From contig NZ_KB217478.1 in NCBI RefSeq assembly GCF_000331305.1, positions 5,801,595 through 5,865,594 on the forward strand: 64,000 nt of DNA, in the 5' to 3' direction. The notes beneath the pieces were generated by a model. The model worked only from the letters and a program-made list of their open reading frames with translations. It ran no database searches and had not been told where the DNA came from. The translations under genes were made by a program, and so were the position numbers. Shown here in pieces: positions 1 to 64,000 of this stretch (position 1 is its first letter; every line of letters begins with the position of its first letter). The DNA comes from Calothrix sp. PCC 7103. Its GTDB lineage: Bacteria; Cyanobacteriota; Cyanobacteriia; Cyanobacteriales; Nostocaceae.

Positions 1-2
1 CG

Positions 3-749
3 CAATTACCTTTATCAGATTTAATCCATCAACTAGATACTGCTCCACAGGTAAGAGATTTTTTGCAAGCGCTACGACAAAACCCTGTTAAACCTAGTAT
101 TATTGCCGAAGTGAAGAAAGCTTCACCAAGTAAGGGAGTAATACGCGCAAACTTTAACCCGCTAGAAATCGCTAATTCATATGAAAGAGGTGGCGCTAGT
201 TGCATTTCGGTACTAACCGATGAAAAATTTTTTCAGGGGAGTTTTGAAAATTTAGTAGCAATTAGAAAAAGCGTTCAAATACCGCTTCTGTGCAAAGAGT
301 TTATTATCGACCCTTATCAAATATATCTAGCACGAGTTAGTGGAGCAGATGCTATTTTACTAATTGCTGCTATTCTACCGGATGAAACTATCGAGTATTA
401 TCTTGAAATTGCTCACCACTTAGGAATGACTGCGTTAGTAGAGGTACATTCGTCTTCTGAACTTGAAAGAGTAATGGCAATACAAAATATCAGATTAATT
501 GGCATTAATAACCGAAATTTATCTGATTTTAGTGTTGATTTAAAGGTAACGGAAGACTTGTTAACACAGCATAAACAAAAGTTAAATGCTTTAGATATTA
601 CCGTTGTTAGCGAATCTGGTTTATATACATCTAATGATTTAGCTTTTGTATTAAATGCAGGCGCCGAAGCTGTGTTAATAGGCGAATCGTTAGTTAGGCA
701 GGAAGATTTGGAGCAAGCTGTTAAACAACTTTACACTAGAAAATCATGA
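3..749 (+). CDS. trpC: Indole-3-glycerol-phosphate synthase, 5' end outside window
   Basis: TrpC closes the indole ring in tryptophan synthesis, converting carboxyphenylaminodeoxyribulose phosphate to indole-3-glycerol phosphate. The visible part carries the typical (beta/alpha)8 signatures: [13 protein letters not shown] with its catalytic lysine, [21 protein letters not shown], a GINNRNL segment and a C-terminal ESGLY/IGESLV phosphate-binding region. The reading frame is open to the left edge, so the TTG at 63 is not the true start; roughly 50 N-terminal residues are missing compared with usual cyanobacterial TrpC. The stop overlaps the trpA start (ATGA), which implies translational coupling. 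It could be the housekeeping copy or a second copy from a specialised-metabolite cluster such as the scytonemin type; the gene to the left would decide. Confidence 0.93.
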
Positions 750-1543
750 CAATTACATCTATTTCCAAACGTTTTGAATATTTACGTGCTGCAAACGAAT
801 GTGCGTTAATTCCTTTTATTACAGCAGGTGACCCAGACTTAGAAAATACCGCAGAAGCTTTACGAATTTTAGATACAAGCGGCGCCGACTTTATTGAATT
901 AGGGGTTCCTTACTCTGACCCATTAGCCGACGGACCAATAATTCAAGCAGCGGCAACGCGCGCGCTCAACAATGGGACTCGTCTAGTTGATGTTTTAAAC
1001 ATGTTACAGTCAGTAACTCGTAGTCTCAAATCACAAATTATTCTCTTTACTTATTACAACCCAATTCTTAATCTTGGTGTTGAGCGTTTTCTAGAACGAG
1101 TTGCTGCTGCTGGTGTTAAAGGGTTGGTCATACCAGATTTACCTTTAGAAGAAGCTAGTGATATCATAAATTATGCTGATAGCGTTGGCGTTGAAGTTAC
1201 ATTACTTGTAACTCCTAATAGTTCAAAAGAACGCATTCGAGCAATTGCTCTTCAATCTCGTGGATTTATTTACTTAGTAAGCGTCATCGGTGTTACGGGT
1301 ATACGGGCACAAGTACAAACACGGGTTAAAGATGTAATTACTGAAATTCGCAGTGTTACAGATAAACCCATTGGTGTTGGTTTTGGTATTTCGACTCCAG
1401 AGCAAGCTCGAATTATGCGAGAGTGGGGCGCCGATGCGGTAATTGTCGGCAGTGCTTTTGTACAGCGCTTAGGAGAAACTACACCTTACCGTGGACTGCG
1501 AGCAATTCGAGAATTTTGTTGTGATTTAAAAGCTGCAATTTAG
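746..1543 (+). CDS. trpA: Tryptophan synthase alpha subunit
   Basis: TrpA cleaves indole-3-glycerol phosphate to indole and glyceraldehyde 3-phosphate and passes indole to TrpB. The 265-residue protein has the family length. Visible signatures are PFITAGDPD (catalytic Glu-type region), [19 protein letters not shown] with the catalytic aspartate, and the phosphate-binding GFGISTPEQ and [11 protein letters not shown] segments. Its ATG overlaps the trpC stop by four bases and trpB follows after about 20 bases, so the three genes are probably one transcription unit. Confidence 0.96.
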
Positions 1544-1564
1544 CTGTAATTAAAAGGAGAAACC

Positions 1565-2806
1565 ATGTTACTAGATATCCAAGATAAAATAAACCAGCTA
1601 CCTGATGCAAATGGTCGCTTTGGTCAGTTTGGTGGTAAATTTGTGCCTGAAACATTGATGCCTGCATTAAGCGAGTTAGAAGCGGCATTTCACAAGTATC
1701 GCAATGAGAATGATTTTCAAACTGAATTGCAAAGTCTTTTACGCGACTACGTAGGACGCGAGACTCCTCTTTACTTTGCTGAACGTTTAACTCAACACTA
1801 CGCTCGACCTGATGGCTCTGGATTGCAAATTTATTTAAAGCGCGAGGACTTAAATCATACTGGCGCCCATAAAATTAATAATGCTTTGGGTCAAGTACTA
1901 TTGGCTAAACGTATGGGTAAGCAGCGAATTATTGCTGAAACCGGAGCAGGGCAACATGGTGTGGCAACTGCGACAGTTTGCGCGCGTTTTGGTTTAGAGT
2001 GCGTCATTTATATGGGTGTTCACGACATGGAACGGCAAGCTCTCAATGTCTTTAGAATGCGGTTAATGGGTGCAGAAGTTAGACCTGTAGCAGCAGGAAC
2101 GGGAACGCTTAAAGATGCTACTTCTGAAGCAATTCGTGATTGGGTGACAAATGTAGAAACAACACATTATATTCTTGGTTCTGTTGCAGGCCCTCATCCT
2201 TACCCAATGATAGTACGCGAGTTTCAAGCGATAATTGGCAAGGAAGCGCGCGTTCAGTGTCAAGAGAAATGGGGGGGATTACCAGATATATTACTTGCTT
2301 GTGTTGGTGGTGGTTCTAATGCTATTGGGCTTTTTCATGAGTTTGTGAATGAGCCATCTGTAAGTTTAATTGGTATCGAAGCAGCAGGTGAAGGAATTCA
2401 TACCGATAAACATGCAGCTACTTTAACACTGGGACGTGTCGGTGTTTTGCATGGCGCCCGTAGTTATCTGTTACAGGATAATGATGGTCAGATTGTTGAA
2501 GCGCACTCTATTAGTGCTGGTTTAGATTATCCGGGTGTTGGACCAGAGCATAGTTACTTAAAGGAGTTGGGACGCGCGCAATACTACCCTATTACTGATG
2601 AAGAAGCATTAGATGCTTTAAAAAGGTTGTCGCAACTTGAAGGTATTATTCCTGCACTTGAGACATCTCATGCAATTGCTTTTTTAGAAAAGCTTGCGAA
2701 ACAAGTTGTTGGTAGTCCACGTGTTGTTATTTGCTGTTCTGGACGTGGTGATAAGGATGTACAAACAGTTATGGGTTGTGGCACAGGCATCTTGCCTGTG
2801 CAGTAG
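1565..2806 (+). CDS. trpB: Tryptophan synthase beta subunit
   Basis: TrpB condenses indole with serine using PLP. The Schiff-base lysine is K103 in [13 protein letters not shown]; the glycine-rich phosphate loop [12 protein letters not shown] and the C-terminal CCSGRGDKD are intact. An AAAGGAG-like ribosome site sits just before the ATG at 1565. About 413 residues is normal, but the last residues ([10 protein letters not shown]) are encoded by a dispersed GC-rich repeat (GGCACAGGCATC...GCCTGTGC, 2779-2802) that seems to have replaced the original stop and extended the protein. The enzyme core is unaffected. Confidence 0.96.
2779..2802. repeat. Dispersed GCACAGGC/GCCTGTGC palindrome
   Basis: Inverted repeat of the form GCACAGGC-N-GCCTGTGC. 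Related copies lie near 30825-30850, 31368-31390 and 43907-43929. Here it forms the last codons of trpB; at 30825 it interrupts a small gene. Confidence 0.75.
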
Positions 2807-2821
2807 TAAATTTGATTCTTT

Positions 2822-2950
2822 TACCACAGAGACACAGAGTACACGGAGAGAAGATTAGCAACGGATGATAAACGGATGTAACGGATAGATTGATTTTGTT
2901 AAATAACAATATATATTTGTCGCGAATAACTCATCCGTTGTATCCGTTGC
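2822..2950. repeat. ACCACAGAGACACAGAG repeat plus GGATG/ATCCGTT dispersed palindrome
   Basis: Two dispersed repeats sit back to back after trpB. Positions 2822-2851 carry ACCACAGAGACACAGAG followed by a CGGAGAG tail, also found inverted at 31157-31185 and, expanded, at 17630-17686. Positions 2858-2950 start GCAACGGATG, carry GTAACGGAT direct repeats and end with the inverse (ATCCGTT...ATCCGTTGC), giving an imperfect long hairpin. The second element recurs at 12485, 37701, 43961, 55592 and 60650, usually next to a gene's 3' end. Confidence 0.7.
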
Positions 2951-3090
2951 AAGAGTATGCATAAATAATTTTTTTGGCTACTACTAAATAATTGGAAGAG
3001 TTGGTTTACGCGCTTTTACAAATACTTATCAGGTTTCTTTGAAACTTGGCGTAACTTTCGGTACTTAATAAATGAATTGGGTAAAAACAA

Positions 3091-4731
3091 ATGCCTGCAA
3101 ATCTCTTTGTTGAAAAATCTCAACACCTATCGTTGAATAGTTGTCTTGCATTATCTTTGTTATTTCTGAGTGCTTATCCAGTGAGTGCAGAAATAAGTGT
3201 TTCTTCTGACCCATCTGAGATGAATCAGGTAACAAATGTTAATCAACTTAGTGATGTTCAACCGACTGATTGGGCATTTCAAGCTTTACAGACGCTAGTA
3301 GAAAGGTATGGTTGTATTGCTGGATATCCTAATTCAACTTTTCGTGGGTCACGGGCAATGACTCGCTATGAGTTTGCAGCAGGTCTTAATGCTTGTTTAG
3401 ATAGAATTAATGAACTAATAGCAACTTCAACTGCGAATGCAGTGACAAAAGAAGATTTGGCGACTTTGCAGAAATTACAGGAAAGTTTTACAGGTGAGTT
3501 AGCGACAATACGCGGTCGAGTCGATACTTTAGAAGTCAAAACAGCAGAACTCGAAACCAATCAGTTTTCTACAACTACTAAGCTGCAAGGTCAGGTGATA
3601 ATTTCTGCTACCACTGGTGGTTTTAGTGGTGACAGAATAGTTGATGCAACAGGTCGGGCAATCACTCAACAACCCAATGCAACTGTAGTGTATCGAGCAG
3701 GGGTAGATTTAAATACTAGTTTTAGTGGAACTGACTTACTTAAGATTCGCATTGAGCAAGGAAGCGGTTTTAACGAAAATGGTCAACCTGTTGGTGGTAA
3801 AGATAATGCTGGTGGTTTACTAGAACCATTTTTTGGTAGTGCGCTTGATTACTCGATTAATCCTCCTACAAATAATATATTGGAAATATCAAGACTTTAT
3901 TATTCTTTTGTTCCTACTAAAGACTTGAATGTTTCAGTCGGTCCAGTTATTCGTGCGGCTGATTACATGGACTTTAATAGTTATGCTAAACTCAGTTTTC
4001 GCGACTTTAGTACTCAAGCATTTTCAAATAACTATGTTCTGTTTCCAATTAATATTCCTAGTGGAGGAGCGGTAGTTGAGTGGAAACCTGGGGGAGGAGC
4101 ATTTGCTGTACGAGGAGCTTATACAGCAGCAGAAGTCTCAAATCCAGGAAATACTGGAGCATTTGTTGGGACTGCACCATTCATCGGAGTTTTATATGCT
4201 GATGATTTTAGACCTGGTGTTGGAAATCCTCCTAGTCCCCCTAGTCCTCGTGGTTCGAGAGGTTTATTTGGAGATACTTATCAAGGTGTGGTGGAAGTCG
4301 AATATAACCCCTCGCGTGACTTTGCCGTGCGTCTGGAATATGCAGGTGGAGAGATATTTGACAGACGTTTTGATGCTATTGGCGCCAACGTTGAATTAAC
4401 TCTTGGACAAATTGGTATTTTTGGACGTTACGGTTACGGTAGTTATACTGACACTGTTTTTGGTGATATTAAACCTAATTATTGGATGGCAGGTGTTGGT
4501 ATACGAGACTTACTCGTACAAGGTGCTTTAGCAGGAGTTGCCGTAGGTCAACCATTTATTGCTAACGAAATTGGCAATTCTACTCAGACTAATTATGAAG
4601 CGTTTTATAATTACCCTTTTAGTAGAAATATTCAAGTTACACCCGCAATTCAAATTATAGAGAATGCTGGCAATCAGGGAAGTAATGGAACAATTTATTC
4701 TGGTTCACTCCGTACAGTCTTTTCTTTTTAG
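3091..4731 (+). CDS. SLH-domain / OprB-like outer-membrane porin
   Basis: Cyanobacterial outer-membrane porin for small solutes or inorganic ions; related proteins are often called iron-uptake porins. The 546-residue precursor has an N-terminal signal segment (about residues 12-32, ending VSA-E). An SLH domain follows at about 50-115 (LSDVQPTDWAFQALQTLVERY, then a TRYEFAAGLNAC motif), which anchors to cell-wall polymer. A short coiled coil comes next (about 115-155), and then an OprB-type beta barrel rich in alternating hydrophobic strands, ending in phenylalanine (TVFSF). It stands alone between trpB and a convergent kinase gene, with a terminator after it. The transported substrate cannot be read from sequence. 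Confidence 0.9.
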   Translation: MPANLFVEKSQHLSLNSCLALSLLFLSAYPVSAEISVSSDPSEMNQVTNVNQLSDVQPTDWAFQALQTLVERYGCIAGYPNSTFRGSRAMTRYEFAAGLNACLDRINELIATSTANAVTKEDLATLQKLQESFTGELATIRGRVDTLEVKTAELETNQFSTTTKLQGQVIISATTGGFSGDRIVDATGRAITQQPNATVVYRAGVDLNTSFSGTDLLKIRIEQGSGFNENGQPVGGKDNAGGLLEPFFGSALDYSINPPTNNILEISRLYYSFVPTKDLNVSVGPVIRAADYMDFNSYAKLSFRDFSTQAFSNNYVLFPINIPSGGAVVEWKPGGGAFAVRGAYTAAEVSNPGNTGAFVGTAPFIGVLYADDFRPGVGNPPSPPSPRGSRGLFGDTYQGVVEVEYNPSRDFAVRLEYAGGEIFDRRFDAIGANVELTLGQIGIFGRYGYGSYTDTVFGDIKPNYWMAGVGIRDLLVQGALAGVAVGQPFIANEIGNSTQTNYEAFYNYPFSRNIQVTPAIQIIENAGNQGSNGTIYSGSLRTVFSF

Positions 4732-4837
4732 AAACCATAGAAACCTAGTTTCTACCCGTTCATTGTCGCAGACAAATATTCATTTTTATTACAATCTTGA
4801 TAAAGAAGCCAGGTTTCTTTAATTTCACGAAAAATAA

Positions 4838-4872
4838 AATCCCCGTCACTTCTTGTGTGGCGGGGATTTTTT
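4838..4872. terminator. Bidirectional hairpin terminator between porin and kinase
   Basis: Stem AAATCCCCGTCAC / GTGGCGGGGATTT with a short loop, followed by a T-run on the plus strand and T-rich sequence on the minus strand. It lies between the convergent porin and kinase genes and can serve both. Confidence 0.85.
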
Positions 4873-6334
4873 AGCTAGTAACTTTCAATTTATAAATGCG
4901 TTCCTTGAATTTTTGCGCCCTTTCTTCATTAGGAATTTCAGATACCAAAGTTTCTATTAATTGGTTTGGACTAGAATGGGGATGTTTTGCTAAAGCTTTT
5001 TCGACAAGAACACTAGCAATAGGTCCAATAAAACTAGTTAATTCTCGTCGGCAATTATTGAGAAACTCTGGATTACTGATTGCTGGACAATCTACTGTTG
5101 ATTGCGAGTGGAATGAATTTTGCAGCTTTTGTATATTGGTTTTTTCTGGTAGTTTAACTCGATTTCTAAATTCATGCGCGCGTATACGGTTAGGTATTTC
5201 TGCTGATACTGAGTCAAGAAGTTCTTCTGCTGTTATATGTGGAGATTTTGCTAAAGCCTGTTTTATCAAAACACTAGCAAATGGTCCAATGAAACTTGTT
5301 AACTCTTGCTGGACATAATCTAAATATTCTGTGTTAAAAGAAACTGGTGCTTGGGTATCTAATTTTGTAGGCGCCTGATTTTGTGACTTCGATTCAAACA
5401 ATTGTATTGGTCGTGGTTCACTAATAGTTACTTTACTATTAGTTACTTTACTATTAGTTACTTTACTAGGTGTGACATTACTAGGCGTGACATTAAGTTC
5501 AAGGATGAGTTCTTGGGCTGATTGGTAACGCTCGGTAGGCACTTCTGCTAACATTTTGTTTAGTGTGTTAGCAAAAGAAGTACTAATTTTAACATAAGAC
5601 TGCCATTTCCATTCTAGCGAGTCATCTATTAAGAATTGTGGCATTCTCCCACTTAAAAGTACAATAGCACAAACAGCAAGTGCATAAATATCACTGCTAG
5701 GATAACATTTTCCTAAGCGTAACTGTTCGGGTGGAGAATAACCAAATTTTCCTACAACCGAACCATACAACGAAAAATTATTATTTGCAGGATTAGCAGA
5801 TAAAAGCTGCGTGAATTTCTGCTTGACTACCCCAAAATCAATCAATACAGGTTGGGATTGATTTTGGGGAAGCATAATATTATCAAGCGAAATATCCCGG
5901 TGGATTATATTGAGGTTATGAATATAATCAAGTATGGGTAATATTTTTAACAGCCATTCTTTAACTTCGACCTCAGAAAAAGGTTTGCGTTTCTGAGTAA
6001 GACGCTCGTGTATAATTTGTGAGTAACTTTTACCGTTGATATATTCCTGTACGATAAATAATCGCTCCCCATCGGTTACCCAAGCTAAAAATTTGGGAAT
6101 ATGAGGATGTTCTATTTGGTATAAAACTTTTGCTTCTCTCTCGAATAATTCCCTAGATTTAAGTATAAGTTCAGCGTTTGTTGTTGCTGGTACAAACTCT
6201 TTTAATACACATTGTTCATCGAAACGCTGTGTATCAGTCGCTAAATAGGTTCGTCCGAACCCACCTTGTCCAAGAGTTCGATTTATTAGATAACGATTGT
6301 TGATTAGAGTTCCTGGCTTTATTTCTGTAATCAT
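4871..6334 (-). CDS. Ser/Thr protein kinase with duplicated C-terminal domain
   Basis: Hanks-type kinase of 487 residues. Residues about 12-280 hold the full catalytic set: GQGGFG loop, VLKEF lysine, IHRDISLDNIML catalytic loop and LIDFG magnesium site. After a linker with a short TPSKVTNSKV-type repeat (about 280-305, tandem in the DNA at 5415-5495) come two copies of a module of about 60 residues (about 336-394 and 420-480). Both contain QELTSFIGP/RELTSFIGP, then ASVL, ALAK and a LVSEIPN/SVSAEIPN stretch. That module recurs in cyanobacterial signalling proteins and its role is unknown to me. The next gene upstream on this strand encodes an MFS protein with an FHA domain, a phosphothreonine reader, so the two may be functionally linked. 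Confidence 0.9.
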   Translation of the reverse strand: MITEIKPGTLINNRYLINRTLGQGGFGRTYLATDTQRFDEQCVLKEFVPATTNAELILKSRELFEREAKVLYQIEHPHIPKFLAWVTDGERLFIVQEYINGKSYSQIIHERLTQKRKPFSEVEVKEWLLKILPILDYIHNLNIIHRDISLDNIMLPQNQSQPVLIDFGVVKQKFTQLLSANPANNNFSLYGSVVGKFGYSPPEQLRLGKCYPSSDIYALAVCAIVLLSGRMPQFLIDDSLEWKWQSYVKISTSFANTLNKMLAEVPTERYQSAQELILELNVTPSNVTPSKVTNSKVTNSKVTISEPRPIQLFESKSQNQAPTKLDTQAPVSFNTEYLDYVQQELTSFIGPFASVLIKQALAKSPHITAEELLDSVSAEIPNRIRAHEFRNRVKLPEKTNIQKLQNSFHSQSTVDCPAISNPEFLNNCRRELTSFIGPIASVLVEKALAKHPHSSPNQLIETLVSEIPNEERAQKFKERIYKLKVTS

Positions 6335-6406
6335 TGTTATTGTGTTTATTTAGTACATTTATTTATATGGTTTAAAACTCATAATTATGCATAGTAACAA
6401 GAATAA

Positions 6407-6431
6407 CCCCCCGAACTTCGGGGGGCTAGAT
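6407..6431. terminator. Hairpin terminator after the MFS-FHA gene
   Basis: CCCCCCGAA / TTCGGGGGG hairpin, with T-rich sequence in both directions (CTAGATTTTTT on plus, TTATTCTT on minus). It lies between the MFS-FHA stop and the kinase start, so it would end the metabolite-locus transcript before the kinase gene. Confidence 0.75.
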
Positions 6432-6459
6432 TTTTTGAAGCGATAGGGGAGGATTAATT

Positions 6460-8106
6460 CTACGCAATATCAAACATGAATGTTACCATGTCTTTGCGAC
6501 CGAGTGAAAAGCAAAGACCAGGTTTTAACTTATACCAAACTCCTGGTAGTGTTGGGTATTTATTTATGAAAACACCGTTAGAACTTCTCAAATCTTGAAT
6601 ATAGTAATCATTCCCATCAAAACGTATTTGAGCGTGCATACGTGAGACAACGTGAGAATTTGGAAAATCAGAAGTATCAATATCCACAGGAATTTTACCA
6701 TTGCGTTTACCGATAGTAATTACATCGAACTCTTCTGGTAGTTCAATTGTTTTATTGGTTTGCATGTGGATAAGTTGTGGAGTTGGGTGTTGTAAAATTG
6801 TCGGTGATGCTGTGGCTAGTTCTTCTTCTGGTACCGACAGATGTGGTGGTGGCGCCGACATATGTGGTGGCGCCGCTATATGTATAGTTTTTGCGGTAAA
6901 GCTAAATACTTTAGTAGTAAGGAAATAATTGAAGACAGCAAATGAAATTAGTGAAAAAACGGCGCTGCTGTAAAATACTGATTGTATTCCCCAATATTTG
7001 AATGCAAGACTTCCTAGAAATGGACCGAGTGTTTGACCCCATGATACAAGAGTTAAGTTTATTGCAGTAAATCCTCCACGAGATTCGGAATTCGCAAGTC
7101 CTGCTAGTAATGACTGTGAAGTAGGAAGCGACAGACCCTGTGCAACACCCAGCAGTAACATCGGAATAAATAGCAACCAAAAGTTAGAAACAAAGGGAAA
7201 AATAAGAAGCGCGCAGGCAAATACTAGAAACGAGAGTTTGATTAGTTTGATTTCAGAAATATTTTGCAGTAAACGTCCAAGTTGGGAAGCAACAACCGCG
7301 AGGGAAATTGACATACTAGCGAGAATTAAACCATTTTGTGCATCCGATGTTTGAAACTTTTGTGCGGCAAAAAATGGAATATAAGTTAAGCATAAGGTTT
7401 GCAGTAAAAATAATGACATCACTGCAAATAACAATCCAATTACCGGACGAGTGTTAATGCTTTTCCAAGTACTTTTTAAATAAGGTTTTAATTTGAACTT
7501 CTCAGTACGGTGTTGTCTTGGCAACTTTAGCATTACTATTGAGAATAGCGCTAGCGGCACGGCGAGCAAAGCAGCTAAAAATGTATACCGCCAGTTAAGC
7601 CCACCTAATACCCCACCAAGTAGAGGAAATATTGCCCCGCTAATACCAATTAAGCTAGCATTAAAAGCCATCGCCATACCTAGCGTTCTGCCACGGTAAA
7701 GGTCGCCGATAAGAGTGACTTGTAGCGGTTCTAAACTAGCGGCGCCAACACCTTGTAATAATCGCCATCCTAAATGATTTGTAAAGATAGATGTCAAACC
7801 ACTGAAGGCACCGCCAGCAGCAAATAATAATAGTGAAGGAATTAAAATTACTTTTCTACCTACAATATCAGCTAATATTCCAATTATTGGAGTAATAATT
7901 GCACTGGGTAACTGAAAAAGAGTTGATATCCAAGAAGCTTGGTCGGCAGAAATATTAAAAGCATTTTGGATAGTAGGTAAAACTGGATTGTAAATTGTTC
8001 CCCCTAAAATCCCCATCAACGTAACAAAATTAATAATATAGAAGTTTTTATCAGTAAAGATGTTAGTGTTACTTTTTGGTATGCTTCTGGTAGTAGGTGG
8101 GTTCAT
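6460..8106 (-). CDS. MFS exporter fused to a C-terminal FHA domain
   Basis: Probable drug/metabolite exporter. I choose the ATG at 8106 (MNPPTTRS, 548 residues), because the 24 extra upstream residues run into a dispersed palindrome. Residues about 20-410 make 12 membrane segments of the DHA1-like MFS type, with an early DIVGRKVILIPS loop (motif A) and WRYTFLAALLAVPLAL. A proline-rich linker with repeated APPPH-type segments (about 420-445) leads to an FHA domain (about 463-548) with GKRNGKIP, SRMHAQIRF and RSSNGVFIN core motifs. FHA domains bind phosphothreonine, so transport may be controlled by a Ser/Thr kinase; one is encoded next door. It is the last gene of the bisindole locus and resembles the divergent MFS gene at 17830 (shared TLI.DLY.G...AM..N segment). 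Confidence 0.9.
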   Translation of the reverse strand: MNPPTTRSIPKSNTNIFTDKNFYIINFVTLMGILGGTIYNPVLPTIQNAFNISADQASWISTLFQLPSAIITPIIGILADIVGRKVILIPSLLLFAAGGAFSGLTSIFTNHLGWRLLQGVGAASLEPLQVTLIGDLYRGRTLGMAMAFNASLIGISGAIFPLLGGVLGGLNWRYTFLAALLAVPLALFSIVMLKLPRQHRTEKFKLKPYLKSTWKSINTRPVIGLLFAVMSLFLLQTLCLTYIPFFAAQKFQTSDAQNGLILASMSISLAVVASQLGRLLQNISEIKLIKLSFLVFACALLIFPFVSNFWLLFIPMLLLGVAQGLSLPTSQSLLAGLANSESRGGFTAINLTLVSWGQTLGPFLGSLAFKYWGIQSVFYSSAVFSLISFAVFNYFLTTKVFSFTAKTIHIAAPPHMSAPPPHLSVPEEELATASPTILQHPTPQLIHMQTNKTIELPEEFDVITIGKRNGKIPVDIDTSDFPNSHVVSRMHAQIRFDGNDYYIQDLRSSNGVFINKYPTLPGVWYKLKPGLCFSLGRKDMVTFMFDIA

Positions 8107-8143
8107 AGTATTGATTTTAGATTTATTAATGGTTTGACATAAT

Positions 8144-8171
8144 GTAGAGACCGAATATATTCGGTCTCTAC
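8144..8171. repeat. GTAGAGACC palindrome copy 1
   Basis: Perfect 28-base palindrome starting GTAGAGACCGAATA. The same element with small changes lies at 10011, 19272, 44345 and 48414, with a variant at 27359. It sits between the PG-binding gene and the MFS-FHA gene. Confidence 0.85.
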
Positions 8172-8191
8172 AATTCACGTTTAATTCATGT

Positions 8192-8416
8192 TTAAGCTCG
8201 TGATAAAGCCATTCCTAACGCTTCTCCAGTTTGGCGCCCAACTACTCCGTCAGTAGTTAAGTTGTTGTCTTGCTGAAACTTTATAACAGCTTGTTCAGTA
8301 TTAGCACCGAAATCACCGTCAATTGCTCCAACGTTATATCCTAATCTTGATAAATCTCCTTGTAGTCTTTGTACGTCTTGACCATTGGCGCCGCGTTGTA
8401 AGGTTGTTGGGTTCAT
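8192..8416 (-). CDS. Small peptidoglycan-binding-domain protein
   Basis: A 74-residue protein that is almost entirely one PG_binding_1 domain: LQRGANGQDVQRLQGDLSRLGY, then IDGDFGANTEQAVIKFQQDN and a final DGVVGRQT. There is no signal peptide or catalytic domain. It lies between a P450 and the MFS-FHA gene on the same strand, so it is probably co-transcribed with the metabolite locus. A direct enzymatic role is unlikely; it may help locate a partner at the cell wall, which is inference only. Confidence 0.85.
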   Translation of the reverse strand: MNPTTLQRGANGQDVQRLQGDLSRLGYNVGAIDGDFGANTEQAVIKFQQDNNLTTDGVVGRQTGEALGMALSRA

Positions 8417-8597
8417 GATTTATGACTCCTGTCATTAATTTTGTTGATATTTATTCATAGGGGTGGGATTTTGAGAGTATGCATCTCCTCATTCCCATTC
8501 CACTAATAATTGAGTAAAGCCACGAAATATAATCGTCGGAACATGCATGAATTCTTGATTTGGGCAAAGCCGTAAGTTCGGCAATCTCTGAGACATT

Positions 8598-9986
8598 TTA
8601 ATTGACTCGTTGCTTGACTATTACTTTAATGCCCTTGTTGGGTTGTAAAGTAATTGTTGCTTCGGGAGTAATTGTCTGACCTGGAACGAGAGTTATTTCA
8701 AACTTTTGGGCAATTGTTGCTAGTAATAACACTGACTCCATTAGCGCAAAACTTTTGCCTATACAAATACGTGGCCCATCTCCAAATGGTATGTAAACAC
8801 CTCTAGGAAGTTGTTTTTCTAAGTCGCTAGCCCAACGTTCTGGATTAAATACTTCTGGCTGTTTAAAGTAGCGATTACTACGATGCATTACCCATTGGCT
8901 CATAATGATTGTACAGCCAGCAGGTACATGATAATTGCCGATTTCACAGTCCCTAGTGGTTTCACTCACCATATTCCACACAACTGGGAAAAGCCGCATT
9001 GACTCTTTAATTACCATATTGGTGTAAGGCAAAGCAGAGAGGTCTGCAACTGTAGGAGAGCGATCGCCTAATACTTCTTTAAGCTCTTTTTGTAACTTAG
9101 TTTGTACTTCGGGGTGTTGGGATAAAAGCATCCATGTCCAAGCCAAGGTATTGGCGCTGGTTTCATGACCTGCAAAAATAAGGGTGGCAATTTCATCTCG
9201 CAATTGTTTATCGCTCATCTGACTGCCATCATCTTCATCCCGCGCTTGCATCATCATCGACAGCAAATCACCTGTATCTTCACCACTTGCACGTCGTTGG
9301 TTAATAATTTTGTAAATATGTTTGTCCATCTCCCCAACGGCATATTTGTAACGCAAATTTGATGGGGTAGGAAATTGCTCTGGGAGGGAAACTGGGGACT
9401 TCCGCCTTGCTAAAAACCACTCTGCTGCTATGCTCATCGCTTGTGCAACAGCATAAGCTTGATTATCTGTAACATCACTGCTGAATAAAGTCTTCATCAC
9501 AATATTGAATGTGAGACGCATCATATCAGCGTTAATATCCCTTGTTTCTCCATCTTGCCAGGTAAGGAGCATTTTATTTGTGTAATCAACCATTACTTCT
9601 CCGTAACTCCCTATCCGCTTTTGATGGAACATCGGTTGGGCTAAACGTCTTTGACGAAACCAGGTTTCTCCTTCACTGACTAAAAGTCCTTGTCCAAGTA
9701 AAGCGTTAAGGTTTTTCAATGCTTGAGCTTTGCCGAATAACTCCCGATCTTTAAGGATTTGTTCAATATAATTAGGATTTGTTACAAAGATTGTTGGGCT
9801 GTTACCTAAACGAAGGGGAACAATGTCACCATATTGCTGGGCACATTGGGTCATAAAGCCAAGTGCGTCTTTACCAAACTCAATTACGTTACCCAAAATA
9901 AAATTTCCTTTGGGTCTTGGTAGGGTGAAAACATCTTGAATTTTGTTTAAGTTATTAGATAGAGTTTGTTTTGAATTTATCATCAT
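8598..9986 (-). CDS. Cytochrome P450, CYP110/CYP120-like
   Basis: Haem-thiolate monooxygenase of about 462 residues; I take the ATG at 9986 rather than the TTG nine bases upstream. Visible are a proline-rich PRPKGNFILGN entry, an AGHETS oxygen-binding I-helix (about residue 272), KESMR as the ExxR motif (about 327), and the haem signature FGDGPRICIG with its cysteine near 407. The overall sequence resembles the CYP110/CYP120-type P450s common in filamentous cyanobacteria, which accept fatty acids, terpenes or aromatic products. In this locus it is a candidate tailoring enzyme or one of the ring-forming P450s. No dedicated ferredoxin gene is nearby. Confidence 0.92.
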   Translation of the reverse strand: MMINSKQTLSNNLNKIQDVFTLPRPKGNFILGNVIEFGKDALGFMTQCAQQYGDIVPLRLGNSPTIFVTNPNYIEQILKDRELFGKAQALKNLNALLGQGLLVSEGETWFRQRRLAQPMFHQKRIGSYGEVMVDYTNKMLLTWQDGETRDINADMMRLTFNIVMKTLFSSDVTDNQAYAVAQAMSIAAEWFLARRKSPVSLPEQFPTPSNLRYKYAVGEMDKHIYKIINQRRASGEDTGDLLSMMMQARDEDDGSQMSDKQLRDEIATLIFAGHETSANTLAWTWMLLSQHPEVQTKLQKELKEVLGDRSPTVADLSALPYTNMVIKESMRLFPVVWNMVSETTRDCEIGNYHVPAGCTIIMSQWVMHRSNRYFKQPEVFNPERWASDLEKQLPRGVYIPFGDGPRICIGKSFALMESVLLLATIAQKFEITLVPGQTITPEATITLQPNKGIKVIVKQRVN

Positions 9987-10010
9987 TTTTTCCAAATAAT
10001 TATAGTAAAT

Positions 10011-10038
10011 GTAGAGACCGAATATCTTCGTTCTCTAC
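10011..10038. repeat. GTAGAGACC palindrome copy 2
   Basis: Imperfect copy of the 28-base palindrome (the right arm reads TTCGTTCTCTAC), between the P450 at 8598 and the VOC gene. Confidence 0.75.
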
Positions 10039-10052
10039 AACACACTCTTTGG

Positions 10053-10424
10053 TTATTCTTGACAATCGATAGTGAATGGGTTGCCTTCTGTATCAACTCC
10101 TTCAGCAATTTTTACTCCTGGAGAAGGGCAACGAATTGGACTTAGCTTTAAACCGCGAAGCGTTAAAGTATGATGTGCGCTTTCAATATCACTAACGCTG
10201 AATGCAAGTTTTGGTCTATCTTTACCAATTTGCGTTTCTAAATTGCCATGCAATACTAAAGTGCATTCACCCGTAGAAAACTCTACCCATTGTTTATCTT
10301 TACGGTCATCTATACTGAGTTTGTTTTTTATCGTCAAACCCAATATATCCCGATAAAATTCTGTTTGTTTATCAATATCTCTAACATACAGAATCGTCTT
10401 TGTTAAGCCTTTAATCATGCTCAT
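10053..10424 (-). CDS. VOC-superfamily (glyoxalase/bleomycin-resistance fold) protein
   Basis: A 123-residue single-domain protein with the paired beta-alpha-beta-beta-beta modules of the vicinal-oxygen-chelate fold: LYVRDIDKQTEFYRDILGLTI, then LAFSVSDIESAHHTL and a C-terminal VDTEGNPFTI. VOC proteins act as metal-dependent isomerases or dioxygenases, or as binding proteins that sequester toxic metabolites. It lies 23 bases from the P450 at 10448 on the same strand, so it is likely co-expressed. In a biosynthetic locus a self-protection or tailoring role is plausible; substrate and metal use cannot be stated. Confidence 0.85.
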   Translation of the reverse strand: MSMIKGLTKTILYVRDIDKQTEFYRDILGLTIKNKLSIDDRKDKQWVEFSTGECTLVLHGNLETQIGKDRPKLAFSVSDIESAHHTLTLRGLKLSPIRCPSPGVKIAEGVDTEGNPFTIDCQE

Positions 10425-10447
10425 GGTATTATATTTTACTAATGTTG

Positions 10448-11689
10448 CTAGGGTTTTCTGTAACCAACTTTTAATTGTTTAGGTCCATGAAAAATGATAT
10501 TATTTGCCCATTTAATATTGTCTTCTAGCAAATGCAATTCGGGTAAACGGTTAAGTAAAACATTTAAAGCAATTTGACCTTCTGCGCGCGCTAAAGAAGA
10601 ACCCAGACAATAGTGAATACCACCACCAAAACCACAACTTTTAGTATCTTCACGCTGAATATCAAAGACTTCTGGATTTTTATAGCGCGCTGGGTCGCGG
10701 TTAGCAGAACCAAGCATAAGACCAACACTATCGCCACGCTTTATTTGTTGGCCACCAATTTCAATATCAGCATATGCCCAGCGTGTAATCATTTGGATAG
10801 GCGTATCGTAACGAATCATTTCTTCGATAGCATTAGGCATGTATTCAGGATGAGAACGCAATAGTTGTAATGCATTAGGGTTACGAAGTAATGCTAGTGT
10901 TCCTTTCGCTATTAAATTAACTGTGGTTTCATGTCCCGCTGTTAATAAGTGAGTACAGGTTGCAACAATTTCTTCATCGGTTAATTTATCTCCTTCGTCC
11001 GCAGCTTTGACTAAGTTAGAAATTAAATCATCTTGAGGATTAGCTCGTCGGTCTGTAATTATCGGCTTAAAGTAGTTGATAAACTCTTGACTGGCTTTTT
11101 CGGCATTTTCGTAAATTGCTGGTGGTGGTTTCAAACGCGATGCACTGGCATTTTGTAAAGCTAGTGCCCATTGACGAAATAATGGGTGGTCGTTGGGGTC
11201 GGCGCCAAGCATCATCGCGATTACCATTATCGGTAGTCGAAAAGCATATTCTTCAACTAAGTCCATTTCCCCACGTGCGTGGACATTATCTAATAAACTA
11301 TCTGCGATTTGGTAAACACAAGGACGTAAGTTTTCAACAACTCTAGTAGTAAAAGCTTTACTAACTAGCGATTTTAAGCGTGTGTGGTCGGGTGGTTCAC
11401 GGAAAACAATCCACTTACTGACCATCGTCAAGAAAGTCTTATACGCTGTCGGTACTGGTGTAGTTTCTGCATCTTCGCGTTTAATAAATTCCCTCCCAAA
11501 TCTCTTGTCTTCCATAATTTTCATGACATCTTCGTAGCGGAAGACGTACCAGGCGCCTTGTAATTGCGGATTTGAGGATACCCCCCAATGCACTGGGTCT
11601 TGTTCTCGGTAGCGACGGTAATGAGTGTAAGGGTCTGAAATAAATTCTTGAACAAATGGGTTTAATCTTTCAATTGTTGAAGTAGACAT
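10448..11689 (-). CDS. Cytochrome P450, soluble bacterial type; candidate StaP/RebP counterpart
   Basis: A 413-residue soluble P450 with LLTAGHETT in the I-helix (about residue 251), EEMIRYDTP as the ExxR region (about 290), and the haem signature FGFGG-like CGFGGGIHYCLG with cysteine near 361. Length and class match StaP/RebP, the P450s that convert chromopyrrolic acid to the indolocarbazole core by oxidative C-C coupling and decarboxylation. That assignment rests on the neighbouring VioB/RebD-like and RebC-like genes, since P450 substrates cannot be read from motifs. It is packed with GST upstream (23 bases) and VOC downstream (23 bases). Confidence 0.9.
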   Translation of the reverse strand: MSTSTIERLNPFVQEFISDPYTHYRRYREQDPVHWGVSSNPQLQGAWYVFRYEDVMKIMEDKRFGREFIKREDAETTPVPTAYKTFLTMVSKWIVFREPPDHTRLKSLVSKAFTTRVVENLRPCVYQIADSLLDNVHARGEMDLVEEYAFRLPIMVIAMMLGADPNDHPLFRQWALALQNASASRLKPPPAIYENAEKASQEFINYFKPIITDRRANPQDDLISNLVKAADEGDKLTDEEIVATCTHLLTAGHETTVNLIAKGTLALLRNPNALQLLRSHPEYMPNAIEEMIRYDTPIQMITRWAYADIEIGGQQIKRGDSVGLMLGSANRDPARYKNPEVFDIQREDTKSCGFGGGIHYCLGSSLARAEGQIALNVLLNRLPELHLLEDNIKWANNIIFHGPKQLKVGYRKP

Positions 11690-11712
11690 TATCTATTACC
11701 TGGTGAGATTTT

Positions 11713-12384
11713 TTATCTTGAAAGTGGCGCCAATTCCACTGGATACTTTAATTTGGAGAGCATCTGTGTCATTTGCTCGTATCCGGAATTAAAAGTCTGT
11801 ATCACAGATGGTCGGGATTCTAAACGTTTGACATAATTCGTCAAATTAGATAAATGCTCGTAGTTATAAACGATACGCAAATAGGCTAAAGTCGGAGCCG
11901 CAGCGCAATCAGAAGAAGAAAATTCATCTACAAGCCAGGTACGGGAAGCAAGTCGCTCATTAAGTAATCCTAGTGCAGTCTCCATTAAAGAGCGTGCTTT
12001 GATAACATTAGCGGCGCCTCGTGCTTCAATTGGACGTTGAGTGTCACTAAATAATGCTTCGCGTCCAGTATTGATATAAACATCAATAATTCGCTCTAGC
12101 ATCCGTGTTTCTAAAGCTTTTTCTGAATTTTCAGGAATAAGCTGCGGGCAATTAGGGTAGGTTTTATCAAGGTATTCAATGATGGTGCTAGCTTCAAATA
12201 ATACTGTTCCATCATTAGTAACTAAGGTAGGTACTTTGCCAAAAGGGTTAATATTTAAATAGTTTTGACGTACCTCTGGATCGAAAAGATTAACTTCAAC
12301 TGGTGTAAAATTAATCTCTTTTTCATAAAGAGCAATCAGTACTCTTTGCGAATAGGATGAGGCTGGGGCATAGTAAAGCTTCAT
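11713..12384 (-). CDS. Glutathione S-transferase family protein
   Basis: A 223-residue cytosolic GST. The N-terminal thioredoxin-like half has MKLYYAPASSYSQRV (catalytic serine/tyrosine region), NPFGKVPTLV with the cis-proline, and LFEASTIIEYLD for glutathione binding. The rest is the all-alpha domain. It lies between the RebC-like flavoprotein and the P450 genes on the same strand. It may conjugate or isomerise a pathway intermediate or detoxify the product, which is inference. A dispersed repeat separates it from the flavoprotein gene. Confidence 0.9.
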   Translation of the reverse strand: MKLYYAPASSYSQRVLIALYEKEINFTPVEVNLFDPEVRQNYLNINPFGKVPTLVTNDGTVLFEASTIIEYLDKTYPNCPQLIPENSEKALETRMLERIIDVYINTGREALFSDTQRPIEARGAANVIKARSLMETALGLLNERLASRTWLVDEFSSSDCAAAPTLAYLRIVYNYEHLSNLTNYVKRLESRPSVIQTFNSGYEQMTQMLSKLKYPVELAPLSR

Positions 12385-12445
12385 ATCATGATCACTGCGT
12401 ACTCTTTAATCATCTAGGGGTGAACAAAAAAATTTATGCAATGCT

Positions 12446-12622
12446 AGTGGTCTGTGTCAAAAGTTTTGGTTGGTAGGAAAATTGGCAACGGATGATGAAC
12501 GGATGTAACGGATAAGTAATTTTAAATAACTGGACGAAAGTTTGTAGCAAATAAATCATCCGTTACATCCGTTGAATCCGTTGCTAATCAACCCACCAAA
12601 ATTAATGACATAAACTACTAGG
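12446..12622. repeat. MITE-like inverted-repeat element
   Basis: The outer arms read TGTGTCAAAAGTTTTGGT at the left and, inverted, ACCAAAATTAATGACATA at the right. The inner arms are GCAACGGATG...GTAACGGAT and their inverse (12485-12584). The outer arm also occurs at 30963-30981 and 31078-31096. No coding capacity. It lies between the GST and FAD monooxygenase genes. Confidence 0.7.
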
Positions 12623-12623
12623 T

Positions 12624-14231
12624 TTATCGGTTTCCTGTTATTTTGTCGATTAATGCATTTACATCGTTTGGCAAAGCATCACCTCTCCACGCTACATGCC
12701 CATCAGGTCTGACTAATACAAAATTACGTTCATAAAGCTGGGCAATTTTTGTGTCATTTATTGTGTCATTTATATAGTGAATGTTGAGAGGGACATTTTT
12801 GTCTTGGCAAACTTGAGCAAATGTTTCAACTCCTTGCATGGCGCCAAAACACATTAATACAAATCCATGACCGAATAAATCAAGCGTAGATTTTCCAGGT
12901 TCTAACCAAGCATGAGGCGCCCGACAACCAGGGTAACTAGTTTGCTGCCATTCAAAAGGATTATCACTAGGAGGTGTACCATCTGGTTGAATAATTGGAG
13001 ATTCATACCGGAAGCCAAAATGAACTCCTGGCGCCTCAAACTCGCGCTTAACTCCACTGCGCTCCATACCTTGAGCCATTTCAGCACGAATTTGGGCACC
13101 AACAGGAGAATCAGTCATTATTACTGGTGGAACTTCGCGCTTTTGGGTTCGTTGCAAGTTTTTATTTGCTTCTTCAAGATTACGTACAGCTATGGCACGT
13201 CTTTCTATTTCATAACTATCGAGTAAATTGGTGCCACCCCAACCTTTAAGAGTTGCGGCAAGTTTCCAACCTAAATCAACTGCATCACCAATACCTGTAT
13301 TCATACCAAAACCACCAGAAGGTGATAGGGTGTGAGCAGAGTCACCAACAAAAAATATACGTCCATCTCGAAAACGGTCGGCAACTCTATGAGTAAGATG
13401 CCAAGGTTGATTAGAAACTATTTCAAATGGCGTATCAATAGATATAGCCGCGCGAATTGCTTCAGTAGCATCACGCACTTCACCATTTTCTTTTGGCTTC
13501 AGAATCAGGCGATATAAAGACTTTCCATCAACGGCGCGTAGTGGTTCTTGAATTATTGGGTTGACTAAAAAATACACCATTGCATGATGCTCACCCATTT
13601 GAGTTGCAAGCTCAGGTGCTTTGAAAACAACACTTTGAAATACCTGGGTATCGTGTAGTTTGGGAGCATCAATACCACATTTCTTACGTACCATACTACG
13701 GGCGCCGTCGCAAGCGACCATATATTGAGCATGAATTACATTTACTGTTCCTGTTTTAAGACATGTAACAGTAGCAGCAACATCTTCACCTGTTTGCTCA
13801 AAATCATCTAATTGACACAAAAAGCGTATTTGTCCATTGGGATATTCTCCCAAGAAATTTTGAAATACAGGTGCAAACCAGTTTTGCGGACATACTTGCT
13901 CAGTTTCTGGTGTGTACTCAGGAAGTACACGTTTTGCATAGGATGGAAAATGCGCGCGGTATATTTCGTGTCCACCAACAGAAGTTACCCAAGCAACATC
14001 TAAAGTGTGATTAACATCCCAACCGGCATCACGTATTTGCTGGGCAATACCCCAACGACGGCAAAACTCCATCGAACGCAGTCCAACTGTGCTAACTTTT
14101 GGGTCTGTTACTTCTCCATCGGTTTGTTCAATCAAGATACAATCTATACCTTGGTAGCGTAGTTCTGCTGCCATCGCTAAACCCACAGGGCCACCACCAA
14201 TTATTAAGACATCTGTTTTGATATCGTTCAT
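12624..14231 (-). CDS. FAD-dependent monooxygenase, RebC/StaC-like
   Basis: Aromatic flavoprotein hydroxylase of 535 residues. An ADP-binding GGGPVG (residues 12-17) opens the Rossmann fold, there is a middle DG-type motif (ACDGARS), and GDSAHTLSPSGGFGMNTGIGDAVDLGWKLA binds the FAD ribityl. The C-terminal thioredoxin-like domain carries VLVRPDGHVAWRGD. Recalled RebC features are shared: AWVTSVGGHEIYR near the N terminus, EAPGVHFGFRYES and PHAWLEPGKSTLDLFGHGF. RebC/StaC act with the P450 on the intermediate after chromopyrrolate and set the oxidation state of the indolocarbazole. The gene starts 12 bases after the VioB/RebD-like stop, so the two are almost certainly co-transcribed. A simple phenol hydroxylase is the alternative. 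Confidence 0.85.
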   Translation of the reverse strand: MNDIKTDVLIIGGGPVGLAMAAELRYQGIDCILIEQTDGEVTDPKVSTVGLRSMEFCRRWGIAQQIRDAGWDVNHTLDVAWVTSVGGHEIYRAHFPSYAKRVLPEYTPETEQVCPQNWFAPVFQNFLGEYPNGQIRFLCQLDDFEQTGEDVAATVTCLKTGTVNVIHAQYMVACDGARSMVRKKCGIDAPKLHDTQVFQSVVFKAPELATQMGEHHAMVYFLVNPIIQEPLRAVDGKSLYRLILKPKENGEVRDATEAIRAAISIDTPFEIVSNQPWHLTHRVADRFRDGRIFFVGDSAHTLSPSGGFGMNTGIGDAVDLGWKLAATLKGWGGTNLLDSYEIERRAIAVRNLEEANKNLQRTQKREVPPVIMTDSPVGAQIRAEMAQGMERSGVKREFEAPGVHFGFRYESPIIQPDGTPPSDNPFEWQQTSYPGCRAPHAWLEPGKSTLDLFGHGFVLMCFGAMQGVETFAQVCQDKNVPLNIHYINDTINDTKIAQLYERNFVLVRPDGHVAWRGDALPNDVNALIDKITGNR

Positions 14232-14243
14232 ATGTTGTAAGTC

Positions 14244-17200
14244 CTAATGTAATAAAGATTGAGGAGATTTTGCTAAGTCATCAAAAAACTTGGTATAAAA
14301 CTCAAACATTTCACACACCGTATTTGGCACAACTTCGTTTTCTCTGGCTTTATTGCTCAATGCTTCAAATCTGCGTGATATTGTTGTCATTGCTACTTCT
14401 GGCGCCGGAATATAAGCAGGTGTAGAAATTTCAAACGATGGTCCCGCAGTTCTACCACGTTTTCCTGAAGGCAAACTCATTAATAACTCACCCAAAGGAC
14501 GCATCATACCTGTCATTACATCAATGCCAGCATTCATTAATTTGGAACGTCTTAAACTACCTGTTGGCATCAATCCAAAATGCTGTACCATTAGCTGCAT
14601 CATCAGAAAATAAGTTTCGTTAAATATTTCCATGACTGCACGAGTTTCGGGTACTGTCACAACATTAGTGCTGTAATCTCGGTGGTATAGCGAAGGATTT
14701 CGTAATGCAGGGTAAGAAGGATTCCACGGTACTTGACGTCCTGTTTCTGGGTCAGACATTTGTTCTGATGCTAATGAGTCAGCCAAGCGACGGAATTTTT
14801 GATAGTGAGAACGCTCGAATGAAGGTGATTGTTTGTTGGCGCCTTCTCCTTGTTCAGTTATTAAGTCTACAGCAAAGAGTGCGCTGTTTAAATCATCGAC
14901 TTGTAGCTGGTAATCTGGGTGTACTTTATTAAAATCATCGCGCATAAATAAACGATGTTCGCCACCAGTAGAACCTTTTTTAACAACAAATAAATCAGGA
15001 ATATTTTGCAGTGCTTCGCGGATTTGGCGGTATAGTTCGCTTAAAGAGCCATAATTATGTAAGCGGTCAGCGGTGAAGTCTTTTGATACAGGTTCGTTGG
15101 CTAAATTTGCTTCTAAAAAGTCGGGCATTTCTAAATGCATAAACCGCTGTAAAGATGATGCATTCAATGGTTCGAGCGCAAAATCTACATCGATTGGAAA
15201 ACGCGCGTTTAGTGTACTCCAATTAGGTACTGCTGGGTAGAAAGGTTCACCAATTGCCATCAATATATTATTGACCATCAAAAAGTGTATCATTTCCTCG
15301 CGAGAAACTTCAAGTAGCACTCCTCGCATCCCGTAATTATGTACTTCTTTTCCGTCACCGCAAGCTAATTGTAGTTGCTGAGGAGTCCATAAACCTCGAC
15401 GTACATATTCTTCCCCAGTAACGTAATTAGGTACTGAATACCCTGCATAAATATATTGCAGCATCACGGTTACTTCCAATTCAGCAGCTTGTCGCAGTGC
15501 TGTTACTAATTCTTCACGAGTTTGAATACTGCGTTGAAGTTGTTTTGGTTCGCTTTCAACAGGTGGAACATAACCAATTCGCTGTTGATTTTGCAGGAAT
15601 TTACGCAATAAATTTGTTTTTGGTTCAGACATATCACGACTAGGAGGCATATAATAAGTTTTATATTTATTTTTGGGGTCAGACATTTGCCACATTAAGC
15701 GCGCATAAGTTTCGACTTTGCACTGGTCGGCGAGACTAAAAACATCGACCTTCATAAATGAAAAGCTAAACTCATAGAATGCCAAGATGTGTTTGTAAAT
15801 TAAGTTAAAATCTACAGCCTCATCAGGAATATCTTCTAAATACCAATCATCACCTAACACCCGCACGGCAAAGAAACCAGCACCTGCCCAAAAATTAAGA
15901 TTATCGTCATTATCATAAGCAATTTCGGGGTAATCAACTAATTCATCGGGGTTGACGGTAAGTAAAACCTTTGCACTACCTGACTTGGCGCCACGTATTG
16001 TCACCCAACCACGTCCTTTTGAGTCAGTAGAAATTTTGCCCAAAGGAGCAAATTCTCCAATTTCGGCGCCAATACCAGGTTTAAAATGTACAATTGGCAT
16101 CGACGAACACCACGGAAACTCGAAAGTTTTTCCAGCATTTTCTGCAAAGCTTTCAAACTCATATTTAAGTTGAGGAAAAGCTTTGGGATTATAAAACTGA
16201 CGTAAGTAAACAGAAACTGGTGCAGGGCGCCCTCTAACAAAAGACCGCACTTCTAATTCAACGGCATGGTCTTCACCATGTTTCCAATTAGGATGTTCAA
16301 TAAATAAACATCCATCATCTACCTGAAGATTGATTTCTTGTTCAGTAAGGACAATTTGCGGTTGTTTATCGGCGCCATATCCAACAATACATAACCCTTC
16401 GTCTTCTATCTCAGCAATTCCCGATTCAAATTGTACAGGAATATCTATAACTCCACTTGTCTTTCGATGCGCTTCAAGTTGATACGCTTGTTTTGGTATA
16501 CGCGCAATTAATCTTTGACTGTTTATTGTACGCAATTCTAAATCGCCCAAATCAAGCTTAGAAGTAATTGGGTGAACTGGGCCTTTTTCAGGTTTGGCAG
16601 CACGTCCAACTCCAGGTACAGCCGTAATCATGTTTAAACTGACACCAGTATGAGTAACTTGAAGCGTCAAATTAGAAAGTGACTTTTGGGATTTACCAAG
16701 GTGACAAGGAGTTAGTAGGCGCCCGTGAGGATAAGTACGAAGTTCGTCTTTACACCACAAACCAATCGTTCCGTGCAATTCCCAAAAACTGGGTGAGTCA
16801 GGTTGAACTGGTGCGGACATATTACTAATGCTAAATTGCACCACCAACCCCAGCACATCATCACGGCTCATAGCTTGTTGTAACATTGATACCGTAGAAG
16901 ATTGAGCGACATCACCCCACAAAAAATCTTCGCTCTCTTTAGGTATTGCAAACTGATAAACAGCAGCGCGTTGAAATTGTTTATTTAAACAGTGTTCAGG
17001 TAAATTATGTAAATGATTAAAATCTTGCCAGCGCGCTAACTGCATACCAGTGATGGGAGCAGAAACCATATACGGAACTTCATGCGAACCACCTTGTCTG
17101 CCAAAACTTAGCTGACCTAGCATAATTGTATCAGTCCAATTTGATGCAGGGTCACATTCAAAAAAGCGGGCGCGGTTAAAAGTTGTTTTCACATAATCAT

Positions 17201-17564
17201 TATAATGACCCCATAAATCAACACTGCGTCCCACCACAGGGTCATTTTGGTCAACTTCTCCAAACGCGCGTTGAGTGCTAATTATTTGTGCTTCGATAGA
17301 AAAATGACCATTACCGCCAAAATTCCACCCAGTTGCCATACTAAAGGCGCCGTTTTCATCGTATTCTCCTTCAGAATTGAAGCGAGGACCCAAATTATAG
17401 AGATACTCATGGTATTTAGATGAAGGTAAACTGCTATCAACAGGTTTACCATTCATATAAACAGTGTTGCTACTGACATCAACATTTCCATACTTATGTC
17501 CAGTAGGAGCATGAATACGCGCGAAACCCTGGAAATGCAGACGGGGAAAATCTAAAATACTCAT
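14244..17564 (-). CDS. VioB/RebD/StaD-like bisindole (iminophenylpyruvate/chromopyrrolate-type) synthase
   Basis: Large enzyme of 1106 residues; recalled VioB and RebD are about 1000. The N terminus MSILDFPRLHFQGFARIHAPT and LWGHYNDYVKTTFNRARF match the recalled VioB/RebD start. The core about 680-900 is a ferritin-like domain with ELEVTVMLQYIYAGYSVPNY and EVSREEMIHFLMVNN, whose Glu/His residues would bind iron. GSLRRSKLMNAGIDVMTGM and SLPSGKRGRTAGPS lie near 1000-1040. The family couples two indole-pyruvate imines oxidatively, giving chromopyrrolic acid (RebD/StaD) or the violacein precursor (VioB). No VioE-like gene is present, while P450 and RebC-like genes are, which favours an indolocarbazole route. 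The promoter must lie in the 17565-17829 gap. Confidence 0.9.
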   Translation of the reverse strand: MSILDFPRLHFQGFARIHAPTGHKYGNVDVSSNTVYMNGKPVDSSLPSSKYHEYLYNLGPRFNSEGEYDENGAFSMATGWNFGGNGHFSIEAQIISTQRAFGEVDQNDPVVGRSVDLWGHYNDYVKTTFNRARFFECDPASNWTDTIMLGQLSFGRQGGSHEVPYMVSAPITGMQLARWQDFNHLHNLPEHCLNKQFQRAAVYQFAIPKESEDFLWGDVAQSSTVSMLQQAMSRDDVLGLVVQFSISNMSAPVQPDSPSFWELHGTIGLWCKDELRTYPHGRLLTPCHLGKSQKSLSNLTLQVTHTGVSLNMITAVPGVGRAAKPEKGPVHPITSKLDLGDLELRTINSQRLIARIPKQAYQLEAHRKTSGVIDIPVQFESGIAEIEDEGLCIVGYGADKQPQIVLTEQEINLQVDDGCLFIEHPNWKHGEDHAVELEVRSFVRGRPAPVSVYLRQFYNPKAFPQLKYEFESFAENAGKTFEFPWCSSMPIVHFKPGIGAEIGEFAPLGKISTDSKGRGWVTIRGAKSGSAKVLLTVNPDELVDYPEIAYDNDDNLNFWAGAGFFAVRVLGDDWYLEDIPDEAVDFNLIYKHILAFYEFSFSFMKVDVFSLADQCKVETYARLMWQMSDPKNKYKTYYMPPSRDMSEPKTNLLRKFLQNQQRIGYVPPVESEPKQLQRSIQTREELVTALRQAAELEVTVMLQYIYAGYSVPNYVTGEEYVRRGLWTPQQLQLACGDGKEVHNYGMRGVLLEVSREEMIHFLMVNNILMAIGEPFYPAVPNWSTLNARFPIDVDFALEPLNASSLQRFMHLEMPDFLEANLANEPVSKDFTADRLHNYGSLSELYRQIREALQNIPDLFVVKKGSTGGEHRLFMRDDFNKVHPDYQLQVDDLNSALFAVDLITEQGEGANKQSPSFERSHYQKFRRLADSLASEQMSDPETGRQVPWNPSYPALRNPSLYHRDYSTNVVTVPETRAVMEIFNETYFLMMQLMVQHFGLMPTGSLRRSKLMNAGIDVMTGMMRPLGELLMSLPSGKRGRTAGPSFEISTPAYIPAPEVAMTTISRRFEALSNKARENEVVPNTVCEMFEFYTKFFDDLAKSPQSLLH

Positions 17565-17829
17565 TTTAAGAAAATCACAATCTGGTTACATATATGGATA
17601 GGGGTCACAAATATAGTTTATGCATGAGACTCCTCTCTCTGTGTCTCTGTGTCTCTGTGTCTCTGTGTCTCTGTGTCTCTGTGGTAAAAAGAAGTACATG
17701 CCATTGCATAACCCCTTAATGTTAAGCAATATTAAGGCATATAAAGTTTATATTTTGGTTGGGCACAGTGCATAAACCAAAATTCCTGCTTGTAGAAACC
17801 AATAGTTCACCAATAAAAGAATTACAACT
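17565..17829. promoter_or_regulatory. Divergent promoter region with 8-bp tandem repeat
   Basis: The only gap between the divergently transcribed bisindole synthase and MFS genes. It holds about six copies of the octamer TGTGTCTC (17636-17684), an expansion of the dispersed ACCACAGAGACACAG repeat, and then AT-rich sequence before the MFS start. Specific promoter boxes cannot be assigned with confidence. Confidence 0.5.
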
Positions 17830-19059
17830 ATGGGTTCGTTATCAAGCTTTAACAATAAAGATGCAGCCAAGATTAACTTTGACGGCAGATTCTTCTTAAT
17901 CATTAGTATCACTTTAATAGCTACAAGCGGAGTCTTTAGCATTAATCCAATCATACCAAATATTGCCCAAAGCCTAAATATTCCTACCGAGCAAATAGGA
18001 ATGATAATGACAAGCTTTTTAGTACCAACTACATTTGGTTGTTTTATATTTGGAGCATTAGCAGACCGTATTGGAACAAAAAAAATACTAATTCCTTCGC
18101 TAATATTATTTGGACTTGCTGGAATATTATGCGCGTCAGCTAATAGTTTTCGTAGCTTACTAGAATGGCGCTTTTTATCTGGTATTGGCGCCGCTAGTTT
18201 AGAAGCATTAGAACTGACATTAATCAGTGACTTATACAGTGGTAAAATGCTAACAAGTGCAATGGGTATTAACTCAGCAATGATTGGAGTTGCCGCAACA
18301 ATTTATCCGATAATAGGCGGAATGCTGGCTGAATTTAGTTGGCGCTATGTATTCTTACTATCAGCATTAGCTTTTCCAGTAGCCTTCTTAATTGCAACAA
18401 AGCTTAAGCTAGCAAACAAGTCTCAGACAAATGAAAATATTAATTTAAAATTCTACTTTCAAACCACTTGGAAAAACGTTAAAAACCCTCAAGTCTTAGG
18501 ATTACTATTCACAGTCTTTTCCATGTTCATTATAGAATTAGGCGCCTGCTACATCTTCCTTCCAATGTACATGCAAACATCTCTTGGCGCTTCGAGTGCA
18601 GAAATTGGCATTCTTCTTGCATCTGAGTCAATAGCTTTTGCCCTAGTAGCTTCTCAACTCGGTTTATTAACTCGTTGGTTAAATGAAAAAACTCTTATCA
18701 GCTTAGGCTTTGTAATCTGTGCAATTGCGCTATTAATCATCCCAACAATTCACAGTATTTGGTTAATATTAATTCCCTGCTTTCTATTTGGTATATCACA
18801 AGCCTTATCCTTACCACCATTACAATCAATGTTAGCAGAAAAAGCACCCGAAGGCTACCGAGGCGGATTTATGGCACTGAATGTAACAGTTCAATCATTT
18901 GGAAGAGCATTAGGACCACTGTTTTCAGGTATTACATTTGGTTTTGTGGGAATACAAGGAGTATTCTATGCAAATGCAGCACTCGCCATTATCACAATTG
19001 TAATCCTCAACTTACTATTCACTCGCAAACACAAAACTTACAAACATTCCAAAATATAA
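17830..19059 (+). CDS. MFS exporter divergent from the bisindole locus
   Basis: A 409-residue major facilitator protein with 12 predicted membrane segments. The early GALADRIGTKKILIPS loop is motif A of drug:H+ antiporters, and GIGAASLEALELTLISDLY is a second conserved stretch. It has no FHA domain but otherwise resembles the exporter at 6460, suggesting duplication. Divergent orientation from the synthase gene with one shared promoter gap makes it a likely efflux pump for the locus product, as RebT is in the rebeccamycin cluster. A hairpin terminator follows at 19114. Confidence 0.9.
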   Translation: MGSLSSFNNKDAAKINFDGRFFLIISITLIATSGVFSINPIIPNIAQSLNIPTEQIGMIMTSFLVPTTFGCFIFGALADRIGTKKILIPSLILFGLAGILCASANSFRSLLEWRFLSGIGAASLEALELTLISDLYSGKMLTSAMGINSAMIGVAATIYPIIGGMLAEFSWRYVFLLSALAFPVAFLIATKLKLANKSQTNENINLKFYFQTTWKNVKNPQVLGLLFTVFSMFIIELGACYIFLPMYMQTSLGASSAEIGILLASESIAFALVASQLGLLTRWLNEKTLISLGFVICAIALLIIPTIHSIWLILIPCFLFGISQALSLPPLQSMLAEKAPEGYRGGFMALNVTVQSFGRALGPLFSGITFGFVGIQGVFYANAALAIITIVILNLLFTRKHKTYKHSKI

Positions 19060-19113
19060 AATGTTAAAGCAATACTCAAAAAAATCAAATTATCTATCTT
19101 GTATATCTTGTGG

Positions 19114-19137
19114 AACGGCTGTCCCCAGCCGTTTTTT
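19114..19137 (+). terminator. Rho-independent terminator after MFS gene
   Basis: Stem AACGGCTG / CAGCCGTT with a four-base loop, followed by TTTTTT. Confidence 0.85.
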
Positions 19138-19271
19138 ATTTAGAATTTTTACTGTATTTATCTATTATTCCATATCGGGAGGTAAGAGGAATGAACCACA
19201 AAGGCACTAAGGACACAAAGGAAGAATTATTAATATATAAGATTTCTCAATCATTCCTAAATTCCCGTATT

Positions 19272-19299
19272 GTAGAGACCGGAATACATCCGGTCTCTA
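19272..19299. repeat. GTAGAGACC palindrome copy 3
   Basis: Near-palindrome GTAGAGACCGGAATA plus the inverse arm, just after the 3' end of the minus-strand UV endonuclease gene. Confidence 0.75.
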
Positions 19300-19302
19300 A
19301 AT

Positions 19303-20325
19303 TTACTCATCAATCCACCAATCGCGTAAATTAGCGATAGCGTCTTCTTTATATTTAGCTTCAACTTCAATCCAAGGCGCCTCTCGGTACACTTCAGGCA
19401 TAGAATTAATTAAATCACTGTGCTTTCTATCTTTAAACGCTTCTTCTCCGTTAGAAATATGTACTAATTGCCAATCTGGATTTTCCCAAGTTTCACGCGC
19501 AGCATAAAACATTTCTGCAACACTAGGGTGATCATAAGACTCTAAATTTTCATGACATATATGGTGGTGTGCATCAAATACCATTGGCACCCCAGTACGT
19601 TGACACACTTCTAATATTTCACTGCTGCTATAAGCGTGTTCGTCGTTTTCAAATGTCAATCTGTTTTTTATATTGTCAGGTAGCTGCGAAACTACACTAA
19701 CTAAATTATCTGTACGCTGAGATTTTCCACCGTGAATATTCATTAATGCCCAAGGTGACTGCGGTAAACCCATTAAATCAAAAGTGCGTGCGTGTCCTGT
19801 TAATATTTTGATGCTTGATTCAACAATTAACGGTGAATCTGAGCTTAACACAACAAATTGGTCGGGATGTAACACGACTCTTACACCCAATTTTGTAGCT
19901 TTTTGTCCAACCCGCGCTAAATCGGCGCCCATATTCTCTAATATAGTGGCACCAATATTATCTTCCCAGTCACTAAGTGGGAATAACCCTGAAGACATAC
20001 GATAAAGTTTTATCCCACGCTTATGACAATACTCTAATGCAATATGTAGGCGCCGTAAATTTTCGCGGTAAAGCTCTTCAAGAGTACGTGCTTTTAAATT
20101 TTCTGTTAACTGTAAATACCGTGTGCGCGTAATTGTCTTAAAACGTACATCTTTGGAGAACGTAATACAAACCAATCCTAATTGTGGCGTAATATCCTTA
20201 CGTCTCGCCTCCTGTCTCGGAATTTTGATTTGAGTTGCTGTCATAATCAGTTTCTGTGATTGAGTGGCGCCGTTCAATTCTACTTTTACAAACTCAGGCG
20301 CCGCACAATCAGTATCTAAAGACAT
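19303..20325 (-). CDS. uvsE: UV damage endonuclease
   Basis: UvsE/UVDE nicks DNA 5' of UV photoproducts and other distorting lesions in an excision route independent of UvrABC. The 340-residue protein has the TIM-barrel signatures: QLGLVCITF at the first strand, YRMSSGLFPLSDW, VVLHPDQFVVLSS, NIHGGKSQR, LTFENDEHAYS and FDAHHHICHE. These supply the metal-binding His, Asp and Glu residues. The first 50 residues are poorly conserved, so translation could start at an inner methionine (MTATQIK, about residue 28). It is not evidently part of the metabolite locus, though UV repair next to an indolic pathway is of interest. Confidence 0.92.
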   Translation of the reverse strand: MSLDTDCAAPEFVKVELNGATQSQKLIMTATQIKIPRQEARRKDITPQLGLVCITFSKDVRFKTITRTRYLQLTENLKARTLEELYRENLRRLHIALEYCHKRGIKLYRMSSGLFPLSDWEDNIGATILENMGADLARVGQKATKLGVRVVLHPDQFVVLSSDSPLIVESSIKILTGHARTFDLMGLPQSPWALMNIHGGKSQRTDNLVSVVSQLPDNIKNRLTFENDEHAYSSSEILEVCQRTGVPMVFDAHHHICHENLESYDHPSVAEMFYAARETWENPDWQLVHISNGEEAFKDRKHSDLINSMPEVYREAPWIEVEAKYKEDAIANLRDWWIDE

Positions 20326-20407
20326 AACCTATAGAAACCCGGTTTCTTAAGATTTGTTACGTAAATTGTTACATTGGTAACACCAACTCAGAATACCAGT
20401 GATTACA

Positions 20408-20503
20408 ATGGCATCAAAAAGTACGACCTGGGTGCAGTATACAAATGAATCCGCTTGTGGGTTTTCGGATGGCTATAAAGGTCAAAAGTCTTATGCAGCC
20501 TAG
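20408..20503 (+). CDS. Possible 31-residue microprotein
   Basis: Short open frame beginning MASKSTTWVQYTNESACG and ending in SYAA. No family is recognised and the ribosome site is weak. It lies in the 404-base gap 20326-20729, which otherwise holds AT-rich sequence and no other recognisable element. May be chance. Confidence 0.2.
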   Translation: MASKSTTWVQYTNESACGFSDGYKGQKSYAA

Positions 20504-20729
20504 ATAAATTGCTTTGGCGCCTATTTGAGCTAGCAACAAACTATCCCAAAGGCATAGCTGGGAATAAATCCACATGTACCTGGGGGTAGTGATGTCAAGT
20601 AAGTAAAATATTTATTAATATATATATATACTTTGCAACAAAAGTATTGATTTATGTTAAGGAGATTAATTTTATCAATTGAGTCTAAATGGTGCGATTT
20701 TGCCAACTTATACGAAAAAATAGGAAATT

Positions 20730-20948
20730 ATGAATAATCAGCAATCAAGCGACTCGAATGAATTTGTCGGAAATCTTAAGAATGGGATATGGCTTTTTGG
20801 TGTATCGTCTTGGGTGTTCGGCATAACCGATAGAAGCATCGCTTCATTTTCCGATGGGTATTTATCTGCATTAGACTTAACGCAGTTGTTCACAGCAGCA
20901 ACTTTCTTCGTCGCGTGGATATTTTTAAAGCCAGTATCGAAAATTTAG
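20730..20948 (+). CDS. Small hypothetical membrane protein
   Basis: 72 residues with two predicted hydrophobic segments (about 26-40 and 50-68: FTAATFFVAWIFLKP) and a polar N terminus. I do not recognise a family. It stands alone; a hairpin of AAGCCTGGTTT/AAACCAGGCTT type follows at about 21012-21046 and may end its transcript. Codon use looks like the neighbours. Confidence 0.5.
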   Translation: MNNQQSSDSNEFVGNLKNGIWLFGVSSWVFGITDRSIASFSDGYLSALDLTQLFTAATFFVAWIFLKPVSKI

Positions 20949-21011
20949 AGGCGCCAACACGTTTATGGTCACGGAGGATGCTTTCGTTTAATATTTTTCG
21001 CCAAAATATTA

Positions 21012-21046
21012 CAAGCCTGGTTTCACCCTGAAAACCAGGCTTTGTA
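21012..21046. terminator. Hairpin after the 72-residue gene
   Basis: Inverted repeat ACAAGCCTGGTTTC / GAAAACCAGGCTTTGT with a short loop. The T-run is poor, so it may be a dispersed GAAACCTGGTTTC-type repeat, not a true terminator. Confidence 0.45.
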
Positions 21047-21136
21047 ATACCAGCGTTAGTTACAAGCGTTAATATTGTCTATCTAAGGTTATATATTATA
21101 GTGGTTCTATAACAACTCAGGAATCCCACTGCGGTA

Positions 21137-22612
21137 ATGAGCTACTGCATAAATCCGAACTGCTCCAAAAAAGAAAACACAGGAAAACCTCTGTATTGTC
21201 AAACTTGTGGTTCCGAACTGCTATTGCACGGACGCTATCGAGTAATGCGTAAACTTGGTGCTGGAGGTTTTGGGATGACTTACGAAGTTGATGACTCAGG
21301 TACATTCAAAGTTTTAAAAGTCCTTACAAATAATTTACCAAAAGCCATAGAACTATTTGAACAAGAAAGTTTGGTATTGAGTCGTTTACAACATCCCGGT
21401 ATTCCCAAAGTCGAGTCAGATGGATACTTTAAATATTTGTCCAGAGATAGCTCAATACCTCTCTACTGTCTAGTGATGGAAAAAATTGAGGGAGTGAACC
21501 TGGATGAGTATATGCGACTTGAAAGGAGTTACCAACCTATTGCCGAACTTACAGCAATTAATTGGTTAAAACAACTTATTCAAATTTTGCACCAAGTCCA
21601 TAATCAACAATATTTCCATCGTGACATTAAACCAGCAAATATCATGGTGCGACATAATGGACAATTAGCTTTAATAGATTTTGGGACTGCCAGGGAAGTT
21701 ACACAAACATTCATGCAAAAACTTGCTGGGCAAGAGGTAACAGGTATTGTTTCTCTAGGTTATACTCCTCCCGAACAAATGAACGGTAAAGCAGTTCCAC
21801 AGTCTGACTTTTATGCTTTAGGACGTACATTTATATTTCTGCTCACAGGTAAATCTCCAAATTCTTTTCCCGAAGACCCTAGAACCGGTGAATTAATTTG
21901 GCGAAATTACGCTCCCCATGTGTCACAACAGTTTGGCAACCTAATTGATTATTTAGTGGCGCCGTTCCCAGGAAATCGACCCAAAGACACATATCACATT
22001 TTAGATTGCCTTACATCTCTAGAAAAAGGTTCAAATGCATACGAACCAAATTACCAAAAGGCACCTGATAATGACAAACTAATTTATGCTGCGATTTGGA
22101 GACGTACAATAGCTTACTTAATTGATTATGTAATTATAATAATTGTTGGAATGATAATTGGTGGAATTTTAGGGTCAATATTAGTCAATTTATTTCCTTC
22201 GATGGCAACGTTACCAAATTCTGCAAAAGCAACGACTGGGCCAGTTACAGATGCAGTTGTTGGGGGATTTTTCACTTCTAGTTTTGGTTTATTTGGACTA
22301 CTTATAGTTTTTATTGGCACCCCTATACCAGTAGCAAGATTTACAAGTATTGTGGTATTCATTTTGCAATGGTTATATTATGTGTTTTTGGAAAGCTCAA
22401 GCAAACAGGCAACATTCGGGAAAATACCTCTAGGAATTATTGTAACAAATGCTAACGGCAAACCTCTTAGTTTCGCTGAAGCAAATATTAGATATTGGAG
22501 CAAAAACGTTTCAGGTTTAATTTTATGTATTGGTTATATAGTTGCTGTTTTCACAAAAAAGAAACAAGCTCTCCATGACATAATAGCCAAAAGTATAATT
22601 ATAAAAAAGTAG
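21137..22612 (+). CDS. Zinc-ribbon Ser/Thr kinase with C-terminal RDD membrane domain
   Basis: 491 residues in three parts. Residues 1-25 form a C4 zinc ribbon (CINPNC...YCQTCG). Residues about 33-290 form a Hanks kinase with GAGGFGMTY, KVLKVL, FHRDIKPANIMV and LIDFGTARE. From about 314 comes an RDD domain (AAIWRRTIAYLIDYVIII) with hydrophobic segments and the closing LHDIIAKSIIIKK. RDD domains are membrane-embedded, so the kinase is membrane-tethered by its C terminus with the catalytic part cytoplasmic. The N-terminal ribbon matches the one on the PP2C phosphatase at 57678. Confidence 0.92.
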   Translation: MSYCINPNCSKKENTGKPLYCQTCGSELLLHGRYRVMRKLGAGGFGMTYEVDDSGTFKVLKVLTNNLPKAIELFEQESLVLSRLQHPGIPKVESDGYFKYLSRDSSIPLYCLVMEKIEGVNLDEYMRLERSYQPIAELTAINWLKQLIQILHQVHNQQYFHRDIKPANIMVRHNGQLALIDFGTAREVTQTFMQKLAGQEVTGIVSLGYTPPEQMNGKAVPQSDFYALGRTFIFLLTGKSPNSFPEDPRTGELIWRNYAPHVSQQFGNLIDYLVAPFPGNRPKDTYHILDCLTSLEKGSNAYEPNYQKAPDNDKLIYAAIWRRTIAYLIDYVIIIIVGMIIGGILGSILVNLFPSMATLPNSAKATTGPVTDAVVGGFFTSSFGLFGLLIVFIGTPIPVARFTSIVVFILQWLYYVFLESSSKQATFGKIPLGIIVTNANGKPLSFAEANIRYWSKNVSGLILCIGYIVAVFTKKKQALHDIIAKSIIIKK

Positions 22613-22920
22613 TTTGGATGAAGGCTTTGCGTAAGCCAACATTAGTACGCACATCATATTGGGCTTCCGTCATAGTTTTTTATATATCCCAACGCGCTTA
22701 GTTAACAATAGCACAAAACAACTACTTTCTCTAAGTTCATATCATAATTTACAAAAACTAAAAATTATGTAGATTTTTGAAGATTGGCGCCGTTTGTTAA
22801 GATACGTCGTGACTGTTACGGCGCCAGATCCGATGACATATTTTTAGACGTTTGAGATGCTTACGTAATCATGATTTAGAATAGTTGTATTAATTGCATG
22901 TTTTTACACAAGTATTACCG

Positions 22921-23610
22921 ATGAAGGCTGTTACAAAAATTTTCCAAAATAGTGGTTTGAGTATTGTACTACTCGGCGCCTCTCTACTGAGTAATTATAC
23001 TTTGGTTGCTGTAGCCCAGGATGCTGTGTCAAGTCAGCAGCAGGTAGAAGAAGTTGCACAGCGCTTGGAAGGGATAATGGATACTTCGGCACGAGCGCGG
23101 GTAAATCCCAAAGCTGCAAATGTTAGGATGACTGCTTGCCGTATTAGTTTAAATGATAATGCTCAAGCAACAAACAAATCTAATAACCCAATATTTTTAT
23201 ATCAAGAGCAAGCGTTATCAAGCGAACTGAACAAACCTTATCGGCAACGCTTTCTAGAAATATCTTCAGTAAATAACGGTCGAACCGTGCGGTCATTATC
23301 TTACAAACCAGCTAATGTACAATCTGTTATTAACCTCTGCAACAAACCAGTTTCTGAACGAGTAGTTACATCAACTGACCTTGGTAAACCAGTTTGTAGC
23401 GTTTATCTTACACGTTCAGGAGAAAACTATATTGGTGTAACACCAAATGGAGGTTGCCCCGCTAACGTTCGAGGCGCCGTAAAAATCACAAATACAGTTG
23501 TGTTAAGAAAGACAGGAATGAATACTTGGGATAGAGGCTTTGATGCTAACGGGAAACAAGTTTGGGGCGCCAAAGCAGAATCATACGAATTCCGTAAAAT
23601 CACCCAATAA
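22921..23610 (+). CDS. CpcT/CpeT-family (DUF1001-like) protein with signal peptide
   Basis: I use the ATG at 22921 (MKAVTKIFQ, 229 residues); a TTG nine codons upstream is less likely. Residues 1-30 look like a signal peptide ending ALLSNYTLVAVAQ-type sequence. The rest matches the CpcT/CpeT family by CRISL...YQEQ, PYRQRFLEIS, VRSLSYKP, GGCPANVRGAVKITN and GMNTWDRGFDANGKQVWGA. Family members are bilin lyases that attach phycocyanobilin or phycoerythrobilin to phycobiliprotein beta subunits in the cytoplasm. An export signal does not fit that job, so this copy may be a divergent paralogue with another ligand. No phycobiliprotein genes are nearby. Confidence 0.75.
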   Translation: MKAVTKIFQNSGLSIVLLGASLLSNYTLVAVAQDAVSSQQQVEEVAQRLEGIMDTSARARVNPKAANVRMTACRISLNDNAQATNKSNNPIFLYQEQALSSELNKPYRQRFLEISSVNNGRTVRSLSYKPANVQSVINLCNKPVSERVVTSTDLGKPVCSVYLTRSGENYIGVTPNGGCPANVRGAVKITNTVVLRKTGMNTWDRGFDANGKQVWGAKAESYEFRKITQ

Positions 23611-23644
23611 AACCAAAATCTTGTAATACATCTTATAAAGCATC

Positions 23645-23673
23645 TTGTGGGATGGGCATCCTTGCCCGTCCCT
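23645..23673. repeat. GGGATGGGCA/TGCCCGTCCC hairpin repeat
   Basis: Inverted repeat downstream of the CpcT/CpeT-family gene. It belongs to the same broad class as the GGTGGGCATTGCCCACC elements at 29189 and 48159 and may act as a terminator, although the T-run is weak. Confidence 0.6.
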
Positions 23674-23864
23674 TATCTATATTTTTTAACAAACAAAGTA
23701 TATTTACCGACTTAAAAGATAAAAACTTTAAATTTTTGATTTTACTTATATTTCAGATTGACGATAACACAAATATTATGCCAGTTTGTAGAAGTAATAT
23801 AACTGGAATTTAACCTTCCTTATGACGGGGAATTTTCAATCTTTAATATAGGAAAAATCATAAA

Positions 23865-24305
23865 ATGCTACGTCAAATTATTTCATCAAACATTGTAGTT
23901 GCAGGTTTAATGCTTACCACATTACCAGCAATAGCAAGCTCGAACGTTAATAAAACATCATCTTCACCAACCTCAACACTACTCGTACAAGTCAATCAAG
24001 AAGCACTCTACAAAGTAGGCAACGCATTAGAAAGAGCAGCAAACGCAATGCTCGCAACCCAAACTGCAAAAAGTACACAACAAGTGCAACTGCATTTTGA
24101 TACAGCATTAGCAGCAATGGAAGAATCAGCAAGTTTATTAGAAAAAGCTGGTGTTCCAGAAGGCGCCAAAGCAATGAACCGCGCGCTTGCATCATTACAA
24201 GCTGCGGTCAATGCTGATTCTGATGCTGAGGCAGACGAATTAATCAAAGAAGCAGGTAAAGCTTTAGATGATGTAATCGCAGCAGTGGAAAAAGCAGCTA
24301 ATTAG
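23865..24305 (+). CDS. Hypothetical exported alpha-helical protein
   Basis: 146 residues. A signal peptide is likely (MLRQIISSNIVVAGLMLTTL, then a cut after AIAS). The mature part is low in aromatic residues, rich in Ala, Glu and Lys, and predicted to be entirely helical, with repeated patterns such as ALERAANAML and AMNRALASLQAAV. I do not recognise a family. It lies between the CpcT/CpeT-family gene and the convergent DAHP synthase gene. A periplasmic helical-bundle protein is all that can be said. Confidence 0.7.
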   Translation: MLRQIISSNIVVAGLMLTTLPAIASSNVNKTSSSPTSTLLVQVNQEALYKVGNALERAANAMLATQTAKSTQQVQLHFDTALAAMEESASLLEKAGVPEGAKAMNRALASLQAAVNADSDAEADELIKEAGKALDDVIAAVEKAAN

Positions 24306-24306
24306 T

Positions 24307-24362
24307 AATGAGTGCTGAGTAAAGAATTTTCTTTCCTACTCAGCACTCAGCACTTTCTACTC
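24307..24362. repeat. GTGCTGAGT / ACTCAGCAC hairpin repeat
   Basis: AGTGCTGAGTA on the left and TACTCAGCACTCAGCACTTT on the right form a long hairpin between two convergent genes. Related copies are at 34863-34905, 41709-41773 and 57150-57180. Confidence 0.7.
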
Positions 24363-25195
24363 AACACTTTTCTATTAGATATTTTGCGTCCGACAGAGAA
24401 GGCAACTGGTACTAATGTGTGAACTAAATCAATCATTTCTTCTAAAGACAGTGCTTGTTGTGCATCGGAAACTGATTTTTCTGGGACTGGATGACACTCT
24501 ATTATTAATCCATCGGCGCCACATGCAATTGCCGCACGTGATAATGGTGCTATTAGTTCGCGTCTGCCAGCAGCGTGTGATGGGTCTACGATAACTGGTA
24601 GATGTGTAATTTGTTTGAGTGCTGCTACGGCGCCTAAGTCTAATACGTTACGAGTATAGTTATCGAAACTGCGAATACCACGTTCGCACAGTACAACATC
24701 AGAATTGCCGTGACTTAAAATATATTCTGCGGCCATGACAAACTCTTCAATTGTGGCAGCTAAACCGCGTTTAAGTAGAATTGGTTTACCCGAAGACCCA
24801 AGTTCTTTGAGTAAATCAAAGTTTTGCATATTGCGACTGCCTACTTGCAGCATATCAGCATAAGCAGCTATGGCTTCGATTTGTGAAATCGCCATTACTT
24901 CTGTGACTACAGGTAGATTATATTTGTCTCTTACTTCTGCTAGCACTTCCAACCCAGTTTCACCCATACCTTGAAATGCGTAAGGAGATGTGCGGGGTTT
25001 GAAAACTCCACCACGTAATGCTTTTACAGGGGAATTATGGAGTTTTTCTGCTACGGTTTCCATTTGTTCGTAACTTTCTACCGCACATGGACCACCAATA
25101 ATAATTATTTCTTCGGCGCCGAAGGTAACATTATCAGAGATTTGGACTAAAGATTGTTCTTGGTTTGATTTAGCTGCGAGTTTAGCGTTATTCAT
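24347..25195 (-). CDS. aroF: 3-deoxy-7-phosphoheptulonate (DAHP) synthase
   Basis: First committed enzyme of the shikimate pathway, joining phosphoenolpyruvate and erythrose 4-phosphate. The 282-residue form from the ATG at 25195 is the AroF/KdsA-like TIM barrel without an ACT or chorismate-mutase regulatory domain. Visible are GGPCAVESYEQM, RGGVFKPRTSPYAFQG, KPILLKRG, CERGIRSF and PVIVDPSHAAGRREL with metal and substrate residues. A longer frame begins at 25258 but crosses a hairpin terminator, so I reject that start. Its long leader holds an aromatic-rich peptide and terminators, implying attenuation by aromatic amino-acid supply. It would feed the tryptophan genes in this window. Confidence 0.93.
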   Translation of the reverse strand: MNNAKLAAKSNQEQSLVQISDNVTFGAEEIIIIGGPCAVESYEQMETVAEKLHNSPVKALRGGVFKPRTSPYAFQGMGETGLEVLAEVRDKYNLPVVTEVMAISQIEAIAAYADMLQVGSRNMQNFDLLKELGSSGKPILLKRGLAATIEEFVMAAEYILSHGNSDVVLCERGIRSFDNYTRNVLDLGAVAALKQITHLPVIVDPSHAAGRRELIAPLSRAAIACGADGLIIECHPVPEKSVSDAQQALSLEEMIDLVHTLVPVAFSVGRKISNRKVLSRKC

Positions 25196-25225
25196 TGCTA
25201 GATATTGTTTTGAGGTTTGAAAGTG

Positions 25226-25255
25226 AAAAAAAACCCGGAGTGTTAATACTCCGGG
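25226..25255 (-). terminator. Attenuator terminator hairpin in the DAHP synthase leader
   Basis: On the minus strand CCCGGAGT / ACTCCGGG closes a six-base loop and is followed by eight Ts (25233-25226), 30 bases before the synthase ATG. The self-complementary CTCCGGAG at 25286-25293, inside the end of the leader frame, can pair with either arm and would act as antiterminator. Confidence 0.8.
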
Positions 25256-25279
25256 CAAAAGTTTGTCGTCATGACGCGC

Positions 25280-25345
25280 CTATTGCTCCGGAGGATATCC
25301 GAACCAAAAATAAAATCCGTAAAACCAGCTTGTAAGGTATGTCAT
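25280..25345 (-). CDS. Aromatic-rich leader peptide of the DAHP synthase gene
   Basis: Open frame of 21 codons plus TAG whose product begins MTYLTSWFYGFYFWFGYPP. Ten of 21 residues are aromatic (4 Tyr, 4 Phe, 2 Trp), and codons 7-15 are almost all aromatic. It lies between a strong terminator (25382) and the attenuator hairpin (25234), about 85 bases before the DAHP synthase start. This is the classical layout of an amino-acid attenuator, where ribosome stalling at scarce aromatic tRNAs would prevent terminator folding. GTCATGAC occurs at 25341-25348, over the start codon, and again at 25268-25275, just after the stop, and these copies can pair. No strong ribosome site is visible, so translation is inferred. 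Confidence 0.75.
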   Translation of the reverse strand: MTYLTSWFYGFYFWFGYPPEQ

Positions 25346-25366
25346 GACTAACAAATTAATAGAAGT

Positions 25367-25451
25367 AAAAAAAAACAAAAACCGCAGAACATGTAGTCTG
25401 CGGTTCACTGGGTGATTTCCATGTGGAAACATAATTCACTCCCAGTGAACC
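25367..25451 (-). promoter_or_regulatory. Upstream structured leader with second terminator
   Basis: On the minus strand a long stem GGTTCACTGGG / CCCAGTGAACC (25441-25451 with 25402-25412) encloses TTTCCA/TGGAAA. Next come CCGCAGA...TCTGCGG (25382-25403) and a TTTTTGTTTTTTTTT tract. No gene lies upstream on this strand, so it belongs to the DAHP synthase leader. It may be a first checkpoint in tandem with the attenuator at 25234, or a terminator for an unseen small RNA. Confidence 0.65.
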
Positions 25452-25760
25452 ACCCGACGCCAAAAATAAAAATAGCTAGTTGTATGTATCATTGATTAGA
25501 TTGGTGGAAAAACTTATAATAATCCTATAGTTTACAATTTAACAGGGTATAACACCAAAGTCAATATATGAGCATCATTAAAAAAAATAGTGTTTATTCT
25601 GTAAAGTACGGCTTAGTGAAGTAAAGCTTTATAGATAATAGGTAGTAGTCAATCGGCAACCACCAGGGTAAGCAAGATATGTTCATAGCATCGATTGAGT
25701 GGAAAGCGCGGCGCCTATTAACCATCCATTGCACAACGTTATCGACGCATCGACTTATAT

Positions 25761-26249
25761 ATGAAGCCCAGTTCCAAACTTTTATCAACATCATTTAACT
25801 ATCACGGTGCTTATCCCTGTCCGGTTTGTCGTGTGGGTAAAATTACTCATATGCCCATGATGGAGGCAATGTCTTGTGATTTTTGTCAGCAAATCTTCAC
25901 TGTTAATATAGAACAACAGCAACTAAAAATGCCCTCGCGACAACCTCCTTTAGTTTGGCGTTGGAATGGTTTCAATTGGACAGAAGCTCAACTAGAAGGA
26001 GTTGAATTTGGCTGGGGTTATGTTTTTGCAGCACTTGCCTTTATATTTTTACCAACAGGACTAATAGGTATAGTTGCTTACAATTTCCCCCCATCGCCAG
26101 AGGCTCCGTTAAGCTGGGTACCTTATATTTGGACTGCGTTGACTTTTATATCGCACTTTACAATCATTTTATGGTTGTTCATTGAGATATATCAAGTACC
26201 GATTCGAGCTTATTTGCGAGCTATACGCGAGCGTTTGCTGATTCGGTAA
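25761..26249 (+). CDS. Conserved hypothetical zinc-ribbon membrane protein
   Basis: 162 residues. An N-terminal C4 ribbon (CPVCRVGKITHMP...CDFCQQIF) precedes a short linker with VWRWNGFNWTEAQLEGVEFGWGY. Two membrane segments follow (about 92-112 and 123-146), with a basic C terminus. I recognise the general type as a cyanobacterial conserved protein but know no function. The ribbon should face the cytoplasm, with both segments forming a hairpin in the membrane. It is monocistronic. Confidence 0.7.
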   Translation: MKPSSKLLSTSFNYHGAYPCPVCRVGKITHMPMMEAMSCDFCQQIFTVNIEQQQLKMPSRQPPLVWRWNGFNWTEAQLEGVEFGWGYVFAALAFIFLPTGLIGIVAYNFPPSPEAPLSWVPYIWTALTFISHFTIILWLFIEIYQVPIRAYLRAIRERLLIR

Positions 26250-26457
26250 ATAAAAATTGAGGATTCTGAGTCCGGGAATAGAGGATTACAAAATGTATAT
26301 TCTCTAGTCCTGATTCAGAATTCTAGGTGCAAAGCAAAAATTAAAAAATACTGTATTTGTGATGCCCTGAACAAATTGGTCAAAAGATTTACTCCTGATT
26401 TCAGCAGATAAGGGGCTAAATCACTCATAATTAAAATGGTAAAAATAAAACTGACTT

Positions 26458-27357
26458 ATGCGAGAACTGGAGCGATACTACCGAATTTTAGAATTGGAGC
26501 CAGGAGCTACTCTTGATGAAGTTAACCAGGCTTACAAGGATTTGGCTTTTGTATGGCATCCAGACCGCATCCCGTTGGATAATCAACGTTTAAGAGAAAA
26601 AGCTGAGAGAAAGCTTCAAGACATTAACGAAGCGCGCGAGAAGTTACGCTCGTACAAATCACGCTTTAACGTTAATCGCACATCCTCGCAAACAACGTAC
26701 AGGCAATCATCCAGACCTGTATCACAACCGCCACCAAAGTCAACTAGATATACCTCACAATCAGCTTCACAATCAAGAACACACCAGCCTGCACCAGAAC
26801 CTAAACCATACGAACCTGCACCGGAACCCAAATCAGAAGCGGCACCAGAACCCAAATCAGAAGCAGCGCCAAAATCTCCATCGCCAAGCCAAACAACTTA
26901 CAGACCTGCATCTTCAACCACACCAAAACCCACACCCCAGCCAAGTTATCAAGAACAAACATATCAATCCAATTATCAACCACCCAAGCAGCATCCAGAC
27001 TTAAGCGGCAAAGATTACAGTAACGCCAACTTAAGTAACCGTGATTTCTCCGGTCGAAACTTGAGTTACGCAAATCTTAGCGGCGCCAATCTAAGCGACA
27101 CATTTATGCACAAAGTAAATTTACGTGGTGCAAATCTATCTGAAGCTAATTTATTTCGGGCAAATTTACTATTAGCCGATTTACGAGAAGCCAATTTACA
27201 GTCAGCTAACTTAATAGGTGCCGACTTAAGCGGTGCTGATTTACGAGGTGCCGACTTCCGCAATGCCAGAGTCATGATAGGCGATAGAGTTCAAGTCAAA
27301 CTCATCGGCGCCATGTTAAGCGGCGCCATCATGCCCGACGGTTCCGTACATGATTAA
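26458..27357 (+). CDS. J-domain protein with C-terminal pentapeptide repeats
   Basis: 299 residues. Residues 1-70 are a J domain with the HPD tripeptide (VWHPDRIP) needed to stimulate Hsp70 ATPase. Residues about 80-185 are a proline/serine-rich linker containing repeated PEPKSEAAPEPK-type units. From about 188 come about 20 pentapeptide repeats of A(D/N)LXX form (ANLSGANLSDT, ADLSGADLRGAD), which fold as a right-handed beta helix. The fusion suggests a co-chaperone that brings DnaK to a particular client through the helix. The linker repeat is visible as short tandem DNA. Confidence 0.88.
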   Translation: MRELERYYRILELEPGATLDEVNQAYKDLAFVWHPDRIPLDNQRLREKAERKLQDINEAREKLRSYKSRFNVNRTSSQTTYRQSSRPVSQPPPKSTRYTSQSASQSRTHQPAPEPKPYEPAPEPKSEAAPEPKSEAAPKSPSPSQTTYRPASSTTPKPTPQPSYQEQTYQSNYQPPKQHPDLSGKDYSNANLSNRDFSGRNLSYANLSGANLSDTFMHKVNLRGANLSEANLFRANLLLADLREANLQSANLIGADLSGADLRGADFRNARVMIGDRVQVKLIGAMLSGAIMPDGSVHD

Positions 27358-27358
27358 C

Positions 27359-27386
27359 GTAGAGACGTGATTTATCACGTCTCCAT
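27359..27386. terminator. GTAGAGACGTGA hairpin (variant of the GTAGAGACC family)
   Basis: GTAGAGACGTGATTTATCAC and a near-inverse right arm form a hairpin straight after the J-domain gene stop. It may act as transcription end; the T-run is weak. Confidence 0.5.
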
Positions 27387-27445
27387 CCATTACGTCCCTA
27401 CCAATAATGTGAGAAACTTAACAATGGTTTACAATCACTTTGATT

Positions 27446-28267
27446 ATGAATGTTGCAATTATTGGATGTGGTTATGTCGGTACAGCAGTTGCTAAATGTT
27501 GGCAGCAGAAAATGACGCTGGTTTTAACAGCGACGACTACCACACTCCCAAGAGTTTCAGAACTACAAACTTTTGCCCAAAAAGTATTTGTTTTAGAAGC
27601 AAGTGACCGCGCAGAATTAGAAAAAGTTGTACACGGTCAAGATTGTGTATTGTTAACTGTTGCACCTAGACGCGGTAATTCTTATCAAGATACTTATTTA
27701 CAAACTGCCGAAACAGTCGCACAAGTCTTAAAAAAAGCTCCAGTCAAACAATTAATATATACGAGTACTTGTTCAGTATACGGTAATCAAAACGGTAATT
27801 TAGTTGATGAAACAACACCTTTGGCGCCAACTAGTGAAAGTCAGCAAGTACTCTGTGACACCGAACAAGTATTACTTACTGAATTAAAAGATAAATTACA
27901 TGTTTGTATATTTCGTCTTGGTGGAATTTATGGGCCAGGACGCGAACTAGTCAAAATCTACAGTAGAGCAGCAGGACAAACTCGTCCTGGAGATGGAAGC
28001 GAACCAGCTAACTGGATACATTTGGATGATATTGTTGGCGCCATTGAGTTTGCGCGTCACTATCACCTTCAGGGAATTTATAATTTAGTTGACGATGCTT
28101 ATTTATTGAATCGCGAAGTAATTGAGCGTGTATGTGAGACGAATAATTTACCCAAAGTGACATGGGATACCTCACAACCGTCCAACAAAAACTACAACGC
28201 CAAAATCTCAAATCAAAAAATCAAAGCCGCAGGTTACAAGTTAATTCATCCAGAGATGATTTTTTAA
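27446..28267 (+). CDS. SDR-family NAD(P)-dependent epimerase/dehydratase-like protein
   Basis: The ATG at 27446 gives MNVAIIGCGYVGTAVAK, a GxGxxG Rossmann start, in a 273-residue protein. YTSTCSVYGNQNG resembles the catalytic Ser/Tyr region of extended SDRs, although the usual YxxxK is not clear, so a NAD-binding or atypical enzyme role is possible. FRLGGIYGPGREL and WIHLDDIVGAIEFA are typical of nucleotide-sugar epimerase relatives. It ends three bases before the hydrolase ATG, so they are probably co-transcribed. Substrate unknown. Confidence 0.85.
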   Translation: MNVAIIGCGYVGTAVAKCWQQKMTLVLTATTTTLPRVSELQTFAQKVFVLEASDRAELEKVVHGQDCVLLTVAPRRGNSYQDTYLQTAETVAQVLKKAPVKQLIYTSTCSVYGNQNGNLVDETTPLAPTSESQQVLCDTEQVLLTELKDKLHVCIFRLGGIYGPGRELVKIYSRAAGQTRPGDGSEPANWIHLDDIVGAIEFARHYHLQGIYNLVDDAYLLNREVIERVCETNNLPKVTWDTSQPSNKNYNAKISNQKIKAAGYKLIHPEMIF

Positions 28268-28269
28268 TT

Positions 28270-29184
28270 ATGCTAACTCAAGATACTTCCACACAGACAC
28301 AATATTACACCTGGCTTTCTTATCGCTGTGCTTACGAGGTGTACAATCCTAGTAATACACCCAATGGCGCCCCTTTATTATTGATTCATCCCATTGGGGT
28401 AGGTTTATCACGCCAATTTTGGCAGCGTTTTTGCCAAGAGTTTTACAATCAAGGTCATCAAAACCAGATTTATAATCCTGATTTAATTGGGTGTGGTGAC
28501 AGCGATATGCCCGCAGTACCATCTACACCTGACTTTGAAGCACAACAGTTACAATTCTTTATTCAAAATACCATTCAAAATGTAATCCAGAAACCTGTAA
28601 TTTTAGTTGTACAAGGCGCCTTATTTCCTGTAGCCGTTGAATTATACGAGAAAATACCCGATTTAATTGCGGGAATGGTATTATCTGGGCCTCCCACATG
28701 GTCACTAATTAGTAAAGATAGACCTAAGTGGCGCCAAAATTTAGCATGGTCAATATTTAGCTCACCATTTGGAAATTTATTCTATCGTTACGCGCGTACC
28801 GAGAAGTTTTTAAGCAACTTTTCAACTAAAAGACTATTTGCATCTGGAGATAAAGTTGATAGCGAGTGGCTAAATACTTTACAGAAAGGCGCCTCTAATA
28901 TGGCATCTCGCTATGCTGTATTCTCATTCTTAGCAGGATTTTGGCGCCAGGACTATCGTAGTCGAGTGGCAGCAATTCAAAAACCCGTACTTGTAATTAT
29001 GGGTGAAGTAGCATCGAGTATAGCCAAAGAAGGAGAACAAGAAAAAGCAAACGAACGTTTAGCCGAGTACTTAGCATGTTTACCTCAAGCACAAGGTGTT
29101 AAAATTCCAGGAAGAAATGTTCTGCCATATGAGTCAACAGCAGAATTTGTAAAAGCAATGTCATCATTTGTTAAATCTATTTAA
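28270..29184 (+). CDS. Alpha/beta-hydrolase fold protein
   Basis: I place the start at ATG 28270 (MLTQDTSTQTQYYTW, 304 residues) because upstream sequence is the end of the SDR gene. LLLIHPIGVGLSRQFWQRF forms the oxyanion region and PDLIGCGDSD the next turn. At the usual nucleophile elbow VVQGALFPVA replaces GxSxG, so the classical serine is absent. It could therefore be non-hydrolytic, or use another residue. It is common beside the SDR gene in cyanobacteria as far as I recall. Confidence 0.8.
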   Translation: MLTQDTSTQTQYYTWLSYRCAYEVYNPSNTPNGAPLLLIHPIGVGLSRQFWQRFCQEFYNQGHQNQIYNPDLIGCGDSDMPAVPSTPDFEAQQLQFFIQNTIQNVIQKPVILVVQGALFPVAVELYEKIPDLIAGMVLSGPPTWSLISKDRPKWRQNLAWSIFSSPFGNLFYRYARTEKFLSNFSTKRLFASGDKVDSEWLNTLQKGASNMASRYAVFSFLAGFWRQDYRSRVAAIQKPVLVIMGEVASSIAKEGEQEKANERLAEYLACLPQAQGVKIPGRNVLPYESTAEFVKAMSSFVKSI

Positions 29185-29187
29185 AAG

Positions 29188-29212
29188 TATGGTGGGCATT
29201 GCCCACCATACA
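29188..29212. terminator. GTATGGTGGGCA/TGCCCACCATAC hairpin between convergent genes
   Basis: Near-perfect inverted repeat filling the gap between the hydrolase and glycosylase stops. It can terminate both directions, and it belongs to a dispersed GGTGGGCA...TGCCCACC family. Confidence 0.65.
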
Positions 29213-29213
29213 G

Positions 29214-29849
29214 TTACTTATCTTTTTGCTTATTCAAATAATAATGCCACAGAATCCTTGTTGCTATTGCACGCCACGGGCGCCATTTTTCAGCAATAAC
29301 TTCTAGTTGTTGTGGTGTTGGACGTGTAGGTAAATCTTTTAATTTTTGATAAGCAAGAATCACTCCTAAGTCAGATGCAGGAAAAGCATCAGGACGCTGT
29401 AACGACATCATTAAATATATATCTACAGTCCAATTACCAATACCTTTAATTTTTGTAAGTTCCGCGCGTAAAATAGCCTCATCACCCAATTCAAGGTTAT
29501 CTAAGTCAAGTGAGTTACTAGCTATTGCAGCAGCTAAAGCGCGGGTATAAACAATCTTTTGGCGACTTAAACCTGCTGACTGTAACTGCAAATCATCAAA
29601 CGTAATAAAATGTTCTGGCGTGAAAGGGTTAACTAAAAGTTCTAACTTCTTAAATATTGCATTAGCCGAAGCAACAGAAACTTGTTGTCCTAAAATAATT
29701 CGTATAAGCCCAATAAAACCCTTTTCCCGTATCCAGTTTGGTGGATATCCATAGGTTTGAATAATTTCTGCTAAATCATTATCACGACTCACAAGTTCTT
29801 GTATACCTAGTGCAATCGTTTCTTCTGTAAGGGGTTGCAGTATTAACAT
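29214..29849 (-). CDS. DNA-3-methyladenine glycosylase II-like (HhH-GPD)
   Basis: 211-residue base-excision enzyme that removes alkylated purines. The helix-hairpin-helix LTKIKGIGNWTVDIYLM is followed at the GPD position by FPASDLGVILAY with the catalytic aspartate. Upstream LIRIILGQQVSVASANAIFKKL is the alkA-type entry helix. The length equals the compact glycosylases and lacks the N-terminal AlkA extension. Convergent with the hydrolase gene. Confidence 0.9.
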   Translation of the reverse strand: MLILQPLTEETIALGIQELVSRDNDLAEIIQTYGYPPNWIREKGFIGLIRIILGQQVSVASANAIFKKLELLVNPFTPEHFITFDDLQLQSAGLSRQKIVYTRALAAAIASNSLDLDNLELGDEAILRAELTKIKGIGNWTVDIYLMMSLQRPDAFPASDLGVILAYQKLKDLPTRPTPQQLEVIAEKWRPWRAIATRILWHYYLNKQKDK

Positions 29850-29954
29850 TATGTTTTTATTTATACGTGAATACTCTTGCTATAATCAAAGGTAATTCTA
29901 TGATAGGAAAGTAGTAACATTTGTCCTATCGCTTTCAATATTATTATTACGCAA

Positions 29955-30578
29955 ATGCAAGTCACAGAAAAGAGGTACTATACGGTAGAGGAATACTTAG
30001 CTTTGGAGGAAAAAGCCGACTCCAGAAGCGAGTACATAGATGGAGAGATTATTCCAATGGCAGGTGGAAGTGACAATCACAACCAAATAGCATTAAACTT
30101 TAGCACTGAATTAAATTTTGCCTTTAAAAGACAAAATTACAAAGTTTACATAAACGATATGCGTCTTTGGCTACCAAAGAAACGTATTTATACATACCCT
30201 GATGTAATGGTTATCGCAGGTGAACCAGAATTTTTGGAGAATCGTAAAGATACAATTACCAATCCAAAAGTAATCATTGAAGTTTTGCCAAAACTTACTG
30301 AGAAGAATCAGAGAAAAACTAAATTTCAGGCTTATTGCACAATACCATCTTTTGAAGAGTATTTATTGATTGAACAGGATGAAATTAATATATTGCATTA
30401 TTCAAAAATAGATGATAAGCATTGGTCAATACAAGAATACGATCATGAGGATGAAAAAATTTCTTTAGTGACTGTCCCGTTTGAAATTACGTTGCAAGAT
30501 TTATACAATAAAGTAAAGTTTGATACAAATGAATTAGAGGAAGAGGAAAAAAAGTCTGACGAAGGCGCCATCGAATAA
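29955..30578 (+). CDS. Uma2-family (DUF820) putative nuclease
   Basis: 207 residues. The family is a PD-(D/E)XK-like nuclease fold that is greatly expanded in cyanobacteria. YTVEEYLALEEKADSRSEYIDGEI opens it; YPDVMVIAGEPEF supplies the aspartate and VIIEVLPKLTEKNQRKTKFQAY the Glu/Lys region. The usual EVLSPST is EVLPKLT here. A charged tail of about 20 residues follows. True activity for most members is unproven. Confidence 0.88.
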   Translation: MQVTEKRYYTVEEYLALEEKADSRSEYIDGEIIPMAGGSDNHNQIALNFSTELNFAFKRQNYKVYINDMRLWLPKKRIYTYPDVMVIAGEPEFLENRKDTITNPKVIIEVLPKLTEKNQRKTKFQAYCTIPSFEEYLLIEQDEINILHYSKIDDKHWSIQEYDHEDEKISLVTVPFEITLQDLYNKVKFDTNELEEEEKKSDEGAIE

Positions 30579-30703
30579 GTATCAAGATAATATTAAGTTT
30601 TCAAACTTGAATCAAGTACTGACTGGGGAAGGGTTATTGTGCAAAAATTTATAACAATAACTTCTGCGGCATCAAGGTAATGATTGGATAGGTCGAGTAA
30701 ATT

Positions 30704-30871
30704 ATGTCAAACGAAAATAATCTTGAAAAGCGTTTAGCAACTTTAGAACAGATAGTTGCTGATATACAACGTCAAATAGCTGGTTCTTCAAATTGTAAGA
30801 ATTGGTTAGAGAAGGTCGGTTGTTGCACAGTTCGTATGCCTGTGCTACATGTAATTATTGAAATCTTCTAA
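30704..30871 (+). pseudogene. Truncated small coiled-coil gene (antitoxin-like), cut by a repeat
   Basis: The frame begins MSNENNLEKRLATLEQIVAD and continues to NWLEKV, the typical N-terminal part of a small cyanobacterial protein often paired with a PIN-type toxin, as I recall. At about 30822 the sequence switches into the dispersed GCACAG...GCCTGTGC repeat, giving a foreign tail and early stop. No toxin follows. I call it a broken gene; translation as a 55-residue peptide is possible. Confidence 0.5.
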
Positions 30872-31396
30872 AGGCGCCTCGAAATCATCTGATATAGTAA
30901 TTAAGTTTTTGCGATTGCAAATAATGGGAAACCCCTCACTACGTGAAGCTTCTTACTATTGGTCTGTGTCAAAAGTTTTGGTGAGTTCTATCTTCTTAAT
31001 TCTTTCTTTGCGCCCTTTGCGTTCTTTGCGGTTCGTTTTTTCTACTCCCCAAAATAAATGATATGAACCAATATTGGTTTGTGTCAAAAGTTTTGGTGAG
31101 TTATTTTTACCTCTTTCTTTGTATTCTTTGTGTCTTTGTGGTTCATTCCTCTCTCCGTGTACTCTGTGTCTCTGTGGTAAAAACTATATCAGTCTTATGG
31201 AGAGGATGCCTATGCTGCAACACTCCAAAATTAATGAAATTAACCACTATACTCAAAATTTTAGATTCTTCGCTACGCTCAGAATGACAATTTATATCTT
31301 ATCTAAACTTTTGAAACATCCTCTAATATTTAGATTTTGTAATTTTTTATGTAAATTTTTGATTGCACAGGCAGGGATGCCTGTGCTACATGAGTG
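30872..31396. repeat. Repeat-filled intergenic region
   Basis: No gene seen. It contains two copies of TGTGTCAAAAGTTTTGGTGAG (30963, 31078), short TCTTTGCG/CTTTGTG runs, an inverted ACCACAGAGACACAGAG repeat (31157-31185), an ATTCTTCGCTACGCTCAGAATGAC-type fragment (31263-31288) and the GCACAGGCA...TGCCTGTGC palindrome (31368-31390) before the thrS 3' end. Confidence 0.6.
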
Positions 31397-33250
31397 TTAG
31401 AAGTTCTCGAAGTTGGTGATTGCGTTTTTCATTTTGTCGATGACTTCTGTTACTGCTACGCTTCCTAGTTCTCCGGATGCGCGTGTGCGGATACTTAGGG
31501 TGTTAGTTTCTACTTCTTTGGCGCCTACAACTGCCATTACTGGTATTTTTTGTTTTTCGGCGTTGCGAATTATTTTACCTAGTCTGTCTCCACTGATATC
31601 TACTTCTGCACGGATACCTACAGCGCGCATTTTGGCAGCAACTTCTTTGGCGTAATCTAGGAATTGTTCGCTAACTGGTAGTAAACGTGCTTGCTCTGGC
31701 GCCAACCATAATGGAAAGTCACCTGCGTATTCTTCAATTAAAATACCAATTAATCGTTCTAATGAACCAAATGGCGCCCGGTGTATCATAATTGGACGTT
31801 TACGTGAACCGTCTTCGGCGACATATTCTAAGTCGAAGCGTTCGGGTAAGTTGTAGTCTACTTGTACCGTTCCAAGTTGCCATTCTCTTTCTAATGCGTC
31901 TTGGAAGATAAAGTCTAATTTGGGGCCGTAGAAGGCAGCTTCTCCTATACCTAAAAAGTGATCCATTCCCAAATGTTCAACTGCGCGACGAATTGCACCC
32001 TCAGCTTTTTCCCATGCTTCGTCTGAACCAATGTATTTATCGCTTTCTGGGTCGCGGAAACTTAAGCGTGCTTTAAAGTTCTTTAGTTGCAAACTTTTGA
32101 ACACTGACAATATTAAATCAACGACGTTGAGAAATTCAGAGTCGAGTTGTTCGGGTGTTACAAATAAGTGCGAGTCATCAACTGTAAATCCGCGCACACG
32201 TGTTAAACCACCTAATTCTCCAGATTGTTCGTAGCGGTATACTGTACCAAACTCGGCGAGACGCATTGGTAACTCACGGTATGAACGTAGTTCGCTGCTA
32301 TATATCTGGATGTGGAAAGGACAGTTCATTGGTTTCATCACAAAACCTAATTCATGTGCTTTCGCTTCTTCATCCTCTGCCATTAGAGGAAACATGTCTT
32401 CTTTGTACTTCTGCCAGTGTCCCGAAGTTTTAAATAAATCTACTTTGGCAATGTGAGGAGTAACAACAGGCAAATAACCGCGTTTAATTTGTTCTTGTTG
32501 GAGATAATTTTCTAAAAGACTCCGTAATAAAGTACCTTTGGGTGTCCACAATGGTAGCCCAGGACCTACTAAGTCAGAGAATATAAATAACCCTAACTCT
32601 TTGCCTAGTTTTCGGTGGTCACGACGTAGTGCTTCTTCTTTACGTCGCTTGTATTCTTCTAGCTGTTCGGGTGTTTCCCATGCGGTGCCATATATACGCT
32701 GTAATTGTGCCTTGGTTTCGTCGCCACGCCAATAGGCGCCTGCTAAAGTTTCAAGTTCAATTGCTTTCGGATTTAACTCACCTGTATTCTCAACGTGAGG
32801 TCCCGCACACAAATCCCACCATTGGTCACCCACATGGTAAATTGTTATCGGTTCTTGTTTGATGTCCGCTAGTATTTCTAACTTGTAAGGTTCGTTAATT
32901 GCCTTGATTCGACGTTCCGCTTCTTCTCGACTAACTTCTTCGCGCGTTACTGGCAGTTTACGGTTGATAATCTTTATCATTTCTTTGTAGATGGATTTTA
33001 AATCCTTCTCAGCAAAGGGTTCTGGACTATCAAAATCGTAGTAAAAACCATTTTCAATCCAAGGTCCAATCGTAACTTGCGCCTTGGGAAACAGCTTTTG
33101 TACTGCCATTGCCATGACGTGGGAAGTCGTGTGGCGAATTTTCTTTAAGCTTTCCGACTCGCTTGTACGGGGTAAACTAATTTTTTCGACGGATGAAGGC
33201 TCTGATTGCTCTGGCTGATTATTATCTAGTTGTGTTGCGTTTGGCGACAT
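31397..33250 (-). CDS. thrS: Threonyl-tRNA synthetase
   Basis: Charges tRNA-Thr. The 617-residue protein starts almost at the editing domain: IRHTTSHVMAMAVQ holds the HxxxH and WWDLCAGPHVENTG the Cys/His of the editing zinc-like site. The class II core follows with the MNCPFH motif (zinc cysteine), YRYEQSGELGGLTRVRGFTVDDSH, and AFYGPKLDF and IMIHRAPFGSLERLIGIL. A C-terminal anticodon domain ends the protein. The N-terminal TGS domain of E. coli ThrRS is absent, which is usual for cyanobacterial forms. The editing site looks intact. Confidence 0.96.
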   Translation of the reverse strand: MSPNATQLDNNQPEQSEPSSVEKISLPRTSESESLKKIRHTTSHVMAMAVQKLFPKAQVTIGPWIENGFYYDFDSPEPFAEKDLKSIYKEMIKIINRKLPVTREEVSREEAERRIKAINEPYKLEILADIKQEPITIYHVGDQWWDLCAGPHVENTGELNPKAIELETLAGAYWRGDETKAQLQRIYGTAWETPEQLEEYKRRKEEALRRDHRKLGKELGLFIFSDLVGPGLPLWTPKGTLLRSLLENYLQQEQIKRGYLPVVTPHIAKVDLFKTSGHWQKYKEDMFPLMAEDEEAKAHELGFVMKPMNCPFHIQIYSSELRSYRELPMRLAEFGTVYRYEQSGELGGLTRVRGFTVDDSHLFVTPEQLDSEFLNVVDLILSVFKSLQLKNFKARLSFRDPESDKYIGSDEAWEKAEGAIRRAVEHLGMDHFLGIGEAAFYGPKLDFIFQDALEREWQLGTVQVDYNLPERFDLEYVAEDGSRKRPIMIHRAPFGSLERLIGILIEEYAGDFPLWLAPEQARLLPVSEQFLDYAKEVAAKMRAVGIRAEVDISGDRLGKIIRNAEKQKIPVMAVVGAKEVETNTLSIRTRASGELGSVAVTEVIDKMKNAITNFENF

Positions 33251-33959
33251 CGGCTGTTTTACCTTTGGCTTAATTCTTTAATTACTTGTATTTGAACTTG
33301 CGCTTAATATTGTAAAAAAATAGTTCCTATAGTAACATGGCTTTTTTGATTATTCCGGCGCCGGAACGTTTGCGTGCCTCAAGAACAACTTAAGCCATGT
33401 GGAGGATGATTTCAACAATATTAAGTCAACAAACTCTAACCTATAGATACCGCTACGGCGCGATATATTCTCTCACGCTTTCTTAATAAAATATTTATAT
33501 TCCGTTCATCTTTACACAAAGATACCTCCTCTGACACATTGACTTACTACTTAATTAGTACTTAAATGAAAAAACTAAATCAATTTGCTTTATCATTACC
33601 TGTAATGGTAATTTTAATATTCCAAGCGCAAAATTAATTTTGGTATTGGACTTGTTACAAATATGATTTTTGCACTCCAGACGGCGCCGAAGAACATAGG
33701 TCTGCATCTATGTTAGCGATAGAGTTGGACTAAGGTAAAAAGTCATGTTTTTGTATCATTCCTGTACACATTGACAGTAAACGGTTTGTGTTCCCTATCT
33801 AGTTAAAGTTTTACAGGAAATTAATCAAATCGACTATAATGAGAATTGTAGCCCTTGCTACAAAATGCCAGGTGTGAGAAGTATCTTATGATTCTAGAGT
33901 GTTAAGAATCGTTAAAAAAGTTAATATTAATAAGAAAGTTAGAAGTATGCTTCTCATTT
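33251..33959. other. Long intergenic region between thrS and the DUF2605-like gene
   Basis: 709 bases without a convincing gene. A 23-codon frame at 33566-33637 (MKKLNQFALSLPVMVILIF) reads like a bare signal peptide and may be a remnant. There are two GGCGCC sites, one inside TCCGGCGCCGGA (33352-33363). Promoters for the two divergent genes must be here but none is assigned. Confidence 0.5.
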
Positions 33960-34265
33960 ATGCGGGACTCAAATCTACCAGAACCGGAATTACTAAAGTC
34001 AGTTTTACAGCCCTTATTGGAAGATTTCCAGTACTGGTTTGCCCGTGCCTTGCACTTGCTTGAAACTGAGCGGATTGATTTTATGAGTACACAGCAGCAG
34101 TCAGACTTGCTATTGCGAGTAAAGACCGCGCAAGAACAGGTTAACACGGCGAAGATGATGTTTAGCGCGACCTCTGGACAAGTTGGAATCGATATGGAAG
34201 CCTTAATGCCTTGGCATCAGCTTGTTACCGAATGTTGGAATGTGGCTATGAAGCATCGCGCTTAA
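33960..34265 (+). CDS. DUF2605-like cyanobacterial protein
   Basis: A 101-residue protein, almost all helical: LPEPELLKSVLQPLLEDFQYWFARALHLLE followed by QQQSDLLLRVKTAQEQVNTAKMMF. I recognise the pattern of a small cyanobacteria-specific family (DUF2605). No membrane segment or signal. The following gene is DUF2973-like, a pair recalled as conserved in cyanobacteria. Function unknown. Confidence 0.75.
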   Translation: MRDSNLPEPELLKSVLQPLLEDFQYWFARALHLLETERIDFMSTQQQSDLLLRVKTAQEQVNTAKMMFSATSGQVGIDMEALMPWHQLVTECWNVAMKHRA

Positions 34266-34522
34266 CGCGAAGTGTAGGAAGTACAGCTATATTACTTTAC
34301 AATTACAAAGAAATGATTTAACCAGTTTATCTTCAGATTAAAGTATATTATGCTACTTAGTATCAAGAAAAGATAAGAGTGTAGCCCAATATTTAGCTAA
34401 GTAAGTTTTCTTTGCCCTTGTTTTGATTTAATTGCATTTAAATTTCTATATCAAGTAGAAATTGCAAATTCTGTATCGATTTATAAACCCTTTAATAACA
34501 CGCTGCCTTGGAGGAAACCCCT

Positions 34523-34837
34523 ATGTTACACCTTATTTACATTCTTGCTTTTACAGCTCTCGCGATTATTGCTGTTGCAAATTTGATTCGTAACTTAATT
34601 ATGTTTAGTTTTGATAGAGAGCGAACATATACAACAAGACCACAAGGTGGTAACTACGGTTACACAGCAAGAAAGCAATTTGTGCCTCATCCAGAATTAT
34701 TGGATAGTTCTGGCAATTTAATTAAAGAACCTTTATTAGTAATGCGTTCTATTAACGTTGAAGACGCTCGTCAGCAGTTGGATGCAATATTTGAAGCATC
34801 ACCTGGACACAAAAGTGACGTTCAAGAAGAAAAGTAA
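34523..34837 (+). CDS. DUF2973-like small membrane protein
   Basis: The start at ATG 34523 is fixed by a GGAGG ribosome site eight bases upstream. The 104-residue protein has one N-terminal membrane helix (MLHLIYILAFTALAIIAVANL), then a hydrophilic tail with HPELLDSSGNLIKEPLLVMRS. It resembles the cyanobacterial DUF2973 family. The tail would lie on one face of the membrane. Function unknown; likely linked with the preceding gene. Confidence 0.75.
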   Translation: MLHLIYILAFTALAIIAVANLIRNLIMFSFDRERTYTTRPQGGNYGYTARKQFVPHPELLDSSGNLIKEPLLVMRSINVEDARQQLDAIFEASPGHKSDVQEEK

Positions 34838-34862
34838 CGAGTGCGCTGGTGCGCTCGTGGTA

Positions 34863-34905
34863 AGAAGAATTTTACTCAGCACGAGCGTACTTTCTACTCA
34901 GCACT
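34863..34905. repeat. ACTCAGCAC-type hairpin repeat
   Basis: TTTTACTCAGCACGAGCG...ACTCAGCACTC element between the convergent DUF2973-like and debranching-enzyme genes; the same family as at 24307, 41709 and 57150. Confidence 0.55.
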
Positions 34906-34907
34906 CT

Positions 34908-37235
34908 TTAGGCTTCAATGACGACACGTAAGTTGCCGCGCTTTTTAGCTACACGGCAAGCTGTAGTGTTACCTGAACGCTCAAATTCTAGGTCGAGAAT
35001 AGTAGGTCCTACACGTAAGTTGTGTATAGAAAGGTGAGTAATTGATTCGGGTAAAGCTGGGTCAATTACTCTAAGGCAGTTGTTTGGTGCATCTGGAACA
35101 AGATTGACAATCATTTGTATTAGTTGGAAGACGCTACCAGTTGCCCATGCTTGTGGTGAACACGCTACAGGATATAGCACTGGAGCGTTATCTCCATCAC
35201 GTTCGTATCCACAAAGTAGTTCAGGTGGACGTTGGTATGGTTGAACGCTGGTCATGTCAACTAATCCCTGAAAAACTTCGAGTGCTTGGTCTATTAAACC
35301 GAGGGAACGTAACCCCATAGCAATCATTGAGTTGTCATGAGGCCATACTGAACCAATATGGTATCCCATTGGATTATATGCAGGTGATAAGCTGCTCAAG
35401 GTACGAATACCCCAACCGTTATACATGTCCGGCGCCCGTAATCTTTCGGCAACGCTGTAAGCTTTTTCGGGAGTAAATATACCGAGTTGCAAACAGTGAC
35501 CTGGGTTAGAAGTAATACTATCTACATGTTTCCCATCACCATCTAAAGCAAGCGCACAGAAATCTTGGTCTTCCATCCAAAAATCACGGTTAAAACGCAT
35601 TTTGAGACTACGCGCTTCATCAGTCCAACGGTCTGCTAAATCTAAACGCTTCTTCATTCGGGCAATTTCAGCCAGACGTAATTTAGCAGCATAAACATAC
35701 GCTTGCACTTCACACAGTGCAATTGAACCATATGCTAGTTCACCCTTACGGTTAACTATACAATCACCAGAATCTTTCCAACCTTGGTTTGCTAAACCTA
35801 GTCTTGACCTACGGTGATAGCTTAAATAACCTGTTTGTTTCATATTGCGGTCAATCCATTCCATCCCGGAAAGGGCATTATTCCACAAATTTTCTAGGGT
35901 TTCTCCGTCATGTGTCCAAGCATAGTACTCAGCGTACAGCATTAACCATAATGGAGTCGCATCGACTGTACCGTAATAAGGTGTATGAGGTACTTCTTTA
36001 CAGCGTGCTAATTCTCCAAATCGTAATTCGTGGAGAATTTTTCCTGGTTCTTCTTCGCGCCACTCGTCTTCGAGTTTACCTTGGTATATAGCTAATAAAG
36101 TAAGAGTTTCCTTCGCAATTTCAGGATTTAACATCAAGGTTTGCGAAGCAGTGATTATTGAGTCGCGTCCAAACAGCGTGGAAAACCAAGGTACTCCAGC
36201 AGATACAGTTTTATGCTTACCAAATGACTGTCGTAGCAAATACATATCCTGTTCCGCACGCTCGATAACTCGGTTGAATATACCTTTATCAGCGCGAATC
36301 CGGGTTATTTGCTGTACCCAGTTTTGCTCTTCCATTACTTCAGCAGCTTTCGCCTGACCTAATGTTACAGGCGCACTGACAATTGAACTCGACTTATTAT
36401 TTGTAACAGGTCTAGCACGATAACCTATTTTTTGCTTTTCATGCGGCGCCAACTCAAAGCGCCAAAGTGCAGTATAACCTTTAAAATAATCTGGCTGACG
36501 GTGCTGGAACTTAATCCGCGACTCCATTATTATTCCATCTAAACCCTGATAAGCAAGGAATAAAGACTTTTCGGTTACTTCGTCTGAATTATGATGATGT
36601 TCATGCTCTTCTTCTGATGGCACCTCAAGATGAGATACCCCTTCAGCTAAACGCAATAAGCGACCGCGTTTTTCTCTACCATGTCCACGCACTTCAAATA
36701 AATCGGCAAAATCACCGTCAAAACTAAGACTAAGTTCAAAACTAATCGTTGTAGTACTGTAATTGGATACTTCTATTTCTTCAAATAACGCGCCATTCAA
36801 CACAAGCTCACGACGAATACCAATCGTATCAGGTCGTAAACGCTCATCAATACGCGGATTAGTACATAAAACAGATAATGCAAACCCTTTATCAGCAGTA
36901 CTGCTTAGTAAAACAGGCGAGTATCCGTCAATTTGTAACTCTAAGCGACTTAAAAAGCGTGTATCAGAACAAAATAATCCCATACTTGGGTTGCTGTCAC
37001 CAAGACCGCACCCAGAAATATTACCTAAAGTATCTGTAACTAAAAATAAATCGTCATCTTTAATAGTTAATGTAGGCTGTGGGCGCGAGCTAGCCACACA
37101 AGGCCATTCAGGAATAGGGATTTGGTCAGCGGGGACAAAAGCTTTTCCGTCCAGCAAAATTTTTTCCGGTGCGATTAAGGTATCCGGTGTCATGCTCCAA
37201 TTTCCAGGTGATAACAGGTCTTGTTTCTTCGTCAA
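34908..37235 (-). CDS. Amylo-alpha-1,6-glucosidase / glycogen-debranching-type enzyme
   Basis: 775 residues. An N-terminal GDE-like beta-sandwich (about 50-290; DTLGNISGCGLGDSNPSMGLFCSDTRFLSRLEL) is followed by an (alpha/alpha)6 catalytic barrel with WFSTLFGRDSIITA, GWKDSGDCIV and HIGSVWPHDNSMIAMGL, whose acidic residues fit a GH133-like glucosidase. It would remodel glycogen or another glucan, or act on a related glycoside. The only usable start is TTG (37235). Just upstream lies an 18-base perfect palindrome of six A, GGCGCC and six T (37251-37268). The GT4 gene at 37770 is on the same strand upstream. Confidence 0.88.
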   Translation of the reverse strand: MTKKQDLLSPGNWSMTPDTLIAPEKILLDGKAFVPADQIPIPEWPCVASSRPQPTLTIKDDDLFLVTDTLGNISGCGLGDSNPSMGLFCSDTRFLSRLELQIDGYSPVLLSSTADKGFALSVLCTNPRIDERLRPDTIGIRRELVLNGALFEEIEVSNYSTTTISFELSLSFDGDFADLFEVRGHGREKRGRLLRLAEGVSHLEVPSEEEHEHHHNSDEVTEKSLFLAYQGLDGIIMESRIKFQHRQPDYFKGYTALWRFELAPHEKQKIGYRARPVTNNKSSSIVSAPVTLGQAKAAEVMEEQNWVQQITRIRADKGIFNRVIERAEQDMYLLRQSFGKHKTVSAGVPWFSTLFGRDSIITASQTLMLNPEIAKETLTLLAIYQGKLEDEWREEEPGKILHELRFGELARCKEVPHTPYYGTVDATPLWLMLYAEYYAWTHDGETLENLWNNALSGMEWIDRNMKQTGYLSYHRRSRLGLANQGWKDSGDCIVNRKGELAYGSIALCEVQAYVYAAKLRLAEIARMKKRLDLADRWTDEARSLKMRFNRDFWMEDQDFCALALDGDGKHVDSITSNPGHCLQLGIFTPEKAYSVAERLRAPDMYNGWGIRTLSSLSPAYNPMGYHIGSVWPHDNSMIAMGLRSLGLIDQALEVFQGLVDMTSVQPYQRPPELLCGYERDGDNAPVLYPVACSPQAWATGSVFQLIQMIVNLVPDAPNNCLRVIDPALPESITHLSIHNLRVGPTILDLEFERSGNTTACRVAKKRGNLRVVIEA

Positions 37236-37769
37236 AAAAGCGTCAACAGGAAAAAAGGCGCCTTTTTTCAGTTCAATTCGTTATTGCCGTGTTGCCGTAG
37301 AACCGCAAACAGCACCGTTGTCCATATCTATACCAAGCATTTTGGTATAAAACTTACACAATAAACGCAACGAGTCGCTTTGTTAACTTATGTAAATCTT
37401 TTAGAAATTTTATAGATTATAACGTCAGATAGTATGTCAAAGAGATAAAAATGTGTTGATTTCCGTATAATTAAATGTAAATTTCAAGACACAAATCAAC
37501 CGAAAACATTATTACAGCTTTAAAGCATAAATGGTGCCTGATATCAAATTTTTTCTATTTGATTAAATTATATATATTAAAAAACGTCTATAATTGTTCA
37601 ACAAGAACAAAATAGTTCAAAAAACTGCTTAAAAGACGATTTTTGATTCGTTAAATCAAGCAAACACAACATTATGTATATAAGTTTTACTAATCATTTG
37701 GGCAACGGATGCAACGGATGTAATGGATGTAATGAATAAACTATCCGTTACATCTATTATATCCGTTGC
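37236..37769. other. Intergenic region between GT4 and debranching genes
   Basis: No gene seen. It holds the perfect palindrome AAAAAAGGCGCCTTTTTT (37251-37268), a very AT-rich stretch (about 37380-37690), and a GGCAACGGATG/ATCCGTTGCC dispersed hairpin (37701-37770) that runs into the GT4 stop codon. Confidence 0.6.
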
Positions 37770-37770
37770 C
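37701..37770. repeat. GGATG/ATCCGTT dispersed palindrome copy
   Basis: GGCAACGGATGCAACGGATG on the left, inverse ATCCGTTGCC on the right, immediately at the 3' end of the GT4 gene. It may also end transcription. Confidence 0.7.
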
Positions 37771-38795
37771 TAAAGCATAACCATTGAATAAGCGCGTTCA
37801 TACTCCGATGCCATAGATTCAACACTAAAGCGGTTAACAACATACTCGCGACAAGTTTGACGGTCAAGCTTCATAGCATTTTTGACCATTTCAATCATGG
37901 CTTCAAGAGAGTGACACACGTAACCAGTTTTATCGTGAGCAATAACTTCAGGTACAGACCCCAGACCCATAGCAACAACAGGTGTACCAGTTGCCATTGA
38001 CTCAATCATCACTAAACCAAATGGTTCTCGCCAATTAATAGGGAATAAAGTTACAGATGCTCCCGATAGAAGTTTCACCTTTTCTTCGTGAGAGACTTCA
38101 CCCAAAAACTGAATTTGCTCACCATCTATGAGTGGTTCAACTTGCTCAGTGTAAAAATCTTTGTCTACAACGTCAATTTTACCTGCCATTTTTAAGGGTA
38201 AGCCAGTTGCGCGGGCAATTTTGATGGCTTCGACGGGGCCTTTTTCTGGCGATATGCGTCCAACAAAAGCTAGATAAGGTGGTTGTACGGGTTCTGAGTT
38301 AAAAGCGTAGACGCTTGTGTCGATACCGTTATAGACAGTGTGAATGTAATTTAAGCCCAAACGTGGTTCGCGCTGCGAAAAGCTAATACTAATGAACTTT
38401 TGCCAAGCAAAGCGACGGTATATTTTCTCATTTTCTGGAGAAAAGGCGCCGTGGAGTGTGTGAACAGTAGGAGTTTTGACGAAACTGCTGTAAGAAAGAG
38501 CTTGGTAGCCAAAGTGAGAGTGAATAACATCAAAATGATGCGCGTGTTGGAAAACATCAGCGAGGAGCATATGCTCATAAATACCCGGTTCCTTGATATT
38601 CGGGTCAAGTCGTAGCGCTTGTGGGTGTACTGTTCTAAGTTTTGCTGCTGTTATTGAATCTCCTGAAGCAAATAATGTGACGTCATGACCACGTCGAACT
38701 AATTCGTCGGTTAATAACTTAACAATTAGTTCAATACCACCATAACCTTTAGGAGGTACACGTTCCCATAAAGGAGCAACAATCGCAATTTTCAT
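37770..38795 (-). CDS. Glycosyltransferase family 4 (GT-B)
   Basis: 341 residues. The N-terminal MKIAIVAPLWERVPPKGYGGIELIVKLL with the acceptor-side glycine loop, DVIHSHFGYQAL, and LAFVGRISPEKGP with REPFGLVMIESMATGTPVVA (EX7E-type nucleotide-sugar site) define GT4. It transfers a sugar from an activated donor, probably to a glycan or small molecule. It is about 20 kb from the bisindole locus and upstream of a debranching enzyme, so I do not assign it to aglycone glycosylation. Confidence 0.9.
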   Translation of the reverse strand: MKIAIVAPLWERVPPKGYGGIELIVKLLTDELVRRGHDVTLFASGDSITAAKLRTVHPQALRLDPNIKEPGIYEHMLLADVFQHAHHFDVIHSHFGYQALSYSSFVKTPTVHTLHGAFSPENEKIYRRFAWQKFISISFSQREPRLGLNYIHTVYNGIDTSVYAFNSEPVQPPYLAFVGRISPEKGPVEAIKIARATGLPLKMAGKIDVVDKDFYTEQVEPLIDGEQIQFLGEVSHEEKVKLLSGASVTLFPINWREPFGLVMIESMATGTPVVAMGLGSVPEVIAHDKTGYVCHSLEAMIEMVKNAMKLDRQTCREYVVNRFSVESMASEYERAYSMVML

Positions 38796-39697
38796 GTTTC
38801 ACCGCAAGCAGGTAAAGGAAAATGCCTACTACTGTTGAATATGCAAGACATGATGTTGAAGCAAGAGAGTATATAAATACTGACTTTTCTTCAAGGCATA
38901 GGGAAATGATTTACCTGCTGTTTTTAAAGTTATTTTCAAACTCATTTCCTCCATCAAAGTCTTTGCTGACAATGACTCAACTACTTATGACGATAAAGTT
39001 ACACGTGCAAAAACATCTGAAATAAATAGTTTATAATTCAATTTCTTTTACATGATTTTGTAATTATATTTTTTTAACAAAGTTATATTACATTAATTTG
39101 TCAAACATCGCAATATCTGTATATTGAATTGTAAATATAGCAATTTAATTTGTTTTTTACGTATTATTATTGAGTTAAAATTGTGTTTTTATATACTAAT
39201 AAATTTAATAAAAAATTAACTGTATGAAAATACGATGTGTTTTGATTATCACTTAAGACGTTGAATCTGAGTTAAGACAGGTAAGTATGAATTGATTACG
39301 AATCTAAACTTATGTTAAGGTTTGTTTTAAGGATAGTCATGCCTTTGGAGTGGTGTTTGGTATATTATAAACAAGGGAGTGTCGGGAAAAATAGGGAATT
39401 CAAATACTGAGAATATTATTAATACTTTTTTAATATTGCTAATTATATTACTTGAGTGATGGCGCCAAGTTGTCATTATTAGGGTAGATAAAATTTAACT
39501 GATGTGCGAATATATAGAGGAAAGTAACCATGTATAATAAGAAAAACTGATATCTATAGAGAGGAATCTAAAACTTTCGGCTTCGGCTTTGCTAATCTTT
39601 ACATATCGCAACCATGTGTTTGGTTTAGAAGACCGTTGTAATTTGTACAATGCAGCTGAGAGATGGTTTTTTGTCCAGATTGTTGCTCGAGACACGC
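38796..39697. other. Long AT-rich intergenic region
   Basis: About 900 bases with no recognised gene. A 67-codon frame at 38822 has no family or strong ribosome site. The rest is AT-rich, with runs of T and a single GGCGCC (39462). The histidine-kinase promoter must lie here. Confidence 0.5.
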
Positions 39698-41710
39698 ATG
39701 AGCATTTCGACTTCGGTACTGAGCGATTTGCTACAGACCTTACCCTACCTACGACCACAACTGTATTTTAAGGCTTCGCTAACAGCCCTCTCCCATGCGA
39801 TGGAAGACCAAGTATTGGCGGCAACTCTCGCTTCCCCACTGGTGATAGCCAGTTTTCAGCGCGAGCGTTTTTATCGCCAAGAGGCACATCGATATGAGCG
39901 ACTAGCACAACGAAGTGACCAAGTATATGTTTTGGCTGCCCCGGAAACTGATTTTACTAGCAGTTCCGAGTATTACGAAAAAGTAGCTTTTGAACCAGAA
40001 GATGCCCTAAGTAAAGAATGGCATCTAATTGTCATCGCTCACAACTACGCCACTTGTTTGGTTTGTCGAGAGTTTTCACGTTCAACCAGCCGACATGATA
40101 GTCAAGATGAGGAAGACCTGCGCGAATTAAGTCCAAGCTTAGATATGGACACAGCGCGAAGGTTTGAGGGAATCTGGACATCGGAGCGAGGTGTTAGCCT
40201 AAAAGCTGCTGATTTGCTATTAACGCGCATTCAAACTTACCGACCGGAGCTAACCAAAAAAATTAACTTAGCTCGGCGCCAATTTGGTATTGGTAAGTAC
40301 AAAGATGTTAGTAAGTCTGTTAAAACAAACGAGTATGCCTGTGATATAGACACAGACCCGTTTGTACAGCGCTTAGTAACTTATTTGCAGGCGAGTCAAT
40401 ACAAATTGCATAAAGCTTACCGTTCAATTGCGGCCCAAGCACGAAAAGAGCGTTTAGTCAACTCAATTACAACAACAATTAGGCGTTCATTAAACCCACA
40501 AGAAGTACTTCATGCAGCAGCGCAAGAACTAGGACAAATATTAGGCGCCTGTCGGTGTTTAATTTATCGCGCGCAGGTGACTGACTTGGGCGCGACAATC
40601 GAGCATGAGTTTATTCGTGCGGGGGTAACATCGGTAAAAGGACAAACTTGGCAGCTAGACAACAACCCCTTATTTGCGGAAGTTGTAAAGCATTCAGAAG
40701 GGGTGTGTGTCGCCGATACGATGAATGACAGTCGTACATCAACATCAAGCGTAGTATGGAAACATGTAGAGAAACTGGGAATTCGTTCTTGGTTACTTGA
40801 ACCTGTTTATTATCAAGGACGATTGTTGGGGATTGTTGAGTTACACTACTGTGGAAATTCGCCACACATTTGGCACACAGGCGAAATAGATTTAGTTAAA
40901 GCAATCGCAACTCAAATAGGCGCCGCATTAATTCAAGCCGAGTCGTTTGCCAACCTTGAAGACCTCAACACTCAACTTGAAGCACTCGACCGTACCCGTA
41001 GTAATTTGATTGCCATTACTGGACACGAGCTTCGCACCCCACTTTCAACAATTCAAGTTTGTTTAGAAAGCCTTGCTTCGGAACCTGATATGCCCTTGGA
41101 ATTGCAGCAAGTAATGCTCAACACAGCTCTATCAGATTCTGAGCGAATGCGAAAGCTCGTGCAAGATTTCTTAACACTATCGAATCTTGAAAGTGGTCGA
41201 GTTGAATGGCATCCAGAATCATTGATATTACAGGAATGTATCGATTTAGCCCTGAGTCGAGTACGTGCCCGTACAGCAATTGAAAATCTGCCGCAAATCA
41301 CCACCGACATCGCCGATAATTTGCCCTTAGTGTTGGCAGATGGAGATTGGCTAGTAGAAGTTTTTGCAAAGCTGATGGACAACGCTTGTAAATTCACTCC
41401 ACCCGACGGAAAAATCACAATTATTGGGCGCCTTAACAGCGAGCAAATGGTCGAAGTAACAATCGCCGACACAGGTAGAGGAATCGAGCCAAATCGTCTC
41501 GAAATTGTATTCGACCGTTTCTACCAAGAAGAAGGCGCCTTAAGAAGAACAGCAGGAGGAACAGGACTAGGATTAGCAATTTGTCGTCAAATTGTCAACG
41601 GCTGGGGAGGAGATATATGGGCACAATCAACAGGAAAAAACCAAGGAAGCGAATTCCACTTTACTGTACCCACCGTTACGAAAAGTAAAGAATCAGTAAT
41701 AAAAAGTTAA
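39698..41710 (+). CDS. DICT-GAF sensor histidine kinase
   Basis: I choose ATG 39698 (MSISTSVLSDLLQ, 670 residues); a start 16 codons upstream is possible. Residues 1 to about 230 resemble the DICT sensory domain found in cyanobacterial signalling proteins. A GAF domain covers about 250-420, the HisKA dimerisation helix has ITGHELRTPLSTIQ with the phospho-accepting histidine near 442, and the ATPase has DNACKFTPPDGKI, DTGRGIEP and GTGLGLAICRQI. It is soluble. There is no response regulator next to it, so the partner is elsewhere. Confidence 0.92.
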   Translation: MSISTSVLSDLLQTLPYLRPQLYFKASLTALSHAMEDQVLAATLASPLVIASFQRERFYRQEAHRYERLAQRSDQVYVLAAPETDFTSSSEYYEKVAFEPEDALSKEWHLIVIAHNYATCLVCREFSRSTSRHDSQDEEDLRELSPSLDMDTARRFEGIWTSERGVSLKAADLLLTRIQTYRPELTKKINLARRQFGIGKYKDVSKSVKTNEYACDIDTDPFVQRLVTYLQASQYKLHKAYRSIAAQARKERLVNSITTTIRRSLNPQEVLHAAAQELGQILGACRCLIYRAQVTDLGATIEHEFIRAGVTSVKGQTWQLDNNPLFAEVVKHSEGVCVADTMNDSRTSTSSVVWKHVEKLGIRSWLLEPVYYQGRLLGIVELHYCGNSPHIWHTGEIDLVKAIATQIGAALIQAESFANLEDLNTQLEALDRTRSNLIAITGHELRTPLSTIQVCLESLASEPDMPLELQQVMLNTALSDSERMRKLVQDFLTLSNLESGRVEWHPESLILQECIDLALSRVRARTAIENLPQITTDIADNLPLVLADGDWLVEVFAKLMDNACKFTPPDGKITIIGRLNSEQMVEVTIADTGRGIEPNRLEIVFDRFYQEEGALRRTAGGTGLGLAICRQIVNGWGGDIWAQSTGKNQGSEFHFTVPTVTKSKESVIKS

Positions 41711-41773
41711 AAGTGCTGAGTGAGTTGTGCTGAGTTTGGAGTAAAAAACACTCAGCACTCAATACTCAGCACT
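41709..41773. repeat. GTGCTGAGT / ACTCAGCAC hairpin repeat
   Basis: Long imperfect inverted repeat between the kinase stop and psaD, of the same family as the copies at 24307 and 57150. It may end the kinase transcript. Confidence 0.65.
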
Positions 41774-41870
41774 TTCCACTTCTAAAAAAGTGTTACAGAC
41801 TATGAAATAATCGCAATATTGTCTACCGGGCAATGTTAGGATGCCGTAAAAACTATGAAGTGAAAACCTT

Positions 41871-42290
41871 ATGGCAGAAACACTTTCTGGACAAGCTCCT
41901 TTATTCGGTGGCTCCACTGGCGGCTTGCTTACAAAAGCAGTCGAGGAAGAAAAATACGCAATCACCTGGACTAGCCCCAAAGAGCAAGTTTTTGAAATGC
42001 CCACTGGTGGCGCCGCTAAAATGCGTCAAGGTGATAACCTGTTGTATTTAGCTCGTAAAGAATACGGCATCGCACTCGGTGGTCAGCTTCGGAAATTTAA
42101 AATCACAAACTACCAAATTTACCGGATTCTTCCAGGCGGTGAAACTACAAAGATTCACCCAGCAGATGGTGTATTCCCCGAAAAAGTCAACCAAGGACGT
42201 GAAAAAGTACGTTACGTTGACCGTAGGATTGGCGAAAACCCCAGCCCTGCTCAACTCAAGTTCAGCGGTAAGTATACTTACGACGCATAA
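41871..42290 (+). CDS. psaD: Photosystem I subunit II
   Basis: PsaD is the stromal/cytoplasmic extrinsic subunit that docks ferredoxin on photosystem I. The 139 residues match cyanobacterial PsaD in full: [20 protein letters not shown], then [35 protein letters not shown] and [16 protein letters not shown]. The start is ATG 41871. trpE follows after a repeat-filled gap of about 100 bases, an order known from other cyanobacteria. It shows that the window is photosynthetic chromosomal DNA. Confidence 0.98.
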
Positions 42291-42301
42291 CTAATTTAAA
42301 G

Positions 42302-42383
42302 TTATGAGTTAGGAGTGAGGAATTAGGAGTTACAAGTCTTAATTCTTAACTCCTAACTCATAACTCTTAACTCCTAACTCTTT
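42302..42383. repeat. GAGTTAGGAGT / ACTCCTAACTC dispersed hairpin
   Basis: GTTATGAGTTAGGAGT on the left; repeated AACTCCTAACTC and CATAACTC on the right. It nearly fills the psaD-trpE gap and ends four bases before the trpE start, so it also forms the trpE leader. A partial copy is at 60461-60493. Confidence 0.8.
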
Positions 42384-42386
42384 TCT

Positions 42387-43907
42387 ATGATTTTTCCCGA
42401 CTTCTCGCAATTTACTGAATTAGCTAATCTTGGTAATTTTGTTCCGGTATATCAAGAATGGGTAGCAGACCTAGATACGCCTGTTTCAGCTTGGTATAAG
42501 GTATGTGCTGGACAACCTTATAGTTTTTTGTTGGAATCAGTTGAAGGTGGTGAGAAAGTCGGACGTTATAGTTTACTTGGTTGTAACCCCTTATGGGTAT
42601 TAGAAGCGCGTGGAGAACAAACAACGCAAACGCATCGTGACGATTCACAAGTAGTATTCAATGGCGACCCATTTGAAGCATTAGCAAACTGTTTGGCACC
42701 ATATCATCCAGTTAAGTTACAAGAGTTACCACCGGGAATAGGTGGTTTATTTGGATTTTGGGGTTATGAATTAATCAAGTGGATAGAACCACGAGTACCA
42801 GTTCATACTCAAGATGAGCGTAATATACCTGATGGGTTGTGGATGCAGGTAGACAATTTACTCATATTTGACCAAGTTAAACGTAAAATTTGGGTAGTAG
42901 CATATGCAGATTTACGTAACAGTGATGTTAAGGAAGCTTACAACAAAGCCGTAGAATGTGTTACGCAAATGGTGGATAAATTATCATCACCGCTTCAGCC
43001 AGCCAAAACTATTTTAGAATGGACACCACCTGCAACTCTTGCGCCTCGTTTAAACGAAACCGAAGAGTATCAAAGTAACTTTAGTAAAGAAGAATTTTGT
43101 CGCAGCGTCGAAAAAGCCAAAGAATACATCAAAGCAGGCGATATATTTCAAGTAGTAATTTCCCAGCGTCTAACAACCGAATATAGCGGAGACCCCTTTT
43201 CACTTTACCGCTCACTACGTCAAATAAACCCATCACCATACATGGCCTTCTTTAACTTCCAAGACTGGCAAATAATAGGTTCCAGTCCAGAAGTCATGGT
43301 CAAAGCCGAAAAAGATGCCGACGGTAACAACATAGCAACACTGCGTCCAATAGCAGGCACAAGAAAACGCGGTAAAACCCCAAAAGAAGACGACGCATTA
43401 GCAAAAGACTTATTACAAGACCCTAAAGAAATTGCCGAACACGTCATGTTAGTAGACCTAGGCAGAAACGACTTAGGTCGAGCATGTGAAAGTGGCAGCG
43501 TCTGCGTAGATGAATTAATGGTTATAGAGCGATACTCCCACGTTATGCACATCGTCAGTAACGTAATAGGTAAACTGGCGCCATCAAAAACAGCATGGGA
43601 CTTAATGAAAGCTTGTTTTCCCGCAGGAACAGTAAGCGGGGCGCCAAAAATTCGAGCAATGGAAATAATCAACGAACTAGAACCATCTCGCCGGGGAGTA
43701 TACTCAGGTGTATATGGATACTACGACTTTGAAGGACAATTAAATACAGCCATAGCCATCCGTACAATGGTAGCGCGCGCAGGTAAAGTAAGTGTACAAG
43801 CAGGCGCCGGACTAGTAGCAGACTCAGAACCAGAAAAAGAATATGAAGAAACCCTAAATAAAGCACGCGGGTTGTTGGAAGCAATAAGGTGTTTAAGAGT
43901 TTTGTAG
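42387..43907 (+). CDS. trpE: Anthranilate synthase component I
   Basis: TrpE makes anthranilate from chorismate, using ammonia from a glutaminase partner; no trpG is visible here. The 506-residue protein has the chorismate-utilising core (AGDIFQVVISQRL, PIAGTRKRGKTP, LVDLGRNDLGR, FPAGTVSGAPKIRAMEII). Near the N terminus FLLESVEGGEKVGRYS fits the LLES-X10-S motif recognised by tryptophan in feedback-sensitive TrpE, so this copy is expected to be inhibited by tryptophan. The psaD-trpE order suggests it is the housekeeping gene. Confidence 0.95.
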   Translation: MIFPDFSQFTELANLGNFVPVYQEWVADLDTPVSAWYKVCAGQPYSFLLESVEGGEKVGRYSLLGCNPLWVLEARGEQTTQTHRDDSQVVFNGDPFEALANCLAPYHPVKLQELPPGIGGLFGFWGYELIKWIEPRVPVHTQDERNIPDGLWMQVDNLLIFDQVKRKIWVVAYADLRNSDVKEAYNKAVECVTQMVDKLSSPLQPAKTILEWTPPATLAPRLNETEEYQSNFSKEEFCRSVEKAKEYIKAGDIFQVVISQRLTTEYSGDPFSLYRSLRQINPSPYMAFFNFQDWQIIGSSPEVMVKAEKDADGNNIATLRPIAGTRKRGKTPKEDDALAKDLLQDPKEIAEHVMLVDLGRNDLGRACESGSVCVDELMVIERYSHVMHIVSNVIGKLAPSKTAWDLMKACFPAGTVSGAPKIRAMEIINELEPSRRGVYSGVYGYYDFEGQLNTAIAIRTMVARAGKVSVQAGAGLVADSEPEKEYEETLNKARGLLEAIRCLRVL

Positions 43908-43929
43908 CACAGGCATCCCTGCCTGTGCA
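43907..43929. repeat. GCACAGGCA/TGCCTGTGC dispersed palindrome copy
   Basis: Overlaps the trpE stop codon; the same element as in trpB's tail and at 31368. Confidence 0.7.
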
Positions 43930-44388
43930 TTCGTATATCTTTTTTTACCAGAGAGACACTGGCAACGGATGATGAACGGATGTAACGGATAGTTGATTTT
44001 ATATATACTGCAAAAGGCTAAAATGTGAACTTATGTCATGCTGAGGTACGAAGCATCTAACAGATTGTCATGCTGAGGTACGAAGCATCTAACATTGTCA
44101 TGCTGAGGTACGTTAACGCAGTTTTCCGTGATATACTTAACACGGGTAAGAAATGTCATTCTGAGCGTAGCGTAATGCGTAAACGCAGTTTTCCCGGAGG
44201 GTAGCATTTGCCGAAGGCTAGAATCTCTAAGATGCTTCACTGCACTACGTTTCGTTCAGCATGACAAAGTTTATATTCTACCCATTAGCAGTATAATATA
44301 AAGCGCTCAAAAACTTGCTATTCAAAATTTACCGCAGAGACATAGTAGAGACCGGATTAATTCGGTCAGTACAGAATAAGAGGAGACG
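43930..44388. repeat. Repeat cluster downstream of trpE
   Basis: No gene seen. It contains a half copy of the GGCAACGGATG repeat (43961-43992) and three direct copies of TCATGCTGAGGTACG followed by AAGCATCTAAC (44036-44112, the last truncated). Next comes the related ATTCTGAGCGTAGCG stretch (44158-44172) and a GTAGAGACC palindrome (44345-44372). Confidence 0.7.
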
Positions 44389-45096
44389 TTAGGACTTTAA
44401 TCTTCCTGCTGTTGACACACGTAGACATTTATACCAAGTATTATCTCCTTTCCAAATATGGAAAGTGTCGTATTTATCATCTTTCATATACTGATATCGC
44501 ATCCAATGATAGTCATCTCTTGCTTGTAAAAATATAGCAGCTTTAACTTTAATATCGTCTTGCCAAGTATTGTTATCACTTCTCCACACTTGAAAGCAAT
44601 GATGATTTACGCTATCGAGTTTACAATAACGCATCCAGTGTTTATCGTCTCTGCCTTTTAGCATCAAAGCTTTGCAAGCAATAATTGAGCCATTCTCAAT
44701 TCCTGCTTTTATTTCATTAATCGCTTGTTTAGTTGTTTTTTGAGAATCTTGTAATTGTTTAGATTGTTCATTGATTTGCTGTTTGATTGCCTTAAATTCA
44801 TCATTAGTTGTTTGCTGAGAATCTTGTAGTTGTTTAGATTGTTCTTTAATTTGTTGTTTAATTGCCTTGAATTCGTTCTTAGTTTTTTCTAAGTCTACTT
44901 TCGTAACTCTTAATTCTGTGGTAACTTCTTCTAAATTCGATTTAGTTTTTTCTAAATCAGACTCCAATTTTGCATAATTATGCTTCAATTCTCTTATTTC
45001 CTCTAATTGCACTTGAAGCTCTTCCTGAGTACGTCTAAATTCCTCTATTGCTTTTTCAAAATAGCCCAGTGGAGTTTTCCAATTACTTGTATTCAT
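44389..45096 (-). CDS. Coiled-coil protein with WxRY-type C-terminal repeats
   Basis: 235 residues. Residues about 15-150 form a long coiled coil with an internal near-duplicate (FKAIKQQIKEQSKQLQDSQ, repeated once). The C-terminal 80 residues carry two similar units, each with DDKHWMRYCKL or DDYHWMRYQYM followed by a WRSDNNTW or WKGDNTWY segment. I do not recognise a family. A fragment of a near-identical gene lies at 48244. The next gene upstream on the same strand (45133) is another coiled-coil protein, with only 36 bases between, so an operon is likely. Confidence 0.7.
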   Translation of the reverse strand: MNTSNWKTPLGYFEKAIEEFRRTQEELQVQLEEIRELKHNYAKLESDLEKTKSNLEEVTTELRVTKVDLEKTKNEFKAIKQQIKEQSKQLQDSQQTTNDEFKAIKQQINEQSKQLQDSQKTTKQAINEIKAGIENGSIIACKALMLKGRDDKHWMRYCKLDSVNHHCFQVWRSDNNTWQDDIKVKAAIFLQARDDYHWMRYQYMKDDKYDTFHIWKGDNTWYKCLRVSTAGRLKS

Positions 45097-45132
45097 GAGA
45101 TTATTGTTAATTAATGTTTAATGTAATATAGC

Positions 45133-46107
45133 TTAGATGCTTGTTAATAGTTTTTTTTCGGTTTGAGGTAGCTCGAATGAAATATCTGAACTAGAATTTT
45201 GGACAGTACGGTGCCAAAAATCACAAAGTACTCCATATTTTGTCCAGTCTTGAATTGCTCTTCGTTTTAATTCGGGTGCATTTCTAACTAAAGATGTCAT
45301 CCTTGCAGCATTAAGTTGTAACTGTCCATAAATTTTTAATACTTCATCAACAGAAATATTTTCATTTAATTTACTCAACTCATAACACTCGCTTAATTCG
45401 TAAAGTTCAATGTCAGATAAAGCGGTGCCTGGTTTCATGCCAAGCTTCAGTAACTGTCTACATTTATCAAAAGGATTTGGTAACGTATGAAAGAAATTCT
45501 TTTTGAATTCGTTGCGAACTAATTCAATATTACCTTCTATCACATCATCCATATTACGAATAAGCTTATCAACTAAAAAATCAGCATCTTGAAATATCTT
45601 TTCTTCTAAACTATTAAAGTTATTATCAAGCTTATTAATGATTTGGTTAATGTCGTTAACTACCTTGTCCTCTAAACTACTTACTTTCATAAGGGTATTA
45701 TTCACAACTTTCTCGATTGAGTATACACCCTGCATGATTGTTAAAGATATTTGATTAATTCTATTTTCAGCAAACGAATCAGCCGTTCCTAGCAAACTCT
45801 GTAAATCTTTAATTGTATCTAAACGTATATTGTTTATTTGATTTATATTTTTATTAAGTTTTTTATCAGTCTTATTGAGTAAATTTTCAATATCTGATAC
45901 GGTCTTATATTCAAGTTTTTCTAAATTATTTAAAGCTTGCTCAACTCTTCGCCTAGCTATATAATCTAATTTATCTGCTAAAGGAAAAAGCTTTTCGTCA
46001 AATAATTTACTCAACTCTTTACGATTTGTTTTAGCAAAATAGTCAGAATTGTCTCTTAGAGAACGCTCTATATTTTTTGTGAAACCCCCAAATATATTTC
46101 CTAGCAT
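45133..46107 (-). CDS. Hypothetical coiled-coil protein
   Basis: 324 residues, mostly helical with long heptad stretches (about 50-205: NLEKLEYKTVSDIENLLNKTDKK and later NSLEEKIFQDADFLVDK). After a short link, about 225-300 is another helical part with KLGMKPGTALSDIELYELSECYELSK. No membrane segment, signal or known motif is seen. The N terminus MLGNIFGGFTKNIERSL may form an amphipathic helix. With the downstream coiled-coil gene it may form a complex. Function unknown. Confidence 0.7.
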   Translation of the reverse strand: MLGNIFGGFTKNIERSLRDNSDYFAKTNRKELSKLFDEKLFPLADKLDYIARRRVEQALNNLEKLEYKTVSDIENLLNKTDKKLNKNINQINNIRLDTIKDLQSLLGTADSFAENRINQISLTIMQGVYSIEKVVNNTLMKVSSLEDKVVNDINQIINKLDNNFNSLEEKIFQDADFLVDKLIRNMDDVIEGNIELVRNEFKKNFFHTLPNPFDKCRQLLKLGMKPGTALSDIELYELSECYELSKLNENISVDEVLKIYGQLQLNAARMTSLVRNAPELKRRAIQDWTKYGVLCDFWHRTVQNSSSDISFELPQTEKKLLTSI

Positions 46108-46646
46108 TTAAAATTATCCTGATGCAAAAAAACATTTTGTCAAAAATAACACCTAAATTTGAACGTGTCGAGCGTATATTCACTGATGAGTACGCGCTTT
46201 TTAAATGACTTTAAGCTTACTGTCCGTTTCCGTTCGTCGGCGCCTAGGATTTTAGTAGCGAGTTATCTCATATTCGGTAAATCGCTGCACACCATGAAAT
46301 GGAAATAGCATTCCACCCAGATTGGCAATACCAAATAAAATTAGAGCTTTTCCAATTGTCTCCTAGCAATCAATATATTCTAGCAACTCATTCATACGAG
46401 CTTTGCCAAGCTTTAACACCTGCACATGTTAAAGAAATTTAGCCAAAGCTTTTAAAACAAAAAGCGAAAAATTAGTCTAAAAATTAATTTTTATTAAAAA
46501 CTATATATCAAATTTTTGAATAATTATAAAAGATTGTGGTGATAGGCGCCATTGTTTACTTCCATTATACAAAATTCATCCTTTAGATAGATGTAAAAAA
46601 TAAATAAATAAGTATGTAATTCGATATGTAGAGTTAAAAATACATA
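46108..46646. other. Intergenic region with gene remnant
   Basis: AT-rich region between divergent genes. It has GGCGCC sites at 46240 and 46546. The one coding-like stretch is the ATPase-tail remnant at 46299. Confidence 0.55.
46299..46442 (+). pseudogene. Remnant of an AAA/OLD-type ATPase C terminus
   Basis: The 47-codon frame reads MEIAFHPDWQYQIKLELF and then QYILATHSYELCQAL. The HPDWQ plus ATHS pattern resembles the end of ABC/AAA-type ATPases, where the His follows Walker B and a Thr-His-Ser closes the switch. No Walker A or B lies before it, so it can only be a leftover piece of a lost gene. Confidence 0.4.
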
Positions 46647-48041
46647 ATGCCCTATCTCAAGAACGAGCATAAACAAAATGCAAGTAGTCATGCTGTAGTA
46701 ATTGGTAGCAGTATAACGGGCTTGCTAACTGCACGAATATTGGTAGAACATTTTGATTTTATAACTATTGTAGAACGTGACGAGCTTCCAGAATTGCCTG
46801 AATATCGTCAAGGAGTCCCCCAAGCACATCACGTTCATATACTTTTGACACAAGGGCAACGTATTTTAGAGCAACTGTTTCCAGGAATAAAAGCCGAATT
46901 AGAGTCTTCTGGCGCCCCTAGTGTCGATTGGGTTCGTGATTTGATAACATTGAATATGTGTGGATGGGTATCACGTACATCTTCACAATTGATTACTTAT
47001 ACTTGTAGCCGAGTTTTTCTAGAGTGGCTAATACGGCAAAGATTAAGTAATTACCAAAACTTAGAGTTTGTAACGTCTACCTTGTTCACAGGACTACTCG
47101 TAAATACGAATAATCAAGTATCTGGAATAAAATTACATTGTAAAAATAGCGCTCTCGACACAGAACTAACAGCTGATTTAGTCGTTGACGCTAGTGGACG
47201 GAACTCGCAGTTACCCAAGTTTTTAGAAGAAATTGGCTACCAGGCGCCCAAAACAACGATTATTAATTCTTTTTTAGGATACAGTACATGCTGGTATGAA
47301 GTTCCAGATGAGTTTTGCGCTTCTTGGAAAGCACTGTTAGTAGCGGCAAAACCACCTGACAGCTTGCGTGGTGGAATTTTATACCCTGTAGAAGCGAATC
47401 GTTGGGCAATTACACTGGCTGGTATGTCCAAAGATTATCCACCTACAGATGCTGATGGTTTTTTAGAATTTGCCCGAAGTTTACGCAGTCCAATAATTTA
47501 CGATGCCATCAAAAACGCAAAACCTATATCCCCAGTATATGGTTATCGACGCACAGAAAATTGCTGGCGCCATTACGAAAAACTTTCACGTCTTCCAGAT
47601 GGTGTAGTCGCAATAGGGGATGCAGTTTGTGCATTTAATCCAATCTACGGTCAAGGAATGACAACAGCAGCTGTTTCTGCATTAGAACTTTCGCGTTGTT
47701 TGAAAGAGCAATTTAAAAATTCTCCTCGTAACGTCAAAGGTTTTACATTAAAGTTCCAAAAACAATTAGCAAAAATTTTACAAACACCCTGGTTGATGGC
47801 AACGGGTGAAGATTTTCGCTACGAAACAACAGAAGGTGGTAAAGCAGATAAAATTACACAATTGATGCAAATGTATATAGATAAAATTTTAGAGCTTTCA
47901 GTCAGTGATTCCGATATCTCTAAAAGATTTGCTGAAGTGGCACATATGATTAAAACCCCAAATACTTTATTTGCGCTTCCTGTGTTATCTAAGGTATTAT
48001 GTTCTTCATTAAAATTCCGTACTGTTGAGGCGCCTAAATAA
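46647..48041 (+). CDS. Orphan FAD-dependent monooxygenase
   Basis: 464 residues of the PHBH/squalene-epoxidase fold. The ADP motif is AVVIGSSITGLLTARIL, with the first glycine in GSS; the acidic ERDELPE closes the second strand. RQGVPQAHHVHILL is shared with a group of bacterial FAD-dependent epoxidases/oxidoreductases. The FAD ribityl motif GVVAIGDAVCAFNPIYGQGMTTA is complete. It is unlike L-amino-acid oxidases and halogenases, with no halogenase-type WxWxIP visible. The substrate is unknown. It sits alone between remnants and repeats. Confidence 0.85.
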   Translation: MPYLKNEHKQNASSHAVVIGSSITGLLTARILVEHFDFITIVERDELPELPEYRQGVPQAHHVHILLTQGQRILEQLFPGIKAELESSGAPSVDWVRDLITLNMCGWVSRTSSQLITYTCSRVFLEWLIRQRLSNYQNLEFVTSTLFTGLLVNTNNQVSGIKLHCKNSALDTELTADLVVDASGRNSQLPKFLEEIGYQAPKTTIINSFLGYSTCWYEVPDEFCASWKALLVAAKPPDSLRGGILYPVEANRWAITLAGMSKDYPPTDADGFLEFARSLRSPIIYDAIKNAKPISPVYGYRRTENCWRHYEKLSRLPDGVVAIGDAVCAFNPIYGQGMTTAAVSALELSRCLKEQFKNSPRNVKGFTLKFQKQLAKILQTPWLMATGEDFRYETTEGGKADKITQLMQMYIDKILELSVSDSDISKRFAEVAHMIKTPNTLFALPVLSKVLCSSLKFRTVEAPK

Positions 48042-48243
48042 CCAATTTCAAAAATGTGAACCATTGGTTCACATTTAAGCTTAAACTTAATATTTCAATT
48101 ACGCAATAAGCTTTTGCTTGGACGCTGGTTTGTCTGCTCTAATATTGTTACCTTGGGTAAGGTGGGCAGTGCCCACCCTACGCTTGGGATAAGCTTTTTA
48201 GGCTATACTTTTCGCAACAAGGCACTGGTGCATTCCGGTGAAT

Positions 48244-48390
48244 TAAGACTTTAATCTTGCGGCTGTTGATACACGTAAACATTTATCCCAGGTTCTATCT
48301 CCTTTCCAAATATTGAAAGTGTCGTATTTATCACTTTTCATATACTGATAACGCATCCAATGGTAATCATCCCTTGCTTGTAATAATAAA
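48244..48390 (-). pseudogene. Fragment of a second copy of the coiled-coil gene at 44389
   Basis: About 145 bases are close to 44391-44535, the 3' end of the coiled-coil gene, including GACTTTAATCTT near the stop and TCATATACTGATA further in. The frame has no start and only covers the last C-terminal repeat. This shows a duplication followed by decay. Confidence 0.8.
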
Positions 48391-48413
48391 GATTATAGTA
48401 AAATTTGCGCGTT

Positions 48414-48441
48414 GTAGAGACCGAATATATTCGGTCTCTAC
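48414..48441. repeat. GTAGAGACC palindrome copy at the helicase-like gene 3' end
   Basis: Identical to the element at 8144. Confidence 0.85.
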
Positions 48442-48446
48442 ATTTA

Positions 48447-51400
48447 TTAATTTGATAAAATTATATTTAACACATTTAACTCGTTTGATGATAATAGATA
48501 ATTATCAGTAAACACTTTTTGGCGCCTCTCCTTTAAGCTATAACTTCTAAACACTACAAATGGGAATTCTTTATAGTTGGAACCGATGGGTAAAATGTTA
48601 CCAACTGGATAACATGTATGGATGTAGGTTGCTAAAATATCGCGGAAGCATCGGTCTTCGGGTTCTTCGGGTTGGTTAGAAAAATACGCTCTCATTGCTT
48701 CTCCACTAATAAATGCGAATAAGGGAAATGCATAGTATTGATCTTCTCGTAATGAGTGCAGTTCTAAATAATGGTTTTTATTTATTTCGTCTGCTTCCTG
48801 CTTTTCACGTAGTTTTTTGATTAGTTCGATTGCATCTTTTATTGCCGCGCGTAAGCTTTCTGGGTAATATTGACTATGGCTAATTTTTTGCATGTTTCGC
48901 CAAAGTTCATCGTTTACTAGTTCGTTAATATCTGCTAGTTTCATTAAATAGGTTTCTTCTAATGTGTTTTTTGGTATTGGTACTATTAGTATTCCTCCAT
49001 TGATGTAAGCTGGTTCAATTAGTTTAAAGTCCAGCAGTTTATCTAGAGTGTTATGCGTTTCAAGAAATTTTTTGTTAAATGCTTCGCGTAATGTGAGATA
49101 ATTAGACTTGGCGGCGCCTTGAATGACGAATTCTGCTTCACCTAGTAGTTGTTTCAAACTCTTATATATATTTTGTAGCAATATATCACTACGGTTTCTA
49201 TAAATTTCTTGCTTTAAGAGGTTGATTAAATTTGACATTTGTGCTGAGTATGACTCGCCTGCGGCAAATATTGATTTACCTCCAATTGGCACTATAATAA
49301 AGTTGTCGCGACCTATACGACCTGTGCCAAATATCCTGGTCATAATTGCCGCTTTTAACAGCAATAATATATCTATTAAACTTAATAAGCTTTTTTGCTG
49401 CGATATTTGTTTATCTTTATCTTTCTCTTTATCTAGTTCATAGTACGAGGTGGATGCTAGGTAAAATGTTAACTCTTTGTCTTGATTATCGGTAATTTCA
49501 TTACCTCGTCCTCGATAAATAACTTGAATGATTTCCATCAAGTTTTTTTCGATTTGGAATTTTGGTATTTCTACTAATATATTTTTGACTTTTGGGAACG
49601 ATAAACCACGACTTCCTGATGCTGTCATGAATACTACTTTTACATCGTTTTGAAAATCATGGATTTTTTGTTTCTCTTGTTCGGATAGATTTGCGTGTAT
49701 TTCTAGGTAATCGATATATAATTCAAATTTTCGATGTTTTTTGATTTGAGCTATTAATTCTGATAGTTTTTTTTTGTTTTGGATATAAACTATAAATTGT
49801 TCAACATCTGGTTTGTCTAAAAGTGCTTCGATGTCTTTTAATATTTCATCTCGAATGCTATTATCGATATAACTTTTGCTTTGTACTAAGTGTTCGTTAA
49901 ATTCTTCTATTTGTATTAACAGCTTGTAAGTGATTGTTAAACTTTTAGCTGGATACGAGTTTGTGTTAATTATTGTCGCTGGTAAGTTCTTGAATTTGAA
50001 ATGTTGCTTTGTTATCGGCGCCTTAGATTCATCACTCGCTCGCCGAAAGTATATTTTATCAGGTTCCGGCGCCGATTGAGATAAATGTTGAGTGATTATT
50101 TCTTGATTTACAATCGATGCATCGGCAACTATTATCTTTGTATTAAAGCCATTCGAGTTATATAATTTATATTTGTCTAATATTGCGTGTATCGCGTGTA
50201 AAAATTCCACACCCGTATCATCTCCAGTGATTTCGTCTATCATCACAAAGAAATGTTTGATACGACTTGATACTTGCTGCATTCTTTCAGGAAAAATTTT
50301 ACCAGCGCGTGGGTCATATGCATTTCTAAAGATTTTCTCGAAATGCTTGAGTGTTGTACCCAAGTTACTTATTTTTAAAGCTTGAATAGAAGTTGTTGCA
50401 ACAATTTGGTTCGAGATGTTATTTTCGATGACTGTAGATATTGCTTCGCAAACACTTTCTAAAACACCTCGACTTTTTCTCCCAGCATCACATATTCTGT
50501 TATCGCTTTTGTCTTTAAGACGATGAGTTCGTTTCGATTGTGACTCTGTGTCTTTGCTATCGATAAACTCAACACCTTGTTTTGGCAACTTTCCTTGATG
50601 TTGGTTACTCGTGTATTCAACTGTGGCACGTCCAAAGTTATCATTGATGAGATTGCTGTGGGAGTTTATGGTAAATATCCTATCGTCACACAACCTTTGC
50701 TTGTCTTCGACTTTGAACTTCTCAATGATGTCGAGGTTAACTTGTTTTCGAGGACTTACATAGAAAAATAGAAACCCCTCATCTATATGCAGCTTGAGAA
50801 AATCTACGATTGCGGTGGTCTTTCCAATACCTGGGTTCCCCGTTAAAAATACAAAGCTATCGGACGATAGTAAAGATTTTTTGAGAAGCAAAGCATGTGC
50901 GTCACGTAGATTCATTTTTTCTGGTAAACCCAGATGAGTTGTTAAGTCGGGTGGAAGGGTAGCTACTGAGTTGACAAACCCAGTAATACATTCGCTGTGT
51001 GTAGGTATCTGCTTTACCTCACCAGGTGAAACTGCTAATATTGCGTCGATAAATTCTTTCCCGTTTTCAAAGCTGGTGTAAGCACTGCGTTTTATTCGGT
51101 TCATTACCGACAGGCGCCCACTTTGCATATCTTTATCGCTAGAATCATACTTGTAGATTTCGTAGCACGTTTTTAAGATATCTAGATTTTGCTTGTTTAC
51201 AGACATCGCATTTATATAACGATTGCTGTAACCGACTGCGTTGAAACAAAGTGATGCATTATCGGGTATGATTTGTGTCGCACGCAAAAATTGGTAGAAA
51301 CTATATATATAACCAGCAGCTTGAATTAACTTAGCACTTTCTTTGTCATCGTACTTGAAAGCACTAAAGTAACTCTTCAAGTCGGGTGATATTTCAAAGT

Positions 51401-52073
51401 CCAAAGTTCCTGTATCTAGACGCAAACGAGAAAATACACTTTTAGAACGTAGGTAACTAACATCCCTTCTCAACAAATTACGAATAATTTCCACATAGTC
51501 GAGATTTTGCACATCTACTTGTGAACGAATCGCAAATGCTGATAAGTCCACACATAATACTCGGTATGAATTACCATACTTTAATAGTACCAAGGTATCA
51601 GCGTTGAGGAATTCACCCTTTGTCTTATACTCATCTATATATAATCTGTTATCAAAAGGTAATTGCGTTAAAACGCGACGATACCAAGACTCATCATTTT
51701 CAATATCATAAGTTCCTAAACTGTTCTCACCGCTAAACCGACAATGAAAGTAAACAACTTCAACACGTTTGAGACGATGTGCTTGATCCCATCCAATTGC
51801 ATTCAAGTACTCACGACAAAAATTCAAACCGTTTAAAAAACCAGTTTGTAGAAAAAAAGTACTCCAAGTTTGGGCAATATCCCTATCTAACGCACTAATT
51901 ACCTTGTCTGTAATTCTTTGACGAATCTTGCCGTAATTTAGCTGTTGCAGTTCCTCTCGGTATAAACTTCCGTAATTATGCTTTATTTTATACTGTTCTA
52001 TACAATTTAAGGCGCCTACATTAAATCCTACCTCGAACAGGCGCCCAAATCCTTCAGAAATTTGTGATGTCAT
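48447..52073 (-). CDS. Helicase-like NTPase of an unrecognised two-gene system
   Basis: 1208 residues. Residues 1-400 resemble no family I know; a stretch near 140-180 (ADTLVLLKYGNSYRVLCVDL) could be a decayed nuclease-like beta sheet. Residues about 411-419 are a clear Walker A (GNPGIGKTT), about 607-616 a Walker B-type MIDEITGDD, about 819 TASGSRGLSFPK (motif V-like) and about 850 IIQVIYRGRGNE (motif VI-like arginines), consistent with an SF2-type helicase. A long insert between A and B and an unusual DEIT box set it apart. The upstream gene (52107) ends 33 bases before it. A defence or DNA-repair role is possible, not shown. Confidence 0.8.
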   Translation of the reverse strand: MTSQISEGFGRLFEVGFNVGALNCIEQYKIKHNYGSLYREELQQLNYGKIRQRITDKVISALDRDIAQTWSTFFLQTGFLNGLNFCREYLNAIGWDQAHRLKRVEVVYFHCRFSGENSLGTYDIENDESWYRRVLTQLPFDNRLYIDEYKTKGEFLNADTLVLLKYGNSYRVLCVDLSAFAIRSQVDVQNLDYVEIIRNLLRRDVSYLRSKSVFSRLRLDTGTLDFEISPDLKSYFSAFKYDDKESAKLIQAAGYIYSFYQFLRATQIIPDNASLCFNAVGYSNRYINAMSVNKQNLDILKTCYEIYKYDSSDKDMQSGRLSVMNRIKRSAYTSFENGKEFIDAILAVSPGEVKQIPTHSECITGFVNSVATLPPDLTTHLGLPEKMNLRDAHALLLKKSLLSSDSFVFLTGNPGIGKTTAIVDFLKLHIDEGFLFFYVSPRKQVNLDIIEKFKVEDKQRLCDDRIFTINSHSNLINDNFGRATVEYTSNQHQGKLPKQGVEFIDSKDTESQSKRTHRLKDKSDNRICDAGRKSRGVLESVCEAISTVIENNISNQIVATTSIQALKISNLGTTLKHFEKIFRNAYDPRAGKIFPERMQQVSSRIKHFFVMIDEITGDDTGVEFLHAIHAILDKYKLYNSNGFNTKIIVADASIVNQEIITQHLSQSAPEPDKIYFRRASDESKAPITKQHFKFKNLPATIINTNSYPAKSLTITYKLLIQIEEFNEHLVQSKSYIDNSIRDEILKDIEALLDKPDVEQFIVYIQNKKKLSELIAQIKKHRKFELYIDYLEIHANLSEQEKQKIHDFQNDVKVVFMTASGSRGLSFPKVKNILVEIPKFQIEKNLMEIIQVIYRGRGNEITDNQDKELTFYLASTSYYELDKEKDKDKQISQQKSLLSLIDILLLLKAAIMTRIFGTGRIGRDNFIIVPIGGKSIFAAGESYSAQMSNLINLLKQEIYRNRSDILLQNIYKSLKQLLGEAEFVIQGAAKSNYLTLREAFNKKFLETHNTLDKLLDFKLIEPAYINGGILIVPIPKNTLEETYLMKLADINELVNDELWRNMQKISHSQYYPESLRAAIKDAIELIKKLREKQEADEINKNHYLELHSLREDQYYAFPLFAFISGEAMRAYFSNQPEEPEDRCFRDILATYIHTCYPVGNILPIGSNYKEFPFVVFRSYSLKERRQKVFTDNYLLSSNELNVLNIILSN

Positions 52074-52106
52074 GAGTTGTGGTGAAAATGAAAAAACAAA
52101 AAGGAG

Positions 52107-55100
52107 TTATATACGTAAAGTAGTTTTGACGAGAGTTAAAAATGCCAAATGGTTAAACTCGGTTCGACCTTGCATGTGTACTGACATTGCTAACTTACCA
52201 ACAGAGTCATCACCAATCAAATTTTCGTATGGGTCGAGTTTGAGTTGAATGTCTTTGGTAGACTTTTGGTATCGGGAAAAGTGGAACAAAGTCAGGTACT
52301 GCAAAATATCGTTTTTCAAAGACCCTTCGTATATCAAACCATTACGAACATTCTTATCATCGAGTACATCTCGGTAGATATTTAACAGCGTTGCGTAGGA
52401 GATTACCCCATTGTAGTAGTTCGTGGCACCTGGTGCATCAATACCATTGAACAAGTTAAAGAAGACTACGCATTGTTTGCTTGCATCTTCGACAAGGTTG
52501 GTTAGTTCTACGGTATCTTGTATATATAATGAACTAGCTTGTATTTTTTGCGGTTTAATCGCGTAGTACTTATCAAAGAATATTGGATATATATTGATAT
52601 CCTCGTATTGACCGTTCAATGCTTTGATGACATCTTTCGACATGAAGAATAAACCGTCTTCTTCGCTTTGCGTCATGTGAAGAGTACTTGTGTAAGGTGC
52701 TTTCGCAATATACAGAAAATGTCGAAAACCCTTTTTATATAGCTTGGCAACGTTTTGGACGATGACATCTGGGTTGGTAAATAGCTGTTCGTTATCGTAA
52801 TTGTCGGAGAAAGTTGTCAATAATTGAACTCGTACCGATTTATCTTGCTGTGTTAAACCAATTATTTCTCCCATCAAGTTGGATATTTTATCCTTACCAC
52901 TCCATTTTCTATCACTTTCACGACTCGAAACTACAATAATTGCCAGTTTATCTAGCTCTGGTGTATCTTTAGTATTGTTGAATGTGAATTTTTTCGGGAG
53001 TATCGAATACAGCGAACTCATTACATTAGGGATTTTGTATTGACCCTTACCCTGTATGTCACGAATATCTACACCTTGTGAGTTGGAACGGTGTTTTTCG
53101 TTGAGTAAATGCGCTAGTACATTTGATAGCGATACAAGAAATGCTTCGATAGGCGCCTTGTCTTGTTTATTATGTAAGTGTAGTCGTAAAATTGGAACGA
53201 ATAGCTTTTTTGGATGCTGTAATAGCACATGCAAACAAATGTACGCAAGCAAGCTGTACGTAAATTGATAAATGAAGCTTTTTCTAGAGTCGTATTGGTT
53301 TGTGTCTTCGCTATAGGGGAACACTATTAGCTTGCGTTTTGCATACAAAGAGTCATAAAGTCTTTTACAGTCAGCATTTTCAAGAGGTGCAAACAGTATA
53401 GGTAAAGCATCAATACCCCGTAGGTCATATTCCATCGCGAAACTTTGCTTGTCGTCGGTACCAAAAAAATGAATGTCGTTAAATGTGACTTTTGCTCTAA
53501 GGGTACATAACGAGTTTGTATTTGCTTGTGCTTCTCCAACTGAAATATACTTGAGACAATCTTTGGGATTTTCTCTCAACGTTGGTACAAAAAGGGTATG
53601 TCTTTTTAAAATCGTTTCGATATTTCCTTCAAAAATTGCATCTTTGACAGATATATGTAGAGGATACTCTCGTGTGATGAATTGAGTTTTTTGTTTGAGA
53701 AGCTGACGCAGTGTGTCTTTGATATGATTAATCTTGACTTGTACCTGCATTTCTTGTAAATATTTATAAATATCTCGGAATAACTTTTGTTTGGCAGCTT
53801 CATCATCACCTTTGAGTTTCGTTAAAACATGTTTATCGAATGCTGCAATGGGGTCGTATTCAAGTTCTTGGTGTAAAATATAATCTTCTTTGGTGGGATT
53901 GCAACGCGAAGCGAAGATAAAGTAATATAAAAATGCGATTTTTAAAACTTTCCGAACAAAACTTTCACGTGTAGATTCCGAAGCTAACCCAGCTTGATGT
54001 TCAGGACTATCTGGATTGAGTAAATTTAAATGGTATTCAAAAACATTTTTACCACCCAGTGCTTGTACTCTACCATCAAACTTGAGCTTAATCCCAAAAA
54101 TATATTGAATTTCGCCACGACTATCGTCTTTAGTTTCACCCAAATAACCTTCTATAATGGGAATGATGGGTAAAATTTCCAATGCTTCCGAGCGTGAGAA
54201 CATATCCCGATAGTTAACAGAGACATTTGCATAGTTAACCAAGTAGTCTCCATAAGGTTTTGTATCATCCTCAATATATTTATCAACTAATTTGAGTCTT
54301 CTAATAAAATCTTGTAAATAGATTTTGCCTTTGGAGTGACTTTGATTATTTGAGGTACTGACATTCTCAAATAGAAACTCTAAATATATAACTTGTGCTT
54401 TTTTTCTGAGTTTGCCTAAAGTTTCTAAGTTAATTATGTCCAATAACCGATATATATCGGATTTCGCATCTTCTATCGAATCTTGTGCAACAAAACCCAA
54501 ATCTTCTCGTTGTTCGGATGTGGCACCGAAAAATTGTGTGGAATCTGAGTTAATATAGTTATCGATACCTTGCTGTAACTGTCGTTTAAAGTCGCGAGTA
54601 TTTTGTACCGAAATAGTCAGCTTGTGAAATTTGAGTATTTGCGAATCAGAATTTTTCCCATTCAAAGTCAAACGCTGTTTGTGTAAACCGGAATGTGGGG
54701 AAAAAGTATAAGAAAAATCTAAACCCGGTCTACTCGCTTTTAGTTCCTGCAAAGGAGTTATTAAACTAGTAACAAACTCCTCGACTGAATTACCCGATAC
54801 AGCTAATACCTGCTGTTTCACACAGTCAAAAATTTTATGAATTTTCTGCTCGCAACCTGAACTCATATTAACAGTAACAGAACGTGCGCTCCTGGCATCG
54901 GCGCCTAAAGGATTCTGTACATGTAAAGTAGTTACAACTGTAGAAACTTTATAAATATTAACCTTTAAATGCGGCGCCTGTCCTGATGATACTTCAAATA
55001 TATTCTGACTTTTGAGAACTTGTAAAATCTTATCTAAGATATCATTGTAGTCTGCATGTACTAAGTCATTTTTAAAGGTGATACGATTCAAGACCTTGAC

Positions 55101-55175
55101 TCCTAGGTAGACACGAATAGTTGTTATAACTGAAGCTGCTACTCGGTCTAGTTTGAATTGATGGAAGTATAACAC
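52107..55175 (-). CDS. Large unrecognised protein, partner of the helicase-like gene
   Basis: 1022 residues beginning at a GTG (55175). No signal, membrane segment or nucleotide motif is seen. The last 300 residues alternate beta strands and helices (AIIVVSSRESDRKW, GFRHFLYIAKAPYTST, CVVFFNLFNGIDAPG, LQYLTLFHFSRY). This order is weakly reminiscent of an RNase H/PIWI-like fold, yet I see no catalytic Asp-Glu-Asp set. The gene is followed by the helicase-like gene after 33 bases in one operon. PIWI-RE-type cassettes pair such a protein with a helicase, but that comparison is only a hypothesis. Confidence 0.7.
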   Translation of the reverse strand: MLYFHQFKLDRVAASVITTIRVYLGVKVLNRITFKNDLVHADYNDILDKILQVLKSQNIFEVSSGQAPHLKVNIYKVSTVVTTLHVQNPLGADARSARSVTVNMSSGCEQKIHKIFDCVKQQVLAVSGNSVEEFVTSLITPLQELKASRPGLDFSYTFSPHSGLHKQRLTLNGKNSDSQILKFHKLTISVQNTRDFKRQLQQGIDNYINSDSTQFFGATSEQREDLGFVAQDSIEDAKSDIYRLLDIINLETLGKLRKKAQVIYLEFLFENVSTSNNQSHSKGKIYLQDFIRRLKLVDKYIEDDTKPYGDYLVNYANVSVNYRDMFSRSEALEILPIIPIIEGYLGETKDDSRGEIQYIFGIKLKFDGRVQALGGKNVFEYHLNLLNPDSPEHQAGLASESTRESFVRKVLKIAFLYYFIFASRCNPTKEDYILHQELEYDPIAAFDKHVLTKLKGDDEAAKQKLFRDIYKYLQEMQVQVKINHIKDTLRQLLKQKTQFITREYPLHISVKDAIFEGNIETILKRHTLFVPTLRENPKDCLKYISVGEAQANTNSLCTLRAKVTFNDIHFFGTDDKQSFAMEYDLRGIDALPILFAPLENADCKRLYDSLYAKRKLIVFPYSEDTNQYDSRKSFIYQFTYSLLAYICLHVLLQHPKKLFVPILRLHLHNKQDKAPIEAFLVSLSNVLAHLLNEKHRSNSQGVDIRDIQGKGQYKIPNVMSSLYSILPKKFTFNNTKDTPELDKLAIIVVSSRESDRKWSGKDKISNLMGEIIGLTQQDKSVRVQLLTTFSDNYDNEQLFTNPDVIVQNVAKLYKKGFRHFLYIAKAPYTSTLHMTQSEEDGLFFMSKDVIKALNGQYEDINIYPIFFDKYYAIKPQKIQASSLYIQDTVELTNLVEDASKQCVVFFNLFNGIDAPGATNYYNGVISYATLLNIYRDVLDDKNVRNGLIYEGSLKNDILQYLTLFHFSRYQKSTKDIQLKLDPYENLIGDDSVGKLAMSVHMQGRTEFNHLAFLTLVKTTLRI

Positions 55176-55624
55176 ACCCCATCAAAACAAAGTAAACACT
55201 GTGGTGAATGGGTCACTGTATTTATATCAAATCTAAGAATATCAATGCAATGAAGCATTCAATACAGTCATAATCTTGTACAATACAAAACGACTACCGT
55301 TATCTCACTTATATATTTAGTTACTTTTAGAAAATATTTTTAGGGAATAACACTTAAATTGCTAACTTATAAGAGTGGGCGCTACAATAGACTAATATTT
55401 ATTAATATAATTGACTTATGCAGGTGCCATCAGTCACTACCACAAATACCTTTAAGCTGAAAATAGATTTAACTGATGAGCAATTCTTAGATGTACTACC
55501 AGGTTTTATATTAGATATGGCAAAAGTTATGTAAGTTGGGTTACGCAAAGCCTCCACCCAACCTACCATGATATAACGGCGCCAACAAATCAATCATCCG
55601 TTACATCCGTTAATAATTCGTTGC
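55176..55624. other. Intergenic region upstream of the two-gene system
   Basis: AT-rich promoter side of the operon (55176-55400), the Uma2 remnant (55418), a GTTGGGTTACGCAAAGCC-type hairpin repeat (55534-55567) and a partial ATCCGTTACATCCGTT repeat at the purQ 3' end (55592-55625). Confidence 0.6.
55418..55534 (+). pseudogene. Truncated Uma2-family N terminus
   Basis: The frame MQVPSVTTTNTFKLKIDL then TDEQF matches the usual start of Uma2/DUF820 proteins but ends after 38 codons as it meets the dispersed GGGTTACGCAAAGCC repeat. The rest of the gene is missing. Confidence 0.5.
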
Positions 55625-56299
55625 CTAAACCATTGCGGCAACTTTTTCGAGTAATCCTGCGAACATTTTTAATCCGTCGGTATTACCGAGCATTGTATCA
55701 GACGCGCGTTCGGGGTGTGGCATCATGCCTACAACATTGCCAGTAGAATTGCAAATACCAGCAATATTATTTAATGAACCGTTAGGATTATCGTTTTCGT
55801 AGCGGAATACTACTTGGTCGTTGTCTTCGATTGCTTTGAGTGTGTCTTCTGAAGCATAAAATCTTCCTTCACCGTGGGCAATGGGTAAAGTAATGATTTC
55901 ACCTTTACTATATTGTTGCGTCCAAACAAGATTGTTTTTTTCGACTTTGAGCGGAACTCTGTCGCAAATGAAATGTAAATCGCGATTCCGCGTTAATGCT
56001 CCTGGTAAAAGTCCGGCTTCGGTTAGTACTTGAAAGCCATTACAAATACCAAGTACTAGTTTACCAGATATGCTGTGTGCAATTACCTGCTGCATTACAG
56101 GTGAGAACTTCGCAATGGCGCCACATCGTAAATAATCACCATAACTAAACCCACCAGGAATGATTATTACATCTAAATCAGAAATATCAGTGTCTTGGTG
56201 CCAAACCATTCGCGTTGGTTGTTGAAGGATATCACGTGTTACATAAGCAACGTCTCTATCGCAGTTAGAACCAGGAAAAACTACAACCCCAAATTTCAT
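55625..56299 (-). CDS. purQ: Phosphoribosylformylglycinamidine synthase subunit PurQ
   Basis: Class I glutaminase subunit of the FGAM synthase PurLQS complex; it supplies ammonia for purine synthesis. The 224 residues include the catalytic cysteine in [10 protein letters not shown], a [15 protein letters not shown] oxyanion region, and the His-Glu in MMPHPERAS. The gene is translated after purS with a 29-base gap. Confidence 0.97.
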
Positions 56300-56328
56300 A
56301 CCTTAATCTCCTTTACCATGAACCGATA

Positions 56329-56604
56329 CTAGACTCCAACTTGAGATTCAACTTCGATTAACTCAAAGCGGTAATTTTCGATTACAGGATTTGCTAGCAT
56401 AGAATCACACATCTTGTCTAAATCTTGACGTGCAGCATTATCATCTGGTGCAGTAAGGGTGAGTTCGATGAATTTACCAATTCGACACGACTCAACGTTG
56501 CTGTATCCTAGCTGCGTAAGTCCCGATACCACTGCTGTTCCTGCTGGGTCTAAAACTGACGGACGCAGCGTGACAAAAATTTTGGCTTTGTATTTTCTCA
56601 GCAC
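56329..56604 (-). CDS. purS: Phosphoribosylformylglycinamidine synthase subunit PurS
   Basis: 91-residue PurS, which bridges PurL and PurQ. KIFVTLRPSVLDPAGTAV, then LTQLGYSNVESCRIGKFIEL matches the family throughout. The start codon is GTG at 56604. It forms an operon with purQ; purL is not in the window. Confidence 0.95.
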   Translation of the reverse strand: MLRKYKAKIFVTLRPSVLDPAGTAVVSGLTQLGYSNVESCRIGKFIELTLTAPDDNAARQDLDKMCDSMLANPVIENYRFELIEVESQVGV

Positions 56605-56719
56605 TTGCTTTTTCTTGAATTTAAGTTACAAAACTTATACTACATCTTTCAAGGGTTCATTGTTTGTATTGATTATAAGTATAAGTTAAGCTACATCTAG
56701 CGTCACTATTTAAGTCTAA

Positions 56720-57151
56720 ATGATATCGGCACACCAAAAAACTGTCATGAAAGCTTCGCGTACCCGTAGTCAAGAGCGGATATTAAGCCTGCTCAAAACA
56801 ATTAAGCTTGGTATTTCGGCCCAGGATATGTACGTAGAATTGCGTAGTCGTAACCAAAGCATGGGTCTAGCGACTGTTTATCGTTCACTCGAAGCGTTGA
56901 AGCTCGAAGGATTGGTACAAATGCGGACGCTTCCAAACGGTGAAGCGTTGTATAGCTTGGCACAACAAGACAAGCATCACCTAACTTGTCTAGCTTGCGG
57001 TACTTCGATACCCATTAACCAATGTCCTGCACACGACCTTGAAGTTGAACTCCAAACTGACCACAAGTTTAAGATTTTCTATCACACTCTGGAATTTTTT
57101 GGCTTGTGTAGTCAGTGTCAATTAGCACAAGCTGCACAATTAAGTCAATAG
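56720..57151 (+). CDS. Fur-family metal regulator, Zur/FurB-like
   Basis: 143-residue winged-helix repressor. The DNA-binding half has ILSLLKTIKLGISAQDMYVELR, then MGLATVYRSLEALKLEGLV. The C-terminal half has HHLTCLACG and LCSQC, which give the structural zinc site, and FKIFYHTLEFFG. As I recall, the sequence is closest to Anabaena FurB (Zur), which responds to zinc. An alternative start nine residues later (MKASRTRSQ) fits the family better. It is divergent from purS. Confidence 0.85.
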   Translation: MISAHQKTVMKASRTRSQERILSLLKTIKLGISAQDMYVELRSRNQSMGLATVYRSLEALKLEGLVQMRTLPNGEALYSLAQQDKHHLTCLACGTSIPINQCPAHDLEVELQTDHKFKIFYHTLEFFGLCSQCQLAQAAQLSQ

Positions 57152-57677
57152 TGCTGAGTACTGAGTACTGAGTGTTGAGTTGAAAGTATCCTAAGCGTGA
57201 TTACTTTGAAGAATATAAAGTACTAGATGTATGGTGGCTTTTTTTTAATTACTTTGGTGAAGCCTTAGTGATATATCAGCATTGATACGTAAATATTTAC
57301 TAGTCAATAATGAACCCCCTGCTGCACTAGTTCGTATTTGTGGGGAACCAGAAGCTGTAGTAAAAAGCGTAAAATGTAAGTCTAGAGTCAGCATTCATTT
57401 TCTACCCTTTACATTTACCCTTCTCTTCATACGTGCTAAAGGTTCCCCTGACTTTTAGTGTTTTGACTTTAAAGCAATGAAAAATTCAAATCAAACAATT
57501 CTTAAAATCCCAGTTTCTTAGAGAAACTGGGATTTAGATTTTGAGGCGCCATTCCCTAAAATGCTTTTTTGTGCTTATATACACTCATGAATTTGTCTGT
57601 TATTTTTTACAGAAACAAAATTACTTTGACTTTTAAGTATATAGAAGTCAAAAAAATAACTAATAAACAATATACTT
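57152..57677. other. Intergenic region with repeats
   Basis: 525 bases. A GTGCTGAGTACTGAGTACTG repeat (57150-57180) follows the Fur-like stop. A frame encoding LVNNEPPAALVRICGEPEAV (about 57300-57365) looks like a decayed gene but cannot be named. An AAATCCCAGTTTCT/AGAAACTGGGATTT hairpin (57506-57535) follows. Confidence 0.5.
57506..57535. terminator. AAATCCCAGTTTCT hairpin
   Basis: Perfect 14-base arms with a two-base gap. The T-run is weak on both sides, so it may be a repeat of the CCAGTTTC type or a terminator. Confidence 0.5.
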
Positions 57678-59645
57678 ATGATTTCGACTTCTAGTATAAT
57701 TTATTGCATAAATCCGGCTTGCACAGCACCCAAAAATCCAGTTGGAAATCGTGAGTGTGCAGCTTGTCACACGCCATTAGTTTATAAATATGTTTGGGCA
57801 GCAGGTGAAGAAGCGGTGAAAGTGCCTGTTAATGAGATAGTCGCTGATAGATACGAAGTGGTGGCACCTTCGATTTGGCTTGATACTAAACCAGGTTTGG
57901 TTGATACAGAAACACCTATAGAAAATACTGGATACTATAAATTATATAGTCATCATTTACACATACCTCAAGTATATGATTTGATTGGGACAAGCAAAAT
58001 TGTTTTACTAGAAAATGTACCAATAGATAATAACGGCAAACTTACGAGCGTTATAGATGATGCATGGGAACAAGCAACTGCGGTTCGTCAAGTATATTGG
58101 CTATGGCAAATTCTGCAACTGTGGGAACCTTTATCTGTTAATAATTTAAGTGGTAGTTTATTAGTATCAAATAATTTACGAGTAACTGGTTGGCGCCTGC
58201 GTTTACTAGAATTAATAACAGCACCCGCATCATTGCGACAATTAGGTGAACATTGGCAACATCTAGTATTAACGGCACATCCATCTATTCGTGACCAATT
58301 AGAATCAATAGTTAAACAAATTACCCAATATGAACCAGTAGACATAAAAAATATACAAATTCAACTCAATCATTTATTACTTTCAGCCGCTTCAGAGCTA
58401 CCACTTAGTATCAAAACAGCAGGTGCCACTCATCCCGGTGCCCAATTAAAACAAAACGAAGACGCTTGCTTTCCTAATGGTGCTGATATCGAAGACTCTC
58501 AGTTAGTACGGTTATCAATAGTTTGTGATGGTATTGGTGGACACGAGGGAGGAGAAGTAGCAAGTCAACTCGCAGTGCAATCTGTAAAATTACAAGTTCG
58601 CGCTTTACTAACCGAGGTAGCACTAAGCAACGAACCTGTTCCTCCTGACTTATTAATGTCTCAACTCGAAGCGAGTTTACGTGTTGTTAATAACTTGATA
58701 TGCAACGCAAACGACCAGCAACATCGCTCAGGTAAACAGCGGATGGGGACGACGTTGGTAATGGCATTACAAGTAGCACAAACTATTCAAACACCAATGG
58801 GATGGGATGCAGAAAATTCTCACGAACTATATATAGCGAGTATTGGTGATAGTCGTGCTTACTGGATAACTCGCGATGGTTATCAGCAACTAACTTTAGA
58901 TGATGATATTGCCGCACGTGAAGTACGTAATGGTCGCAGTTTATATCGTAAAGCTTTAAGTCGTGCGGATGCAGGCGCCTTAACACAAGCTTTAGGAACA
59001 AAAGAAGCTCAAAACTTACACTTTTCAATTCAACGGTTCATTATCGAAGAAGATGGTTTACTTGTACTATGCTCGGATGGGTTCAGCGATAATAATTTAG
59101 TTGAACGCACGTGGCAATCATTCGCACCTGCGGTATTAAATGGTTACATGACGGTATCTGAAGCAGTTGACGCTTGGATAAATAAGGCGAATGAAATCAA
59201 TGGTCACGATAATATTTCGTTAGTGCTTAATTACTGTCATGTGTCACCAGATTATGTGTCGGCAACTTCGCAGACGCCACTTTATATATTTGAGAATGTT
59301 CACGAAGAAGCAGATAAAGAAACCCAGGAATTAGTTGATGTTATTACAATTCAAGCAGAGTCAGATAATACTCAGGAGTTAGACAGCGACTCACAACCAC
59401 CGTCAGATTTAGAATTACCACTCTTAGCGCCTGTGGCCAATGGAGTTGAAATACCACCTCTGAAAAATAAACGTTCTCCCAGGCGCCGTTTTCCGTTAGT
59501 GTGGTTAGTAAGTTTAACACTGCTATTGTTAGTGGGTAGCGGAGTAGGATTGTTTGTGTGGTGGCGTTACAGCCCAAAAACATTTAACTCATTGTGTCGT
59601 CAGCTACCAATAACAGTACAACGTGTATGCCCAAATCGTAAATAA
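57678..59645 (+). CDS. PP2C-type Ser/Thr phosphatase with zinc ribbon and membrane anchor
   Basis: 655 residues. An N-terminal C4 ribbon (CINPACTAP...CAACHTP) is like that of the kinase at 21137. A pseudo-kinase-like or adaptor middle (about 50-240) precedes a PP2C domain (about 249-520) with KQNEDACF, CDGIGGHEGGEVAS, IGDSRAYW, LCSDGFSDN and GHDNISLV, the Asp set for two metals. After a long linker one membrane helix lies near 607-628 (LVSLTLLLLVGSGVGLFV). The phosphatase should face the cytoplasm and oppose kinases of this type. A terminator follows. Confidence 0.92.
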   Translation: MISTSSIIYCINPACTAPKNPVGNRECAACHTPLVYKYVWAAGEEAVKVPVNEIVADRYEVVAPSIWLDTKPGLVDTETPIENTGYYKLYSHHLHIPQVYDLIGTSKIVLLENVPIDNNGKLTSVIDDAWEQATAVRQVYWLWQILQLWEPLSVNNLSGSLLVSNNLRVTGWRLRLLELITAPASLRQLGEHWQHLVLTAHPSIRDQLESIVKQITQYEPVDIKNIQIQLNHLLLSAASELPLSIKTAGATHPGAQLKQNEDACFPNGADIEDSQLVRLSIVCDGIGGHEGGEVASQLAVQSVKLQVRALLTEVALSNEPVPPDLLMSQLEASLRVVNNLICNANDQQHRSGKQRMGTTLVMALQVAQTIQTPMGWDAENSHELYIASIGDSRAYWITRDGYQQLTLDDDIAAREVRNGRSLYRKALSRADAGALTQALGTKEAQNLHFSIQRFIIEEDGLLVLCSDGFSDNNLVERTWQSFAPAVLNGYMTVSEAVDAWINKANEINGHDNISLVLNYCHVSPDYVSATSQTPLYIFENVHEEADKETQELVDVITIQAESDNTQELDSDSQPPSDLELPLLAPVANGVEIPPLKNKRSPRRRFPLVWLVSLTLLLLVGSGVGLFVWWRYSPKTFNSLCRQLPITVQRVCPNRK

Positions 59646-59776
59646 GGCTTTGCTCCCCACTATCAAGTGCGCCAATATTGTGTGAGAATTAGGAGATGAT
59701 TAGACCTCTTGCTATATTTAGATGGTTTTATCGTCTAAACTCGTTTATCTCCATAGAGTTATATTTTGGATAACTC

Positions 59777-59798
59777 AAGCCTGCACGAGCAGGCTTTT
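59777..59798 (+). terminator. Terminator after the PP2C gene
   Basis: AAGCCTGC / GCAGGCTT hairpin with an ACGA loop, followed by TTTTG. Confidence 0.8.
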
Positions 59799-59930
59799 GT
59801 TCGTCTAAAAACATCTTGAAGTCCGAATAAATACCAATATTATTTATGACCAGTAATGATTACAAAAGGACTTTAACTCAAATCACAGCAAGAGGCGATC
59901 TTTTTTGTCGTGCGTCATATTCAATGAGGG

Positions 59931-60212
59931 ATGAGTGTGGAGACACTAGTAGAAGTGCAAACAGTAAAGTTAGGTGTAAGTGCTGATATGAAAACAGGCG
60001 ATCGCGTTCGTGTAAAAGAGTCGGTTATAATTTACCATCATCCTGAACATCGCGGTAAAGCCTTTGACCTCAAAGGCACAGAAGGACAAGTAGAACGTAT
60101 TGTAACCGAGTGGCATGGTAGGCCTGTTAGTGCCAACTTGCCGATATTGGTTCAATTCACTAAAAAATTCAAGGCACATCTACGTGAAAACGAACTAGAA
60201 GCCATTCAATAA
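59931..60212 (+). CDS. ftrV: Ferredoxin-thioredoxin reductase variable (alpha) chain
   Basis: The SH3-like variable subunit that supports the catalytic FtrC. VRVKESVIIYHHPEHRGKAFDLKG, then EWHGRPVSANLPILVQF and FKAHLRENEL match FtrV throughout. The start at 59931 has a GAGGG ribosome site; an inner ATG at 59985 (MKTGDRV) gives the usual shorter form. The reading frame contains one of the few HIP1 octamers. Role: light-dependent redox control of Calvin-cycle and other enzymes through thioredoxin. Confidence 0.95.
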   Translation: MSVETLVEVQTVKLGVSADMKTGDRVRVKESVIIYHHPEHRGKAFDLKGTEGQVERIVTEWHGRPVSANLPILVQFTKKFKAHLRENELEAIQ

Positions 60213-60221
60213 ATGTAACAA

Positions 60222-60443
60222 TCACCGCCGGCGAAACCATGCAAAAATATTCAATTCGCCGCGCATTTTTTCAAGTTCATTACGGTGACGCGCGGCAGTC
60301 GCGCGGTACCATTCACAGTGTTGTTTGTGTGTACTCCGAACCTTTATCTCATCATAATATTCCCTCGTTACCTGTGCCGCCTCAAAGACTTCTTCAACTT
60401 CCGCAGGCGCCGAAGGTATAATATGTGGAAAATCTTTTGACAT
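60222..60443 (-). CDS. Small conserved hypothetical protein
   Basis: 73 residues, helical, with HKQHCEWYRATAARHRNELEKM in the middle and basic FAWFRRR at the end. No membrane helix, signal or known motif; I cannot name a family. Convergent with ftrV. Confidence 0.55.
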   Translation of the reverse strand: MSKDFPHIIPSAPAEVEEVFEAAQVTREYYDEIKVRSTHKQHCEWYRATAARHRNELEKMRGELNIFAWFRRR

Positions 60444-60744
60444 AAAAAAGTTATTACTTAGAGTTAGGAGTTAAAAGTTAAGAGTTAGGAGTTAATTTGC
60501 CCTACCTTTTATTGTAGCGATTAGGACTTAAAAGCTAAGAAATGTTGGCGCCTGTATGTGGTGTGTAGGGTATTGCCCATACTTCATAGGTTTTGTTAAT
60601 TTTTTGGCTACGTTCTTATCCGCATAGAACTATAAGTCCCATGCTTAGGTTATGAACGGATACAACAAATAACCTCTTTTATCAAAAAAAATCTTTGTTT
60701 ATAATAATAACTCATCCGTTATATCCGTTATATCCGTTGCCAAT
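60444..60744. repeat. Intergenic region with dispersed repeats
   Basis: A GAGTTAGGAGTTAA-type repeat (60461-60493) and an ATCCGTT-type repeat in which ATATCCGTT occurs twice (60650-60742) fill this gap; no gene is seen. Confidence 0.65.
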
Positions 60745-61533
60745 CTATAACCAACCTCGTAATCGATATATAACAATACCAATATATTCTTTGAGCGCGC
60801 TAGTAAAGTGGTCTATATTACTAGTATCAGGTAGTAAATTTAAAATAGCAGCCTTTGGTGTACTTGTTAATTCTTGTAATTCACCAGTACTAACTAAAAA
60901 ATCGGTTGGCGCCGCAATTACATCTATATTTTGCTTTTGAAAGATTAACAGCGAACGCGGCATATGAATAGCAGATGTAACAAGCAATACACGCTTAATA
61001 TTACGTTGTTCTAAAATTTTTCTAACATTAACTGCATTTTGGTAGGTGTTAAGCGAATCTGGTTCTTGAATTAATGCTTCCTTGGGTATACCAATCGAAG
61101 TTAAAATTGTTGCCATATCTTCAGATTCGGGCGTACCTTTACCGAACCACTCGATTCGACCACCACTTAATATAAGTAAAGGCGCCTTTTTTTGGCGATA
61201 AAGTTGTGCAGCGTAAATAACTCTATCTCCAGACTCTTGTAAATCTACCGTTGGTCGCGGTAAAAGTGCCGAGCGAGTAGCACCACCGAGTACTACAATC
61301 GCTTCGGCATTTGGCAACTGACTGGGAGTATTTTGCCATTCGAGCGAACGCACTAAATAGCGCGACACCCAACCATTACTGGTACCTAATAGTAGTATTA
61401 GCGCAAAAGCGATACAAAACGCCGCAGTACGTGGGCGCCGACCAACAGTCAAAAAAGCCACTATTAACACCACACAACTGAGTCCAAGCGGGTAGAAAAA
61501 TAGTGGTATCAATTTAGAAAGATAAAGAAACAT
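60745..61533 (-). CDS. YdcF/SanA-family (DUF218) membrane protein
   Basis: 262 residues with two N-terminal membrane helices (about 5-25 and 31-50), then the DUF218 domain: AIVVLGGATRSA, VIYAAQLYRQKKAPLLILSGG, EPDSLNTYQNAVNV and VLLVTSAIHMPRSLLIF. The family has been linked to envelope processes; its exact activity is not settled. It is followed by two more genes on the same strand upstream (61588 and 62098), possibly one transcription unit. Confidence 0.88.
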   Translation of the reverse strand: MFLYLSKLIPLFFYPLGLSCVVLIVAFLTVGRRPRTAAFCIAFALILLLGTSNGWVSRYLVRSLEWQNTPSQLPNAEAIVVLGGATRSALLPRPTVDLQESGDRVIYAAQLYRQKKAPLLILSGGRIEWFGKGTPESEDMATILTSIGIPKEALIQEPDSLNTYQNAVNVRKILEQRNIKRVLLVTSAIHMPRSLLIFQKQNIDVIAAPTDFLVSTGELQELTSTPKAAILNLLPDTSNIDHFTSALKEYIGIVIYRLRGWL

Positions 61534-61587
61534 AGAGAAATAAAGGAGCGGGAATAAGTTTTTGGGTAGATTTGCCCAGGTTTTTAT

Positions 61588-62088
61588 TTATTCCCAAAAA
61601 CGAAAATTGATTCTGCCACGTGGACGACGGAACCGACGAGTTTCTTTGCGATGACGACCAAAAGTTTGTTTAGGTAGTTCGGCACTTTCGTCTTCGGTCA
61701 ACTCAGGTGGTAATTCAGTTTGGGTAGCTTCTCGACTTCCCCACCAAGCAATAATTGTTCCACCACCGAAACCACCCAGTCCACTTAACAAAATATTTAA
61801 GGGTGCTGGAAAGATTCTTAATAGCATAAAGCCAGCTAGGAAAAATAACCAGTATTTTAACCCAGCGTCGATACCTTCCGAAGCCGCAACATTAGATTGT
61901 TGAGGACCACTTTTGTTCGTTTCGCTAATCCAACCAACTGTAAAACCACCCAAAATGCCTAAAAATATACTCCAAGCATATGGCAAACCTGTCATTGACA
62001 GCACGAGCGTCAAAAACAAGCCAAATATAAGCTGGTTAGAAAAGTTCGGAGAAATAGGTAACGGATTATTATTTTTTTGTGGTGCCAT
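61588..62088 (-). CDS. Hypothetical integral membrane protein
   Basis: 166 residues with about four hydrophobic segments: ANQLIFGLFLTLVLSM-like start, SIFLGILGGFTVGWI, LKYWLFFLAGFMLLRIF and ILLSGLGGFGGGTIIAW. The C-terminal tail is basic and arginine-rich (RHRKETRRFRRPRGR). No family recognised. The small gap to the kinase gene at 62098 suggests co-transcription. Confidence 0.75.
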   Translation of the reverse strand: MAPQKNNNPLPISPNFSNQLIFGLFLTLVLSMTGLPYAWSIFLGILGGFTVGWISETNKSGPQQSNVAASEGIDAGLKYWLFFLAGFMLLRIFPAPLNILLSGLGGFGGGTIIAWWGSREATQTELPPELTEDESAELPKQTFGRHRKETRRFRRPRGRINFRFWE

Positions 62089-62097
62089 GAGAAAATA

Positions 62098-63642
62098 CTA
62101 TTGCCCAATTACATCATCTAATTGTGACGCTAGTGGTTGAGTTGTGTCCAAGATTTTTATATAACTTTTTTCACTTGCTGTAAATGCTTCTGATGATTGT
62201 AGCTGCGATGACAGTAAATCAACTGTTGCATCCGCTATATCTCCACTGCGACTACTCAAGCGCGCGTTCAACACTTCTACAGGCGCCGTACATTGTATTA
62301 TCTGTATTGCAATGCCTTTTTCAGTTGCTTTACTTATCGCATCACTACGTAAATTTACTCTATCATATTTTGCATCTAAAATTACTTTAAAGCCTTGTTT
62401 AGCAAGCATTATACCCAAATCTACCAATCGAGCATAAGTCTTCTTCGTCATTTCTGGAGTGTATAATTCGCTGCTACCACGTTCATACAATCCCACACCC
62501 CCTATATGCTTCCGTACTGCATCACTACGTAAATGAATGGCGCCAATTTGTTTAGCTAAATAACGAGCGGTCGTACTCTTACCAGACCCCGACACCCCTG
62601 ACATCAAAATCAATCGTCCTGTTGAAGAGTGGGTATATTCCCATGCTTGGGTGTAATATGCTGCCGCAGTTTTTGCCGACTCTTCTTTTACAGCAGTAGG
62701 AACACCTGGGTCATCAAGTAAAAATGAAGTAACCTTAGCACGTACATATGCTTGCCGACTCAAATACAAAGGCAATACCTGTAAACCTTCCCAGTCACCC
62801 GTTTGTTCAACATAAGTATTTAAGAATATATTAGCTAAATCCTTACGTCCGCGTGCCTCCAAATCCATCACAGTAAACGCGACATCATACATTACATCAA
62901 CAAAACGAAACGGCTCGTTAAACTCAATACAATCAAAGAGTAAAATTTGGTTATGCCATAAACAAATATTCCGCATGTGCAAATCACCATGACACTCACG
63001 GATAAAGTTATTAACAATCCGACTTTGGAATAGTTCGTTGCGTTCTGCAAAAAACTTATCAGTATATTGCTGGGTTTCGTCGAACTGCTGTTGTGTTTGG
63101 GGACCACCTATATAATTAACAGTCTGTTCGTAGTTTTGGTCGAACGCTTCACGAACTTTGGGTATGGTGCCAAAACCGCTAATATAGTCATTACTCTCAG
63201 TCTTACCGTGATAGCGAGCTACAACCCTGCCCAAATCTTCAATATACGACTCGTTTATTTTCCCCGACTCGAACATTGTGCTAAATAAACCATCATCAGG
63301 AAACTGTCGCATCTTTAGGGCATATTCTACAGCATCACCCGTGGCGCCGAATTGGTATCGCTCATTGCTTTGATAAATAGGCAAAACTTCCAAATACAAT
63401 TCAGCAGCACCTCTTTGGTTAAGACGCAACTCCTCATGGCAAAAATGGCGCCGTAAATCTAAAGTAGAATAATTCAAAAAGCCAAAATCCACAGGCTTTT
63501 TTAACTTATATACATAGTCACCAGTTAACAAAACATACGAACAGTGCGTTTGAATTAGTTGTATAGGTTCCTGACACGGATGTGGATAGAAACCCGGTTG
63601 TTGCATTTGCTGAATTAAAGCAGGAAGCGAAGTATCAGACAT
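62098..63642 (-). CDS. APH-like kinase fused to P-loop kinase
   Basis: 514 residues. The N-terminal half is an aminoglycoside-phosphotransferase-like fold with VYKLKKPVDFGFL, a catalytic HGDLHMRNICL and DCIEFNEPFRFVDVMYDVAF. The C-terminal half is a separate P-loop kinase (LMSGVSGSGKSTTARYLAKQIG, then DAVRKHIGG), like gluconate or shikimate kinase relatives. Such two-domain proteins occur widely in bacteria; the substrate is not known. Aminoglycoside resistance should not be assumed. Confidence 0.85.
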   Translation of the reverse strand: MSDTSLPALIQQMQQPGFYPHPCQEPIQLIQTHCSYVLLTGDYVYKLKKPVDFGFLNYSTLDLRRHFCHEELRLNQRGAAELYLEVLPIYQSNERYQFGATGDAVEYALKMRQFPDDGLFSTMFESGKINESYIEDLGRVVARYHGKTESNDYISGFGTIPKVREAFDQNYEQTVNYIGGPQTQQQFDETQQYTDKFFAERNELFQSRIVNNFIRECHGDLHMRNICLWHNQILLFDCIEFNEPFRFVDVMYDVAFTVMDLEARGRKDLANIFLNTYVEQTGDWEGLQVLPLYLSRQAYVRAKVTSFLLDDPGVPTAVKEESAKTAAAYYTQAWEYTHSSTGRLILMSGVSGSGKSTTARYLAKQIGAIHLRSDAVRKHIGGVGLYERGSSELYTPEMTKKTYARLVDLGIMLAKQGFKVILDAKYDRVNLRSDAISKATEKGIAIQIIQCTAPVEVLNARLSSRSGDIADATVDLLSSQLQSSEAFTASEKSYIKILDTTQPLASQLDDVIGQ

Positions 63643-63681
63643 AATATATTGATGCGTTTTTACAAACTTAGACAGCTTAAC

Positions 63682-63707
63682 AAAAAAACCAGGGCATTAA
63701 CCCTGGT
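63682..63707 (-). terminator. Terminator after rplY
   Basis: On the minus strand ACCAGGG / CCCTGGT hairpin followed by TTTTTT, between the rplY stop and the kinase start. Confidence 0.85.
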
Positions 63708-63766
63708 CTAATTATTACTTCGTAGAAACTTCAAATAGCGGAAAATACAGATACTTAGTATCTTTA

Positions 63767-64000
63767 TTAACCTTTTCCAAGAGAAAAGAAGCTCAAATGA
63801 TACAAAGTGCCTTTAGCAGGATGAGCTTGTACTTCTTTAATCACCGTATTACCAACCCATTGTCCATCAGTTATCTTGAGTTCAATTGGTGTATCATTTA
63901 CACGCGCTTTTCTAAGCAACGTTTCAGCGGTTTTTCTGTCAATCACAAGCGATATAGATTCATTACCGTTGTGACCATACAAATTAGCAGGTAATAATCC
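63767..64000 (-). CDS. rplY: 50S ribosomal protein bL25, 5' end outside window
   Basis: The frame is open to the right edge, so the TTG at 63982 is not the start. Visible [21 protein letters not shown] and [19 protein letters not shown] match cyanobacterial bL25, which binds 5S rRNA. The N-terminal 20 or so residues lie beyond the window. Confidence 0.85.

Follow-up and report, generated by a model that had tools for sequence, protein, structure and literature searches.

The 64,000-nucleotide stretch of Calothrix sp. PCC 7103 DNA analysed here (the window) very probably holds an indolocarbazole cluster which is maintained by selection, has its own precursor supply, would be served by an oxidase encoded in trans and would have its product steered by a RebC-type flavoprotein. 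This explanation is based on family identities, synteny, phylogeny, diagnostic residues and purifying selection.

Gene content of the locus and selection on its genes

The following genes were assigned to the locus (window positions, strand, product and match):

1..749 (+), TrpC, indole-3-glycerol phosphate synthase (frame 63-749; NCBIfam TrpC 373.7 bits, cut-off 370)
746..1543 (+), TrpA, tryptophan synthase alpha (TIGR00262 306 bits, cut-off 102)
1565..2806 (+), TrpB, tryptophan synthase beta (TIGR00263 626 bits, cut-off 392)
3091..4731 (+), OprB-type outer-membrane porin with SLH domain (PF04966 and PF00395)
4871..6334 (-), Ser/Thr kinase (PF00069 120.7 bits)
6460..8178 (-), MFS exporter with C-terminal FHA domain (PF07690 and PF00498)
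8192..8416 (-), peptidoglycan-binding-domain protein, 74 amino acids (PF01471 72.5 bits)
8598..9995 (-), second cytochrome P450, putative tailoring (PF00067 334 bits)
10053..10424 (-), VOC-fold protein (PF00903)
10448..11689 (-), StaP/RebP-type P450, predicted chromopyrrolic acid aryl-aryl coupling (PDB 2z3t 377 bits)
11713..12384 (-), glutathione S-transferase, GST (PF13417)
12624..14231 (-), RebC/StaC-type flavoprotein (PDB RebC 625 bits)
14244..17564 (-), VioB/RebD/StaD-family protein, predicted imine-dimer (chromopyrrolic acid) synthase (TIGR04492 952.7 bits)
17830..19059 (+), second, divergent MFS transporter (PF07690 210.7 bits)

The open reading frames of the preliminary description were all recovered with the same coordinates and strands, as was the 12-base spacing between flavoprotein and synthase. 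Profile matches confirmed the domains it had named for the GST, the VOC protein, the second P450, the MFS-FHA exporter and the divergent MFS, and its peptidoglycan-binding protein was found to be the 74-amino-acid frame at 8192-8416 on the reverse strand. The core of the cluster stood as described, but the cluster is larger than claimed, since trp genes and the porin extend it leftwards to the window edge and past it; the trp operon, an unlinked oxidase and a second, VioE-linked cluster had all been overlooked.

The trpC-trpA-trpB genes and the porin occupy positions 1-4731. TrpC starts approximately 88 bases to the left of the window edge (longer frame C7:5801507-5802343), with trpE and a DAHP synthase gene just left of the window, and the window's TrpB is one of three full-length copies genome-wide. 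The trp block was found to adjoin the cluster in four genomes (the source genome and three relatives), and the porin occurs at the equivalent position in Calothrix PCC 7716 and HK-06.

The window VioB, RebC and StaP are 95-99% identical to their PCC 7716 counterparts. In comparison with PCC 7716, dN/dS was 0.02-0.28 across nine cluster genes (part of the kinase, MFS-FHA, second P450, VOC, StaP-type P450, GST, RebC, VioB and second MFS; the trp genes, porin and 74-amino-acid frame were outside this set). The nine tested genes are under purifying selection, and chance frames are thereby ruled out.

Core biosynthetic enzymes

The 1106-residue protein, proposed earlier as a VioB/RebD/StaD-type synthase, was placed in this family by both its TIGR04492 match and its position in the tree. 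Its score of 952.7 bits lies below the curated cut-off of 1250, so that it is not a VioB in the strict (equivalog) sense, and every TIGR04492 match in a survey of 386 genomes was under that cut-off. In a tree of 81 rows, which like the oxidase tree came from a quick search with no bootstrap and with long-branch and composition warnings, the synthases fell into a cyanobacterial group (32 rows, SH-aLRT 99), an actinobacterial StaD/RebD-type group (38 rows, 100) and a proteobacterial VioB group (11 rows, 100). The ferritin-like domain (PF12902) spans residues 690-928, and its candidate acids and histidines were all intact, with E697, E756, E757, H760, E869, H870, E904 and H920 each conserved in 81/81 aligned synthases. 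A PDB sequence search with the synthase gave zero matches up to E 1; its AlphaFold model was middling (pLDDT 73.6, pTM 0.57), and Foldseek found nothing in the PDB for this model at E <= 0.001.

The P450 at 10448-11689, previously likened to StaP, has as its closest PDB match 2z3t (377 bits; next 313), an entry listed simply as 'Cytochrome P450' which we take to be StaP. A StaP-type match at E <= 1e-110 was obtained in 31 of the 33 VioB-bearing cyanobacterial genomes. The top PDB chain for the second P450 was 7wzl (234 bits).

RebC (PDB 2r0c) was the top match of the flavoprotein at 625 bits, with the next kind of enzyme at 174 bits, in agreement with the earlier RebC/StaC assignment; an identity as a simple phenol hydroxylase was ruled out on the same scores. 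None of the three checks made on the indolocarbazole reading (synthase phylogeny, ferritin-like ligands and flavoprotein affinity) went against it, and family assignments, tree and conserved residues support it. A split between RebC and StaC is described in PMC10851217, and ten sites that separate RebC from the StaC-like variant were compared: six were RebC-like, three StaC-like and one neither. It is possible, if doubtful, that the flavoprotein is StaC-like in action and the aglycone the lactam K252c, with which K46, S48 and V216 agree; against this, Q117, A231 and R239 are of the RebC type, and loci with staurosporine-type glycosyltransferase and P450 neighbours (12 readable) carry A117 (12/12) and N239 (11/12, with T in 1/12). 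A RebC match at E <= 1e-120 was found in 23/33 VioB-bearing genomes and fell below this threshold in the other 10/33, which means that not all of them share the RebC step.

A second synthase linked to VioE

VioE, the hallmark of the purple pigment violacein and earlier described as missing, was found on contig C12 (273.9 bits, cut-off 177), together with an oxidase and a second VioB that is 87% identical to the window synthase; this oxidase scored 52 of 600 on VioA. For VioC, the window's genome yielded nothing at E <= 1e-60 among the 36 candidates that were scored out of 62 from a first look, and a plasmid search for VioE returned zero matches. From its gene sets, one cell appears to carry both branches of the bisindole pathway fork.

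That the window synthase chiefly supplies VioE in trans, giving a prodeoxyviolacein-type pigment and no indolocarbazole, is quite improbable. The source genome does have VioE, the only full VioB of the complete Calothrix NIES-4101 genome lies 1.66 Mb from an oxidase-VioE pair, and in the fragmented CSU_2_0 MAG VioB and such a pair are on different contigs, where they may yet be linked. The window synthase, however, is contiguous with RebC, StaP and GST, VioE is adjoined by the C12 sister synthase, and PCC 7716 retains the window cluster with no VioE match.

VioE occurs in 5/33 VioB-bearing cyanobacterial genomes, and VioB-C-D-E sets were present in two cyanobacteria, Anabaena azotica and Nostoc flagelliforme, with VioC and VioD above the NCBIfam cut-offs. 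Transfer of a whole proteobacterial violacein cluster was rejected because the synthases of cyanobacteria form a group of their own in the tree. Within that tree VioE-linked synthases are scattered among StaP-linked ones, which suggests that branch changes happened repeatedly. Two synthases of a single lineage, 92% identical, have different neighbours, VioE in the one genome and StaP in the other; VioE-side and StaP-side synthases therefore offer a natural matched-enzyme series on what decides the fate of the imine dimer.

Distribution and halogenation

In 32 cyanobacterial loci (flanks of up to 10 kb), StaP was found near VioB in 19, RebC in 18 and the oxidase in 19, with StaP and RebC together in 11 and all three in 8. 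A halogenase homologue at 150 bits was found in 0/32 of these loci and no tryptophan halogenase in the window cluster. PF04820 matches in the source genome were weak (best 53 bits, Pfam cut-off 21) and outside the window cluster, and 5 of 14 control genomes also match. Of the absences reported previously, those of a halogenase and a glycosyltransferase held for the cluster, where neither was recognised, while the oxidase and VioE are present in the genome.

PMC10300848 lists the tjipanazole enzymes as a Trp oxidase, a chromopyrrolic acid synthase-like protein, a P450, an FAD monooxygenase and a Trp halogenase. The earlier suggestion of a tjipanazole relative is sensible as regards the core enzymes, which agree with that description, but the Trp halogenase is lacking in the cluster. 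A tjipanazole proper (chlorinated indolo[2,3-a]carbazole) is very unlikely as the product of the locus: the core set and the carriage of the cluster by a Tolypothrix relative (the compounds are reported from Tolypothrix and Symphyonema) favour it, while the 0/32 halogenase count, PF04820 matches of a kind also seen in controls and the lack of a recognised glycosyltransferase in the window cluster speak against it.

An unlinked, predicted tryptophan oxidase

The L-Trp oxidase that had seemed to be missing is present as two unlinked copies in the genome (contigs C9 and C12); the genome search for RebO/VioA-like oxidases recovered oxidases of the cluster-linked clade. Unlinked oxidases of the source genome and PCC 7716 nest with the cluster-linked oxidases of Calothrix HK-06 (98) and Scytonematopsis (100). 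An oxidase of this RebO/StaO-type subfamily was matched at 1e-60 in 31/33 VioB-bearing genomes, with none at 1e-60 in 2/33. PMC10851217 names three conserved indolocarbazole-cluster genes, for the oxidase, synthase and P450; in the window the synthase and P450 are linked, and the oxidase is unlinked yet in the pathway's clade. From phylogeny, the unlinked oxidase is predicted to serve the window cluster in trans. Decay of the cluster with loss of the oxidase, to which the synthases of the window and of PCC 7716 without a neighbouring oxidase might point, is extremely improbable given the constraint on the nine tested genes and on the unlinked oxidase (dN/dS 0.059), and a missing oxidase as the sign of a broken pathway is countered by the oxidase phylogeny and dN/dS.

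Proposed pathway

From gene content, the indolocarbazole pathway, in which two tryptophans would be joined into the type of scaffold found in staurosporine and rebeccamycin, may be outlined as follows. DAHP synthase, TrpE, TrpC, TrpA and TrpB would provide extra L-tryptophan, which the RebO/StaO-type amine oxidase from C9 and C12 would convert to indole-3-pyruvate imine. The synthase at 14244 would couple two imines into a dimer, the precursor of chromopyrrolic acid, the StaP-type P450 (10448) would link both indoles, and the RebC-type flavoprotein (12624) would steer the unstable product to an arcyriaflavin-A-type aglycone, its oxidation state likewise being predicted. The GST, VOC protein and second P450 may tailor or shield the product; the VOC-fold protein is without the first metal His (alignment, by eye) and so is perhaps a candidate binding protein. 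Export would be via the two MFS pumps and the porin. On C12, the sister synthase, oxidase and VioE would turn the same dimer into a prodeoxyviolacein-type product. K252c and prodeoxyviolacein share the formula C20H13N3O, and these isomers would be told apart by UV spectra or standards, not by mass.

The neighbouring kinase may gate the pump bearing the FHA domain. Its catalytic loop reads HRDIS in the alignment, as against the usual HRDxK, and the FHA motifs SR.HA and NG..IN of the exporter are kept in 17/17 aligned rows. A second MFS near VioB or its oxidase was also observed in PCC 7716 (L046), T. brevis (L077) and two Brasilonema loci (L053, L066). It is conceivable but unlikely that one cell uses its sister synthases for two arms, indolocarbazole from the window and violacein from C12, while a product-inhibited clustered kinase gates the FHA-tagged exporter, acting as a gauge: the kinase-inhibiting product would inhibit the kinase, whose phosphorylation state would gate the exporter, and the pump would open as the drug accumulates.

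The gatekeeper residue of the kinase was read by eye as an Ile.

Comparison with known systems

Violacein clusters of Oxalobacteraceae (L112, L115-L124) have the synthase family in common with the window, and VioE is also cyanobacterial; proteobacterial VioB forms a separate tree group, 37-39% identical. The oxidase, synthase, StaP and RebC/StaC core is common to rebeccamycin- and staurosporine-type clusters. Synthases of the actinobacterial yardsticks (Pseudonocardia pBCI2-2, S. clavuligerus pSCL4 and a Nocardiopsis plasmid) are 42-44% identical to the window synthase over 99% of the query; the rebeccamycin and staurosporine names of these clusters are presumed, from recall and gene content. 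Sugar and halogenation genes of those types were not seen in the window cluster. GST, VOC and FHA-exporter gave 0 BLAST matches (E <= 1e-8) in 38 actinobacterial loci (flanks up to 10-12 kb), while GST homologues occur in 23/32 cyanobacterial loci; by this distribution the GST is a cyanobacterial addition to the cluster.

PMC12842986 notes the similarity of the clusters for tjipanazole, rebeccamycin and staurosporine, and a 2021 paper (PMC8065813) reports the tjp cluster by cblaster in no other genome. The tjipanazole pathway of Symphyonema bifilamentata 97.28 (formerly Fischerella ambigua 108b) is cyanobacterial too and, going by its described enzymes, has the same core. Tjipanazoles are halogenated and some glycosylated, whereas a halogenase or glycosyltransferase was not recognised in the window cluster, which has in addition the trp genes, GST, VOC, FHA-exporter and kinase. 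Judged by its genes, the cyanobacterial cluster is a variant of the known staurosporine/rebeccamycin core, which about thirty named filamentous cyanobacteria carry. Its additions were not observed in the compared actinobacterial clusters and might explain why the fused pyrrole ring is absent from several indolocarbazoles of cyanobacteria.

Content and extent of the cluster

The cyanobacterial indolocarbazole cluster of the window is genuine and conserved, and its logistics are unusual; the genome that contains it (Calothrix sp. PCC 7103; 11.58 Mb, 12 contigs; window at C7:5801595-5865594) also carries the violacein branch point. Every open reading frame of the preliminary description was recovered, its PG-binding protein being a separate 74-aa ORF, and family searches identified a Ser/Thr kinase, an MFS+FHA protein, a P450, a VOC protein, a StaP-type P450, a GST, a flavoprotein (described as RebC/StaC-like and found to be RebC-type), a VioB-family synthase and a divergent MFS. 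The gene content stood, but the extent of 6460..19059 did not, since trp genes and a porin extend the cluster leftward:

C7:5798283-5799287, DAHP synthase, just left of the window (named via similarity to tested relatives)
C7:5799355-5801550, TrpE, just left of the window (named likewise)
Window 1-2806, TrpC, TrpA and TrpB (each above its NCBIfam cut-off)
Window 3091-4731, OprB porin
Window 10448-11689, minus strand, StaP-type P450
Window 12624-14231, minus strand, RebC-type flavoprotein
Window 14244-17564, minus strand, synthase (1106 aa)

In each of the four genomes whose flanks were read past the kinase (PCC 7103, Calothrix sp. PCC 7716, Calothrix HK-06 and Tolypothrix brevis), the DAHP synthase-TrpE-TrpC-TrpA-TrpB block lay across the kinase from the synthase. 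The porin was found between this block and the kinase in the first three, and in T. brevis the corresponding place was taken by a TrpD-like gene (PF00591) as well as a porin. VioB was also flanked by trp blocks in loci L058, L060, L073 and L074. As PCC 7103 has three full TrpB copies, that of the window is an extra copy. The cluster region aligned with PCC 7716 DNA in pieces at 93-96% identity.

The synthase family

A scan of 84,980 species genomes was performed and the best 80 of 129 synthase relatives were retained; 34 of these 80 were cyanobacterial, and the nearest named relative among them was that of PCC 7716 (96% identical). The synthase tree (81 proteins from 86 sources, after removal of two duplicates and of three sources that lacked a 900-aa frame) contained a cyanobacterial group (n = 32, SH-aLRT 99), an actinobacterial group (n = 38, SH-aLRT 100) and a group of Oxalobacteraceae VioB (n = 11, SH-aLRT 100); it was a quick search without bootstrap, with program warnings of long branches and uneven composition. 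The proposed VioB/RebD/StaD kinship was borne out, with the window protein among the cyanobacterial rows, and its ferritin-like region showed invariant acidic and histidine residues.

Five of 386 surveyed genomes of the phylum gave a match to the family (0/14 controls); both protein ends were matched only in PCC 7103 and T. brevis (L077 and G300, treated as one record with a single entry in the trees), and no match in this survey reached the curated VioB cut-off. Two 527-aa open frames (G413:C1:7239130-7240611 and G416:C190:13900-15381), 55% identical to synthase residues 84-569 only, are possibly free-standing N-terminal halves.

Core genes and the tryptophan oxidase

Thirty-two cyanobacterial loci from the best 80 of 129 relatives were compared, leaving aside the duplicate L070 and the fragment L125. 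Because many contigs are cut, counts of genes near VioB are minima: StaP in at least 19, RebC in at least 18, oxidase in at least 19, StaP with RebC in at least 11 and all three in at least 8. Among 33 VioB-bearing genomes, PCC 7103 included, StaP was present in 31 (E limit 1e-110), RebC in 23 (1e-120) and the oxidase subfamily in 31 (1e-60); one of the two genomes in which the oxidase was not found is a MAG. VioB-adjoining RebC, in some cases with GST, was seen in L062, L065, L068, L075, L063, L064 and L069, where StaP was not in the locus and matched at other genomic places; several of these lineages are presumably marine, judging from their names.

The RebO/StaO-type oxidase, proposed as the start of the pathway, was not found beside the synthase in the window or PCC 7716 clusters. 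Its reported absence thus holds for the neighbourhood of the window synthase but not for the genome, where same-subfamily copies occur at C12:755562, C12:970588 and C9:454. A further, equal-score match to the last (C9:454-1917) lies at C9:280991-282454, approximately 280.5 kb away on one 392-kb contig, and the pair represents either a duplication or an assembly artefact.

In the oxidase tree (63 rows), C9:454 and C12:970588 grouped with the single unlinked oxidase of PCC 7716 and the synthase-adjacent oxidase of HK-06 (98), with Scytonematopsis next to join (100). C12:755562 grouped with both other Calothrix VioE-paired oxidases and L072 (100). The violacein-cluster oxidase of N. flagelliforme grouped with that of L059 (100), so the VioE-paired oxidases are not one lineage. 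This phylogeny is most simply read as a pathway oxidase that has left the cluster and would act in trans.

A RidA/L-PSP-family protein was identified in L050 (20079-20597; Pfam) and, by BLAST, at similar places in L048, L049, L051, L053, L054, L057, L061, L066, L071 and L097. RidA proteins hydrolyse reactive imines, and these neighbours are in keeping with imine chemistry.

The violacein branch

VioE, previously described as missing, was indeed not among the window cluster families but was found above cut-off on contig C12 (TIGR03650 score 273.9, cut-off 177), in a cluster (L014) of GST, second synthase, oxidase and VioE. The second synthase is 87% identical to that of the window (dN/dS 0.16). 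The C12 VioE matched VioE structures 3bmz/2zf3 at 200 bits and, in an alignment read by eye, kept Tyr17, Ser19, Phe50, Asn51, Pro52, Glu66, Ser170 and Arg172, residues of importance in VioE. Upstream, overlapping frames resembling a transposase and a helicase by eye (L014 7279-8229 and 6215-7375) hint at mobility of the C12 cluster.

VioE was present in 5/33 VioB-bearing cyanobacterial genomes and 2/388 genomes of the order (0/14 controls in each case), and the six VioE rows from cyanobacteria grouped together (100/100), separately from the 11 of proteobacteria. With at most 36 candidates scored per genome, VioC exceeded its cut-off of 760 in 2/34 genomes, A. azotica FACHB-119 (L058, 768.5) and N. 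flagelliforme FACHB-838 (L060, 768.4), and was not found in PCC 7103, PCC 7716, two other VioE-bearing Calothrix or G603; the C12 product, if made, should therefore be without VioC chemistry. A VioC-type match in Brasilonema angustatum (214 bits) was far below cut-off. Both VioC-bearing loci also have VioE, VioD (633.7 and 629.2, cut-off 620) and, on the same contigs, an oxidase of the subfamily. Their violacein-type VioB, VioC, VioD and VioE sets lie with trp and DAHP-synthase genes (L058 9887-16637; L060 8133-20854), and in L060 a DpgA-like ketosynthase and a cytochrome-b5-domain gene stand between VioD and VioE. Genome G603 has VioE, a DevBCA exporter and a VioD frame cut at the contig edge (607.5, below cut-off).

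Apart from its violacein set, A. azotica has a RebC/StaP cluster that includes a synthase of its own (L074), which brings to two the genomes with each branch in a distinct cluster. Calothrix NIES-4101 and CSU_2_0 have VioE, RebC, StaP and one full synthase each; their oxidase-VioE pairs (L131 8453-12264; L132 4872-8508) have no adjoining VioB, and after each pair comes a protein of 470-476 aa (90% identity between the genomes), with no Pfam match for the NIES-4101 copy.

Supported branches of the synthase tree forced at least three label changes for the VioE-linked synthases (L014, L058, L060), which may be gains or losses; the number of switches, resting on these three rows, is uncertain. The L060 synthase (beside VioE) is 92% identical to that of L059 (beside StaP and GST), and closely related synthases therefore adjoin different branch enzymes.

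The open-licence PMC titles and abstract openings among the matches listed held no report of violacein genes in cyanobacteria. The word 'violacein' had zero counts in PMC4558948, PMC7014017 and PMC8600333, as did 'indolocarbazole' in PMC4558948 and PMC8600333.

Flavoprotein type and predicted aglycone

Ten positions differ between RebC (2r0c) and 4eip, which we take to be RebC-10x, a StaC-like variant, in the alignment. The window flavoprotein was RebC-like at six (E36, Q37, T38, Q117, A231, R239), resembled the variant at three (K46, S48, V216) and matched neither at I241. Cyanobacterial rows (22, including two near-duplicate pairs) had R239 in 22/22, V216 in 22/22 and Q117 in 19/22, and of the loci where a staurosporine-type GT and P450 lie nearby, the 12 that could be read, a count leaving out three further such rows, had A117 in 12/12 and N239 in 11/12. 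As the product is arcyriaflavin A with RebC but K252c with StaC, according to PMC10851217, these residues favour, with moderate confidence, an arcyriaflavin-type aglycone.

Export and comparison with known systems

The exporter FHA motifs SR.HA and NG..IN were present in 17/17 rows, with GK for the usual GR in all 17. The kinase, with HRDIS instead of HRDxK, adjoins the exporter in PCC 7103, PCC 7716, HK-06 and T. brevis, and the C. elsteri locus has a 60% homologue; these counts are minima, several other loci stopping at or just beyond the exporter. By analogy with Rv1747, an FHA-bearing ABC transporter in an excerpt of PMC5549992, export by an FHA-tagged pump gated by the kinase is plausible.

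The VOC protein is without the usual first metal His (alignment, by eye), which favours binding over catalysis. In L072 (146-10772), a Pseudanabaenales MAG, an oxidase, a synthase split over two frames, a P450, a macrolide-type glycosyltransferase and a methyltransferase-like gene were seen, possibly a glycosylated relative. A ring-opened 6-cyano-5-methoxy compound is known from Nostoc. We infer that GST, VOC and P450 are candidates for a change to the pyrrole ring; among tjipanazoles, PMC10300848 gives a fused pyrrole ring only for J, K, L and M. An excerpt of PMC8065813 places tjp, by cblaster, in Symphyonema only, and a PRISM row in PMC11392904 gives one 'maleimide indolocarbazole' in each of four columns, as a bare entry.

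At set bit limits, the 32 cyanobacterial loci differed from the 38 actinobacterial loci in GST (23/32 versus 0/38), VOC (16/32 versus 0/38), MFS-FHA (16/32 versus 0/38), the second P450 of the window type (5/32 versus 0/38) and the kinase (4/32 versus 0/38); BLAST (E <= 1e-8) gave zero matches for GST, VOC and MFS-FHA in the actinobacterial loci. Halogenases (0/32 versus 3/38) and glycosyltransferases (1/32 versus 19/38) were more frequent in the actinobacterial loci.
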